Below the pieces are notes generated by a model. The model was not told the origin of the DNA. It saw only the letters and a program-made list of their open reading frames with translations, and made no database searches. Positions 1-64,000 of a DNA stretch of 64,000 bases are shown here, piece by piece. The DNA is from Isoetes taiwanensis. Its lineage: Eukaryota > Streptophyta > Lycopodiopsida > Isoetales > Isoetaceae. Made by a program: the position numbers and the translations under genes. Every line of letters begins with the position of its first letter. Position 1 is the stretch's first letter. Location: NCBI GenBank assembly GCA_021234155.1, contig JAJEKV010000083.1, positions 2,268,608 to 2,332,607 on the forward strand. The letters run 5' to 3'.

Positions 1-237
1 TACATATTAATCCCTCATTTCACGGCTATAATTATCCTTCTTGATACCTCAGGATTCTTGAGGGGATCAGAGGAATTTGCAAAAATGATGCCATTGGAAC
101 CAATATTGAGGTTTGAAGGTCAGTTATTGGTGCATGTCGTATCTATAGTAATAGGCAGGTAGCTGAAAATGCCGTAAAGCATGTGATTAAGGATCTGATG
201 TGGCTTGTGGTCTTATCAAATCTGGCTGGAGTAGTAC

Positions 238-780
238 CAGGGATAGGTTCTGTACGTATGAAATTATTTTTTCAGACGTATAAAGTCCAAAAATACGTAT
301 TTTTGGGAAAAATACTTATTTTTCGTATTTTATACTCGCCGTACGGAAAAATTTTAAATTTTAACCTTGTTTTCATTTCTCATTAAACTTTTTCCCGTAG
401 TTTAAAATTCCTAGGTTCGCACTTTACGAAAATTCAAAAAATTTCGGCAGTTTAAATTTTACTGTTCGCTATCAAAGAAAAACTTTTTTCACAGAAGTTT
501 AATTACGCTGAACTTTAAAAAAAAAAAATTTAATAATAATTTTTTTTTTGTTTAAACCTTTAGTTTCTACGCCAAAAATAGTTCGCCGTAGTTTAAATCA
601 AGGTTTTTTACGATTTTTTTTTTAGTTTCGCCAGAAGTTTAACCGAAGGTTCGCGCCACGCCGAATTTTTTAACCGGAAATTTTTTGATCGATTTTTGAC
701 GATTAAACGTCAAATTTGTGCCATATCAAACTAAAATCAATGACACATTATAAAACGTGATATGATTGAACCTATCCCCG
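238..780. mobile_element. Non-autonomous hAT-type MITE (543 bp)
   Basis: The ends form 13-bp terminal inverted repeats, CAGGGATAGGTTC on the left and GAACCTATCCCCG on the right, with one mismatch. They are flanked by a perfect 8-bp direct repeat, AGTAGTAC, at 230-237 and 781-788. An 8-bp duplication and CAGGG-type ends are typical of hAT elements. The interior is AT-rich, has no plausible ORF, and carries repeated variants of AGTTTAA and TTCGC. The short ORF predicted across it is not convincing. Confidence 0.8.
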
Positions 781-788
781 AGTAGTAC

Positions 789-1247
789 AATGAAAATTAG
801 GGAAGACATAAGAATGGAAATGGAACATGGATTGCTATGAAGGATTACTTGAACATCACCCTGGGGGATTTTTGGCATAAACAGTACTGACAATTTGTTT
901 TATTGTGTTAGCTGGGCTATAGAAATTATCAAACATGTGTATCTAAAGGAAATGACAAACTAGTCCCCTCCATGTTTTGAACTACAAGAACTAAGGAGTA
1001 TGCATGCACGCAGGCAGAACACCGTGCAATGCTACTCAAATGCAACAAACTACAAATAATATTAGCTACTGGAAGTGGGGGGGTGGGGGGGGAGGGGGGA
1101 CTAATACTAGAATACATGTTTTTGGTCTTAACTTGGATGTGGGAATATTCCAACCGTGTGAGATGATTCCCCACAACATGACCACCATTGGAGGTATATG
1201 CAAACTTTATTAAGAACTATACTTTTATTAACAAGATCTAAGTTCAT
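789..1247. other. Intergenic stretch with G-rich tract
   Basis: I see no gene here. A G-rich tract (1076-1098) gives rise to spurious glycine-rich or proline-rich short ORFs on the two strands. Confidence 0.5.
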
Positions 1248-1258
1248 AAAAGAAACGA

Positions 1259-3251
1259 AAGTGTTGTCTGATTGCTTTTTTTCAAGGTGAGCCATCCCGC
1301 ATCTTTACTTGTTGGTCGGGGATCCCCAGGGTTGTCCTTTAAGCCCTTCACTATTGTTGCGTATGTTGTCTCAACTCTTTGATGTTGTAACTCGAGAAGG
1401 TGTCATCCGGGGTCCGCCCATGTTGGATGGTTCGGGAGGTGTGTAATCGCGATGTCGATGACACTTTCCTTTTTTCTTATGGCCAATGATGAAAATCTCC
1501 ATAATGCTAAGCTGCTCCTAGATACTTTCTCCCTGGCCTCTGGAGTTCTTGTGGGTTGGAGAAAGTGCACTGCTCTATGGACACTGGATAGTGTTGTTCC
1601 CTCTTGTATTCTTGACTATCCTTGGACGGTGCTTCCTCATGGTCAACCCACAAAGCTTTTGGGGTGCATGTTTACGCCTCATGTGCTTAGGATGAGATCA
1701 TTAAAGGTCTTGAGAAACATCTGTTTCGTGGAAGGTGGCTGGTTATCCTTGCCAGTAGGATCCAGAGTTGCAGGTCCGCCCTCAAAGCAACACCCATGTC
1801 TATATGGCATCTGCCTTACCGGGCTCCTCAATGTAAGATGAATGAGATCATACGTATTGTCGTGAATTTCATCGGGGGTGGTACATCGAAGGTGCCGTTG
1901 TTAAGGTATCCCGGCTAAGTGCATCAAGCCCTAAGGCGGGTTGGTGGGCTTGGAATGTTGGACTTCCGCCCGCAGCCGTGTCATGATTTCAAAGTTCATT
2001 TGGAGGCTCCTCCTTGATAAAGATGACTCTCCCGGCTTAAGGTTGGTGCGGCACCAATCCGCAGGTGTCTCCCCTTTCACAAGGCAACTATCAAGCCCTA
2101 GTCTCCCATGGGCCTTGTTGTATCCTCGCGATCCATATCCAAATGCTTCCCCATTCCTTAAAGGTGCGCTTGCTTCCTAGGATGCGGTTAGATCTTTATT
2201 CCATGTTAATCCCCAAGCGTGTGCTTAGTTGTCAATGTCATGTTGGTGGCTTCCCCCGCAAGGTATGCATGATCGCCGGCCTTTATGTGCACTTGTACAT
2301 CCAAAGACCCAACCGTTGGCTGCTAATTTGGGGTTTTAACGATTGCGACTTTGTATGATTACGGTCATCTTACGTCATGGGAGGCTTTTGAGGGCCAGTT
2401 TACGTTATCTGAGATGGGATCGGCAAAACGGGCTAGGGGTGGCTGATTTTTGCCATCAATGTGTAAAGAAACCACGGGCGATGTGCCTATTTGGATATGT
2501 GATGCGTCTTAAGCGAGAAAAGTTTGTTTCTTCCCGCGTCTGGTGCTTTTTTAGATTGTGAGCCTCTTCCCCATCCCCAAAGAGCGGCATCTTCGGGTTC
2601 CTCAACCACGGTGGAGAAGTGTTTGGATGCGGACATGGGATAAATTGCTCCACCCTAAAGTGTCGGTCATTTAGATGGCGATTCTCCATAGATGTGTTCG
2701 AAAGTGAATGTCTTGGTTCACAAGATGAATCCTAGAGTCTCGGATCGTTTGCCCTCTCGTGGCCAGCGTGTTGAAACTATTATTGAACATTGCTTCTTCT
2801 TATCACGATCATCTACGGCTTGCTTGGGAGTGGTTGTTCACTCTGTTGATTGTGTCTCTCACTAACCGGGGAGATCCTACTTGCACTTTATCCCCTGTTT
2901 GGCCTAGCTTGCGTAAAGCGGGCATTTCATCTTGCTTCTAGTTGGATTTTGTGGTCTATCTGGCAGAGGCGACATTTGTGGATTTTCCAAGGTGCACACA
3001 TCTCTGATCAACAGCTTCTCCATTGTGCTCAGCAGAAGATCACTAAAGCTTATCGTTGCTCATCTCTAGCTGATGATAAAAAAGAGATAATTTGGCAGAC
3101 GTATTTACGGTGTTCTTCTTATGCATCGACGGGTGTTTTTGCCTAGTTGGGTAAGCCTATCCACTAGGGTTTTATTCCTGTCTGTGCATTGTGTATTGTG
3201 CCTTTGTTCTTGTCAATAAAAAGAGCCTCACGTCCTTCAAAAAAAAAAAAA
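1259..3251 (+). mobile_element. 5'-truncated plant L1-type LINE, decayed
   Basis: Frames that shift repeatedly contain LINE reverse transcriptase remains: a VDDTFLF version of the YADD box near 1455-1480, followed by NLHNAKLLLDTFSLASGVLV. At the 3' end (2850-3146) the frame carries ILWSIWQRRHLWIFQG, typical of the zinc-binding region after plant LINE RT. The element ends in a poly(A) run at about 3238-3255. An 11-bp target duplication, AAAAGAAACGA, lies at about 1248-1258 and 3252-3262. The endonuclease and first part of RT are missing, as expected for incomplete target-primed reverse transcription. Confidence 0.8.
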
Positions 3252-3262
3252 AAAAGAAACGA

Positions 3263-4599
3263 GTCTATTTATAACGATTTGTAAATTATGGAATGGAAAA
3301 CAATATGTTGTATGAACTTAAATATTGATGTTTCTTGATAATGTCAACTTGGTTTAATACCCACACATTGAAACTTACACGATCAAAATGTTGCGAACAA
3401 TAAAAACCAATGCAATTGTGCATCTAAATGAGCTCTGTCTATCAACGATGCATAAACAATTTTAGAAGGAACAATCCTTTCTAGGGTTGATTATGCAACC
3501 CTAGAAAGGACAATAATCCAAACCAACATCACCATGTAGAATCATGTCTTTGGGGGACAAAACATTGAATATATAGTCTTGCTACAAATTGCAAAATGCA
3601 CATCGGCTAAAACGCAATGCATAAAATTAAAGTGTTGTCAAATGGGCAACCAGATCTCAAGTTACAAAAAATAAAGATGATGTTGATTTGGTGTACACCT
3701 TTGTTGTGGATAAAGATAAACTCCCCTATAGCATGTAAACATTGGGTCTTGCAATATGAATTTACAGGGAACTTATATCAATCAAGAAACATATACATAT
3801 AAGTTCTATCCTAAAGATGTTATTTGGGAGCCATTCCAACTGGCAACCCATTGCTACGTTAGCATCTTGTTTGGAAGGGATGGTAAAGGCATTGCCCCTC
3901 GCAAGGACCTGGCGGTCAAGCCAAGTCTAGGCATTATACCATAACGGATGCCATAGAAGAAAACTTGAACTCAATCGATTTTGTACCGCAGTAGAGGAGG
4001 AGGAAGAGGCATCCCCTAAACGTGTTAGTCCCATGCCCCAAAGCACAGGACTATTCCTAAGGTATAGAAAAGAGCCAAAGGCCAAAGGGCAAGCGTCACG
4101 TTAGCAGCTAAAGTCATGCAAACCAAGAAGAAGCGACCACGCGACTCCCCGGCGTAAGGAATCCACGGCCCGTCAACTTTCAGTGCCACTCATTATGACA
4201 ATAATGATTCCACGATTTATGGCAGGGATCATGGAATTAGGTGACGGGAGATCCACAAATGGCAGATTCTTGGCTATTTTGGGCAGAAGCCATTGTACTA
4301 TATACCAGAAGACTAGACTTAGATCTTTAGACAAGTTCAGGCATTTTTTGTTGTCTCAAGTCCTCACGGAGCTTTTCATGTATTCTCACTGATCCTTCAA
4401 AAGATATTTATTGTCTCATTAGTTGTTGTCTTGTTTTGTCCATTTTATTTTGTATTGCAAAGCACGCGTGACAGTTGTTCTTTATTCAGGAGTAGTTTGT
4501 AGGACACAAGGGTTCTCACAGAGAACTGTATCCAAACTCTCTCGAACCTGGACCCTAAACACTGTCGCTAATTGCCGAGTCCTAATCTTCCTTCTTTTT
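3263..4599. other. Intergenic, no gene recognised
   Basis: Only short ORFs without recognisable motifs occur. The segment at 4490-4600 could be the end of an LTR belonging to the gag remnant that follows, but no paired copy is present in the window. Confidence 0.4.
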
Positions 4600-5394
4600 C
4601 TCCAATGTCTTTTCAGACTTCCACTCAAGGTGAGCTCCTCGCCAAACCATCACCGCCCCGCCTCAAAGAATGGTGAGATGCGGTATGTGACTTCTACTAT
4701 GGTGAGTATGATATTGAAGGTGGCCGTCCATACTCCTGCACTCATTCAACTCCACCGACCCTGCAGACCTCTTCACGTCCAGGGTCACCAAACTGTTGTC
4801 ATCATTGCTCTCAATCATAATCGCCTCATCCGACTCCGATGCATCACACTCCACCATACTTTGAGACACCGGAAAGCACTTACGTTCATATTCTATGAAT
4901 GCCCACTCCTGCACCTCCTCACGGACTTACCTTTCATGCCCTCCACGGCGATTACCACACAACTAGGTAACTCCCAACCCTAGCCGGTATTTGTCCAAAT
5001 CCGATGTTACCTCTGCGCAAATATCGGGTGACGAATGCAATTTCACCAATGGACCTCCCTCATTGCAAGCGATGCAACATGTGCAATCATACCATGGAGT
5101 GCATGTATGCCAACCCCATGCCCTTCAGACAAAAAATAGTTTTCCAGGTACAAAGCTACACCACAACAACAGCCTCAACATGACCAACCTTCTCGTCAAC
5201 CATTTGACCAGCTAAAGGCCCAATGCTATCATTGTCATGAACGGGGGCACAATACTACCATGTGCCCTCAACTGCCACAAGTTCAAGTCCAATTACTGGG
5301 TACGAATCAAATGGCTTCAGTCCGTCTTACTGCCTACCAACTCTGGGTTGCCAATGGTAAACAAGGGCCCCACCCTTTGCAACTTGTAAAGTGA
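4600..5394 (+). pseudogene. Decayed LTR-retrotransposon gag with zinc knuckle
   Basis: The clearest part is at about 5160-5394, where one frame reads QLKAQCYHCHERGHNTTMCP, a CX2CX4HX4C retroviral-type zinc knuckle, preceded by a glutamine-rich stretch and ending VANGKQGPHPLQLVK before a stop. A second cysteine cluster (CKRCNMCNHTMEC) lies at about 5065-5100 in another frame. Upstream frames from about 4607 contain several stops. No protease or reverse transcriptase follows, so this is a gag fragment of an unassigned element. Confidence 0.6.
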
Positions 5395-7230
5395 ACTGAA
5401 CCTCCAAAGCATCAAATAAACCGCAACCACATATTCATCAGAAGATAGAGATGGGCCTGATGGCCTTCAATATCTACCATTGTAGTAGATGTCTTGAAAT
5501 TTTATAGCCTCTGATTTGACCATATCTGGGAAATTTAAGAATTGATCGGCATAAAAGGCAAGAATATGCATAAAATACGGCATTCTTGCTTCCGACGACT
5601 ATAGAATCCGGAACCGTGTAGTGCCCGGATTCTCGCAGTCGCGGGGAAGAAGAATTCTGACCCCATTCCGTTCTACGACGTCAAGGTAAGCTGAAAACCG
5701 GATTCTACAGGTTTGCTCAAGCCATTTGCCATTCTTGAGAAGAATGGATCAAGAAACTGTCGGAAGGCAGACCCACTTACCTTGACGTTTATAGATGACT
5801 TCAAAATATGACTATAGTGATTTACAATTTGACTAAGGCATTGAGCTTGAGTTTACATGTCCAATGCACAAAAGACGTCAATTTCCTTGTTAACGAACCA
5901 ACAAAATTCACACACTTAACCTTCAGGACACTCCAAGCCTTAACACCTAAGCTAAAAGGAAAAGGAGTGCCTTAAATCCTATAGAAATTGCTGCAAATGG
6001 GTAACATCACTATGTTGTGCTCTTTCTGAATTCAAATTCTATTTCTACATCCTTTGCTCAAGAGCTTGGATCAAATGATCTATATCTGTGATCAAGGCCT
6101 AAGAACTTCAACATCATAAATCCAACTTGCATTTATCCTCAAACAATATATCAACACCGTGCAACATAAGAAAAACTTACATAGAGAAGATTTTGCTAGG
6201 ATTTTATTCCAAAACATATGGGTAAATGTGGAGTCAAACCAAGGAACATAGGCTAGCTCATCTGCTTCCATTGTTCCTCCCTGATACGAACCAAGCTGTC
6301 TCTTAGCTCTGAAATCCAGTCACAGCTCCCATCTCCCGGCTCCAAGCCATCTCCAAACATCTTAAAGCATAAGTCTAATATCATAACTACGCAAACGGGA
6401 AATAATGCCTTAGTAACTAACTGAAAATTTCAAGACGATTTTTGTTCTGATCCAGTGATTTTTCTTCAAGATTGACGAATCATGAGGATGAGACTACTAG
6501 TTACGGTCTCTGATCAGATCTATTAGGACATCAAAATACTATTGGCATTCAAAGATATGCGGCCAGAACTCTAACACATTGGGTGCCATCATGTTTTGCC
6601 CAGAGCTCCGCCATAGCTATGTAAGAGCGTGTAATATATACATGCCATTATAACCAAGTCCAAGAACAAGGGCTTCACTACTGGTGCTTCAGACTCCACC
6701 CTTGCTGCTGCCCTTGCCCCCGCCCCTAGTAGTGGCCGTACGGATGGCATATCCACCTTCCACTTATTTCCCAAAAAAAATCTTTACCGTTTTAAGTGTC
6801 ATAAGTATCACAAACCCCTCAACAAAATCGAGGCCTTTGATATGGCATTTCCCACTCTAACAAAAGCGTCCCCCCGCAACCCAAAAATAAGTGGGAAGCT
6901 TTTACAGTTGACCAAAAAATCATCTATGATACTATTTTATCTATCCCTAATAATCTGGCCCTCAAGTTTGAATGCTGAGACCAGATCTCAGCCATTGGTT
7001 ACCCACCAGAAACACATTAAAAGGTTGTTGTGCCAAATGGCCATAAATACCTAGTTGTTATGAAAACCACCATAAACCACAAAAAATCACCACAAAATTC
7101 TCGGGCCCAAGTTGTTAAGGTGGATCCACATTATTTCGGATAATGGACAGTGGAAAAACGTTTGTGAAGAAGTCAAGTTCGTGCAAATAACTAGCACGAG
7201 GTCTCCAGATAAGACTATAGTTCCTCCACA
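5395..7230. other. Intergenic upstream of glucanase gene
   Basis: No gene or element is recognised. A short near-palindrome CCATTCTTGAGAAGAATGG lies near 5730. ORFs at 6589-6774 and 6842-7054 have no recognisable motif and are probably chance. Confidence 0.4.
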
Positions 7231-7237
7231 TATTTCC

Positions 7238-7246
7238 ATTTAAATA
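7238..7246 (+). promoter_or_regulatory. Probable TATA box of glucanase gene
   Basis: ATTTAAATA lies about 50 bp upstream of the ATG at 7293, which would place transcription start near 7270 and give a short leader. Confidence 0.45.
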
Positions 7247-7292
7247 CCTTCGTCTCCTTCACACAATTCAAGCTCCTTTCTTACTGTTGGAT

Positions 7293-9080
7293 ATGGCTAC
7301 AATCTTTCTCAATCTTTTTCTGCTGTTCCTTGTTCAAGCTTCTGCAGGTCTCCCATTTGAGCTAAAAATGTTTGATTTTGAATTTGATTTTTGGAATTGG
7401 TATCCTAAGATTTTGCTTTATATTTAAATTTGAGATAGAACTGAGATTTTTGTATTGTTTGAATGGCAGATCCGCTGATTGGGGTGAATTATGGGAGGGT
7501 TGGGAATAATCTGCCATCACACAGCAAAGTTGTTAGTCTGCTGAAGCAAATGAATGTGGGGATGGCTAAAATTTTCGATGCAGATGCGCAAGTGCTGCAG
7601 GCATTTGCAGATACGGGGATCAAGCTTGCGGTTATGGTGACAAACGAGGAGCTAGAAGGAGTAGCGAATAGCCAGGCAACGGCGGATAAATGGGTGCAGG
7701 AAAAGGTGCTTCCATATTACCCAGCAACTGATATCAACGCAATTGTTGTGGCAAACGAACTCCTGTCGGATTACAGCAAAAAATCCGCCTGGACCCAACT
7801 GGTCCCTGCCATGAAGCATATCAGAACCGCCCTCCTCAACCAAAATCTGAACAAAATTTCCGTCACCACTGCCATAGCCGCAGATGCCCTTTCGGTTTCC
7901 TACCCGCCCTCAAGCGGACAATTCCGGGACGACATAGCCAGCTCTGTCATGGCCCCAATTCTTCAATTTCTGTCAGAAAATGATTTTCCTTACTACGCCA
8001 ATTTTTACCCATATCTCAGCTGGGTTTCAAATCCCTCAGACATTTCTCTGGAATACGCTCTCTTCGGAACCTCGAAAGTTCTGGTTCAAGACTCTAGCTA
8101 TGGCTACACGAATCTGCTAGATGCCTCCACCGATGCTACCTATGCAGCTATGGAAAAATTGGGCTACTGGAATGTTGAAATCGTTATCAGCGAAACCGGC
8201 TGGCCTACCAAAGGCGATTCTTCCGAAACTGGTGCAAATCCACAGAACGCACGGCTTTATAACCAGAGATTGGTTACCACGGCAGCCCCAGAAGGCGCAG
8301 CGTGAAAATTCCAGTTTATATCTTTGCCCTTTTCAATGAGAATCAGAAATCGGGCCCTGAAAGGGAGAGAAACTGGGGCCTGTTGTACCCCGATGGATCC
8401 AACGTTTACTCCATAGATCTGACCGGTGGATCCACGGATTTATGGTGTCTTGCAAATTCTAATGCCCGTTCTAGCGATCTGCAGGGAAATTTGGATTGGG
8501 CTTGTGCGAATACAGACTGTTCTGAAATTCAGAGGGGCCAAAGTTGCTTTGATCCGGATACTGTGGTTGCCCATGCTTCTTATGCATTCAACCATTATTT
8601 TCAAGCCAACAAGAACAATGGTGGAACCTGTGATTTCAGCGGCACAGCCATAGCCATCTTTATAAATCCAAGTATGTATCTCCTACACAAGTTGGTCTCT
8701 AATGCACGTTAAAAATATTAAACAAGTAATAACAAGTAAACAACAAGAGAAGATTGCACACACAAAATGCTTCAATACATATATCTTGCCTTTAGTCTAA
8801 TAATAAGAAGATAGATATACTATAATAATAATAGGATAGATATACTAATAATAATAGAAAATATCTAGATACACATAGATGTGAGCCCTAGAATGCCTCG
8901 AACAAAAAATACCCTTGCTTTGAACTACTAAATCCCTAATTTAGAAATCATTTTCTTCTTTACATATTCTTATGCATTGTTGAATTTGATCTAAGATTAC
9001 TCTTTGCATTTCCAGGTTATAACAATTGCAAGTACCAAACCTCGAGTCTCTCCTCTGCTTCACTTATTCAGGAGATGTAA
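7293..9080 (+). CDS. GH17 beta-1,3-glucanase with X8/CBM43 domain, frameshift near 8288
   Basis: Predicted secreted glucan endo-1,3-beta-glucosidase, hydrolysing cell-wall callose-type glucan. Exon 1 (7293-7347) encodes a signal peptide, MATIFLNLFLLFLVQASA, and splices with GT at 7348 to AG before 7470, giving ADPLIGVNYGRVG. Exon 2 (7470-8671) has the GH17 landmarks IVVANELL (acid/base Glu in the NE pair) and VISETGWPT (nucleophile Glu). Near 8288 the frame breaks: LVTTAA runs to a stop at 8303-8305, while another frame continues SPRRRSVKIPVYIFALFNEN. About five family residues seem missing, so a small deletion is likelier than a single-base error. The C-terminal X8 module begins WCLANSNA and keeps its cysteines. 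Donor GTATGT at 8672 and acceptor before 9016 join INPS to YNNCKYQTS, stop at 9078-9080. Either a recent pseudogene or a local sequence error. No GPI signal is visible. Confidence 0.85.
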
Positions 9081-10235
9081 ATCTAATGCATTGAACAAGT
9101 CCTACAATGTTACCTCAATATGTTCCACATGGAAATGAACTAGCCTACATTAAATTGCCACTAGTATTTGTCTATTCTTCAACCTTATCTTATTTTGACG
9201 TAAAAAGTACTATCTATCTATCTATTTATTTTATCAATCTTTGACCCACTTTGTCCTCCTAGATATCTGAAAATTATGTGTGCATGAAATGATTTGCTAC
9301 TTTCATTGTTTATCTTCTTAAGGTTCCTAATTTTATTTTGGCTCTTTACTTCATTTTTTGGCCTAGTGGTTAGTCCACTCGTCTAGCACATTGAGGTCTC
9401 GTGTTCGAACCTCACTAGGATCTTGGCATCTTAGGACCTTTGGCCCCTGGTATCTTTGTAGGGGGCGGTGCTCCTTGAAGGGGGGTTGCAAGAACATGCC
9501 ATGTGTCGTCGTATGTCCTAAGGGATGCTGGCTAGTGCTACGACGTAAAAATACACCTTCCTTCCTTCCTTCCTTCTAATTCTATTTAGGACCAAAAAAT
9601 ACTAAAAGCAAAAATTTGCATAATTGTCCTTAATGACTGTAAAAGTAAAATGCCCAAAATTCTTGTGTAAAATAATTCAATTTGCAGGATAGGCTATTAA
9701 TATCAACAGCAAAATTACTCGAGGTAATCCTTATGGCAAATTGAACAAGACTAGAAGCTACTTTAAACAAGGAGGAACTGTTTCTTTTGATGTTTTACAA
9801 GAGTTTTTGCAGCTTTTAATAGAAGTCTGAAATATATGCAACAAGATTCTATCAAAACTAGAAAAAGGCCTTATTTTGATGTGGGCTCCTGATGTTGTTA
9901 TGTCTATGTCCAAATCATTTGCTACTTTTACTTTTTATCTTCTTTCCTCAATTTTGGCCTTCTTCAATTGCATTTAGGGCCAGAAGCAAAGATTGCATAG
10001 TTGTCCTTATGACTACAAAAGTAAAATGACCAAAACTCTAACGTATAGTTTGTCCTTCAGGAGATGTAAATCTAACGCATTGAACAAGTCCTACAATGTT
10101 ACCTCAATATGTTCCACATGCAAATAAACTAGCCTACATTAAATTGCCACTAGTATTTGTCTATTCTTCAATCTTATCTAAATTTGGCATAAAAAGTTCT
10201 ATCCATCTATCTATTTATTTTATCAACTAGTGAAC
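9060..10235. repeat. Direct duplication of the glucanase 3' flank
   Basis: The segment starting CAGGAGATGTAAATCTAA at 9069, spanning the stop codon of the glucanase gene, recurs at 10060. Matching blocks continue to the TATC-rich tracts at 9209-9227 and 10200-10220. A second block is shared between about 9295-9345/9580-9650 and 9918-10035. The first copy is interrupted by a SINE. No complete second glucanase copy is present. Confidence 0.7.
9357..9576 (+). mobile_element. tRNA-derived SINE
   Basis: An RNA polymerase III promoter is visible: A box TGGCCTAGTGG at 9359-9369 and B box GTTCGAACC at 9403-9411, spaced as in tRNA genes. A tRNA-unrelated body follows, then GTAAAAATAC and a (CTTC)n tail at 9556-9576. 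The matching duplicated flank near 9950 lacks this insert, which supports insertion after duplication. Target duplication is not clean (candidates around CTTCATT). Confidence 0.7.
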
Positions 10236-10529
10236 CAAGCATGTTCTAGTTAAATGCACAGCTGTCCCATTGTTATGGCTCCAGTTGACCAAGAGATGCA
10301 AGAATTATTTTCTTAGAGAAGAGCAAATGCAATTGAAGTTTTATAAGACGTGTTTTCGTGTCTTATCCATGTGACTATATGACTATGAAAATACAAGTGG
10401 ATGAGAAGTCAAGGAGGAGGAAGACAATATTGGAGCTCTACAAGATAAGCTAGGGTAGGATAAGGCGGGATAAGGGTAAAAGGGGTCGTGGCAGAATGAT
10501 GAACGATGGAGAATCTGCAAGATAGAATA

Positions 10530-10652
10530 GCTGACGGGATTGCACCGCATGATGACATAAATGGTAAATTCACAAACAGTTGGAATGGCACAACATGACG
10601 ACATGATGGGTAAATTTACCGACGGATGAGATTGCACCACATGACAATTAAG
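10530..10652. repeat. Degenerate 46-bp tandem repeat
   Basis: Two full and one partial unit with the pattern GATTGCACC(A/G)CATGA...GGTAAATT(T/C)AC lie just upstream of the dioxygenase gene and may overlap its promoter. Confidence 0.6.
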
Positions 10653-10739
10653 TGTGGATTTAATGTCACCTGCAAAATGGAACTTTGTGGGGGGCAATAT
10701 ATTGTGGCACGTTATGTTGTAAGTCATGTAAGATGTAAG

Positions 10740-12016
10740 ATGTCAGAAGAGGAGAGCATGGCCGAAAGCGAAGTGCAGCAAGTCGATGGGGAAGATAAGC
10801 TTCCTGAAATCGATCTGGGCAAGTATCTAACGACGGAGGGGGGCGCAGCGCGGGGGAGAATGTTGGCAGAGCTGCGGGATGCAGCCATGAATTGGGGCAT
10901 TGTAAATGTGGTGAATCATGGAGTTCCGTTAGATGTGGTGCATAATGTGGATGCCAAATTCCGGGAATTCTTTGCACTGTCCGAAGAGCAGAAGGATAGG
11001 ATCCACAGATCTCACTCGGAGCGGCCTTGGGGCTACTCATCCCGCGGTAACGGGGACGCTATCGGACTTGCATGGCAAGAGGCCATGACTATGCCAAATG
11101 ATAGGAACATCTTGGCTGGCCTGTTACACCCCCTCGGCCTCGACGAATTCGGGTACTCAAATTGCCTCGTAACAGTTAACTACTTTTTTCTACTTAAGAA
11201 TTTATTACGTAAAAATACTATCTATCTATCTAATATTTTTTCTTCTTCAGAATTTATTAACCACCTTGGACCCCTTGCCTTTGCCTTGCAGCTTGGCGCT
11301 TATGCACTACATGGAGCTTATGGACCACATGGCCATGGCCTTCCTCTCCCTCCTAGCTGAAGCCTTGGGCCTCCCCTTCTCTACCTTTAGTTCCCCTTGC
11401 AAGCACAGCACTAAGGCCCTCCGCGCGAATTATTACCATTTATTTGCCCATAGCTCTACCACTCCTGCACTTGCTTCCCATTCTGACACCAACATGCTCA
11501 CCATCTTGTACCAAGATCAAGAGGGTGGCTTAGAAGTTAAGAAAGGGAACCACTGGTTGCCTGTTCAACCTAAAGTAGGTTCATTTATCATAAACATTGG
11601 AGATGCTCTCCAGGTATATGCTTGAGCCTAAAAATTAACAAGTATGAGAATTTTCTTATCTTATCATTATATACTCAATGATGTGTAGGTTATCTTATCA
11701 TTATATACTCAATGATGTGTAGGTGATGAGCAATGACTTGCTTTGGAGTGTGGAGCATAGGGTTGTTCTTAAGGAGAGTCCCAGGCGAAGATTATCCATG
11801 GCTTTTTTTGTTGCTCCACAAAATGAAACTTGGTTAGTGCCTCCTCATGAGCTACTTAATGAGGAGCATCCTTTCAAGTATCGGAGCATGAATTGGTGTG
11901 AATTTAGAAGTATCTTCTATAGCCAGAGTGCCATGAATGGAAAAAGACACCTTCAAAATTGTATATCACCGCAATTTAAAGACCACTTTAACCATTTTGC
12001 ATATAAACTAACCTAG
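10740..12016 (+). CDS. 2-oxoglutarate/Fe(II)-dependent dioxygenase (2OGD), three exons
   Basis: Cytosolic non-haem iron oxygenase of the large plant DOXC-type class; substrate not predictable. Start chosen at 10740 (MSEEESMAESEV), because the upstream in-frame ATG at 10626 adds an unrelated cysteine-rich leader. The N-terminal DIOX_N part is LPEIDLGKYL ... NWGIVNVVNHGVPL. Exon 1 probably ends at 11152 (donor GGTACTC) and exon 2 runs 11292-11613; the alternative donor is GTAACA at 11173. Exon 2 carries the first iron ligands in SHSDTNMLTILYQD (HxD). Exon 3, from 11723, has the last His in SVEHRVVLKE and the 2OG-binding R-x-S as RLSMAF, ending at the stop of 12016. Joined length is about 343 residues, normal for the family. 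The first intron contains a TATC-type SINE tail fragment. Confidence 0.85.
11656..11723 (+). repeat. 34-bp tandem duplication over a 3' splice site
   Basis: Two adjacent identical 34-bp units beginning TTATCTTATCATTATATACT and ending GATGTGTAGG each contain a possible AG acceptor. Only the second joins to the VMSNDLLWSVEHRV frame. Confidence 0.85.
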
Positions 12017-12904
12017 AGCTTATTAGTCTCATTATTAGTTCAGTTAGCTCAGCACACACCAATAACCAACCACATATACAATGTGAACAAATATTTGTCC
12101 ATGTGGAAAACGTGTTCCTATGAAATACAGAATTTTGACTCTTATCACTCGTATATTTTATTTGAAGCTAATTTGTTTGAAGCGGTTTCAGATTGACAGG
12201 TATGTGAAGTCAATTTTTGTTTGAAGCCATTTGTTTGAATAGCCGATATGGATATTGATTTCTTGCTCTGCAAGCAATCTTCGTGTTTCTTGCAATCCCG
12301 GCTTTGGATCCCCAAGCTCTAAACCTCTTCTCAAATTCCTTCTAGAATCCAAAAAGCTCCACATAAATATATGGCGAACTCTATATTTTCAGAATTATCA
12401 GGTCTGAGCGCCAGATTTCCCCGGCACAGAAGCAAACGCAGAGGATTTGGCTATGATGAAGCAGCTATGGTGACAATACAGGACTATTTTTCTTTCCACG
12501 CAATCTTTTGATGATATGTCTCATGGCGCTCAGACCCAATTGATTCCCCTTTTTTTTTTTTTTTTTTTGCTTTGCTGCTTGGCCGTAATTACTCTGCCAG
12601 ATGTCTGCCTGCCCATCTAAATTTATGTACTTATTTTCCAACTCCCTGCTAGTGACCAAATTCACCCAATTTGTTCCCAAATCTGGATTCACAATTGCCA
12701 AGTACTTACCCATTTTTGTGACCCACTTTTTTTTTCTCTTTTTCTGCTTTTGCTCTTGCTTCTTCTAGACCGTAACTTCCAGAATACTTGGAAGTGGCTC
12801 CCTCAATTTCTTTCTCTATTTTGGACTCCATATATAGAGCAAAACCGAAATGTTAAAAAGAACAACGAACAAAAACACAATGTTCATAACATGTACGTTT
12901 GAAG
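12017..12904. other. Intergenic with oligo-T run and 13-bp inverted repeat
   Basis: GGTCTGAGCGCCA (12401-12413) is inverted at 12524-12536. A run of about 19 T lies at 12550-12568. The minus-strand ORF reading MGKYLAIVNPDLGTNWVNLV (12465-12713) may be a retro-derived piece or chance. No gene is assigned. Confidence 0.4.
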
Positions 12905-14041
12905 TTAAGGTACCTGATAGAGAATACATGCTAAAATGTAACGTGTATAAGGATACCATGGTTCACCATTCAGAGTCTTGACTTCTTGCACTCTACTACA
13001 TTTCAATTCTTCCACTGGAATACCAGAAGTAAAGTTGGTCAAGTTAGAGTTTGTCATTTTGTACACCCCATAGAGAATGTCTTTAAGTGTAGTCCTCACT
13101 ATACCAGTTTCATTCAACCTTCACATAAACATCAGACACTTTGTAATAAAACATATAGAGCATACAAAACTAGCATAGAAATAATGCAATACATACTCAT
13201 TAATTCTCTTCATTGCCCGGATGAGTGCAGACTCTTTTACTTGATCAATTTGCACAAATGAAGCTTGCACAGAGAAGTGCATTTCTCTCACTAATGAATA
13301 TCTATTCCGAATCTCCTGCATCCATGCATCAGTACGATGATTCCCATCCCAGCATAAGAACATCTTGCCACGAAGATCACTCCAATCTTCATTTGTTGCA
13401 AGTTGGGCCTCAAATATCTCATTCTCTTCTTGCCAATATTGATCCCATCCGGCCTTTATTGCATTCGTGACATGACAAAATCCACCCATTGTTGTCGTTA
13501 TCGATAAAAAGAAACCACCTTTTTCCATCACATATCCATCTGCACACAAGTCTCTCTCATAGCCTTTGCTTCTTTGCTTACAATCCTCACGGCTTGTTTT
13601 AACATGATCCTACATAATGGAATCAAAGGGGTGGAGTCTTCGCGCGACTATCCTCGCTTCTTTTCAATGTTTTCAAATCATTTGTACCGCGGAAACTCTT
13701 TAGAAACTCTATGGCATCATCATCATCATCCTTTCTCTTCGCTTTGGAAGATTTGTTTCTAGGAGCCTTCATCGGTCCGCCTTCTTCATCAGATGACCAG
13801 ATTCAGCACATCATCTAATTCATCTACTGGTGTAACATTTGTCTTTTCTGCTAGAGCATTCAAATTACTGGTCTGAATTATTTCAATGTGAACATTATCT
13901 ACATTTGTAGCAATTGACTCTGTAACAGTATCTAATTCTGAGGCCATCATAATGGCTTTCTGCAAAGCTCTACTCTTCCTAGTTGGAGTTGCTAAGGAGG
14001 TGTACATAAAATTGTTTGAGCTGCGCCTAGTTTCTACCATA
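12905..14041 (-). pseudogene. Decayed intron-containing gene with DGNHR motif, function unknown
   Basis: Reading begins at about 14041 with MVETRRSSNNFMYTS, passes an acidic/basic stretch (SSDEEGGPMKAPRNKSSKAK) after a frameshift near 13800, and shifts again near 13630 and 13570. The best-preserved block, 13549-13196, includes GGFFLSITTTMGGFCHV and FLCWDGNHRTDAWMQEI. DGNHR followed by AW resembles the ParB/sulfiredoxin-like fold motif, an inference from the motif only. A good intron follows (donor GTATGT at about 13194, acceptor before 13118), restoring RINELNETGIVRTTLKDIL, and this exon ends QGT at about 12908. Spliced non-coding exons may lie upstream (donors near 14150 and 14300). The two or three frameshifts argue for a pseudogene. 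Confidence 0.5.
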
Positions 14042-14289
14042 ACACTGCAATTAAATAAGAATATAAATAAACAAAAACATGAATACTTAACAAAATATGT
14101 GGATGCCATAGCACAGGCAAAACAGATGCAAAGACACATAATAATCCATATTACCTGCTGGCCAGGGTTCAGTAGCGTGCTTCCTTCTGGGGAAGTACCG
14201 TGCTAAAGAACAAATATGAACATGGTTTTACTATGGCTAATAAGAACAATGCGTATGATTTTTTTTTTATTTTTATAAGGACACGATGA

Positions 14290-15430
14290 GGACAACAATG
14301 ATGTTACCTAATTGAAAGGGGGCTCGGTGCCGAACTACCTTGTTCTGAGAAAACTACAACATATGTGAGAAACTACAAAAAAATATGAATTCACAAACCC
14401 AAAATTAGATGCAGAGACAGAGACAACCAGCTTGGAAGAGGGGGCTCGGTACCGTCCTCCCTTCTTCTGGACACCCAAGCATTTAAAAAAAACAAATAAA
14501 AAGCTCATGTTGTTACCTGCTGGAGGGAGGGGGGTTCAAGGATTTCGAACTAGGCCTTCTAAAAAGATGCAACGTAAAGCTTTAGGTGTCATGATCACAT
14601 TTTCTAGCATAAGTGTTGAAGGCATTTTTTCCTAAAAGCCCCGAGAAAAAATAAGAACATTTTGGAAAAAATATATGAGTCTCTTTGGGGATCTCAATGG
14701 GGGCTCTATTGGAGCTCGATCTACCCCCAAAGAAAGAATAAAGCAAAATGGGAACAAAAAATTTTCATGTTTTGAAGGCCCTTTTTAATCTTCAAAACCC
14801 TAATGCCCTAATTAAAAGATGTTGGAGCATTGAGCTATAGAGGGGGAAAAAATATATGAGTCGAGCAAAGAAAGAATAAAGCAAAATGGGAACAAAAACG
14901 CACGGTTTGCTTAATGTGTAGCCTAATATAACTTGCTTAATGTGTAGCCGAATATAACCTGTCGTAGATAAAATGAACCCAAAAGGAAAAAATATGAGTA
15001 TGCTTGAAGGGGAGGGGGGAGCATGATACCCCACAAAGAGAGAACAAATCCGATGTACCTGCTGATTTGCTGAATGTGAAGCCAAAGATGAGCCGAACAG
15101 AGTCTGAATCCAAAAAAGAAAAAAAAATATGAGTCTGCTTGAAGGAGGGGCTCGGTGCCGAACTACCCCACAAAGAGAGAACAAATCCAATGTACCTGCT
15201 CAATATTTGCTGAATGTGAAGCCAAAGATAAGCCGAACAGAGTCTGAATCCAAAAAAGAAAAAAATATGAATCTGCTTGAAGGATGGGATCGATCCCGAA
15301 CTACCCCACAAAGAAAGAACAAATCCGATGTGAAGCTTAATGTGATGCCGAACAGAGTCTGAATCCGAACTACCCCACAAAGAAAGAACAAAGAAAGAAA
15401 GGAGGGGCTTGGTGCAGACAGCAGAACAAC
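14290..15430 (-). repeat. Tandem repeats of about 140 bp with exon-like units
   Basis: Units share GGGGCTCGGTGCCGAACTAC and a GCCGAACAGAGTCTGAATCC block; clear copies lie at about 14985-15120, 15125-15265, 15268-15360, with older ones near 14310, 14430 and 14930. On the minus strand each good unit reads T-rich tract, GGATTCAG, then about 45 bp, then AGCAG followed by GTACAT, which is an acceptor-exon-donor layout. ORFs across the array simply reflect the repeat. Confidence 0.6.
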
Positions 15431-15899
15431 GATTCCACATTCCACTGAGTCGGCTAGGTTTGTAATCAGTGTTTACTGAATCGGCCAGGTTTGAAAGATG
15501 GAATCGAAAGCAGAAGCTCGTTGTCGCAAAAGCTTGTGCCGCCAGTAGCCAATTTCAGATTCATGTTTTTTTACTTGTTTCTTTGTTAAAGGCCAAAATG
15601 CATGGTTCTAATAATATAATATTAATAAAATGCTTTACACACACCACAAACAAGGCATATACAAGCATGATTTCATTAATTGGATAAAATAACGCAATTT
15701 TGAGAATTTTAAGCACACCTTATTTGCTCAAGCACGAATACTTTCACCTAGTTCTCGAGCCCAACAAACATGAGGTAATTAACATACACAGATACATACA
15801 AATTATGTGTTATACTTGTACGTGTACATGATACTTGTAGAAGCCCAATAATGGCCCTATATTCTACACCAATAATTCACATCAATAATTTCACTTCAC

Positions 15900-15907
15900 T
15901 ATAAAAA
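15900..15907 (+). promoter_or_regulatory. TATA box of first small gene
   Basis: TATAAAAA lies 43 bp before the ATG at 15943. Start about 30 bp downstream would leave a leader of only about 10-15 nt. Confidence 0.7.
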
Positions 15908-15942
15908 CAGCTCGACTCGGGGGTAGAGATCATTCATCTTCC

Positions 15943-16185
15943 ATGGCTTCCTCGATGCCTCGTCCAGAGCACATCCGATCTTTCAAGTGCTACTTGAGCT
16001 ACAACGATCTGAATGAATGCGCAAGAAATAGTGTTAATCTTGATCCATGGCTCCAATCTAAGGCTGATGGTCCTGCTAGTGCTTGCAGGAAGCTCACTCG
16101 TGTTAAAGTCCACATTTACTGGCTTCCTGATCAGGAGATCTATGAGCTGAATAGCATCACGAGCTTTGATGTTGATGATGAGTGA
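15943..16185 (+). CDS. Small unknown protein, 80 residues (tandem paralogue 1)
   Basis: I do not recognise this protein. It starts MASSMPRPEHIRSFKCYLSY and ends with an acidic tail FDVDDE. It aligns over most of its length with the product at 16606: shared positions include H-I-x-x-x-K-C, S-x-x-D-L-x-x-C, LDP(W/Y)L, a basic patch, RV-x-(I/V)-H, and WLP. No signal peptide or membrane segment is seen. The gene is intronless, with a good TATA box and an ATG in context CCATGG. The 3' flank contains a 47-bp-spaced repeat of AATCAATGTTATCAGTGATG (16185 and 16232) overlapping the stop codon, and AATAAT signals. Conservation of both protein and promoter supports a real gene. Confidence 0.7.
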   Translation: MASSMPRPEHIRSFKCYLSYNDLNECARNSVNLDPWLQSKADGPASACRKLTRVKVHIYWLPDQEIYELNSITSFDVDDE

Positions 16186-16562
16186 ATCAATGTTATCAGT
16201 GATGTATGAATACCTATGAAGTATGTATTACAATCAATGTTATCAGTGATGACTATTGTATTCGTTTATGATATAATAATCTTATGAGCACCTATAAACT
16301 ATGTAAGGATGTAATACCACAATGAAGGAGTTTGATGTATCATACCTGAATGTAGTGTAAGGGTGTGCTCTTCGACTTCCAGTATATCTGCAAGTAGTTC
16401 CTAATTTCAACCACACCTGAATTACTCAAGCACACGTTTTAAAAGCTTACATATATCCATACGAAAGATGTATTATACTTGTATTTATACAACGGTCTTA
16501 TACACGAGCAATAATGGCGCTGAAGTCTACCCCAATAATTCACCTCAATAATTCTACTTCAC

Positions 16563-16570
16563 TATAAAAG
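16563..16570 (+). promoter_or_regulatory. TATA box of second small gene
   Basis: TATAAAAG lies 43 bp before the ATG at 16606, the same spacing as in the first copy. Confidence 0.7.
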
Positions 16571-16605
16571 CTTCTCACTTCGGGGCTAAAGTTCATTCTT
16601 CTCCC

Positions 16606-16809
16606 ATGGATTTTTCGCCTTCATCAGTTCACCACATCGAGGCGATCAAGTGCTCAATGAGCCACTCTGATCTTGTTGGTTGCCTAGACAGGCATCTTCT
16701 TCTTGATCCCTACCTGCGAAGAAAAGCTTTGGGCCGAGATTCGTTGCCCTCAAGGTCAATTCGTGTAATGATCCATCTGATTTGGCTTCCCGAGTTTAAT
16801 GAGCTATGA
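16606..16809 (+). CDS. Small unknown protein, 67 residues (tandem paralogue 2)
   Basis: Paralogue of the 80-residue protein about 660 bp upstream. It begins MDFSPSSVHHIEAIKCSMSH and keeps the D-L-x-x-C, LLLDPYLRRK, RVMIHLIWLP blocks. The acidic C-terminal tail of the first copy is replaced by an earlier stop after FNEL. The downstream sequence (to 16850) still reads TDPEDE in another frame, suggesting loss of the tail by a small change. Function unknown; two divergent copies with the same promoter suggest dosage or specialisation. Confidence 0.65.
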   Translation: MDFSPSSVHHIEAIKCSMSHSDLVGCLDRHLLLDPYLRRKALGRDSLPSRSIRVMIHLIWLPEFNEL

Positions 16810-16999
16810 GATATCGGGATCACTACTACAGATCCCGAAGATGAATGAATCAACTTGCTTAGCATTGTATAGTGTAAGAGCTCTTGTGTTGAGATGAAAA
16901 CGCAGAGCGAATGAATAATAACTAGTCTATTGTAACTTGCATGTTATGAATGATATAGTAATTATGTAAAAGAGCATTGCATACCTCAAGAGTTCTCAT

Positions 17000-19200
17000 C
17001 ATCGCCCTTAGCTTCTTTAGCCACTAATTCTTGCAATCGAGCCCCCCACACTTGGGATCACCATCGACAATGGCCTGGTCTCTACGGCCCAACCATAGTC
17101 TATTGTTTTCAAATGTTGGTAGCGTATGGTCATTAGGATTGGGTCTCCAATTCTTGCTCCAAAGAATCCCTATACCGCATTGCATATGAGGTTCCCTTTT
17201 CGCAAATAGGCTCAAACCAGAGACAAACACCTCTTCGTAATGTGGGAGATTAGGGTCCTCTATTGGGTCCTCTTCGCAAAAGCCATCCACGGGCGCGCTT
17301 ATCATGTGGTCCGATTAGCAAGAGCATTCCTTTCTTGACATCTTGGTAGGGGTCGAATATTTCAACCGGGTTCTTGGGTCTACCCGAGAAAGGCCCAACG
17401 TAATGAGATGCTTCAATGTGCTCATCCACAAACACTCTTTCGGTTCTTCCAATGCACTTTGCCCGTGCCGGGCCGAAATCCTCTGAATGACAGCTTTCTA
17501 CCGGGCCGCACGCCCCCAAGCACTCGCAAAGAAGGTGGACCAAGAGTCAATAACTTCATTCATATATGTGTTGGACCATGACTTATCGCCAGCTCTAGAA
17601 ATAGCTGCCAATTGCATCATGTACTTGGCAATAGAAGCTCTTAATGCACCTATATCTTTCAAGCTCCCATATGGTCTGCACGACCTTAAGTGACCCTCTC
17701 GGAATCATAGGTAAACCTTTGGGCATCCTCCTTCCACATTCTCGATTCCCTTTCGTGGGGAGCCACTCCCTATGCCCCGGCCTCATCTTGTAGAACATTA
17801 GTGGCCATCCATCCTTCATGCAAAACTTGAAGAGTAGAGGTTCCAAGTGACCACATTTTCCTTCTTATTCCTTCCAATTAGGAACCTCTGTCACAAGGTA
17901 AGGTGAAGGAGCCTTTGAACTACACCGCACCAAGAGTTGCATAAGCCCGAATAGTCAATGCATCTGATCTTCTCATTAGAGTAGAGTAGTTTCCAAATAG
18001 GGCATCTATGTCATCGTGGGTGTGTCCAACCATCATGAATCCCAGTGCACTTGATCAAAGACACCTAACCAAACCAAGTATGACAAGTAAGAGAAAAGAT
18101 ATCTATTCTTATTCCGACCGAAAGCAATTCTCTAGTCGCAAGTAAAGCCTCCTAGGCAACTTGTTCGCTACCATGGGGCCTTTGATAGGAGGCATAAAAT
18201 CATTTCTACCGCCATTCATCATTTTTGTCCTAAGGTTATCTATGTTTAAAATTGTCGCACCCCTATTTGCTTTTCAGACGATCTGATCTCTCAAATGGCC
18301 CCAATTATCCTCGATTTATTCTCCAAGTGTCTTCAAGGTATGATTCAAGGATCCCACATGAAAATTAGAATCATCGGGCCGAGGTCCAAAGGAGAAGTGG
18401 CCCAAGGCACCTATACCATGGCCGTGCATGAGAGCACCTGCAACACCGACCTTCACTGCTCACCCTCCATACGACTTTGCTAGCTTTCTAGACGAGGGAC
18501 CATGGTCTTATTCTGATCCATCTTATCATGTATAATGGTTAAAGTGCTCAGAGATCTATGGGACAAAGCTCTCCAGACCAATAAAGGCTCCCCGCGCATG
18601 AAACTGGGCATCATATGCGATTTTTCTCTATTGCAAGTACCCTTCTTTCATTTGGATCTCCGGTCTTAGCAAGCTTTTTCCTTTATGACAATATGTGTTA
18701 CACTTAGAAAATGCTATCCTCTTAGCTATTGCTACCTCCGAATGATTCTCTTTCCAAGCGCATTTAAAGGACCTAAGGAGAAATATGCTTGCCCTGTCAT
18801 CTCTCAGAATCGGTAATATCTACTTCTTGGTGTATATCCTTCTTAGTCAAGACCTAAGGTAGCCTCTTAACATTTTGTTACGCTACCCTCGCCGTAATTT
18901 TCGAGCGGTGTGGCATCGTCTCTGCGTTTTCATCTATGGACATAGATAGCACATCATTGCCAGCCAAAGTATGAGACCTTGGCTTCTTAGACCCAGTATT
19001 TCCGTGCTCAGCAATTCTGTGACCGTCATTGAAGAGCTTCTTCCACTTGTAAAAAGTGGAAATGGGTATGCCATAGGCTTTATGCCATGCTTTCACGCAC
19101 ATCTGTTTGTTATTCAACATCAGGTTGCGGACTACACCATTTTCAGAGCAAAGATCTAGCATGTTATATGCAAAGGTTTCAAGGCCCGAGGACTTCATGT
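17000..19200 (-). pseudogene. Decayed DUF7869-like gene (HTH plus RNase-H-like core)
   Basis: Pieces of one protein appear in order on the minus strand in different frames. At 19198-18878 a helix-turn-helix-like block reads IPISTFYKWKKLF. At about 18540-18490 is IIHDKMDQNKTMVPRL, then LMHGHGIGALGHFSFGPRP near 18400. At about 18035-17995 is VGHTHDDIDALFG. At 17846-17700 is KFCMKDGWPLMFYKMRPGH followed by REWLP. The C-terminal part lies at 17543-17024. This order (H-D-K-M-D, HGH, GHTHDD, GWP...YK) matches a family found in mosses, lycophytes and animals that I associate with the DUF7869 domain, probably transposon-derived. At least six frameshifts or stops make it non-functional. Confidence 0.6.
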
Positions 19201-20183
19201 TCCAAAGAAAAGGTTCTCATGCAAGCTATCTCTGGGATGTAAAATTTGCACAAAGATCGTTTCATGCAAAGACGGTGATGACCTGAAGTCTAGAATAGCC
19301 TCAGCACTAGTTTTTCTTTCACATTTGGTCTGTGCTGGACGTGTCCTGGGTCTCCGATTGACCATGCTGTAAGGTCTCTTTTTGGTGATGCCAATTTCGG
19401 ATCACCGAGTAAGGTTCATTCTCCACATCCTTCTCCTTCACCGCAACCACGAGAGTAGAAACTGGAATGTTATCAACGAGCATGAAGGCTATGGGCCATC
19501 TCACAAGGTCATGCGGTTGGGGCATTTTCGCACATGTGCTTGGCAGCAAGATAGAGATCTTTTTTCGTGCATTGGAAATATGCTCATGATAGTAGCAGCT
19601 ATCGAGCCTTCCCCTAACTTCACGCCGACACAAAGATGGTTTGATCGGCAAAAACGATAACATCATGGCCATAAGCCATGTGGCAAAGATTCATGCATGA
19701 GTGTGCATGCCTTCTCAACTAACTCATCTCTAGAAAGCCCTTGCACATGATTCGCTCCCATTCTTCGGGCTAACCCCTCATTGCCTCGGTCCCGCCCGCT
19801 TTTATGCGTTTTATCCGACCGGTGGGGTGCAAGCTTCCTCCTCTAACAAGTTGAGCAAAGAATGTCCTTCTTGTACCACAACACAAAAGTCCCCATAGCT
19901 TCACCAATTTTTTTCTATTTCCAGCTCGGGGAATTGGTAGCAAGAACTGCCCATCCAAAACATTCACAATTGAAACAACAACCATACCCTCCGGGACAAT
20001 CGAATTGTGATGGCGCTCGAAATTGTGGACTCTTTCCTCTGCCACCTTTTTCCCCAGCAGATATAGCGGAATTACATCTGCCATCCTGCAAACAAGAGGT
20101 TGTGAATATCGCGGCCGCGATCCTCGTAAGCAAAAAAGAAATGTGATCATAAAGTACTACAAAAAATAGCAACTGAGAAATTG
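19200..20183. other. Probable 5' remains of the DUF7869-like gene, unresolved
   Basis: Minus-strand ORFs at 19672-19319 and 20150-19770 could be upstream parts of the same decayed gene, but contain no motif I can name. A short inverted sequence, GTTAGAGCCTGGACTCTAAC, lies at 20185-20205. Confidence 0.3.
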
Positions 20184-20640
20184 TTAGAGCCTGGACTCTA
20201 ACCTTGCAAGAAGGATGAAAAACCCAACAATACAAGCTCAATCTATCAGAACAAGGCAATGCACAACACAAAGAATCCTCATCTCCATAGCTAGATCAAG
20301 AAAATAATCTCTCTCCCAATACACCGTCCCTCTCTCTTCTCTCTCTGCTCAGATAATACAGTGGTGATAATGGCTCCATAATGCATACGTGCAAATATCC
20401 TGCACGCGTGCATGCGCATATATCACTCTATATACGGTATATGATGAGTGTGGTGAGTGATGACAAGTGTGGTGAATGGTGAATGGTGTGGTGAGTGGTG
20501 ACGACCCCAACAGTGGCGACCACAGTGGGAAAATGTGCCACTCCGTGGCGGAGAACCCACAACAACAAAAATACTAATATGGTCCTTGGGACATGTCCCC
20601 AAATGACTCATTTACATGTATGTTTAGAAAGAAAATACCC
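20184..20640 (-). repeat. Probable 3' LTR of the minus-strand gypsy element
   Basis: On the minus strand a purine-rich GAGGAGGG (near 20645) precedes this segment; it has a TATATAGAG box and ends CTCTAACA. The opposite LTR is absent, so limits are approximate. It holds a GTGGTGAGTGGTGAC minisatellite at 20448-20510. Confidence 0.4.
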
Positions 20641-20841
20641 TCCTCAAATCCAAATGACTGATACAAACAAACTGGGTCCAAAATGAGCGGTGACGAAAAG
20701 CGAGCCTCTCAGAATCGCGGGCAAACTTTGAAAGCTGATATCTTGAGTTCCAGAGACCCGCTTTGACCTGCACCATAGCTCGTTGGATTCAGACAACAAA
20801 CACATCTTTTGATGTAGGATAGATGAAGTATTATGGAACTG

Positions 20842-22240
20842 TCACCACCTGTTTTTACAGAAAAACGACCTCTTTGTAACCCAAAAATTCTCCACAATCC
20901 TCGTAATTGGAGCTATGCCAAATCCAAATCCCTTAGAAAAGTACTTCTCTTTCAAAATAAGGCCTGAGATCCTTGCCATTTTGGGATTAGGCAACAATTC
21001 CCCTCTCGGAGTCATCAAATAGAAAGCCCCACCCGGTACCTCTTTATCAATCGAAATGGGCCTTCCCATGGGCTTTGGAATTTGGATAGATGCTGCTTAG
21101 TGGTCCTGCACAACACCAATTGGCCTTCTTCAAATGGATTGACAACTCAGTAACCCTGTCTTTGATAAGCTTTACTTTCTGTTTATGCCTCATATTGAAG
21201 TCTGGCCGCTTCTTGTCGCATCTCTTCCAATTAAAACAAATCATCCATCCTATTATGCACTTGATTTGGAGTTGGAACTTCTCCTAAATTCTCATAATAA
21301 GGTAGCTCCACAAATGAACATAAAGGAATGTCAAATGAATAGGCATCACAGCTTGCACTCCATAAACCAATTCAAATGGTGTAAATCCTGTAGCCAACTT
21401 GTAAGTACACCTGAAACTCCATAAGGCACCTGTCAAGGCTTCATGCCAATTTCTTTGATTATCCTTCTTTGTTTTAGCCAAGATAGCTTCAGAATTTTGT
21501 TAGTAGACTCAGCTTGCCCATTGCCCCGTGGATAATAAGCGTAAGCTTGCACATGTTGAACACCAATCTTTTTCGTTAACCGAGCTACTACTTTTCCCAT
21601 GAAATGACTTCCCGATCGAGAAAAAGAATGGTTGGAACACCAAACCCAGAAATCAAATTGTGATAAAGAAAGCTTATCGTGGTATTTTTACGTAGCATGC
21701 TTTCTTTGGAATTGCTTCTACCCACTTTGTAAACATACATGTGGCTGCCAAGATATACTTATGACCTTTGGAAGATGGAGGATTGATAGGCCCAATGTAA
21801 TCCAATCCCCACATATGAAATGGACCAACACTCAAAATAGGATGGAATGGCATATTATTATGGCCTGTTAACTGCTTGTGCCTTTGACACTTCTCACATT
21901 TGCTAACAAAGTCTCTAGTATCCTTGTAAAGAGTTGGCCAATAATATCCCCAATGAAGGATCTTCCTAGCTGTGGTTCTGGCTGCAAAATGCCCCTGACA
22001 ATCATGTGCTTGCTGCAACAAATCATGAGTTTGCTGACCAGCAACACACCTTAATAAGAGACCTTCCATAGTCCTCTTATAAAGAATAGCTTCATGCACC
22101 ACATAACCAGCTGCTTGTACTCTAAGAGCATGCTTTTGTTGCTTTGAAAATGATGAAGGATAAGTCTGATCTTGCAAATACTCGTATATGTTGGCATACC
22201 AAAGATCCACTGTCTCAATGAACCCCTCAGAAGACTTCAT
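20842..22240 (-). pseudogene. Gypsy integrase, frameshifted
   Basis: The block 22240-21674 carries the zinc-binding H2C2 region (HDCQGHFAA ... CEKCQRHK) and the start of the catalytic core (WGLDYIGPI with the first Asp; FTKWVEAIP). Further core sequence, GFTPFELVYGVQAVMPIHL, is at 21481-21284 in another frame, and C-terminal pieces (VPGGAFYLMTPRGEL) are at 21069-20842. The middle of the core, where the second Asp should lie, is broken by frameshifts. Confidence 0.75.
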
Positions 22241-22312
22241 TATCCCGAAATGCTACTTGCTGGTCTGCATTTCTGTTCTATTTCAGCACCACTATTCAAA
22301 TAGGAACTTGGA

Positions 22313-24298
22313 TTATGAGTTTTGAGCCATCTTAACATACTTCAATTCAAATTCTTGTATGATAAGAGCCCATCTTGTAAACTTAGGATCTTGGACAGTC
22401 TTGTTGTAAATGCATGGCAATGGGTTCACATCCATATGAATGTAAACATACTGTACATTTGCTGAATTCCATTGTGAAGGAAGAAGATAATGTCTAAATT
22501 TGTTCAAGGCCCACTTCAATGCTAACCCAAGATGCTCCACATGAGTCCATTTCGCTCTTGTGGAGTTAACAACCTCGCTAGCATAATAATTCACATCATA
22601 ATGCTTTTGCTGATTTTTCTGACATAGTGTGACAGCCAAAGCTTGCTCCCAAACTGTAAAGAATAAATGAAATGGCTCACTCATTCTTGGAGGAATCAGC
22701 AAAGTTCTCTCTTTTAATTGTGCAAGGCACCATTCAAATGCTTCTTGAGCATCTTCCTTCCATCTAAAATGCTGCCCTGGCTTCATACAATCCACAAGTG
22801 GCTGGGTTATTTTAGCAAAATTGTGCAAATACCTCCTACTAAAACTGAGTTGGCCATATAAGCTTCTCACTTGGGATACATTTGTAGGTGGTTTGACCTT
22901 CTCCAAGGCTGCAATCTTACCATGATCCACTTGTAATCCCTTTTCTGAAACATAATTGCCCAATAGTTTTCCTCCTCTAGTGAAGAAAATACACTTAGCA
23001 GGATTCAAACTTATGCCATACAATCGGCATCTTTCAAGAACTTTTCTTAGATGATCCAAGTGATCCCTTCTTGGATTAGAAAATACTGTTAAGTCATCTA
23101 TAAAGACTCTCAAAAAGTCTAAAATATCATGAAAAGCATATGTCATAGCTCTCTGAAATGTGGCTGGAGCATTTGTGAGGCCAAAAGGTAATACCTTGTA
23201 AGCATAGATGCCAAAAGGTGTTCGAAAAGCCGTCATTGCTTGATGTGGTGGATAGATTTGGATCTGATTATATCCCCGAAAGTACCCATCCAAGAAAGAA
23301 TAGGCCTGATTTCCTGCAACAATATCCAACAAGGTGTCTATGAATGGTGTAGGAAAATGATCTCTTTTGGTAGCTTTGTTGAGATCCCTGTAATCAATGC
23401 ATACTCGGATTGAGTTATTTGGCTTCCTCACTGGTACAATAGAGCTGATCCAATCTGAATTTGGCACTGGTACAATAAATCCCGCCTCCAAAAGCTTCAT
23501 GACTTCAACCTTTACTTGCTCCTCTATGGCTGGACTCATTCTCTTTTGAGCTTGTTGGACTGGTTTTGAGCCTTGTTTCAAATCAATGGTATGAACCACG
23601 ACCTCTGGTGGAATGCCTTTCAATTCTTTGTAATTTCTTGCCAAAACATCCCTGAATTCTCTTAATAAAGATATCAAATCGCGTTCCTCCTCTTGAGTAA
23701 GATCACCTCCAATAGTAACCAATTCTTCTTGATTTCCTTGAGAAATATTGATGTTCTTGACTGAATGTGGTGACTGTGATGAAGGTGGTGAGTGGTGAGT
23801 GGTGACAAGTGTGGTGAGTGGTGACGAATGTGGTGAATGTGTTGAATGTGGTGACGAATGTGGTGAATGTGGTGACAGTGATGAATGTGGTGCGTGTGAT
23901 GACTGTGGTGACTGTAATGGATGTGGTGGATGTGATGATTGTGATGAATTTGGTGCATGTAATGACTGTGATGACTGTGGTGAATATGGACTGATCTGAT
24001 TTACCTCATCCTCTAAAATGTGCGCATGCCACCAAGCTTCTTGTATTTGTATAGTGGGCTGATTTCTGTTTACCCCATCCATGTTTGATGTCAAAATCAG
24101 CATCTCTACTTGATCTAGATCAATACCTTGCTGAAATAAAGTGTCATCAATGGGTCTTTGAATGGACTCCTCCTTCATGTTTACAAGAGTCTCTTGTAGC
24201 TCACCTTCAACAATACTTTCAAGTCTTTGGATATACTTATCTGCAACTTCTTCTTTTGTAAATGACATATTTCTGAAATTTGGGTACCTTTTAACCAC
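22313..24298 (-). CDS. Gypsy reverse transcriptase/RNase H polyprotein part, 661-codon ORF
   Basis: Long open frame of the minus-strand element. An N-terminal linker contains a striking Ser/His/Pro-rich repeat (SPHSSHSPHS type) made by a minisatellite at 23765-23990. RT follows: IRVCIDYRDLNKAT, FRTPFGIYAYKVLPFGLTNA, and the catalytic box FIDDLTVFS. The RNase H part is degenerate: FFTVWEQALAVTL stands where the family has an F-x-D-A-S type start, so the first acidic residue is lost, and the frame ends VKMAQNS before the integrase. The RT is otherwise intact, but lack of LTRs and a broken integrase mean the copy cannot be autonomous. Confidence 0.85.
   Translation of the reverse strand: MVKRYPNFRNMSFTKEEVADKYIQRLESIVEGELQETLVNMKEESIQRPIDDTLFQQGIDLDQVEMLILTSNMDGVNRNQPTIQIQEAWWHAHILEDEVNQISPYSPQSSQSLHAPNSSQSSHPPHPLQSPQSSHAPHSSLSPHSPHSSPHSTHSPHSSPLTTLVTTHHSPPSSQSPHSVKNINISQGNQEELVTIGGDLTQEEERDLISLLREFRDVLARNYKELKGIPPEVVVHTIDLKQGSKPVQQAQKRMSPAIEEQVKVEVMKLLEAGFIVPVPNSDWISSIVPVRKPNNSIRVCIDYRDLNKATKRDHFPTPFIDTLLDIVAGNQAYSFLDGYFRGYNQIQIYPPHQAMTAFRTPFGIYAYKVLPFGLTNAPATFQRAMTYAFHDILDFLRVFIDDLTVFSNPRRDHLDHLRKVLERCRLYGISLNPAKCIFFTRGGKLLGNYVSEKGLQVDHGKIAALEKVKPPTNVSQVRSLYGQLSFSRRYLHNFAKITQPLVDCMKPGQHFRWKEDAQEAFEWCLAQLKERTLLIPPRMSEPFHLFFTVWEQALAVTLCQKNQQKHYDVNYYASEVVNSTRAKWTHVEHLGLALKWALNKFRHYLLPSQWNSANVQYVYIHMDVNPLPCIYNKTVQDPKFTRWALIIQEFELKYVKMAQNS
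23765..23990. repeat. GTGGTGA/ATGACTGTG minisatellite in gypsy pol
   Basis: Imperfect 9-15 bp units translated in frame to Ser/His/Pro repeats on the minus strand. Confidence 0.8.
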
Positions 24299-24524
24299 TT
24301 GTACAAAGTCTTATCTTCCCCTGTCACCCACTTCCAAGACATGAAAACAACTAAGACCTTGCTGCCCCCCGACACCATAGCATTCTCTTTGCTGATTTCT
24401 AATTCTTGGCTGCTTCAAAGAAGGATTGCAAAGAAAGGTACCTTTTGCTGATTTCAGAGGATGATCTATAGTAACCTTGTGTTCTCCTTGAAAGATGTTC
24501 ATTTCACGCTTCCTCCATGAAGTC

Positions 24525-24840
24525 TCAGCTTTGGACGGCATCTAACCATGTGCGACTCGGCAACAAAGTATAAGTTTCAGCATGCACTCTCGGAAATTTC
24601 AAAACCATGAAATCCAAGATTGCTTCCACCTCATAAACCTTGCATAAAACATTTCTTATGACTCCCATAGGCTGCACCTTCATTTGATTGAATGCTTTGA
24701 GCATCATAGTTGTCGGTTCCATCATTTTCAATCCAACTTGAAGCATGATATGGTAAGGCATTACATTCACTCCACTGCCAGTATCTATATTGGCCTCTTT
24801 GATTAGATATCCATTAATACTCACATCAAAGTTGCTGAGG
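24525..24840 (-). pseudogene. Gypsy aspartic protease remnant
   Basis: The minus-strand frame reads INGYLIKEANIDTGSGVNVM, with the DTGS active site, followed by RTWLDAVQS, similar to the end of plant gypsy protease domains. A frameshift separates it from the RT frame. Its upstream side is the LINE junction. Confidence 0.7.
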
Positions 24841-25625
24841 ATCAGAGATGAGAGGCCCATCTTGAACTTGGAGAGACACCATCGCAGAAGCTTGTCTCCA
24901 AATTTTTGCAGCTCTAAAAAAGAAGCATGTGCAACGATCCCTCTCTTTGAACCATTGCAGGCCCGCTTTAACTCGAGCGTGATGAACTTGCTCAGCTTCC
25001 ATCTGTCTAATGCTGGCCAAAATCTGCTTCTCCTGCTGGGCATCTGATGGCACAACAGACCTGCAAGCCACTAATTGTTGGTACAGAGCAATCAAAATCC
25101 CCCGATTAGTCGCAGCCCGCTGACGACCCCAATTCTTAGCAAAGGACTCACGGCAGCCTAGAGCATCGACAATCCCAAACCATTCCTTTCCTTCTCACAA
25201 ATGCAGAGGACGGGCTTGCTTGCATCCATCTTTAAACTCCTCATCCTTCAAGTATAAAGTGTTTAACTTGAAATAAGTCTTGGTCCCGCTATCGCCCCAT
25301 CCCGAGAACAAGAGAAATATTGCGGATTGTGATCCGAAATAGATTTCGTCCAAGCATGTTTTGGCGAGAGAAATTATGCAAATATGTAGCCGCCAATGCA
25401 TTATAATAGCCCCCCGCCATGGCGTGCATATGCTCTACCAGCCCCAAGCCAGCCATTGCACCAAGTGAAGGTTCCATCGCCGTCCACCTCTACCAAGCCA
25501 CAGTCATGTATCAAAGCGCTGCCATTGTTCACGTTCAAAGCCTTGAATGACTTCTGATCCTCTGCCGCACCGATCAACTTCCAACTCCACCATATTGAAG
25601 TTACCCACCAGCAACCATGCAACAT
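24836..25625 (-). pseudogene. LINE endonuclease and linker fragment
   Basis: Minus-strand frames contain LINE ORF2 endonuclease remains: ALIHDCGLVEVDGDGTFTWC near 25500, and the linker before RT, QWFKERDRCTCFFFRAAKIW, followed by MVSLQVQDGPLISDPQQL at 25095-24836. The RT expected next is absent; the frame runs directly into gypsy protease sequence. This is the 5' half of a LINE, opposite to the usual 5' truncation. Confidence 0.7.
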
Positions 25626-26451
25626 GAGCCCCCAGTCGAACTAGTTTGTTATGTGTTGGGGGATTTAATTTTTATATGTTGGATGCCTCATAATTGTATT
25701 TTGCACGTACGAAATCAACACCATAAAAACCAGGAAAAAATCAGAAAAAAACTAGAATTCATTTGAGGCTTTCATCACCTGTAGCTTTTGAATTTGATCA
25801 CAATAAAATAAATAGAACATAAGTAAAAGTTACCATAAAGATAGAGCAGATTGATCCCATTATTCTGAAAGTCATAAAGTTTGCAACACAAAGAAAACCC
25901 CCTGTTATTATGCTACATATTGTTACTTCCGCTACAACTATTTCTCTTTCACAATGACACCATTGTTTATCAATCCATATGATTTTGGATGCTCCATCTC
26001 TAGCTTAAAATTCACCTTATAGTTCGATTAAAGTTCCAAACCTACAATATAAATGCATTCTTGTGGCCACTGTTTGACTAATCTGCGTGACATGGAAAAG
26101 GGCGTGGAATAATCCGCCTGTTGTGTGCAGAAGAATCCGTTTGTTGATTGAAGCTAAAGGCTGACTGCTATGAACAATCCGGCAGCCAAGAATATCCAAG
26201 AGTTGGAAGCAAACAGAGGGCTAAACTCTAAACTCTTTTTGAATCTGCAGCAAATCTTAGGAAGGAAACAAAAGGGGGTTTTACAGCACTGCATTGTAGA
26301 ATCAGGAAACCAATTCCTTGTAAAAAAGAACATTATGCTAACTGAAGAAACATTAAAAGACAAATACCTTTGTAAGTGTGAGCAAAAAATCCATCTCGTG
26401 GTAGTAAAATCCACTCCGGCAATAAGAATCCAAGAGGGCAAGTACACATGC
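25626..26451. other. Intergenic, no gene recognised
   Basis: AT-rich sequence with short ORFs only. Nothing supports a gene. Confidence 0.4.
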
Positions 26452-26602
26452 ATATGCACACATGCACACACATGCACACATGCACATGCACATGCACTTG
26501 CACATGCACATGCACAATACACATGCACATGCACATGCACACACATGCATGTGCACATGCACATGCATACACATGCGCAGTGTTCATGCACAAACACATG
26601 CA
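26446..26602. repeat. ACATGC/ACACATGC microsatellite
   Basis: Alternating CATGCA and CACACATGCA units. Cys/His/Met-rich ORFs on both strands here are products of the repeat. Confidence 0.9.
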
Positions 26603-26829
26603 GAGAAAGACAACAACCCTCGGATTGTTCCAACCAACGAAAATCAACGGCCCATAAAGGGTGCACTCTAGAAATACTATTTAGTACACCTCAACGAATA
26701 CAACAATGAAATCATAGAAAAACCATGTGAAAAAGCATATAAAAATCTAAAAGTAACCCCCTGTTATTGTGCTACATATTTGTTTATGTTATCGCTGCAT
26801 TTAATTGAAAAAGATTTAAGCTCAAACCT

Positions 26830-27525
26830 GAATAGGAGTGTCTTCACTCATTTGTCGTGCTACATCAGCTTTGTCTTGCAAACGAAGTAGCTCTAGAATA
26901 ATTTCTTTGTTTGTGTTTTAATAAGCCATGTTCGAGGCTTGCCAAAACTGCCAAACCAGTCAGAATGTTTTGATCTTGTAACATCATAGTCATGGCCACA
27001 TGCACCATGCTTCAGGGTAAATGCTCAAGCTCCATGTTTCACGGCATCTGCTAACCGCCTTTGCCAATGCCATTTAAGGCAAAAATTCCGTTTCAATAAT
27101 GCTATTCAGATAAAAGGGCAACAAAACCATGACAAATTCGTAGCCCCATGTGTATCTTTCTATGAAAATTTTAGATGCACATAAATGCTTATAAATGTAC
27201 TTGTAAAACTGTGTATATGCTAGATCCAAGTTATTTTCCATCAAATATCCTAGCTGTTGAATATCAGAAGCAAACAAGCATTACAAGCAAGATCCAGAAA
27301 TTATTGCAAACAAGAAAATAAGATATTCTTGCTGTATATGGAAATACCTCCATTATAGATTCGCCAACAAGGGTAGCTCTCTTGCCCTACTGCATCCACT
27401 GCCATAACCAGCAGATCCAATATCTTCTCATTCTTAACCAGTTAGGAAATAATAGACCCGTTTTCAGCCATGGCATAAAACACCAACAAATTTTTCTGCT
27501 CATTGTTGCCAGTTTCGGCCTCTGC
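26830..27525 (-). pseudogene. Decayed exons of an unidentified helical protein
   Basis: On the minus strand, 27525-27355 reads ETGNNEQKNLLVFYAMAENG, one in-frame stop, then LVKNEKILDLLVMAVDAVG, ending at a GTATTT donor. Further exon-like pieces are at about 27262-27210 (LGYLMENNLDLAYTQ) and 27010-26830 (LQDQNILTGLAVLASLEHG in one frame, EIILELLRLQDKADVARQM in another, ending CAG then GTTTGA). Leucine-rich short helices recall ARM/HEAT repeats, but this is a weak guess. Confidence 0.3.
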
Positions 27526-27881
27526 GATACAATCTTACATCAGCATAGACTGCTTCAGCCCCATCCGCTTTCATTTTTGGATTGACAACAAGTATTTTGT
27601 AGCCAAATAGTCTGTAGCTAGCCGAAATCTTCAGATCCAGATTCTACAGCCAATAGCATGCAAATCCGGGAAGAAACCGCATCCCAGCAAAACCGACAGA
27701 CCTGGTTTTGGCCGGCATAGAACTCCAGTTCGATTTGGACTGTACATAGCATATCCGACATGTTTACTCGGCCGCTACCATTTCAACGACCAGGCAAATC
27801 ATGCCCTAAATCGATTTCCAATAAGCCCTAAATTGAGTTTTAAAGGTATTTCCAAGGTCCAATGTTTTACCATAATTTGAT
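27526..27881. other. Intergenic, nothing recognised
   Basis: No ORF, repeat or element can be supported in this stretch. Confidence 0.4.
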
Positions 27882-27884
27882 TTA

Positions 27885-28079
27885 GGGTGCTTTCCCATGG
27901 ACGGACATACCTGGATGAGGTCAGACCCAGGTCCAAAAGTAATCGTCCGGATTACTTTCCAAATGAGGTTCTTAACCTCAGCCACTCAGGTTCTTATTGG
28001 TTCTTAGCTCATGGGAACATCGGAATAGTAGACCAGACCTTCAGGAACCTGGAGGTTTTCTGCCCATGGGAAAGCACCC
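27885..28079. mobile_element. Tourist-like (PIF/Harbinger) MITE, 195 bp
   Basis: Terminal inverted repeats GGGTGCTTTCCCATGG and CCATGGGAAAGCACCC are perfect over 16 bp and flanked by TTA on both sides (27882-27884, 28080-28082), the target preference of PIF/Harbinger. Weaker inverted similarity continues inward (ACCTGG and AGGTCAGAC/GGTCTGGTC). Confidence 0.8.
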
Positions 28080-28082
28080 TTA

Positions 28083-28600
28083 GTGCCACAAAAAGCCTTA
28101 AATATAATGGCACTAGAATTGAATATAGCCAACTTTTTTCGAATATATCAAGCCATTTTAGGCAGGGCCATTGAATGTAGCAAGCCATTTTACGCAGGGC
28201 CATATTCTAATATCATTCTCAATTCACATTTGAAATATTTAAGCATTGTGAACTCAATCCATATTTTCAATGTCAACTTCCCATTAAGGATTTCGATGTA
28301 TATTTTAGCACATCATAGCTTTTATTTTCAAAGGTCAATATGGTACCCAAAGTTTTTCTAAGGCGAATTATGTTTACCATGCCCATTATGTATAGTTATA
28401 GCTCAAGGTCACATATTCACCAGCTGCGACTCGCATGACACAACAACGCCATGGGGCTTTTCTATTCATCCCAGCAGTGTAATTACAATGGTAGAGAGTG
28501 GGTAGCTGCATATCGCAAGCTACCCAAAAAACAAAAAATACAGGGAATATCCAGTCATAACACCGGACCCCAAAATACAAAAATATATCATAGATGTTTG
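28083..28600. other. Intergenic with small tandem repeat
   Basis: The unit AAGCCATTTTA(G/C)GCAGGGCCAT occurs twice about 33 bp apart near 28150-28205. No gene seen. Confidence 0.4.
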
Positions 28601-28608
28601 GCTAGTGT

Positions 28609-28692
28609 ACCGCCTAGGGCTTATCGCCGGGATTAAAAACCAGCCCTTTTCGGGTTTTCGAGGAAAAACCCTAGCGATAAGCCCTAGGCGGT
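28609..28692. repeat. 84-bp perfect snap-back hairpin
   Basis: ACCGCCTAGGGCTTATCGC at 28609-28627 is exactly inverted at 28674-28692, separated by 46 bp. It may be a tiny foldback element or a hairpin RNA source. Confidence 0.7.
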
Positions 28693-28890
28693 GGGGGCTT
28701 AGACAACGCCACGCTAAACTTCCCAAAAACCCACGCTCAAAAAAGAAACCAACGTCGCGGCAACGCATGCACACCGCATAAGACCACAAAACACAATAGA
28801 GAAGAACAAAACCTCGAAAAAGCGAGGGCTGATTAATGGCGTGTACACTTGAACAACATATATAAACAAAATACTTAAGGGAGGGAGGGA

Positions 28891-29620
28891 GGGGAGAGCA
28901 TAGGACATAACCCGAAACACCGGCCGGGCTAAGAGAAAGCTACTGATGAGAAGCCGGAGGCTAATGCGTGAAGAAATAGCCATCCCCTAACCGATGAGAG
29001 GCCCAAATGCATGCAATGCATGCAAAAGTAACGATGTAACTCTTGCATATTGCCCTGCTCGAGAATCGCGATCCGGCTTGGACGACCAGATTCTCGAGTC
29101 AGCGACTCGCGATGACACAACAACGCCTGAAAAAGAAGAGAACTTCCCGCCGATCCCAGATGAAGGCTCAAGAATTGCCCCATAGTGGAGGAATGCCCAG
29201 GTAGAAGCGGTGACGAAGAAGGATAGGAAGAGATACGAAAGATAGGAAACGCCAGGAAGGGATGCGCCAGGAAAGGTCAACGCAGGCCAAGGTAGAAGAG
29301 AACCGAGAACGATAAGAAACGCCAGGAAGGGATACGCCAGGAAAGGTCAGGTCGAAGAGAAACAAGAATGATAGGAAATGCCACGAAAGGTCAACCCATG
29401 CAAGAGGAAGCCCCTCCTCTGCATGAGAGCATAGGACATAACCTGAAACACTGCTGGGCGAAGAGAAAGCGCCGATGAGAAGCTGGAGGCGAATGCAGGA
29501 AGAAATAGCGATCCCCTAACCGGATGAGAGGCCCGAAATGCATGCAATGCATGCAGGCAACGCATGCAACTCTTGCATGCTCGTCTGGCTCGAGAATCGC
29601 GATCCGTCGGATCGATCTGC
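28891..29620. repeat. 195-bp direct repeat with internal 80-bp repeats
   Basis: The block starting GAGCATAGGACATAACC at 28894 and running to the GAGAATCGCGATCC near 29075 recurs at 29427-29605. Between them, units of about 80 bp built on GAAACGCCAGGAAGGGAT(G/A)CGCCAGGAAAGGTCA repeat from about 29245 to 29395. Nearby minus-strand ORFs are repetitive and not supported as genes. Confidence 0.65.
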
Positions 29621-29639
29621 ATTCACCAGTGAGCCTAGA

Positions 29640-30290
29640 GCATCTCTTTGCCTAGAGCCCAAGATCATTGACCACTTGATTCCCGTGGAACATTTGAACT
29701 TAGAGATTTTAAAATTCTAAGAAATTTAAGCACATCTCAAGTGCATAGGACACAAATGTTTTTTTCGATCAAGTATATCTTATGCTAGGTGAAGCATTTT
29801 GCATTTCCCTCACATTGCCTTTAGACAATAGATCAATGTGGCCATTCCTAATAAACTCATGCATCATAAATCTTTACATAAGCATTATATCAAATCTTAT
29901 GCAAACCATTCCAAGTAAAGCTGGGGACCATTCCCAAGTAAAGCTGGGGAGCCCATGTAAATTATGAATACCATGCATTCATATTTTTTCTTTTCCATAT
30001 TTTGCATGAGCCAAATCCCGTATAAGGTTCCAACTGTGCCCTTTAGTCTATGGACCATGGCACTAGCTAACCATAGTGCCATTGTTCAAACATGGTGCCA
30101 TTGCATTATAGGAGAATACACAACTCTAGTATTCTGAGCATGTGTTATGGGACTCTGATATTAGCACAAGAAACAATCCTCATACATTACATCACTAGAC
30201 AGATCACAGAGAGAGCTTTCTAACACATCAAATTTAATCTAAAATGGACTCTTGAATCAAAAGTTATGATTAAAACTGTAGCAATAAAAA
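29640..30290. other. Intergenic, no gene recognised
   Basis: A 20-bp unit (CAAGTAAAGCTGGGGA) is duplicated near 29915-29950. Otherwise no feature. Confidence 0.4.
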
Positions 30291-30296
30291 ATTTTG

Positions 30297-30638
30297 AACT
30301 TTCTGACGAAATATCTGACGTTTTCTCTGATGATCCTGATGACGCAATATCTGACGAAATGTCTGACGCTATGTCTGACGATATGTCTTCAAAAAGTCTG
30401 GCGCAAAAACTGACAGAACTTCTGACGAATAGCTTCTGACAATTATCCTGACGATATGTCTGACGCAAAATCTGACGTATAATCTGCCGATTGTTGTGAC
30501 GAATGTTCTGACGCAAAATCGTCAGAAAATGCGGCAGAGAGTTATTCGTCAGTATTTTCGTCAGTGTAAACATCAGGTCAGATCTTTCTAGATAGTCTGA
30601 CGATTTTTCTGACGCAGAACATTCATTCTCTTATAGTG
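30297..30638 (-). mobile_element. CACTA transposon end with subterminal repeat array
   Basis: On the minus strand the sequence begins CACTATAAGAGAATGAATG at 30638, typical of CACTA termini (compare CACTACAAGAAA in other plants). It is followed by many CGTCAGA units in both spacings and variants through to about 30297, as in the transposase-binding subterminal regions of CACTA elements. The second terminus and target duplication were not found, so this is one end or a deletion derivative. Confidence 0.6.
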
Positions 30639-30653
30639 AAATTGTTACCTCTA

Positions 30654-31037
30654 TCAATAATCGATTTGCATGTCGGATCCAGGGTCTTCTGCAGCTTCAA
30701 ATGGCTTTTCAAGATCTGCAAAAGAATCCTCAATATCATTCAATAAATCATACTGCTTTATGTTACCCTCAATTTTCAGATTTTGAGCTCTTGCTTTCTT
30801 GCTTTTCCTTTGAATCTCCTCCTGGAGGTACATGATCTTGCACTCCAAAGCAGCAAGCTCCTCAGCTTTTGCACCATTCAGGCCAGAAATTTTCACATCC
30901 AAGCGACTCTCCATAGCTTGAAGCCAAATTGGGGCCTCATCTGCACCTACTGTTGCAGCACCCGAAGCTCCCAATCCATCAGAAATTTGGGCAGCAGGCC
31001 TTTTGGCGAGGTTGATGGCTCTGGCTTTTGGGGCCAT
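30654..31037 (-). CDS. Hypothetical coiled-coil protein, 127 residues
   Basis: Minus-strand ORF starting MAPKARAINLAKRPAAQ and ending DPGSDMQIDY. A basic Ala-rich N-terminus is followed by a predicted coiled coil (AEELAALECKIMYLQEEIQR, then basic KSKKARAQN) and an acidic C-terminus. No family recognised. The stop is 16 bp from the CACTA terminus at 30638, so the true 3' end may have been altered by that insertion; a GTAACA donor just after the stop would also fit an exon. It may be transposon-encoded. Confidence 0.4.
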   Translation of the reverse strand: MAPKARAINLAKRPAAQISDGLGASGAATVGADEAPIWLQAMESRLDVKISGLNGAKAEELAALECKIMYLQEEIQRKSKKARAQNLKIEGNIKQYDLLNDIEDSFADLEKPFEAAEDPGSDMQIDY

Positions 31038-31039
31038 GT

Positions 31040-31855
31040 TTGAAAAGAAAGCACGACACTTGACGCTTCAACGACAGAAAGAGAAGAGATGCACGTAGGC
31101 TGATGAGAAAGAGAAGGAAAGAGACCAACTAAATAGGAGCATGCCAAATAGGATAACTAACTAACAATTAACTACCTCAGTAGTTCAAGAACTGTATTTA
31201 CCTTTTACTTGAGAAACGAAGGTAAATCTCATAAATTATTAAAATCAATAAAGAGCTAAAAATACATATAATATTACCACGGCATCATTAAAGTACATTT
31301 ATTAGATTTAAATAAGTTCAAATTTTGTTAGATGTATGTAACAGACCTAGCAACCTAGCACCAACATTAAGATGTAAGTAACATTCAATGGTAAAATAAA
31401 TGATTATGCGCTAGGAATACATGCATGCAACGTGTGCATGCATGCAAGGGCCCAATATTATTCTTGATTTCTTGGGAAGGAGTTTTCCATGGGAAAGAAG
31501 TCTTTTATGTGATGGCGAAGCATTCGGAAGGAGATAGATTGCAGATGGATTGCTGAAGGAGCGAGTTGCGTGTAGAGATCTGGGAGCGTTGATGGGAGTG
31601 CAGAAGAAGCAAGCGGGATTTCCAGGTGGGGATCAAGTCTTACACCTGGGGTTTTCTAGTGTTTGTATAGCTGTGTTGATTTAATAATGATTGCTTTGAA
31701 CGTAGTATAAACTTGGAGTTAAATCATATGAGCATGGTCATGAATAGGCATGCATAGTTAATGGATAGCGAGCATATTAACCGATTTAATATTCTCTACT
31801 ATGTTAATAATTTCAACTGGACGACGCATTTACGGCACATGCATGCACGAACGGC
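31040..31855. other. Intergenic, no gene recognised
   Basis: AT-rich, with a palindromic GCATGCA tract near 31420-31445. Confidence 0.4.
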
Positions 31856-32020
31856 AAAAGCGGGCAAAGGCGAAAGCGAAAGCGAAGCGAAAGCGGCAAA
31901 GCGAAGCGGCGAGGCGTACGCACGCACGCACGCAGCGCACGCATGCATGCATGCGCACGCACGCACGCACGCACGCAGCGCACGCACGCACGCACGCACG
32001 CATGTACGCACAAAGCGGAC
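31856..32020. repeat. GCGAAA and CGCA microsatellites
   Basis: GCGAAA/GCGAAGCG units (31860-31915) pass into CGCACGCA/GCATGCAT units (31918-32010). Ala/His/Arg/Thr-rich ORFs here are repeat products. Confidence 0.9.
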
Positions 32021-32164
32021 ATATATTTTAACGTCACGCCACTAGGCAGCATCCAACTGGACATGTGACCACACACCACACTACATTGCTTTGTTGGGCC
32101 CTGCCCCCAACCACTTTACTTTAGATTAGCTAGAATCCTTAAAGAATAGATTAAGATTAAATTG

Positions 32165-32460
32165 TTAAGCAAAAACCAGCAAAACAGCAATATCTCTTAT
32201 TGCATGCTGCCATTTGAACGGCATGATCTTGATGAAGTATAGTGATGAGAAATCATGAAAAGCCACCTGAAATGGATCAATTTGGGCATCTAAGGGGCCG
32301 AAATATGCAAAGAAGGCAGAATCAAGAGGTATATTAGCCAAGACGGCAGTATTTTCCTTTGCATGTTGCTGGCAGAACGGCATAATCTTGCTGATTTGGA
32401 TGCTTGGAAAGCATGGAAATTGCTCTGAAACTGGCTGATTTGTACTATAGTGAGGTCGAA
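32165..32460. repeat. Diverged tandem duplication, about 160 bp period
   Basis: The block with GCAT(G)CTGCCATTTGAACGGCATGATCTTG near 32200 is repeated in diverged form as GCATGTTGCTGGCAGAACGGCATAATCTTG near 32362. Flanking similarity extends to GAAA.CATGAAA. Confidence 0.5.
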
Positions 32461-33007
32461 TTGGCATGAGCAAGCAGGAATTGAGGGATTCGAGGCAGGA
32501 TCTGGCAGCAAGGACTGGGTTTTGGTGGCCAAGAACTGAGCCAAAACTGCCGGATTAGGGCCACAAATTGGCCGAAATGGCTTGGAATCCTTCTTGCCAG
32601 CAAAATCGGGAGAAGCCACAGTATTTTAGCGTTGATCCGATGGCCTGGAGGCCAGATCCGGCAGTTGCAGGCCAAGGTCGCGCCCTCTGTAATGCACGCC
32701 AGGGTTAAGAAATAAAGAAAAAATGTTAATATTTAGTTAGTAAGGTAATAATAAAGTATAAAGTTAAGGAAAAGCTAAGGTTATAGGTTTAAAATAAAAT
32801 ATTAAGGGTTAGTTTGGATCAAGGAATTGGGCTAGTGACTTATTTAGGATTAAAGGCTAAGTTAAGGAGAGGTATGCTACTGGATAAGTATTTATGATTA
32901 CGGGATGTGTAGTTTAACAAGGTAGCTAGTTGTATATCTAAACCCTTTGGAAATAACTAAATTAGCAAAGGGGAAATATATGCTAGGGGTATTACTAGCT
33001 GGGAATG

Positions 33008-33219
33008 TGTGACGTTCCAAGGGAATATACGCCATAAATACGTATATTCCTGGACTCGTCACCATACAAGTCTACCTAGGTAGCCTTGTATGCCTCGAAT
33101 AAGTGGCAAGGGGTGCACATCTAAGTTAATTGTTAACTTAGATAACCTTAGAATAAGCCCATTTCCACATGGCCTTATCATATTGGGCAACCGCCACGGC
33201 TTTTATCTTTAGTGGTCTT
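33008..33219 (+). repeat. Outer element 5' LTR, first part
   Basis: Nearly identical to the first 210 bp of the 3' LTR at 57687-57895. The match ends where the inner element begins. Confidence 0.9.
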
Positions 33220-34759
33220 TGTGGACGTTCGGCCCATTAAGACGGTCGGGGCGGTCCTTTGACTTTGATATCGCCGTCTCGCCACGCCGTACACGCCACC
33301 GACCGAGCGGACGCCAACGATAAAGTAGTAGCCCTAGGGGCAACTTGCTAGGAGTGTTCATATATTATTAATGTGCACATGTGCACATTAATGTGGGCAC
33401 ACCTTTCCATGTTGGCATATTTTGCCACCTAGCCATTAAAGGCAAGTGGGGCCTTTCCAATTATCCCACATGCCAAAATGGGTAATTGGAAACCCTAGCC
33501 TAAACCCCATGTCTATTTAGGGTAGGAAAACCCTAGCTTGCTAGTTTTTCGTCCTTAGGGTTTTAGAGCTCGATTTGGCTGCCCCAAGAGCCAAAACCGC
33601 CTCGAGGCACGCCTGTTTAATTGCGCCATCGGTTCCCCAATTCGATCAGCCCAAAAGAGGGATGGTTGAACTCAGTCGGGAGGAGCCACTCAAGGATCAG
33701 GTATTTGGTCAATTTAATAGCTTAAACCGTCTTCTAGTCATAGAATCGGTAGGTTTAGACTATTAAATTGCCCATAAACTATCTAGATCTTAGATCTCGG
33801 ACACTAACTAAAGAACCTAACTCTATGATTAGATCTAGTTCTTTAGTTCTTACGTGATGTATTTGGATGATGTATCTCTGTAGAACTCCTTGTATTGGGA
33901 AGGGGGTAGAGGCCCTAAAGCTTGTAGTTGATGCTCCTAGAGTAGCCCTCTAGCACATCGTAGATTCGCCTGTGGTACAAGAACCACACCGGTTGTGGGT
34001 GAAAGGACGGGCCGAGAAGGAGGTTCATGTTCTGACTCTTGAACGATCCCTCTGGTGTGTAAGGCCTACCAGGGATCATTGTGACTAGGCCTAATGGCTT
34101 ACCACTGAGTGCGGGTAAGGCATGGGCTCGACACCCGTGAAGTGGTGTACACTTTCCAGTGGGTTCATCCCGAATCTGAGGCGGTGGCCCTCTAGTCACC
34201 TTGAGTCGGCATGTAGATCTCTGGAGGGAGTGATCCCTACCTGCCCCATCGGGACTGGGATGATGACCCCAGGAATAGCCCTTCTGGCTATGCACCCGGC
34301 GGGCTACAGTCAGGTCCCGACACTTTTCAGCCTACTCTGCAAAGTGTGCACAGGAGGGGCGGATGGAGTGGACAACCCTATGCCATGTTCTTATGCCAAC
34401 CAACTCCATTGCCATGAATTGCATGCGCAATGAACTCACGAGACCCAAGCCGTCCGGTCCTCCACCGAGTCTGAGCCTTAGGTAGGATTCCCTATGTGGT
34501 GCTGATCATTGTCTATGCAGATGTTGATATACCACCCCTCTGGGTGGATGGAGGATGTTGAATGGTACTGACATGTATGTTTACGCCGCAGCCTAGGTAG
34601 GCCCCGAGGGAGGTAGAATGACACCTTCACTCTTCCCACTGGGACTCGTTACGGGTGCAGTGATATGTGGAGGGCCCTGTATCGGCATGGAGCTGGTATG
34701 GGGGATGAACTCCTGTTGGTATACGGTGAGTGCACCGTATGCGAGTAGGGGACGTCACA
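33220..34759 (+). repeat. Inner element 5' LTR
   Basis: About 1.54 kb, TGTGGACGTTC ... GGGGACGTCACA. Collinear with 44802-46353, with many small differences at CTG/CAG triplets. Short ORFs within it are not genes. Confidence 0.9.
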
Positions 34760-34760
34760 G

Positions 34761-34772
34761 TGGTATCAGAGC
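34761..34772 (+). promoter_or_regulatory. Primer-binding site, inner element
   Basis: TGGTATCAGAGC, one base after the LTR, is the standard initiator tRNA-Met primer site of plant LTR elements. Confidence 0.9.
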
Positions 34773-34963
34773 AATGTTCTTGGAGACCAAGAGCAAAGCA
34801 CTGGCCATGCTCCCAGTAGTACTAACTTGATAGGATCCTCAAGCCTCGAAAAGTGGGAAATTTTTTTCTCATTTTTGTAGTTATGCTAAGCTAGTAACAA
34901 TTAAGCGAATTGGAATTTGATAAGACTAAAAAGAATAAGCCCAAAATTTTCCAAGTGAGGTGG

Positions 34964-35217
34964 TCTCACAGCTACCGCCAGGTCCAGAACTAAATTTTAG
35001 TTTTGAAGCGAGGCGCAAGCTGTGAGACATCGAGCCAAGATCACCAAAACATGATGAATTTGAGAAAAATAATGTGGTAAGGCTAATTCTAAGGTAGGAA
35101 TTAGTTAGAATAGCATGTTTTAATTACCTAAAAACCCTAGAAATGTATGAGATCTCACAGCTCGCGCCTGGTCGCAAAACTAAACATTAGTATTGGAACG
35201 AGGCGCAAGCTGTGAGA
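34964..35217. repeat. Hairpin pair upstream of inner H3-like gene
   Basis: Two 64-65 bp inverted repeats, 34964-35027 and 35153-35217, each TCTCACAG...CTGTGAGA with inner arms around GCGCC(T) / AGGCGC and AAACTAA / TTAGTTTT. Start-to-start spacing is 189 bp. Confidence 0.85.
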
Positions 35218-35320
35218 CCAATAGGTAGAAAAAGTCTGAAATAAGTATAAGTTTTAACTAAGTTGGTGCCTTAGCATGTTAAACAGAGCAACTTGAGTTT
35301 TGACCTAAAATTCCCCAAGC

Positions 35321-35348
35321 TATAAATAGATGTAGAACCCCCCTCATT
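35321..35348 (+). promoter_or_regulatory. Internal TATA box and CCTCATT motif before H3-like gene
   Basis: TATAAATAG at 35321 followed by CCTCATT at 35342, about 100 bp before the ATG. The same arrangement precedes ORF-X. Confidence 0.55.
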
Positions 35349-35430
35349 TTTTCGTCCAAGCCCTAGAAATCCGCTCTTCCCAACTTAGGCGATCTTTCGG
35401 CGCTTTTATCCGATTGACGATCCGTAAAGC

Positions 35431-36691
35431 ATGGCCCGAACCAAACAGACCAAGTATAATGAAGCGTCCGCCCAGCGAAACCACCAGCGCCACTGAGACG
35501 GAGATCATTCGGAAGATGCTTCGTGAGAGGCTCGCGAGAGGGGGTCGTTCGCCTTCGGACGAGGAGCAAGACACGTCCGATCTGATTGATGTCTTCAACC
35601 AGCAGGCGGAGCAGGACGAGGCCACATCACCGAACTCCATGGACGAGGAGACGAGGGAGGTGTATGAAGAAATAGAGCGGGAGATCCGGCAGCAGGAACA
35701 AGCAGAAGACCATTCGGAGTACACCTACGAGATCCTCGGCGAGGGATGAGCAAGTGATGTGTCGGAGCCGCCAGAGGTAGCAGACCTTTAGAAGGTTCAT
35801 AATAGAAAGCACGAAAGCCGCAGTAAGAGAAAGGAAGACAAAAAGAGGAAAAGGGAGGAAGAGGAACAAAAGGCAGCAGAAGAGAAGAAGAAGGCGAAAG
35901 GGAAGTTCGTGGCTGGCATAAGGAGGACGAAGGATTGCCCGCCAAGGAAGAGGCCGAACCCCAAGATCGTCATCAAGGAGCGGCAACCCGACGAACCCCC
36001 AAACCCCTCCGACGACTCTTCTGATGAAGATTTTAACCCTAATGCTGCAGGTGGAAGCTCTTCTAAGCACCCGGGCGACGAACAGGTAGCACCTGACCAG
36101 CCATCACCTGAGCAACCCCAGCAAGATCAAGTACAGAAGCCCCCTGAGTACCCGGCATGGGATAGGAAGAAACAGCCACGACCTGCCCGTGAAGCTTACG
36201 TCACCGACAGAGTAAAGATTTACGAAAGGAAGATGAGGGAGCATGAGGCCTACATGAAGAAATGGGAAGCCTACAGCAAGTACTATGAAGAAAACAGGGT
36301 CAGGTTCATCGAGGGAGGGCGACCAACGAAGCAGCAAACCTTAAAGCCGCCACCACCGAAGCCCAAGGTTCCCAAGCCACCACCAAAGAAGAAAGCTGAT
36401 AGAAAGGAGGTGGAGAGAAGAGCGCTAAGAGAGATTAGACACTTCCAGCGCAGCTACGGTCTTCTAATCCCCCGTGCCCCCTTCGCTCGGCTGGTGCGAG
36501 AAGTAATGCAGGACTACAGGACAGACTTTAGAATCACGGATGAGGCGCTGCTGGCAATGCAAGAGGCGGCTGAGGCAAAGATAGTGCAACATTTTGAAGA
36601 CTCAACAGCTTGCACTGTTCACGCCAAACGAGTGACCCTCATGAGACAAGACATGCTTCTTGCGAGTCACATCAAGGGAGAACGCCCTTAG
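35431..36691 (+). CDS. Histone H3-like protein of inner element (about 420 codons)
   Basis: The N-terminus reads MARTKQTKYNE, matching the canonical H3 tail for seven residues. That frame stops at 35493; a shift near 35460 continues into TETEIIRKMLRERLARGG and an acidic stretch, then two in-frame stops (35747, about 35790), a Lys/Glu-rich coiled segment, Pro-rich and basic linkers, and finally an H3 histone fold from 36422 to the stop at 36689. The fold reads ALREIRHFQRS (alpha-N), PFARLVREVMQDYRTD (alpha-1, loop 1), ALLAMQEAAEAKIVQHFED (alpha-2), VHAKRVTLM (loop 2) and IKGERP at the end. Cys/His of the H3-H3 interface (CTVHAKR) are kept. Loop 1 has canonical H3 length, unlike CENH3. Canonical H3 is 136 residues, so tail and fold are separated by roughly 280 extra. 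Probable role: nuclear or nucleosome-associated protein of the element; inference only. Confidence 0.88.
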
Positions 36692-36836
36692 AACTTTTTG
36701 TAAATAATTGAAAATTTTGTAATATAGTACAATTTTGGGTAGTTTAACCGACTGAACTTGATTAATTGGGATAAGTTAGCAGGTTTTAGCCTTTATTTCA
36801 TCAAAATAGGACATTTGCAGACCGAGAGACATGATG

Positions 36837-37101
36837 TCTCACAGCTCGCGCCTGGTCGCAAAACTAAAAGTTAGTTTTGAAGCGAGGCGCAAGCTGTGAG
36901 ACCTCGCCCAAACTTGACCAAAGCAGCTCCAAATCGGCCAAATAAGGGGTCAATTCTGCCTGATTTGATGAGCCCATCACCCTTACACCATTAGTTTACC
37001 CAAATTAGACACCTTTTGATCGAAATGAGACTGATGTCTCACAGCTCGCGCCTGGTCAAAGAACTAAAAGTTAGTTTTGAAGCGAGGCGCAAGCTGTGAG
37101 A
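36837..37101. repeat. Hairpin pair between inner H3-like gene and ORF-X
   Basis: 36837-36901 and 37037-37101, each TCTCACAGCTCGCGCCTGGT ... AGGCGCAAGCTGTGAGA with a perfect ACTAA/TTAGT centre. They start 200 bp apart and are nearly identical to the upstream pair. Confidence 0.9.
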
Positions 37102-37293
37102 CCTCTTACCATTTCTTCACCAGGACTTGTCAAAATCACCTTCAACCTATTGCATAGCATCTTTTAGGTAATCTAGCCTTGTTCAAGCATCTCATCTAGT
37201 CCTCAAACTCCCATTTTGACCTCAGATAGCCTAGAATTACCCAATCCTAGGAAATTTTCAAGTCATCCAAAAATTAGGGTTTTCCCCTTTTTC

Positions 37294-37312
37294 TATAAAT
37301 AGACCCCTCATT
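37294..37312 (+). promoter_or_regulatory. Internal TATA box and CCTCATT motif before ORF-X (inner)
   Basis: TATAAATAG at 37294 and CCTCATT at 37306, about 120 bp before the ORF-X ATG. Confidence 0.6.
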
Positions 37313-37415
37313 TCCCAGATAGCACCCTACAAATCTGCTCCTACCCTTCTAGCCGATTTCTCAACTCCCTGAGGCGCTCTTGCAACCGTTTGTTACCCTC
37401 TTCTGCAATTAATCA

Positions 37416-38943
37416 ATGGCAACTTCTGATTTCCACAGATGGTACAGCGCCCGGCCGCTCCATCTTTCTTGAGGCGGCGTCGACCAAATCTTCGGATCTT
37501 GGGGAAGGAGGTAGATGTCAAGCAACCTTGCACGCGACCCGGCTTATAGTAGAGTCTTGATCGAGTTCCAAGCTAGGGTAGAACCAGCGCTAGTGCAACT
37601 TCCCCTTGTGTAGGCTATTTTGTTCCTAGACAGGTCCCTGCCGAGGGCGGCATTAGGCGATGTCGAACATCGCCAAATACCCTCACAAACAAAGGGCACC
37701 GCACACCTGAGCCAATGGTCCTAGCTGTCAGCGGGACCAAGTACTTCTCTTTCAACACTTGCCACGGCAATCTTTCTCACCCACCGTGCGAGAACGCAGG
37801 TGGGGAAACCTCCATTCCCCATGGGCGTGGACCCATTGGCCATAGCAGCCCAGAACAACGGCTCCTCACCACGGTATGAACAGGAGCATGAAGGGAAGGA
37901 AGAAGACTTCGGATGAACAGGAATCGAAGAAGAGGAAGACTATGTCGAGCTCGACCAGGAAGAGCGGCGACAAAGCAGAGCAGGAGTGGCAAGACTTGAA
38001 AGAAGCCGCCGGACTCTCGAGTCGGCGCCACCCCTCGGGTTAGGCATCACAAGCCTAGCTCCCATTATTGTCGAAGGTGAGGAGTTTACGCTCTAAGCGA
38101 CATTCAAAACCTCCGGAATGCGGGGAAAGGAGCAGGCCGAAGAGTTGATGCACCAACTCGAAGAAGCGGACTTGGGCGACTTCATCGTCCCAGGAGAATC
38201 CGACTTCCCCCTCCAAGTAAGGGAAGCCGACACTTACACGGGAGAGTTTACCTCAGGCATCCAAGCCCTGACAACATCAGGCGGGTTATGGAGGCGGACA
38301 AAGGCGGAGAACAAGCTACGGCCGGAGGAAGAGTTCCTTGCTCTTGAGGAGCAGATGGGGATCCGCTATGCGACCTCAAACATCCTAACGGGCAAGCTCG
38401 ATCCAAAGCACCTCCGGGGGAGAGGACAGCACCGACCTCGGGAGGGCCCGGCCTTGATCGAGACTACGGGGGAGCTCACCCGCGGTGGAGGTTGATGACT
38501 TGAGCGAACCAGCTGGATACCGAGTGGTAGGGACCGATCTGCGCAGCGACCGGTCACTACGGTATTACACGCCACTTGCTGATGGATGGAAGAATAAGCG
38601 GTAATTCACCATTAAAGTTCACCCGAGGCGAAGAAGAAGGTATCGATGCTGATTGCACTCGGGATTCGCCGCATCGCGGTTGCCCTTAATACCCGGTATG
38701 CAATCTTGGTGAGGAGAGCAGTAGCTTTCGGCGTCTTCGACTTAGCCATACCTTCTGGTGGCGGGCAAGATTGGGCGTGTGGCGGCTTGTACCTCCACCG
38801 AGAATAAAAGACTTGGCAAAGAGCATTCTGGGGTGGATCTCCGGCCAATGTCCTTAGGAACTTGGGCCATTCGATTGGGAACAACCCAAGTGAAAAAGTT
38901 CTGGAGGATAATCCATCTTAACGTGGCGCCGAGGAATGATTAG
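37416..38943 (+). pseudogene. ORF-X of inner element, frame-broken, function unknown
   Basis: Starts MATSDFHRWYSARPLH, alignable with MAPSNFERWYNAANHIH in the outer element. Later shared blocks are GITSLAPIIVEGEEFTL near 38041 and a C-terminal region from LRYYTPLADGW (38560) through a hydrophobic segment to about 38940. The segment 38118-38495 is open (MRGKEQAEELMHQLEEADLG). Several frameshifts and stops fall between. No domain is recognised; it is neither gag nor envelope-like, and no transmembrane segment is evident. Two diverged copies with the same start and order support a real gene. Confidence 0.6.
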
Positions 38944-39131
38944 CGATAGTTGTAATTTTTTGTAATAGCGTGATATAAAATATAAATATAATATTCTTTT
39001 GCACTATAAATGTTTTGTTGATATATCTTGTGTCCCCAACTATACCAACAAACATAAACAATGCAAGGGAACATGTAAAACTAACCATATAGCCATGAAC
39101 TACTTGTGTATGCAGCTAGAGGCCTAAGCTC

Positions 39132-40503
39132 GTGGAACGACAACGCCGGGAACATATGGAAGAACAGAGTCCCCCAGCCACGCCCGCAAGGAACCTGCTT
39201 GAGGAATTTGGGAGCCATCACCCCGAAGAGGAAATATCTCGGATGAGGACTACCGAACAGATAAAGGCCTTTGTCCGCCGCCAAGCAGGAGGAGCGGGGT
39301 CGATTGGCAACGCCGCTTGCCTCAAGCATCGGTTCGAAAAACAGGAAGAGACAAGAAGAGAAGCAAGAGAAGGAGGTCCCTCGTTCCGGAATCCTCCGAC
39401 TCAAGTTGATTCAGACTCGTTCGAGGAAGAGGAAGAGCGTGCCCAGACCTGGACAGATGCAAGGCAGAGAACCCGCAGATGCAAGGCGTAGGGACGCCAT
39501 ATATGGACGACAAAGGGACACAAGAGCCTCGACTACCGAAGAAGGTAGATTACAGACCGGCAATGTATGGAAGGCCCGGAATCGGAACGATTCGGGGAGA
39601 ACAGTCGGGATTGGAAGAGAGAGGCATGGCTCGGATCTAAATGAGTGAGTACGGCAATGCTTATGGCATGAAGGATAAGGACAAAGGTAGAGTGGCAACA
39701 GCCAACTTGAAAGGAGCCGCACGGATTTGGTGGAAGGGTTATGCAAAGGCACATGGCTTAAGCAGGGATGCTTGTAAGTTCAGAAAGTTTGCTAAAGCCT
39801 TCAAGCGCCATTACGTCCCAAGGGAGCACAAGTCCAACATGATGCAAAGCTTTTCTGAAGTTGCAAAGAAGGCAACAAGTCACCCAGAAATATACCGAGG
39901 AATTCATGAGGTCGAGGTCAGTATGTGCCAAAGTTAGGCGAAGCATGCAAAAGAGAAAGCTACGTTGAAGGCCTAAATGAGGAGATCCGCAAGCTTGTAA
40001 GGGCAATAAACCCTAGAACAGTATCAGAAGCGGAGTCCAAGGCAATAAGCTTGCAAGGAACGGGACCTCAGAATAGCGGGCAGAGGCAGCAGTATTACCA
40101 GGACAAAGGCAAGGCAGCAGGCAGTTTTAGCCCGAGGACAGCCAGCCCAGGACCAGCTAGAGCCCCATATAGTGGCAATCAGGGGAAGCAGCAGGAGAAG
40201 AAGCAGGTGTCCTTCAAAGACAAGCAGGAAGGGTCAAACTACTCCAAAGCAGTGCGTTCCTTTTTGCAGGCCATGCCCAAGGAAAAGAGACAGGAGTGCA
40301 TAGAAAAGCAGCTTTGCTTCAGGTGCTTCCAGCCAGGCCATAGGACAGCGAACTGCCCATACGTCATGAGTGCAGCGCTAGCAGAGTTGGGAGATTGGGA
40401 CACTCTGTCTGACGACGACGGCGAGGAAGCCCGCGACTACATTCAGGGTGAGTGTCATATCTTTGCGCTTAATAGATCTGAGCAAGCAGAGAGAGCGGTA
40501 TAA
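39132..40503 (+). CDS. Gag of inner element, frameshifted
   Basis: Structural protein forming the particle. An N-terminal charged part (39132-39491) is followed, after shifts, by a Retrotrans_gag-type block (39641-39937: EYGNAYGMKDKDKGRVATAN, GAARIWWKGY) and from 39925 by ESYVEGLNEEIRKLVRAINP. The zinc knuckle CFRCFQPGHRTANCP (CX2CX4HX4C) is at about 40317-40360. A TGTATGCAG sequence at 39106-39115 before the gag frame could be a splice acceptor allowing expression past the accessory genes. Frameshifts near 39490 and 39930 may be sequence errors. Confidence 0.8.
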
Positions 40504-41784
40504 AGTAATTTCCACGATGGGAAAGGCCAAGGCCAAGTCATTTATAGTCCCTGATAGATTCGAAGTAGCCATAACTTTGCATCCCCCGGAATGGTTCGGG
40601 ATGTTGAAGTTGAAACCATTAAAGTCAAAGCTAAGGCCCGTTGTCTTAGCAAGTGGAGCAATAAAGGCGACGGCGCAGGTAAAAAGAATCAACTTTGACA
40701 TCGACTTGCGAGGGGATTAAGATCCGGATGGGGGCAGAGGTAATGGGCATCGGCAAATACGACTTGATAATAGGTATGGAGTACCTTGGACCACCAGGGG
40801 CCATTTTGATTGTGGAAGCGGAAGGTGACCTTCCCAAAGACCGACGGCAAGATCATTGAGATAACAAGGTAAAGAAGTTGTTCCCATCATGCAGTGTATG
40901 TCTTCTAAACGGCTGTTCAAGTGCATCAAGAGTGAGCAAGTGGCATACATCTTCAAGCTCGAGATTAGTGAGCCGGAATTGGAAGGAAGCAAAAGGAAGA
41001 CAAGATGCTCGGTAAGTTGCGAAGCAAATAGCTAAGTTGATCCACGGAGTTCCACGATCTCTTTCGGATGAGATCAAGCGGCTCCCTCCTTATAGGGGAG
41101 TCGAAAAGCGAGATAGCTTTTCGAACCAGGAACAAAGCCAACAAGCAAGGCTCCATATAGAATGACAACGCAAGAGTTGTTGGAGTGAAGAAAGCGATTA
41201 GCGGAGCTGCTTTCGACCTAGGTTTCATTAGACCTAGTGTCTCGCCGTTTGGAGCGCCCATTCTTTTTGTCAAGAAGAAGGATGGATCTTTGAGGATGTG
41301 CATAGACTATAGACAGTTGAATAAGCACACCATTAAGAACAAGTATGCGCTTCCAAGATCAGACGACTTGATGGATCAGCTTCAAGGAGCAAAGATCTTC
41401 TCCAAAATCGACTTAAGGTCAGGATATCATCAAATCCGGATAAAGGAAGAAGATATCCATAAAACCGCCTTCAGGACGCGGTATGGGCATTATGAGTTCA
41501 CGGTAATGCCTTTTGGCTTATCAAATGCCCCCGCAACGTTCATGAGGCTCATGAACGATATCTTCAGGGAGTTCCTGGACACCTTTGTGATTGTTTTCTT
41601 TGATGACATTTTGGTGTATAGCAGATCCCTTGAAGAGCACGTGCAACACTTGAGAAGAGTGCTAGAGAAGTTGAAGAGGCACCAGTTGTACGCCAAGTTG
41701 TCGAAGTGCCGCCGCAAAGAGAAGGTGGAATACCTTGGTCATGTGATCTCGGCGAAGGCATCTCGGCGGACCCGCCAAGATTGA
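40448..41784 (+). CDS. Protease and reverse transcriptase of inner element, frameshifted
   Basis: The protease active site is visible across two small shifts near 40545-40580 as LIDS followed by SSHNFASP, the D-S-G variant of plant chromoviruses. INFDIDLRG and later MEYL follow. RT is open at 41185-41784: [52 protein letters not shown] and the catalytic box [10 protein letters not shown] frameshift near 41760-41830 separates RT from RNase H; the counterpart in the outer element is readable there, and the break lies at altered CTG/CAG sites. Confidence 0.85.
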
Positions 41785-41788
41785 AGCG

Positions 41789-43942
41789 GTGATTCGGTGG
41801 CGTCGCCGAAGAATGTGCACGAGGTCCCAAGTTTTCTCGGGTCTAGCGGTGGTACTACGTGGGAAGTTCGTGAAGAACTTTGCTAAGATAGCGGCCCCGT
41901 TAACAGATTTGACGAGGGCAGAGAAGGTGAAAGATTGGGCAGAGCATTGGCACAAGAAAGCCCAAAAGGGATTTGAATTGTTGAAAGAAGCTTTGACGAC
42001 AGCCCCTGTCTTGACCCTGCCGGACCCGGAGAAAGATAAGCTTGTAGCAACAGATGCGAGTAAGATAGCTACAGGTGCAGTGCTTATGCAAGAAGAGCGT
42101 GTGGTAGCGTATGATTCCAGGAAGATGAACGACGCCGAGACGCGCTACCCAACGCATGATCAGGAATTGCTTGCGGTTGTCAGGGCATTAAGAATATGGA
42201 GGCACTATCTCTTGGGAAGGAAGTTCCAATTGGATACCGACCATCAGAGCCTCCAATATGTATTCACGCAACCACACCTTAATCTGAGGCAGCGGAGATG
42301 GATGGAGTTCCTCGAAGAATATGACTTTGATATAGTCTACAAGCCGGGGAAGCTCAATGTGGTAGCAGATGCGCTTTCAAGGCATCCCCTGACAACTAGA
42401 GTGCATTGCAATGCAATTTCGACGCTCTCCAGCAACTTTGGTAAGAAGATTGAAGAGTCCTTGCCAATGGATGTAGATTTCAGAGAAGTATGGGCAAGCC
42501 TCTCCAGGGAGGCTAGAACAGACAAAGAGCGGGAAGCCTTCAAGCATTTTAAGAAGGAGGGCAACCTATTATATCATAAGGATAAGTTGTGCGTACCAGA
42601 GTCATCAGGGGTAAGGAAATTGATCCTCCACGACACGCACAACAGCCCAATAGCTGGCCATGCGGGATTCATGAAAACATATTTCAAAGTACGCAGCAGC
42701 TATTATTGGCCAGGAATGAAGAAGCAGGTAGCTCGCTACATCAAGGAATGTCAGTTATGCCAGCAGACGAAAGCGGAGCAACTTCGAATCCCAGGGGCAT
42801 TAGAGCCATTAGCGGTGCCAAACGCTAAGTGGGAGGTAATCAGCATGGATTTCATCACAGGACTCCCAAGAACGGTAAGAGGGAAGGATGCCTTGATGGT
42901 GGTAGTCGACAAGTTGTCGAAGATGGCACATTTCGTGCCTTGCAAGACCACAGATACAGCTATGGATACGGCAAAGCTCTTCACCAAAGAGATCTTCAGG
43001 CTTCATGGCATGCCAAGGGAGATTATATCCGACAGGGATCCGAAGTTCATGAGTGCCTTTTGGCAAGACCTCTTTGCGACGATTCAGACAAAGCTATCCA
43101 TGAGCACGGCGTATCATCCTCAGACGGATGGCCAGACGGAGCGGACCAACAGAATCTTAGAAGACATGCTACGGAACTATGTCTGGAATAAGCAAAGTAT
43201 GTGGGAAGAATTTATTCACTTGGTGGAGTTTGCATACAATAGCACCAAGCAGGAATCGTCCCAAATGTCGCCATTTATGATCAATTATGGCTATCAGTGC
43301 CTAACTCCAGACACTTGGCACAACCCCGTGTCAAAAGTAGAAGTTTCGCAGCAGATGTTGGCCGACATGCAGCAGCTCGTGGAAGAAGTTCGAGGCTATC
43401 TGCTAGCAGCAAGAAGTCGTCAGAAGAGCATCGCCGACAAGCATCGAACAGTCAGAGAGTTCAAAGTGGGAGATGATGTATGGCTCAAGATCAAGGTGAA
43501 GCAGGCGAAGCTCAGGATTGGCAATTGCAAGAAGCTTGCTCCAAGGTGGGCTGGACCCTTCAGAATAATCAAGAGAGTAGGTAACCAATCCTACAAGTTG
43601 GATTTGCCAGCACACCTAAAGATTCATAAGGTCTTCCACGTGAGTTTGTTGAAAAAGCATACTCCAAATCCAGACGAAGTCTTGGACACGCCGACGTTGT
43701 TGGAAATGACAGAGGAGCAGCTGGAAATAGTTCCAGAAATGATTCTTGATAAAGCTTTCAAGAAGACAAGGAGGTCGGAGTTCCTCCAATATCTGGTCAA
43801 GTGGAAGCACTTGCCAGTGGAAGACGCGACGTGGGTACTTAAGAAGGATTTAGTAAAGCAGTACCCACAGTTTATGGAGCAATGGGACGGCAAGGTCATC
43901 TCCGAAGAAATCGACTCAGGCATGTCGATTTGTGTAGGTTAA
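41789..43942 (+). CDS. RNase H-integrase-chromodomain of inner element, intact 717-codon ORF
   Basis: RNase H begins [17 protein letters not shown] with its first Asp, continues to RYPTHDQELLAVV, and ends [12 protein letters not shown]. The integrase zinc-binding region is [14 protein letters not shown] ... CQLCQQ. Core catalytic residues are in SMDFITGLP (D), IISDRDPKF (D) and DGQTERTNR (E). The C-terminal part ends [11 protein letters not shown], then a chromodomain at 43740-43890: [20 protein letters not shown] followed by WVLKKDL. The aromatic Y/W/W positions expected of a methyl-lysine cage are present. This is the best-preserved gene in the window. Chromodomains in chromoviruses direct integration to heterochromatin by binding H3 tails. 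Confidence 0.95.
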   Translation: MIRWRRRRMCTRSQVFSGLAVVLRGKFVKNFAKIAAPLTDLTRAEKVKDWAEHWHKKAQKGFELLKEALTTAPVLTLPDPEKDKLVATDASKIATGAVLMQEERVVAYDSRKMNDAETRYPTHDQELLAVVRALRIWRHYLLGRKFQLDTDHQSLQYVFTQPHLNLRQRRWMEFLEEYDFDIVYKPGKLNVVADALSRHPLTTRVHCNAISTLSSNFGKKIEESLPMDVDFREVWASLSREARTDKEREAFKHFKKEGNLLYHKDKLCVPESSGVRKLILHDTHNSPIAGHAGFMKTYFKVRSSYYWPGMKKQVARYIKECQLCQQTKAEQLRIPGALEPLAVPNAKWEVISMDFITGLPRTVRGKDALMVVVDKLSKMAHFVPCKTTDTAMDTAKLFTKEIFRLHGMPREIISDRDPKFMSAFWQDLFATIQTKLSMSTAYHPQTDGQTERTNRILEDMLRNYVWNKQSMWEEFIHLVEFAYNSTKQESSQMSPFMINYGYQCLTPDTWHNPVSKVEVSQQMLADMQQLVEEVRGYLLAARSRQKSIADKHRTVREFKVGDDVWLKIKVKQAKLRIGNCKKLAPRWAGPFRIIKRVGNQSYKLDLPAHLKIHKVFHVSLLKKHTPNPDEVLDTPTLLEMTEEQLEIVPEMILDKAFKKTRRSEFLQYLVKWKHLPVEDATWVLKKDLVKQYPQFMEQWDGKVISEEIDSGMSICVG

Positions 43943-44788
43943 TTCTTGTGTAGTTAGGATTAATCTACGCATGCCACCTATGCTTGGTATGGGTCGCATG
44001 CGTTGTTACCGATGATGAGACCACTACGGTGATCTCTAGGGCGTGGTGTAATGTCAACGTAGGCATGACCGCGTTTCCGCTTGGGCGAGTGGAAGGTAGA
44101 TTAGAAAGTCTACTTCTGTCCCACGGAAGTAGACGACCTCGAGAGAAAGGAGGTCATTAAGGAATGCATTGATAGGGAAAGCACCTTTAGCCCCATATAT
44201 GCTTTGATAGGAGGAATCTATCCTTCCGCCCCCACGAGAAGGATATCCTCCACGCCTGGCAACTAGAGGTGTAGGCACGGCGGCATATAGGCATATATTT
44301 GTCTCCACGGCCATTATGGAAGATTCATCCTCTTCCTGTAGGAGATTAGCCATGCATTCATGTAGATAGGTGGGTTGGTCACTATATAACCAAAATTTAT
44401 TAAATAATTAAAAGCGGTACTAACGTAGTGTCGACACTGAGCCAGATTAGAAGCTCGGGAGGGCAAGGAGGTCGAGCTACGAAGACTTGCAACACAAGTT
44501 TTGTTGGAATGTGTTGCAAGGAATGAAGAGTACCTCGGACAATAATTATAGATATGAAATGTTGAAATTTTGTCTAACTTAAGATAGTGAATAACTTGTT
44601 AATGGTGTTATGAATTGATAAGTATTCCATAGTATAATGACGTAATAATGTTCTAAAAATATTACCTTAGGGTAATCTTGATAAATGTATAAATATTATA
44701 TTGTAGGCATCACGTTGATTGCAGGTTGCAGGTTAGGAAGATTCCAAGGTGGGGAGACCCACGATCTTTGCCGGGACGACATCATTTC
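43943..44788 (+). other. 3' untranslated region of inner element
   Basis: About 850 bp between integrase stop and polypurine tract, without a supported ORF. A first purine-rich copy, CCAAGGTGGGGAGA, lies near 44742. Confidence 0.6.
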
Positions 44789-44801
44789 AAGGTGGGGAGA
44801 A
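44789..44801 (+). promoter_or_regulatory. Polypurine tract of inner element
   Basis: AAGGTGGGGAGAA immediately before the 3' LTR; primes plus-strand DNA synthesis. Confidence 0.85.
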
Positions 44802-46353
44802 TGTGGCGTTCGACACGATTATCACGGTCCGGGGGGTATCTATATCTTTGCCGAATCGCAGCATTACACGCCACTCCCGACCGTGTACGCCAGCGGATAG
44901 CGTGTAAGTAGCCCTAGGGGCAACTTGCTAGGAGTGTTCATATATTATTAATGTGCACATGTGCACATTAATGTGGGCACACCTTTCCATGTTGGCATAT
45001 TTTGCCACCTAGCCATTAAAGGCAAGTGGGGCCTTTCCAATTATCCCACATGCCAAAATGGGTAATTGGAAACCCTAGCCTAAACCCCATGTCTATTTAG
45101 GGTAGGAAAACCCTAGCTTGCTAGTTTTTAGATCCTTAGGGTTTTAGAGCTCGGTTTGGCTGCCCCAAGAGCCAAAACCGCCTCCCGAGCGCCTTAAGCG
45201 AATTGCGCCATCGGTTCCCACAATTCGATCAGCCCGCCGGGATGGTTGAACTTCAGTCGGGGAGGAGCCACTCAAGGATCAGGTATTTGGTCAATTTAAT
45301 AGCTTAAACCGTCTTCTAGTCATAGAATCAGTAGGTTTAGACTATTAAATTGCCCATAGCAGCTATCTAGATCTTAGATCTCGGACACTAACTAAAGAAC
45401 CTAACTCTATGATTAGATCTAGTTCTTTAGTTCTTCTGTGATGTATTTGGATGATGTATCTCTGTAAACTCCTTGTATTGGGAAGGGGGGTAGAGGCCCT
45501 AAAGCTTGTAGTTGATGCTCCTAGAGTAGCCTCTCTAGCACACTGTAGATTCGGCCTGTGTACAAGAACCACACCTGGTTGTGGGTGAAGGGGCCAGACT
45601 GGCTGAGAAGGAGGTTCATGTTCTGACTCTTGAACGATCCCTCTGGTGTGTAAGGCCTACCGGGGATCATTGTGACTAGGCCTAATGGCTTACCACTGAG
45701 TGCGGGTAAGGCATGGGCTCGACACCCGTGAAGTGGTGTACACTTTCCAGTGGGTTCGGTCGAATCACGGGAGGCGGTGGCCCTCTAGTCACCTTGAGTC
45801 GGCATGTAGATCTCGGAGGGGAGTGATCCCTACCGCCCCATCGGGGCTGGGATGATGACCCGAGGGAATAGCCCCTTCGGCTATGCACCCGGGGCTCTGG
45901 TCAGTCCCGACACTTTTCAGCCTACCGCAAAGTGTGCACAGGAGGGGCGGATGGAGTGGACAACCCTATGCCATGTTCTTATGCCAACCAACTCCATTGC
46001 CATGAATTCTGTCTGCAATGAACTCTGGAGACCCAAGCCGTCAGTCACTCCCTGGAGTCTGAGCCTTGGGTAGGATTCCCTATGTGGTGCTGATCATTGT
46101 CTATGCAGATGTTGATATACCACCCCTCTGGGTGGATGGAGGATTCTGTTGGTACTGACATGTATGTTTATGCTTCCGCAGCTAGGTAGGCCCTGAGGGA
46201 GACAGGGTAGAATGACACCTTCACTCTTCCCACTGGGACTCGTTACGGGTGCAGTGATATGTGGAGGGCCCTGTATCGGCATGGAGCTGGTATGGGGGAT
46301 GAACTCCTGTTGGTATACGGTGAGTGCACCGTATGCGAGTAGGGGACGTCACA
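44802..46353 (+). repeat. Inner element 3' LTR
   Basis: About 1.55 kb, TGTGGCGTTC ... GGGGACGTCACA, collinear with 33220-34759. It abuts the second part of the outer LTR. Confidence 0.9.
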
Positions 46354-47798
46354 GGTGCCACGTGGCATCCCACGTGGACCCACACCTATATAAGCCCTAA
46401 CCCTAACCCTAGACCCGTTTTCCTGACCTAGCACCTGAGCTCTCATCCACGTACCCAAAATCCCGTTTCGAGCATCGTTCGTCATAGCCTAGCCTGGAGC
46501 AGCAGCCCCTGGAAGGTGTGTATGATCGTTGAGGGAGCCAGTCTTCGAACCTCGTCAAGGAGCATGGAGGCGCCCGGGGGATGGGAGGAAGCGCTTCGGG
46601 AGGAGGTAGGTTGAGTAGGGTTCATGGTAGTTCACCTGGAAGTTAGCATTCCAGGTGGGTTAGTATTTTGTGTCTAGAGTAGAGCCACCCTAGATCCTTT
46701 GTTGAACATCTTGAACCCTAACCAAGGAACCATAACTGATAGTTAGGTATATATGTTAGGTTAAGATGTTCATATGATATTGATATTGATCATGATGTGA
46801 TGTATGTGATATTGGTTGATCATGTGCTCCTCTTGTATGGGGAAGGGGGGTAGAGACCTAGAGCCATATGTAGTATGCTCCTAGTGTAGATCCCTTAGTT
46901 CCTATTAGTTATGCTTTGTGCATAGGAACCCACTTAGGGCTATGGAAGCTATGATGAGACTCAGCCCCACACAACGGGGCTAGGGGCAAGATGGAGGGTG
47001 GATCCCTGCCGAGTGGGGGCTTCGGGGGATCCCACAGTGGGCTAGGCTTATGGTCGGTCACTTCGTGTGGGCCGAGCATGGGTCCGACACCTCCTGGGGC
47101 AATGGTGTCGCCCCTGCCCCTCAAGAGCTGCAAGTGTCAGCTTGGCTCTTGTTTTGGGGGTTCGGTCGGGGTGCTGAATCGGTGTGTCGCCACGCGATTC
47201 TCTAGCGCCCATGGAGCCTCTAGACCCAGGAAGGGGAGATGCAACCCTTCCTACCTCGTCCGGACCGGGGAGATGCAACCTGGAGTAGTCTCGATGGGTG
47301 ATCCCATGGGATTGCGTGATCCAGGAAGGTTAGAGTCATGCCTGACCTGATCTAGCCCATCTGCAAAGTATGCACAGGAGGGGCGGATGGAGTGGTCAAC
47401 CCTAGCCATTATCTTATGCCAGCCCCGCCATTGTTATGACTCGGTCTGCTCTATCTTGAGACCTATCCAGTCAGTCGACCTCCTTATGTGTCGGAGCCAC
47501 GGGTAGGAGCTCTCCTGTTTTATGGTATGTGATTATGTTCTTTGCACTTGTGGATATGGGATGGACTACCCTTGAGGGGTAGTATTTGTATTATTGATGC
47601 TAGTTCTCCGACATGTTTATCGCCCATTTGTTATAGGAGCCCATAGGGAAGGGCGCCAAGACACCCGTGTCCCCTCCCCGCCCGCTAGGGTCACCTTAGA
47701 GCGGGGGTAGAGCGAAGGGCTTTGTCGGGTGATGAGCGGATGGGGGATTTCGCCGAAAGTATCGGCCGGCGCCCGTATGTTTAGCAGGGAGCGTCACA
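46354..47798 (+). repeat. Outer element 5' LTR, second part
   Basis: Collinear with about 57895-59312 of the 3' LTR; ends GAGCGTCACA. Contains the LTR TATA box at 46388 (CTATATAAG), followed directly by CCCTAACCCTAACCCTAG. Confidence 0.9.
46387..46413 (+). promoter_or_regulatory. LTR TATA box with telomere-like repeats
   Basis: TATATAAG then three CCCTAA-type units. The 3' LTR copy is at about 57927-57955. Telobox-like motifs near TATA boxes are common in plant housekeeping promoters. Confidence 0.65.
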
Positions 47799-47799
47799 A

Positions 47800-47811
47800 T
47801 GGTATCAGAGC
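47800..47811 (+). promoter_or_regulatory. Primer-binding site, outer element
   Basis: TGGTATCAGAGC one base after the LTR, initiator tRNA-Met type. Confidence 0.9.
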
Positions 47812-48277
47812 GATGTTCTTGGTTGACCAGGAACTAGCACTGACCATAACCTTGAAAGTAGTCTAACAAGCTTATAGGGGTGTGAAATAAAAATTTCCAC
47901 CATCGAACCTCGAAAATAAGGGAAAAATTTTTCTCTTAGGTAGTGGGTCCGAAATTAGCTTAAGTGTTAGACGAAGAAATGAATGAGTCGAATTCACCCT
48001 CTAGTAAATTGCTGTGGAAATTATGTATCTGCATCAAAATTTCACATAAAATGGGTCGAAGAATCATGCCAATCGGAGACCCGAGTGAAAAATGGTGCGA
48101 ATCCATAATTAGCACATCAAACCATTAGAAAATTCGAAAAAAATAAGGTATAATACGAATTAAAATAGAAATAATACACACCTTAATAATTAAATAATTA
48201 CTAAATATTGGATAATTAATAAGGGAGGCTAATAAATAGGGGTAATTATGGTGGGAGAATATTCCTAGGGACCCTCC

Positions 48278-48301
48278 TTTTTAAATATCTGACACCTCAT
48301 T
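48278..48301 (+). promoter_or_regulatory. Possible promoter before outer H3-like gene
   Basis: A weak TATA-like TTTTTAAATA at 48278 followed by CCTCATT at 48295, about 75 bp before the ATG at 48375. Confidence 0.4.
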
Positions 48302-48374
48302 CTCTCTCCAACCTTTCCCACCACCACCTGTCTCTTGCTCAGCTTTACGTCATCCATTTCTTGAACCGTAAGAT

Positions 48375-49490
48375 ATGGCACGCACTAAACAAACAGCCAG
48401 GAAGTATAACGAGTTTCCCCCCTCTCAATGGGCATAAGTTTTCGCAGCAGAATGCATGTCAAGAAGGTTCCTGAGCACCTTCGACCGAAGCCAGGAGATG
48501 AGGAGTCTCACGCCAGCAGCAGCAGCAGCCACGACTCCTTCCATGATGCTGAGGAGGATGCACCTAGCCCAAGCAGCAGCTCTTCATCGGCAGGCACCCA
48601 GAGAACCGGCGAGTCCCGCCACTTTGGGCCCTCGACGGACACCGAGGTAGAAGAGCGGGTGAAGAAGCAGTGTGGGCGGGCAACAAAGAAGCAGCACCAA
48701 ACTCAAGAGGCGGGCCCTTCAGCACCAAAGAAGAAGGGCAAGGAAAAAGTTGCAGAGTGGCCGGAGGAGAAGGCTGCTAGGAAGAAGAGGGGAGCTGAAG
48801 CGCAGAGCTCGTGGCCGGAAAGAAGGACCAAGAGAAGAAAGCCGGACCTCGCCGGTCTGTCCGTTATTGAAGAGCCTCGTGAAGAGGAGGAGGAGGCATG
48901 CATGAGGGAGAAGACGAGGAGGAGGAGGAGCAGCAGGGCCCCTGACGCGAGACCACCTTACCCTAAGTGGCCGGAGCTACCAAAGGTGGTCAAGAAGGTG
49001 GGAGAAGCGAATTCCGCCCGCCCGGGATCGTGAATTCATGCGCCAAGATGAAGGTGTACAAAAGAGTACCTCCGTCATTTGGGACGAGGTACAACGACCG
49101 GTACGCCAACGAGGTCTGAGGGTCGCGGAGGGCGGCAGGCGGGAAGAAAAATCAGCCGAAGCCACCCCCACCTAGGACCGAAAAACCAAAGGGTTCACCA
49201 CCGGGCGAGCAGGTACGCCCCGGTGTTTAGGGAGATCAAGCACTTCCAGATGTGCACAAATCTCCCTCATAAGGAAGGCCCGCGCGAGCGCCTCCTTCGA
49301 AGATCATGCAGCATTTCGGACCGATTATAGGGTTACCCCTCTAATGACCCGGGCCCTGCAAGAAGCCGCCGAAGCAGAGCTGGTGCAGCTCTTCGAGGAA
49401 GGGAATCTCTGCGCCATCCATGCTAAGAGAGTCACCCTTATGCCAAAGGATATTCACTTAGCACGGAGGATTCGCAGGGAGAGGCCCTAG
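48375..49490 (+). CDS. Histone H3-like protein of outer element (about 372 codons)
   Basis: Starts [20 protein letters not shown]; the first ten residues are those of the canonical histone H3 tail, including K4 and K9. This frame stops at 48433, and a shift near 48425 leads into a long open frame (to 49033) rich in Ser, Glu, Lys and Arg with nuclear-localisation-like KKKGKEK and RRTKRRK. After further shifts an H3 fold closes the gene: [17 protein letters not shown] near 49196-49249 (compare the HR-x-RPG-x-x-ALREI of H3), alpha-2 as [20 protein letters not shown], then [20 protein letters not shown] and RRERP before the stop at 49488. Alpha-1 is scrambled by small indels at 49250-49340. Between the inner and outer copies the shared peptides differ mostly by synonymous codons. 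Confidence 0.88.
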
Positions 49491-49728
49491 CCCTCAAATT
49501 TTGTAAATTTTGTAGAAAAGTTAAAATTTTCATGTAACTGTGTTTTCTTATTAATATAAAAGTTGTTTTCCTCTGTAATTAGAAAAATGTGGATGCTTGA
49601 AATGTAGGGAAATTAAACCCAATTGGAGTAGAATTCTTTATAGCAAGCTTAGAAATACCCTAGAAATCATGACTACAACGAAATTCTGGCAAAACAAATC
49701 ATCAAAAAAGCAAAAAAACGAGGCAACT

Positions 49729-49995
49729 GGGTGAGACCGCGCCAATGGCCTCTGCGTTCGCGACGCGGGCGCGTTTCGCGCGGATTCACCCGACTGCCCC
49801 AAAAAACATGCTTTTAGATGTCACTTTTGCTCAAAATAAGTTGCTAGTTAGGTTAGAATCGGCCCAATTAGCCATGTTAGCATCTTCAAACTCTCAAATT
49901 TGACCAAAATTGGCTCCAAAATCGGCCAACCGGGTGAGACCGCGCCAAACGCGTCTGCGTTCGCGACGCGGAGGCCTTTCGCGCGGATTCACCCG
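49729..49995. repeat. Hairpin pair between outer H3-like gene and ORF-X
   Basis: 49729-49791 and 49931-49995: GGGTGAGACCGCGC ... GCGCGGATTCACCC with an inner GCGTC/GACGC-type stem. Start spacing is 202 bp. Sequence is unrelated to the inner element's hairpins, but size, spacing and position match. Confidence 0.85.
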
Positions 49996-50176
49996 GGTCA
50001 GCCCATTTTTGACCCAAATTAGCCAAATTCAGCCAAACAAACTGCCATTTAGTGTTTTTTGCTTCATTTTGCTTAGAATTGCACTTCATGGTAGCTCATT
50101 TGGGCACTCATAGCCATAGAACCAAGGCCTTTCTATGTAGGTACCTTTTGCACGAATCCCGAGGTCAACCATAGTC

Positions 50177-50195
50177 TATAAAAAGGGGCCTCATT
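50177..50195 (+). promoter_or_regulatory. Internal TATA box and CCTCATT motif before ORF-X (outer)
   Basis: TATAAAAAG at 50177 and CCTCATT at 50189, about 120 bp before the ATG at 50295; same spacing as in the inner element. Confidence 0.6.
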
Positions 50196-50294
50196 TGCCA
50201 TTTTTCCTTCAACAGAACTGCTCCCAGCCACTTAGGCAATTTTCTGACTCCTCACTGATCTTTGCAAGCCATTTTCTACACCTTTCCTTGCTTA

Positions 50295-51808
50295 ATGGCG
50301 CCCAGCAACTTTGAGAGATGGTACAATGCTGCAAACCATATCCATCAGCTCCCTGCTGACCAAGCCTTCTCTGTGTTTGACCACTTGTTTGATCTTCATG
50401 CAACTCTGTCTAGAACACCATATTACACAGATATCATGTGCCAATACGACCAACAGGTCCTGCCTTGGGAAGTTAGACTACCTCCTAGGGGGGGGAATTG
50501 GGTTTCTCTGGAGACACTCACCCAAGCCTTAGGTCGAGAGATGGGAGGATCCAAAGGCAAGAAGCAGTTATGGGATAGGACTAGGACCATGCCAGATTAC
50601 ATGACCTGCAGACACAATAAGCATAGGTACCTTTCATCTCAGACAGCCCTTGCCCTCTTCATGCACTATAAGTCAATCAACAAAGTAGGGGAACCTTCTG
50701 TTCAGCCCTTAGACTTAGCTCCACTCGATACCCGTAGGGCTCAGGACCAGATCCTCAATATAGATTCCTCCGCATATGAATACCATGGCACGACGTCGGG
50801 GGCACCAGTCTTGCAGATTGAAGAAGACTACGAGCAGTTAGGGGAGCAAAACCCAGAATGGGAGAGCAGGGAGGCAACAAGAATGTAGAGGTACATGTCA
50901 AGGCACGACGACGACATCAGAAGAGCCACCGAGCCACCGGTCGGCATCACAGCTCTGTCGCCGATAGTCATCGACGGAGAGGAGTACATTCTAGCAAATG
51001 ACATCCTCAACTTGTCATACTTCGAATCGACGAGCTTCTAGGCATGATAGCGCATGGGAAAAGCACGGACCTCATCGACTACTCATACCAGGAGATTCCA
51101 AGGGAGCTGGCGGAGAGACACTCTTATGCTGGGGAGACAATGTCTGACATAGCAGCCTACCAGCAGATAAGGGAGATCTATCGACAACAGGAACCCGTCA
51201 TTTCAGAGGAGGAGTTCCAGCAGATACAGAGCACACTGTACAAACCAGGGAGGGGCCCAAGCTCAAGCCGGGCAGTTCGAGCGAGGAGCATGAGGGAAGG
51301 GTCCAGCAGCATCAACTTGGACAATGCAACCAGCATGTGGAGAGACCATGAAGACCTTATGGCAGTAGATGCCTACGGTGGAGCGGCTCAAAGGAAGGGC
51401 ACGGGTTCGCGAGGCACGGGTAAAGGTACGGCACTTCGCTACTACCTTCCATCCCTCAGCCAAGGGCAAATGGTAGTCTTCCACAAGGAGTTCAGTCCAA
51501 GGGGGGAAGAATCAGTGGCACTTCTCATAGCACTCTCGGGCTTCGGGCAGCACTCGAAGATATACGCCCATGCAGATCACGTCATCCTTTTCAAGAGGTC
51601 CGTAGCGCTCCATTGCCTTGACTTCGCTAGGGGCCACCTCAGGGACGCATCACTTTCAGTAGTAGCAGCAACTGCACCAGAACTCCCGGAACCGGAAATG
51701 GCTCGAGCACTCGAGGGAGGATCGACAAGGAACATCCTGCGCAACCTCGGCAAAGGCCTCCGATTTAGGGATGTGAAGAATTTCTTTAAGCTCTCAGGAG
51801 GCCATTGA
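50295..51808 (+). CDS. ORF-X of outer element, about 505 codons, function unknown
   Basis: Begins MAPSNFERWYNAANHIHQLP. Open to a TAG at 50886, continues in the same frame with GITALSPIVIDGEEYILAND, shifts near 51025, then is open from 51044 to 51808. The middle is Glu/Gln-rich (EEEFQQIQSTLY), then low-complexity Ser/Arg; the C-terminal region is more globular (LRYYLPSLSQGQMVVFHKEF, then a hydrophobic stretch) and ends NFFKLSGGH. No signal peptide, membrane segment or known motif. It lies where other long gypsy families carry extra ORFs, but shows no resemblance to gag or envelope. The counterpart in the inner element confirms it is inherited. Confidence 0.7.
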
Positions 51809-52133
51809 TCAGCTATAAGATTTCCTTTCAAGTTTTAAATTGTATTAAGTAATCTTCCTTTGATATTATCATGTATTTCATAAAATGTACTTCTATATAT
51901 TAATGACTTAGTATGATCTTGACTTGTAAGTGGAATTCTCGCATGATTTCTTTTGTACCTAACAACAAACTAATTGTAAACGGGTATAATTCATGTGTAA
52001 ACTAAATAACAAGCATTGATGATCAATCCTTGCAGCAAGGAACATCGGCTCGGGTTCTCAAGGCCAAGGCCGACATCACCAATGGGTACCCAGGAACCTA
52101 TTTGGACGTGATCAAGATGACAACAACGACGAT

Positions 52134-53290
52134 ATGACGCCGGAAGCAATCAATGCAAGGCTCGTCCAGATGAGGAACCAGATGCATCAGCTGATCCACT
52201 GGGCCACCCCATTGATGAATGCCCAAGAATATGCACCTGCTCCACCACCACCTCCACCGCTACCTCAGCAAGGCATCGAGGAAGGTCCCTGCTTGGGAAG
52301 GCGGGACAATCGAGGGGAATGTCGAGAGGGGGGGAAGAGGAAAAGGAGAAAGCGAAGGAGTCAACACCACCTAGCTCCGGTTCATCGGACACTTGAGACA
52401 CTCAAGGCGGTTCTAGCTCGGAAAGTGAGTCAGGCACTCCAGGTAAGAGCGGGGGCAAGGAAGGAAGATGATTATCAAAAGAAAGTTGGCGGTGCTATGA
52501 GCAATGTGTGGAAGACTAGGAAGTTGGGTCAGTTCTCGGGGAAGGACGGATCAGGTATGGAGGCCCGCTTTGGCTTGGCGAGATGGAAGAGTTCGGCAAC
52601 TCTTATGGCATGAAGGATAAGGATATAGGGAAAGTTGCTACAGCAAACTTGATAGGGGCAGCTAGAATGCGGTGGAAAGGCTATCACGAAGTCCAACAAG
52701 CTCAAAAGGAAGCGATTGCAGATTCAAGACCTTCAGCAAAGGCTTTCCTTGAGACATTATGTGCCTAGGTCACATACTACTGGCGGGCAGATCCAGCAGT
52801 TCTATAGATTGAACCGGGGTACATTGTCGGTTGCAAAGTATCTGAGAGGAATTTATGCGACTTAGACTCCATGTTCTGGAGGTCGGAAAAGGCAAGCGGT
52901 CGAAACTTATATTGAGGGATTGAACAGCAATATCAAAAGGCTAGTCAGAGCAATCAACCCTAAGTCGATTGGCGGCCGAGGATAAAGCCATAAGTTTGGA
53001 AGAAGCTCCAAGAACGCCCGGTGAGACAATCGGCCTTCAAAGAAGTCAGCGAGGGGCAGTACCAAAAGGCAACGAGTAAGCAATCAGCAACTACGCCATC
53101 AGGAGGCCAGCAGCAAGGAAGAGCTCAGGGTAAGAACTTTGGAGACCGTAAGCCGCAGAATGCATCAGGGGGCAACATGTTAAAGCGTATTCTAGACAGA
53201 CGACGAAAAGAAGAAGAGCGAGAATGTATTGAGAAGAAGCTATGTTTGAGTGCTTCCGGCCAGGCCACGAACACATGATTGCCCATTAGT
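52134..53290 (+). CDS. Gag of outer element, frameshifted
   Basis: An ATG at 52134 opens MTPEAINARLVQMRNQMHQL, followed by a Pro-rich tract. After shifts, 52583-52768 holds FGNSYGMKDKDIGKVATANL, GAARMRWKGY, homologous to the inner gag. The zinc-knuckle region at about 53221-53285 is recognisable (IEKKLC, then PGH) but shifted. A CCTTGCAG acceptor-like site lies at about 52028-52035, before the frame, like the one in the inner element. Confidence 0.7.
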
Positions 53291-53319
53291 CATGCAGGTA
53301 GCTTTGGCGAGCTTATGGA

Positions 53320-54789
53320 TTGGGATTCGCCCCCGAAGCCCGGATGAAAGGCGGCGACCAGCATGAGGCCCAGGACTTCATAGATGGTGAGTGCCACATC
53401 TGTGCAAATATTGAGTCGGGTGACATAGAAAATCAGTCAACAGTAATTGCGGCTGATGGAATCATAGATAGCAACCCATATGTAGTCCTCATAGACACAT
53501 GTAGCTCTCACAATTTCGCCTCTCCTAGGCTGGCTGCCCTAATGAAGAACAAGGTATTGAAGTCTAAGCCAAGGCCAGTTGCTATGGCAAATGGTGCCAT
53601 TCGGCACACTAAGGGGAGAAGGATTACATTCGACATAGACCTTAGTGGAAGTAAGTGGCCCATGGGGGCAGAGGTCATGGAGATTGGAAGGTATGACCTT
53701 ATAGTAGGAATGGAGTTCCTAAAGCCAGCGAAAGCCATGATTGACTGCGATCGCAATGAAGTCGCCATGACAGCACCGGACGGCACCAAATTCATAGTGA
53801 GAGGTAAGAAAGCTTCTTCTATGCAGTGTATTTCTTTCAAGCAGCTAAGGAAAAGTATAGAAAGAAATAAGGTGGATTACATTTTGAGATTAGAGGCAAT
53901 TGAGCCCAGTAAACAGGATGGAAACGACCAAAAGGGGAAGCAGTTGCCCAAGCCAGTAGCAAGGCTTATTTCGGAATTCAAGGATGTATTTCCGGATGAA
54001 ATCCGGCAGCTACCACCTTATAGGGGTGTGGAGTGTGAGATCACATTAGCACCAGATACTAAGCCTACCAGCAAGGCACCATACAGGATGAGCACCCCAG
54101 AGTTGACAGAGCTCAAGAAACAGCTTCAGGAATTGCTTGAGCTTGGTTTTATTAGAGCAAGTGTGTCTCCTTTTGGAGCACCCATACTCTTCGTGAAGAA
54201 GAAAGATGGCAGCTTAAGAATGTGCATAGACTATCGCCAGCTCAACAAGCAGACGATAAAGAATAAGTATGCATTGCCAAGGGCAGATGATTTGATGGAC
54301 CAGCTCCAAGGAGCAAAGGTATTCTCTAAAATTGACTTAAGGTCAGGATACCACCAAATAAGGATAAAGGAAGAAGATATCCATAAGACCGCCTTTAGAA
54401 CGCGGTATGGTCATTTTGAGTTTACGGTAATGCCCTTTGGATTGTCGAATGCTCCAGCAACTTTATCGCGCCTAATGAGCGGCGTCTTCAGGGATTTTCT
54501 AGATGAGTTTGTCATTGTCTTCTTCGACGACATTCTAGTCTACAGCAAGTCCATTGAAGATCATAGTCAGCATTTGAGAAGGGTGTTAGAAAAGTTGAGG
54601 CGGCATCGTTTGTATGGAAAGCTCTCCAAATGCCACTTTGCTACGGAAAGAGTGGAGTACTTGGGCCATGTCATATCGGCGGAAGGGATCTCCACCGACC
54701 CCGCAAAGATCGAAGCAGTAGTAGATTGGCCAGCTCCAAAGAATGTGGCGGAAGTAAGAAGCTTTCTAGGTGCAGCGAGGTTATTCTGA
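53320..54789 (+). CDS. Protease-reverse transcriptase of outer element, 489-codon ORF
   Basis: Protease active site [15 protein letters not shown] (D-T-C in place of D-S/T-G), with the usual ITFDIDLSG and DLIVGMEFL downstream. RT follows in the same frame: [57 protein letters not shown] and the catalytic [13 protein letters not shown] at 54787 (LGAARLF stop) interrupts the frame before RNase H; the next bases continue the expected KFVKDLAK, so one changed codon separates the parts. The Gly-to-Cys change in the protease may reduce activity or be an error. Confidence 0.9.
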
Positions 54790-56859
54790 AAGTTCGTGAA
54801 GGACTTAGCTAAGTGGGCCTCCCCTTGACGGACCTCACTAAGAGTGCTAAGGTGAAAGATTGGAGAACACATTGGTTAGAAAATGTTCAAACTTCATTTG
54901 AAAAGCTTAAGGAGGCCTTAACAACAGCACCGGTGCTAGTCCCGCCGAGATCGGACAAGGACAAGATAGTAGCAACAGATGCAAGTAAGATAGCGACGGT
55001 GGAGTCCTTATGCAAGAAGGAAGAGTAATAGCTTATGACTCCAAGAAGTTGAAGCGACACCGGCGGTATCCAACCCATGATCGGGAACTTCTAGCTATTG
55101 TCGAGCTCTTCAGTATTTGGAGGCATTATTTGCTCGGGAGGAAGTTTCGGTTAGATATTGATCACCGTGAGCCTCCAATACATCTTCACCCAACCTCTCC
55201 TTAACCTAAGGCAAAGGAGGTGGATGGAATTCCTAGAAGAGTATGACTTTGAGATTGCTTATAAGCCAGGTAAGTTGAATGTGGTTGCCGATGCTCTTTC
55301 TAGAAGACCCCTTGAAATGAGAACACATTGTAATGCTATATCAACTCTTTTCAGTGGGTATGGCAAGAAAATTGAGGAGACATTACCATTTGATGGTGAT
55401 TTCAAGGAGGTGTGGGAAAGCCCTGTAGGGGAGGCTAGAGCAGATAAGGAACGCGAGAAGCCTTCAAGCATTATAAGAAGGAAGGCAACTTGTTATATCA
55501 TAAGCATAAGTTGTGTGTGCAGAGAATCGTCGGGTATAAGGAAGTTAATCCTTCATGACACACACAACAGCCCAATAGCAGGGCATGCAGGGTTTATGAA
55601 GACCTACTTCAAGATTTGAAGTAGTTATTTCTGGCCAGGGATGAAGAAACAGATAGCCAGGTATATTCGGGAATGCCAGTTGTGTCAGCAGACCAAAGCG
55701 GAGCAGCTTCGAATTCCAGGAGCTTTGGAACCTCTAGCAGTGCCGAATGCGAAGTGGGAAGTGGTAAGTATGGATTTTATCACAGGACTTCCCAAGACTC
55801 TTCGAGGCAAGGATCCATTGATGGTCGTAGTAGACAAATTATCTAAGATGGCACATTTTCTGCCTTGTAGAACTACCGACACAGCATTAGATACTGCCAA
55901 GCTATTTGTGAAGGAGATTTTTAGGCTCCATGGCATGCCTCGGGAGATAATATCTGATAGAGATTCTAAGTTTATGAGTGCTTTTTGGCAGGACCTCTTT
56001 AGCACCATTCAGACGAAGCTCTCCATGAGCACAGCTTATCATCCCCAAACAGATGGTCAGACGGAGAGGACGAATCGAATCATTGAAGATATGCTTAGAA
56101 GCTTTGTGTGGAATAAGCAGTCCAAGTGGGATGAGTATATCCACTTGGTGGAATTCGCCTACAATAGTGCCAAGCAGGAGTCATCTCAGATGTCTCCTTT
56201 CATGGTAAATTACGGGTACCAGTGCTTAACCCCGGACACTTGGCACAATCCCGTGTCAAAGGTTGAAGTGTCCCAGCAGATGCTAGGAGATATGCAGCAA
56301 TTGGTGGAAGAAGTGAGGGGTTACCTCCTAGCAGCAAGAAGTCGGCAGAAGAGCGTAGCCGACAAGCCTGAGGACCGTAAAGAGAGTTCAAGGTGGGCGA
56401 TAGCGTGTGGTTGAAGATCAAGGTTAAGCAAGCTAAGCTTTGGATTGGGAGTTGCAAGAAGCTTGCCCTAGGTGGGCTGGTCCGTTCAAGATTGTGGAGA
56501 GTGGGCTCCCAAGCCTACAAGTTGGATCTTAGGCCCATCTCAAAGTTCACAAGGTCTTCCACGTAAGTTTATTGAAAAGGCACAATCCTAACCCTGATGA
56601 GGTTTTGGATACCCCAACTTTATTGGAAATGACGGAGGAGCAAGTTGAAATCGTGCCTGAGTTACTTCTTGATAAGTCATTCAAGAAGACTAGGAGGTCT
56701 CAGTTCCTCCAGTACTTGGTCAAATGGAAGCACTTACCCGTGGAAGACGCGACATGGGTATTGAAGCGGGGATTTGGAGAAGCAATACCCGAGTTTATGA
56801 AGGAGTTTGATGGGCGAGTCGTTTCCGACTTGGTCGACCCCGACTTGCCAGGAGGTTAG
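54790..56859 (+). CDS. RNase H-integrase-chromodomain of outer element, frameshifted
   Basis: RNase H pieces: [11 protein letters not shown] (54970), [13 protein letters not shown], then [20 protein letters not shown] and VVADALSRR. Integrase: [51 protein letters not shown] (D), [14 protein letters not shown] (D), [14 protein letters not shown] (E), open at 55641-56414. The chromodomain is at 56572-56859 in its own frame: [20 protein letters not shown], then TWVLKR. About five shifts, many at sites where the inner copy has CTG or CAG. Confidence 0.88.
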
Positions 56860-57673
56860 CTAGTGTGTTTCTTAGTTAGCCTCTAGTTCTGGCAGATGTA
56901 TTCTAGCTAATAGAATACATAGGCCAGAATCTTGGAACATGTGGGCGATGATGAGATAAGCCTTTAAGGCATTCTCTAGGCCAGCATGCACCAAGAGGTG
57001 CGCATGACCAATAGGGTCATGCGAGAGAGAGGAAAGGCATGGTGGCGATGATGGGACATCGGTCGGATGCTCTCTATGCCACGATGTGGGGTTCGCACAC
57101 CTGGCCATAGGGGGGTCATGGTGAAGGTCAAAGTGATCATGTGCGATGATGGGATCGTGAGACGTTCCCTAGCTTAAAACCCTTGGGGCATGATGCACTA
57201 GGGTATTCGCACCTGCAAAAGAAAGTACAAGGTAGCACTTGATCATGGGCGATGATGGGATCATCTTAAATGGTCCTTAAGCTCAAATCCGGGAGGGCCA
57301 TGATCGAGTGCAAGGTATGGTAAGGGGGGTGGTCCCCTAAAACCACAAACTTATTAATTAAACTAACGTAATGTGCTCCATGTGCAGGCAAGTGAGAAGG
57401 AGCTTCGAGTGGGGCGCATTACGAGAAGATGGGGGAACCATAATTTAGATTATGAACCCTAATAACTCTTATAATAATGTTTTGAATTATTGTAAGAAGT
57501 AACCTTGTTAAGGCTATATAATTTTGTATAAGTACAAATATAGCCTAAATTTTGACATTTAACTTTAATAGGAAGTTGATCGTTTAAATTAAACTTAAGT
57601 GTATGATCTTATGTTGTTTTGCAGGATAGATAGGCTCGTCACCTTAGCGCAATGCTGGGGACAGCATTGTCCT
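56860..57673 (+). other. 3' untranslated region of outer element
   Basis: About 815 bp containing several diverged copies of a GGGCGATGATGGGATCAT motif between 56940 and 57270; no supported ORF. Confidence 0.6.
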
Positions 57674-57686
57674 AAGGGGGGGAGAA
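57674..57686 (+). promoter_or_regulatory. Polypurine tract of outer element
   Basis: AAGGGGGGGAGAA-type purine run immediately before the 3' LTR. Confidence 0.85.
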
Positions 57687-59312
57687 TGTGACGTTCCAAG
57701 GGAATATACGCCATAAATACGTATATTCCTGGACTCGTCACCATACAAGTCTACCTAGGTAGCCTTGTATGCCTCGAATAAGTGGCAAGGGGTGCACATC
57801 TAAGTTAATTGTTAACTTAGATAACCTTAGGATAAGCCCATTTCCACATGGCCTTATCCTATTGGGCAACCGCCACACGGCCTTATCTTAGTGGTGCCAC
57901 GCGTGGCATCCCCGTGGACCCACACCTATATAAGCCCTAACCTAACCCTAGACCCTTTTTCCGACCTAGCACTGAGCTCTCATCCACGCACCCGAAATCC
58001 CGTTTGAGCATCGTTCGTCATAGCCTAGCACTGGGCGGCAACCCCCGGAAGGTGTGTATGATCGTTGAGGGAGCCGGTCTTGAACCTCGCCAAGGAGCAT
58101 GGAGGCGCCGGGGGATGGGAGGAAGCTCCGGAGGAGGTAGGTTGAGTAGGGTTCATGGTAGTTCACCGGAAGTTAGCATTCGGGTGGGTTAGTATTTTGT
58201 GTCTAGAGTAGAGCCACCCTAGATCCTTTGTTGAACATCTTGAACCCTAACCAAGGAACCATAACTGATAGTTAGGTATATATGTTAGGTTAAGATGTTC
58301 ATATGATATTGATATTGATCATGATGTGATGTATGTGATATTGGTTGATCATGTGCTCCTCTTGTATGGGGAAGGGGGTAGAGACCTAGAGCCATATGTA
58401 GTATGCTCCTAGTGTAGATCCCTTAGTTCCTATTAGTTAGGCTTTGTGCATAGGAACCCATAGGGCTATGGAAGCTATGATGTGACTCAGCACCACACAA
58501 CGGGGCTAGGGGCAAGATGGAGGGTGGATCCCCGCCGAGTGGGGGCTTGGGGGGATCCCACGGTGGGCTAGGCTTATGGTGGGGTCACTTCGCGTGTGGG
58601 CCGAGCATGGGTCCCACACCTCACGGGGGCAATGGTGTCGCCCCGCCCCTCAAGAGCTGCAAGTGTCGGTTTGGCTCTTGTTTTGGGGGTTCGGTCAGTG
58701 CAATCGTGTGTCACCACGATTCTCTAGCCGCCCATGGAGCCTCTAGACCCCGGGAAGGGAGATGCAACCCTTCCTACCTCATCGGACCGAGGGAGATGCA
58801 GCACGGAGTAGTCTCGATGGGTGATCCCATGGGATTGCGTATCAGGAAGGTTAGAGTCATGCCACGGCTGATCTAGCCCATGCAAAGTATGCGGGGAGGG
58901 GCGGATGGAGTGGTCAACCCTAGCCATTATCTTATGCCAGCCCCCGCCATTGTTATGACTTCGGTGCGCTCTATCTTGAGACCTATCGGTCGGTCGACCT
59001 CCTTATGTGTGAACCTGGGTAGGAGCTCTCTGTTTTATGGTATGTGATTATGTTCTTTGCACTTGTGGATATGGGATGGACTACCCTTGGGGGTAGTATT
59101 TGTATTATTGATGCTAGTTTCGACATGTTTATCGCCCATTTGTTATAGGAGCCCATAGGGGAAGGGCGCCAAGACACCTTCAGTGTCCCCTCCCCGCTAG
59201 GGTCACCAAGGGGTAGGCGAAAGGCCTTTGTCGCGGTGATGATGAGCCGGATGGGGGATTTCTGCCAGGTATATCTGGCCGGCGATATGTATGTTTAGCG
59301 GGGGCGTCCTGA
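57687..59312 (+). repeat. Outer element 3' LTR
   Basis: Starts TGTGACGTTCC like 33008; ends GGCGTCCTGA (degraded from GCGTCACA), followed by the GAATG target duplication. Confidence 0.9.
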
Positions 59313-59317
59313 GAATG

Positions 59318-61198
59318 GGTGCGAGGGAATTAATAAACTAGTTAGCGAGGGGTTATGGAAGCCACTTAGTCATTAAGGTTATAAGTAGTAATTTGAAGGA
59401 AGTTGATCTAGTTAAAAGTAATAAGATATTAGTGAAGGTTGTATTTTGCTTAAGCACCGGGCATTGCATGTTGCATGGTAGAGATAGTAATGTTTATACG
59501 AGCGTATAACTGGATTTCCTTTGTTGCCTGAGGTGTGCCTAGTTGATATTGGATGGAATTCATAGTATTGTGATCTATGTGTAGTATAATTCTTTGATAT
59601 AGACCTCTGGGGCCGGAGTCTAGGTGCGATGGTCTAGACTCGCGGTTATTGCACAGTGCTATGTAAATGATATTATTTGAACATCGGGCGTTGGTACCAT
59701 ATGGTACAACGTCATGCACAGTTAAGTGGTCCTCCAATGCTGGACGCAGCTGATACGGAGTAGCTCGGGGGAGCGGTTCAAGCTCAACAAGGATCAACTG
59801 GCAAAGAACAAATAAAGGCAAACCCATTGGGAGGAAGAAAAAAATATTAATATTACCTTATGGCTGATAACGGGACGAATCCCATGTACCAGAAGCCGAC
59901 CTTTGTTCCGGAAGCAGCTTGAATCTGTGACTATAGACATACGTCCCAGACAAAAAAGGGGATCGTCTCAGAAGAAAAGGGATCGGCCAGCTATTTCCAC
60001 GCGAAATCTATTTGCAAGATTATCTTTTGCCTTTACCTAAGATATTTTCGGCAGACTAATTTCAGAAAAAGGCCGTTCCTCCATTCTATAAATTGGGTCG
60101 AAGCATTGATTTGGATCATCGACCTAGCTTTGCTAAATTCTGCTCTTGCTTAAGCTTACGACCCAGCCTTAATACCAGTCTTTATTCCTGCTCTAAGTTG
60201 CCGCTGTATCCAGCTACCAGCCATCGTTTCTGCCAGTGTTGACCCATTGAAGACAAGATAACGAATTCTTGTCTGCTCTGTTGAAGCTTCGAGTTAAGAT
60301 CCTTGTTGAACACAAGATAACGAATTCTTGTGGTGCTTGAGCCCGGTTGGGTGGTTAAGAGAACTCCTGTCAAGTTGTTTCAGTTTTAAACTGGTTGTCT
60401 ATTTCTGAGAAAAACTGAATTAATTTCTTTGTTCTTCTTGTGGCAATAAGTTGAAGTTGTTTATCAATTACTGCAATTTCCTTAATTGTATCAGCAGCGT
60501 GGATGGGTGTGTACACACGTGGCTTACCCCGCCTCTATGTCACTGGCCTGATCAGCCGAGTTGACCCTGCTCAGACCCAGAGGAATATTGGTTGCAATGT
60601 TGATGCTATGATTGCTTGGTTATTACATATGTGGTCTTGAATATTGGAATTAAGTTGCAATGGTCATGCTTATAATTGATATTCATGGTACAATTATGCA
60701 TTGTGGGTATGCTTGTTGGACTAATAACTTGGATTGCAGGGGCGAGGCTACGGTAAGGCTAGGTTGTTGTTCTAGGTTAATGCTTTGTATTGTTGATGCT
60801 AGACATCCTAGGTCCCCGATCCCCAACTTAGTCCATGTGACTAACCCCGTGGTTGATGGTGCAAGCAGAGGTGCGAGATGCTCCGGAAAATAGTCAAGCT
60901 TCGGGAAGGCGAGAGTAGAAGTGTGGATTGCCAGTTAAATAACTTGTTTACTATTATCATTATATATTGGTTTGAAGCTATAATTATTAAGAACATTCAT
61001 TGTGTGCGAGGATATTGCTGAGTAATGGGCAAGTATATGTTTGGGACCTTAGAATATGTACAAAGATTAAATTCTTTACCTAAGTATACATGTATTAATT
61101 TCTTGAGTCCCAGAGATTAAGTAGATCCAACGGTAGAGATCGATGGGATCTCCAGTTACCGAGAGGTTAACTGGCCAGGCCCGTCACAATGTATCATA
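59318..61198. other. Flank of the nested pair, LTR-like, no gene
   Basis: No coding sequence is recognised. A TATAAATT box lies at 60092, and AACACAAGATAACGAATTCT-type units occur twice near 60255 and 60310. See the possible older LTR entry. Confidence 0.4.
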
Positions 61199-61740
61199 GT
61201 TCTTAAATCCTTATTAGTTATTTGAAATTCTCGTTAGTTAGCCATTATCTCTGGCAGTTCAAAAATGTGTATGCCATTATCTTTGGCAGTGATTCGGAAC
61301 TTATGTATCAATACATTCTTCAAAAAAAGTGAACTATGAAAGGCAAGTTTATTTAGTCAAGTTTAATTAATTTGATTTAGTTTATTTAGTTTGGTTTATT
61401 TAGATGATCATTTAATGCTGCAAATTCAAATTCAAGGCCGCCAACCCAGAATGCCATCGGGCAAAGACAGACTAAATTGGGGAGTTCTTAAATCCTTATT
61501 AGTTATTTGAAATTTTCATTAATTAGCCATTATCTCTGATAGTGATTCAGAACTTCTATGTATCATAGATTCTTCTTCAAAAACGTGTATGCCATTATCT
61601 CTGGAACTGATTCAGAACTTATATATCACTACATTCTTCAAAAAACGTGAATTATGAAAGGCAAGTGTATTTAGTCAAGTTTATTTACTTTGTTTAGTTT
61701 GGTTTATTTAGATGATCGTTTAATGCTGCAAACTGACTAC
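61199..61740. repeat. Tandem duplication of about 285 bp
   Basis: The block from AGTTCTTAAATCCTTATTAG at 61198 to TTTAATGCTGCAAA near 61430 recurs from 61482 to about 61733, with smaller internal repeats of GCCATTATCTCTGG. Confidence 0.75.
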
Positions 61741-62005
61741 AATGTGATAATTTATAAAAACTAAGTCACATTTAATTAAAGTGGGTCATATGCCATTCCC
61801 ACTTTTTTTTAAAACCCTTTTATTTTACCTGAAAAGGACGAGGGAAAAGTTTTGAAACCCCTTTATTGCTTTAGAAGATGTCTTTTTTCCTGTGTGAAAA
61901 AAAAAATGTTAAGGAAAATTACATGGTCTACTTTTCTCAGTTAGCGAGTCGAAAAGGTAAAAGCACATCTAAAACCAATGAAAATGCTATCTCGCTGTAA
62001 AGAAA

Positions 62006-62374
62006 GTGCTAATCTGCTCTGAATTTTTATACATAAATAATTTCATTACATTGTATTTTACAGTGGTTGAAGAGACCATGATGGTCGGGCTGGTGCAAAT
62101 ATTACATCATCTTCGCACACAGACCACCTACTGGGAACAACGTGCGGAACAAGTTCCGAAGTGTTCCAAGCCACGAGAGCAACTTGAAGAGAATAGAAAT
62201 CTGAACGCGCTAGCTTGTCCAATGCATGTCATCAACCTCTTCTCATCCTCTTTCTTCAATGAACGAGTCTTTCCATGGCTCCTGATCATGTCCTTTCTGT
62301 TCGCAATCTGTACTGGAAAAGGCAAAATCAAGTTAATGCAATTGATGCTACAGAGTTCTAAGGGCCATTTTTGA
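62006..62374 (+). other. Unsupported ORF, possible exon
   Basis: A 122-codon ORF. A TTTTACAG acceptor at 62056-62063 precedes the more protein-like part (VEETMMVGLVQILHHLRTQT). No motif recognised; low confidence. Confidence 0.2.
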
Positions 62375-62383
62375 AGAAAGCAG

Positions 62384-62710
62384 GTCTGAGGGCCTTTCTC
62401 GACCCACGAGTCGAGAAAGGCAGCTTAAAGTGAAAAACGCAAGTTTGATGCTCAGAATAAAAAAAAGTAGGTCTAAGGGCCTTTCTCGGAGTCGAGAAAG
62501 GCCCTCAAGGCCCCTCTGAAGGCCTTTCTCGACTCGCAAATCGAGAAATGTAGCTCAGAGCCCAAAAAAAAACTTTTTTTCCCTTTTTTTTAAGTAGAAA
62601 AAAAAAAGTTTTTTGAGGGCCTTTCTGGACTTGCGTATCGGGAAGACCCTCAAGGCCCCTCTAATGGCCTTTCTTGACTCCTGAGTCGAGAAAGGCAGCT
62701 CGGAGTGAAA
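62384..62710. repeat. Array of GCCTTTCTCGAC/GTCGAGAAAGGC hairpins
   Basis: Four units of 25-35 bp palindromes with the same arms and short varying loops (at about 62390, 62479, 62522 and 62665, with a degraded arm pair near 62620), separated by GTGAAAAACGC or CCCTCAAGGCCCCTCT linkers. Confidence 0.8.
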
Positions 62711-62714
62711 AACG

Positions 62715-62890
62715 CACAAAACCTGTTAAACCAATCTAAACCTATGCATTAAACCTATGAAAGCTATACATTAAAAATATGTAAATCTATGTAATAAACC
62801 TATGAAAGCACATTGAAATGATTAAACCAATGTAAACATGTGCATTAAACCTATGAGAGCCTATTAAACTTATGCATTAGATCTATTAAT
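62715..62890. repeat. Degenerate AAACCTATGCATTAAACCTATGA repeat
   Basis: About five loose copies of TTAAACCTATG(A/C) units in AT-rich sequence. Confidence 0.55.
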
Positions 62891-63490
62891 ATATAAAACT
62901 TACATTGTGTTAGGAACTATAGAGGATGATCATGTGTATCAAAGAGTACTTGTCTCCATTTTGTGTCTTAAACCTTCAAAATGGATTAAACAAGGTGTAA
63001 AGTATATCATGCTCTTTGAAAAGTTAAATTTTTACCTTAGAATAAGAAATATATGCCTAGGAAACGTGCACCATGGCAACATAATGTGAAACGTGTGAAA
63101 ATAGTAGCACACACATAAGAAAAGAAATTGGGAACGTATAAATAAAAGTCAAATTATAATTCTATATTAGCATTTATTTTACACTCGTAGTTTTTTACCC
63201 CGCCTTTTTTCTGTACCCCGCCTTTTTTTCCCGCCCATGCTTGAAATTTAAAATTTGGTACATACCTTTGAGACGAAGATCCTTTGTACCACATAGCCAT
63301 AGCTCCCACTGGAATTGACCGCAGATGATTCCACCGATTTTTTTCTTGGATTCATTTTGAATCCAGAAGAAGAGATGGCGAATTTGACCCTTAGTCCCAA
63401 AGCAGGAGCACCCTTTCTCCGTCTGCTTTGTTCGAGAATGCACTACTATCGCCCACAAGGCAGCCGAATTTGAGCTTGCCTTTCAAATCC

Positions 63491-64000
63491 ATGGAGAAAA
63501 GCTCTGCCAAAAAAAAGGGAGACAGAAGGAAGCTTGGCCCAGCCATACCTTCCAAGAAGCCATACTCAGATCATGCCTAGCTGCCCGATATGCACAGAGG
63601 TTGATTGATGGCAGGGTTGGATTCAAGAGGGCCATCAGGCGACTACCTTCGTCATTCTCATTTCATACGCCGGAGCAGCTACAAGGATTGAAGGATGAAC
63701 ACAACAGAAGCAGCAATCCGGGGGGAAGAAAAACGAACGGGAGCAGCAGGCTGATTTCAAAGGGAGGTAGTATACAGCATATGGGCGAAGGGGGAGTGCA
63801 AGGGCAAATCTAGTGTTTATCTGATAGCCGACTGGGGATCCATTCTGCGAGTGCTGCAGGAGGAAACGAGGCGGCCTCCCCCGGGCTATGGTCCTCCCCC
63901 ATTCCGTCGCCCTCCATTCCTCCAGATCCCCGGCTCCCATGATGATGGACCTCGAACCTCCCGCCCCCAGTTCTCCTCCGATCCGAAGGAGAAGATGTTG
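63491..64000 (+). CDS. Unidentified ORF, partial at window end, frame-broken
   Basis: A plausible start MEKSSAKKK at 63491 would join, if the A8 run at 63509-63516 is one base short, the frame WPSHTFQEAILRSCLAARYA, then RVGFKRAIRRLPSSFSFHTP. After a further shift near 63755 another frame reads VVYSIWAKGECKGKSSVYLI, ADWGSILRVLQEETRRPPPG, then a Pro-rich segment open to the window end. It could be an ORF1/gag-like protein of a retroelement, or a host gene. No known domain recognised. Confidence 0.35.

Follow-up and report, generated by a model that had tools for sequence, protein, structure and literature searches.

A histone H3-like gene between the primer binding site and gag of Ty3/gypsy retrotransposons in Isoetes taiwanensis

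In chromatin silencing, retroelements are for the most part passive targets; plant LTR elements are known to carry extra ORFs, and G9a and influenza NS1 contain short mimics of the H3 tail that display an ARTK- or ARK-like peptide. Capture of an H3-like gene by a mobile element is known from fungi, where hAT DNA transposons carry H3L genes, with 26 copies in Pyrenophora and 784 copies, inactivated by RIP, in Pseudocercospora fijiensis (PMC3538342, PMC6710886). The Pyrenophora H3L has tail insertions, is represented by ESTs and adjoins an ORF of unknown function, and its copies are near-identical, for which the authors suggest drift (PMC3538342, PMC6710886). In addition, bracoviruses encode an H4 with an N-terminal extension that joins host nucleosomes (PMC5423620, PMC9145170), thus providing a precedent for an invader histone joining host chromatin.

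Here we describe an H3-like gene (hereafter retro-H3) of the quillwort I. taiwanensis. Like the fungal H3L, it was captured by a mobile element and amplified to tens to hundreds of copies; unlike it, it resides not in a fungal DNA transposon but in a plant LTR retrotransposon, with reverse transcriptase and integrase in place of a hAT transposase and terminal inverted repeats. Its types, of which there are at least three, are deeply diverged, its tail and fold are under selection, and its start sites number 2,727. With viral histones, e.g., bracovirus H4 and the single H3 of DNA viruses, it has in common that an invader encodes a core histone close to that of its host, although those are encoded by DNA viruses and bracovirus H4 retains the tail lysines. 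In contrast to the mimics of G9a and NS1, that of retro-H3 occupies the actual N-terminus of a protein with an H3 fold. We found no report of a histone among the extra ORFs of plant LTR elements in the open-access literature (titles and abstract starts), a count of the terms 'retrotransposon', 'retrovir' and 'RNA virus' in the main text of the viral histone review (PMC9145170) gave 0 for each, and so did a count of 'histone' in that of the I. taiwanensis (PMC8566536) and I. sinensis (PMC10541799) genome papers. The first-pass annotation, made from the letters of the locus, knew of no description of histone capture by an LTR retrotransposon; this stands for retrotransposons in the open-access literature searched, but since fungal hAT transposons already carry H3 (PMC3538342, PMC6710886), what is new relative to that literature is confined to the retrotransposon as carrier and to the gene's retention under selection, transposon H3 capture as such being already known. 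Overall, we assign a probability of about 0.97 to the reading that chromovirus-type Ty3/gypsy elements carry a separate H3-like gene between primer binding site and gag, with a conserved TATA-like box ahead of it, that diversified together with the elements and whose tail and fold are under purifying selection.

Two nested elements, each with a retro-H3 gene

Self-comparison and LTR borders within the window (the whole 64-kb stretch of DNA analysed) gave two elements with paired LTRs, an outer Ty3/gypsy element (33008-59312) and an inner Ty3/gypsy chromovirus (33220-46353), both delimited by LTR comparison and, like their features listed below, on the plus strand. The inner element, already named as such in the first-pass annotation, is real, and its insertion split the outer 5' LTR into a proximal piece (33008..33219, 97% to the sequence from 57687 onward) and a distal piece (46354..47798), which shows 94 differences over 1402 sites to the outer 3' LTR (57687..59312). 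GAATG at 59313-59317, after the outer 3' LTR, equals GAATG at 33003-33007, as expected of a target site duplication of the outer element; in the same check the flanks of the inner element had GGT alone in common. The inner 5' LTR (33220..34759) pairs with the inner 3' LTR (44802..46353), with 82 differences over 1424 aligned sites in the well-aligned part and 139 over 1527 overall. Directly 3' of the 5' LTR of both elements lies the primer binding site, TGGTATCAGAGC (34761..34772 in the inner, 47800..47811 in the outer element), which we take to be of the tRNA-Met type, and a polypurine tract precedes both 3' LTRs.

Further downstream, the inner element contains a gag region (39641..40503, from Pfam and comparison with the outer element, the zinc knuckle being weak and below the Pfam cut-off), a reverse transcriptase (41185..41784; PF00078, 1.8e-40) and RNase H, integrase and chromodomain (41789..43942; PF17917, 2e-34; PF17921, 6e-20; PF00665, 1e-9; PF00385, 1.5e-10), and the outer element protease and reverse transcriptase (53320..54789; PF08284, 5e-8; PF00078, 9e-39). 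The domain order, with reverse transcriptase, RNase H, integrase and chromodomain taken from the inner and protease and reverse transcriptase from the outer element, is that of chromoviruses, and LTRs, primer binding site, gag, protease, reverse transcriptase, RNase H and integrase with chromodomain are all common to plant Ty3/gypsy chromoviruses. The best 120 of 3659 matches of the pol search assign the element to the plant Ty3 elements, at 38-50% identity, and include no host match. In two blocks of 98 codons the inner and outer pol differ with a pN of 0.04 and a pS of 0.69 and 0.92, and this near-identity of the proteins, with silent sites near saturation, indicates that the two elements belong to old, separate families. 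Neither Rfam at gathering thresholds nor ARAGORN (bacterial code, for tRNAs) gave a match anywhere in the window. Elsewhere in the window, a further Ty3-like pol frame on the minus strand (22313-24298), judged by sequence alone, is unrelated to retro-H3, and 7463-8305 and 10626-11360 hold plant gene remains or exons (glycosyl hydrolase 17, 2-oxoglutarate dioxygenase N-terminal domain).

The inner retro-H3 gene (type 1; 35431..36691), delimited by tail pattern, Pfam and frame reading, is sited between primer binding site and gag, as had been proposed for it as a separate unit, and consists of the codons M-A-R-T-K-Q-T (35431..35451), a long linker and a complete H3 fold from aN to the C-terminus (36416..36688; Pfam, PDB, AlphaFold, Foldseek). 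The H3 fold that the first-pass annotation had seen at the end of the ORF was confirmed, as ORF 35909-36691 matched the Pfam Histone family PF00125 at 3.1e-28 (98.9 bits, cut-off 26.4), the profile match being significant over 36422-36688, and PDB H3 chains at 7e-28. Moreover, its last 91 residues align without gaps to residues 45-135 of host H3, so loop 1 has the length of canonical H3, again as claimed. The proposed MARTKQT start holds in part: ATG-ARTKQT is present at 35431, but in a different frame from the remainder, and TGA at 35747 and TAG at 35789 cut the frame leading to the fold, which leaves this copy broken. For the open part, AlphaFold predicted aN, a1, a2 and a3 and a long helix ahead of the fold (mean pLDDT 66; residue blocks 161-260, 64-89), and the top PDB matches of this model in Foldseek were nucleosomal H3 chains.

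The outer retro-H3 gene (type 2; 48375..49490), likewise after the primer binding site and before gag and frame-broken, has a 10-residue tail start (48375-48404, tail pattern) and the C-terminal half of an H3 fold (49314-49487, to 49490; Pfam 6.7e-18). Over 58 shared codons, inner and outer gene differ with a pN of 0.29 and a pS of 1.02 (bootstrap ratio 0.18-0.42). The H3 tail through K36 is absent: types 1 and 2 keep residues 1-9 only, and the five loci read of a third type, described below, keep none of it. As the tail past residue 9 is lost, retro-H3 is an H3-derived variant rather than a canonical H3.

A TATAAATA...CCTCATT box, found by pattern, precedes both the inner H3 gene (35321..35348) and a further inner frame, ORF2 (37294..37312), and a TTTAAATA...CCTCATT box, read from the sequence and found as the same box in related loci, precedes the outer H3 gene (48280..48301); the window contains three matches of the box pattern versus 0.12 expected. 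Palindromic hairpins lie at 34958..35031 (z -6.3), 35148..35221 (z -7.2), 36832..36905 (z -9.4) and 37032..37105 (z -6.9) in the inner element, and two hairpins downstream of the H3 gene at 49715..49800 (z -4.4) and 49920..50002 (z -4.8) in the outer one. These palindromes of about 70 bp thus occur on both sides of the H3 gene; their sequences are unlike between the elements and their position after the gene is alike. ORF2 was delimited by comparing the two elements, with a broken inner region of approximate borders (37416..38935, short-piece matches to outer ORF2) and an outer region in pieces (50295..51808). The pieces gave no convincing Pfam match, and a single-sequence AlphaFold model of one of them was meaningless (pLDDT 34).

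A diversified family under selection

The I. taiwanensis assembly (1,658,258,908 bases, 1110 contigs) was searched with both folds. The best 150 of 9,069 first-look candidates for the inner fold matched at 86-100% identity and the best 150 of 7,518 for the outer fold at 90-100%, and because 150 of about 9,000 candidates were scored, the retro-H3 copy numbers are lower bounds. A second copy with the same arrangement, whose lack would have spoken against the first-pass claim, is given by the outer element and by the loci with the full gene order described below. A canonical H3 query returned 15 matches at 97-99%, which are the host H3 genes with full tail, and at least 135 further matches at 76-87%. 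Five loci read from the latter set define type 3, which has a near-canonical fold without ARTKQT; one of them with a frame open to the start (L056) has a different N-terminal region, and one traced upstream has an LTR end and primer binding site ahead of the gene. The genome hence carries at least three retro-H3 types, with 48-52 (type 1), 58-61 (type 2) and 79-81 (type 3) of 91 residues identical to host H3. In types 1 and 2, a long charged linker joins the H3 N-terminus ARTKQT, which usually continues to ARTKQTARK, to a complete H3 fold. Two loci, L060 and L058, are subtypes with different linkers, and the family therefore extends beyond types 1-3.

From the tail side, a DNA pattern for MARTKQT had 2,727 exact genome-wide sites versus 0 for the reversed-pattern control, a count that includes host H3 (at least 15 sites) and a pattern that also admits Ser (AGY) at residue 2, of which none was seen by eye among 100 sites listed; a longer tail-start pattern had 1,051 sites and its reversed control 0. 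A chance origin of the tail starts is rejected by this difference to the control, and a host H3 misassembled into an element by the many loci and diverged types. Exact MARTKQT lies upstream of the fold in 25 of 30 fold-selected loci, followed by ARK in 20 and by YRK in five, and all three tail sites read (of the 2,727) are followed by fold-like sequence, which in one case is a weak match (5e-4). The 30-locus set, used for tail and box counts, leaves out L001 (the window), L003, L011 and L012 (duplicates of longer loci) as well as L019 and L020 (short frames). Within it, 28 loci have a TATA-like box with CCTCATT after it at 89-113 nt upstream of the tail codons, and 18 have a similar TATA-like box up to 1.4 kb downstream of the H3 stop. 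With these boxes and the hairpins around the H3 gene, retro-H3 and ORF2 resemble independent transcription units.

Among 16 ten-kilobase loci, picked for long frames, an LTR end with primer binding site was found in 13, ORF2 in 15, gag in 11 and all of these in 10, with the order LTR-PBS-H3-ORF2-gag in 10 of 16. An uninterrupted frame of 364-467 aa from ATG is present in 10 of the 16, one with MARTKRT. Tail and fold share one open frame in 10 of 33 distinct type 1 and 2 loci (window included), all of them among the 16, which means that intact retro-H3 genes exist and that most copies are decayed. Located between retro-H3 and gag, ORF2 is a further accessory gene, common to types 1 and 2; in type 3, a frame with weak similarity to it (about 30% over 61 residues) lies downstream of the H3, and one locus (L052) has ORF2-like frames on either side of its H3, as if recombined.

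Within types 1, 2 and 3, fold pN/pS is 0.10, 0.06 and 0.06 at a pS of 0.47, 0.23 and 0.61, compared with a pN/pS of 0.04 in host H3 (16, 15, 5 and 15 loci, without duplicates), and since loci were taken from the top of fold-similarity lists, these fold pN values are biased downward. Codons 1-33 of the type 2 fold and the tail lay outside the queries that brought in the loci; the former show 0.13, and the MARTKQT codons 0.03 (type 1, 0.08; type 2, 0.02) in 14 distinct 21-nt versions over 28 loci, namely the 30-locus set without L028 and L035, which have no recognisable tail. Codons 2-9 gave 0.14 and codons 11-20 gave 0.74 within types and 1.01 over all, pN in the latter being raised by an ungapped comparison that included some frame-shifted copies. 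In a gapped alignment of the ten uninterrupted copies, picked to contain MART, pN/pS was 0.00 (type 1) and 0.15 (type 2) in the first ten codons, 0.38 and 0.18 in the linker and 0.10 and 0.06 in the fold. Judged by these ratios, selection best preserves the fold and the initial seven to nine H3 residues, and purifying selection is slight or absent just past the tail.

Because silent sites vary while MARTKQT and the fold are fixed, retro-H3 looks like a selected accessory gene and not like dead cargo, and the selection on tail and fold strengthens the accessory-gene reading of the first-pass annotation. A host H3 copy picked up in a single transduction and since then carried without a function, which may be the case in the fungal hAT elements, would account for the fact that both window copies and most fetched copies are broken, yet silent divergence between the types is saturated with tail and fold still recognisable, and within-type pN/pS in tail and fold is as low as 0.02-0.13. 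Contradicted by this selection, such passive carriage was rejected, and we give it scarcely any credence.

Fold residues, origin and possible roles

In a table of 39 retro-H3 rows (36 distinct loci, three of them counted twice), R72, R83, K115, R116, T118, C110, H113, D123, L126 and I130 are invariant and R49 is altered in one row; we take these conserved positions to be DNA contacts and the H3-H3 or Asf1 surface. On the other hand, the PHRYRPGT stretch that precedes aN is missing from types 1 and 2, in which K53 is changed to H, K56 to R or M and the 86-90 chaperone motif is altered (PLMTR in type 2), and type 1 in addition has R63P and K122Q and, in 5 of 17 rows, R129 changed to H. In view of the PHRYRPGT loss and the changes at 53, 56, 63, 86-90, 122 and 129, retro-H3 might form atypical nucleosomes or none at all.

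Going by the majority residue at each position, types 1 and 2 have 12 changes from host H3 in common, and Y54F and A135P are common to all three types, with L055 as an exception that keeps Y54. The phylogeny with host H3 and CENH3 that had been proposed as a check (58 rows, 91 columns, weakly resolved) places each type in its own clade and type 3 with Isoetes H3, and no type groups with plant CENH3. Both one old H3 capture and an early plus a later capture would fit these data. Plant CENH3 was among the best matches of a first protein search (about 56% identity over the fold), in which canonical 136-aa H3 fell outside the length limits, and PRAPFARLVREVMQD is common to type 1 and some CENH3-like proteins (P0016, P0018). 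A captured CENH3-type histone that steers the elements to centromeres is nevertheless highly improbable, and a CENH3 capture was rejected on loop 1, tail and tree: a CENH3 would be expected to show a longer loop 1, a divergent tail and grouping with plant CENH3, whereas retro-H3 has the tail of H3, a loop 1 without the CENH3-type insertion and, in a tree of few columns, types 1 and 2 apart from plant CENH3 and type 3 with Isoetes H3.

As to function, the two roles suggested in the first-pass annotation, engagement of nucleosomes and sequestration of H3-tail readers, are both retained as hypotheses. We tentatively infer, at a little under even odds, that retro-H3 pairs with host H4, enters nucleosomes and lends the chromatin of the element resistance to silencing or an identity of its own. 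Under this scenario the protein would be produced during the element life cycle, its retained fold would pair with host H4, and it would enter nucleosomes, probably on element DNA, where it would take the place of host H3. It would then show K4, and K9 in most copies, and S10 to about K36, where much silencing would be written, would be missing; the benefit to the element might be chromatin that withstands silencing or is told apart from host chromatin as belonging to the element. A private H3 variant of this kind, evolved by a lineage of plant chromoviruses from the first nine residues and the fold, with the remaining tail replaced, and making self-specific chromatin that host silencing leaves unwritten, is possible at somewhat less than an even chance. 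A nucleosome-entering variant is favoured by the many DNA-contact and H3-H3 or Asf1 positions kept, while the broken state of the window copies and of most other copies counts against the mechanism. Moreover, the tail is not essential to every retro-H3, given the five type 3 loci without ARTKQT and the other N-terminal region of L056, and any single simple account is weakened by the fold changes of types 1 and 2 and by the tailless type 3.

The strong selection on the first seven to nine residues, with weak or no selection on the next ones, resembles a displayed peptide on a flexible tether, and the linker evolves faster (0.38 in type 1, 0.18 in type 2). Both would suit a decoy outside nucleosomes, whose free ARTKQT(ARK) end soaks up or redirects K4 and K9 readers and writers that would silence the element and whose fold serves stability or binding of H4 or a chaperone; still, this is unlikely, because a mere tether would not require the conservation seen in the fold, most DNA-contact residues included, because type 3 retains the fold but not the tail, and because the K9 context is altered in type 2 TYRK copies (5 of 30 loci). 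Alternatively, retro-H3 and host H4 might package or escort cDNA in the nucleus or steer integration via retro-H3 nucleosomes, e.g., into other elements, which would agree with the insertion of the inner element in the LTR of a retro-H3 relative, with the chromodomain of its integrase and with the use or encoding of histones by some DNA viruses (PMC9145170). This role in the life cycle we regard as quite unlikely, since one nested insertion is no evidence of targeting and the chromodomain probably does not recognise the retro-H3 tail through methylation: as read from the sequence, the inner chromodomain has I, W and L at HP1 positions Y24, W45 and Y48, similar to plant group II chromodomains, which are without Y24 and usually without Y48 (PMC3350952).

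The reading as an H3 variant within nucleosomes thus suggests that families of LTR retrotransposons use a histone of their own to assemble or camouflage chromatin. Retrotransposons with a selected H3 would show that histones themselves are among the means by which this conflict is fought, and, if this is true, the family would amount to a dissection by nature of H3 into parts that merit retention and parts that do not. With ARTKQT and fold kept and residues 10-36 discarded, it would also be a natural experiment on the roles of the K4 and K9 ends alone. If most of the 2,727 sites are retro-H3, the family would be a larger mobile H3 family than that of P. fijiensis with its 784 copies. In practice, H3 searches in quillworts, and perhaps H3 antibodies, may pick up transposon products.

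Further H3-fold proteins were encountered in the searches. A multi-copy ENA protein family of about 340 aa (P0025, P0032-P0036, P0047, P0093) comprises P0033-type proteins, most of which begin with M(V/A)(R/K)TKQT(E/A)RK and most of which end in a full H3 fold; they are possibly an independent case of the same design. In Isoetes, none of 119 scored matches to P0033 reached its first 145 residues and no full-length match was found, and no relative was retrieved when viral contigs were scanned with the fold and P0033. Two further H3-fold families with long N-terminal regions (P0041, P0048, P0055, P0067 and P0073; P0070 and P0082) come from ENA contigs, and in a single protein (P0060) the H3 fold is followed by a Ulp1-type protease domain (PF02902).
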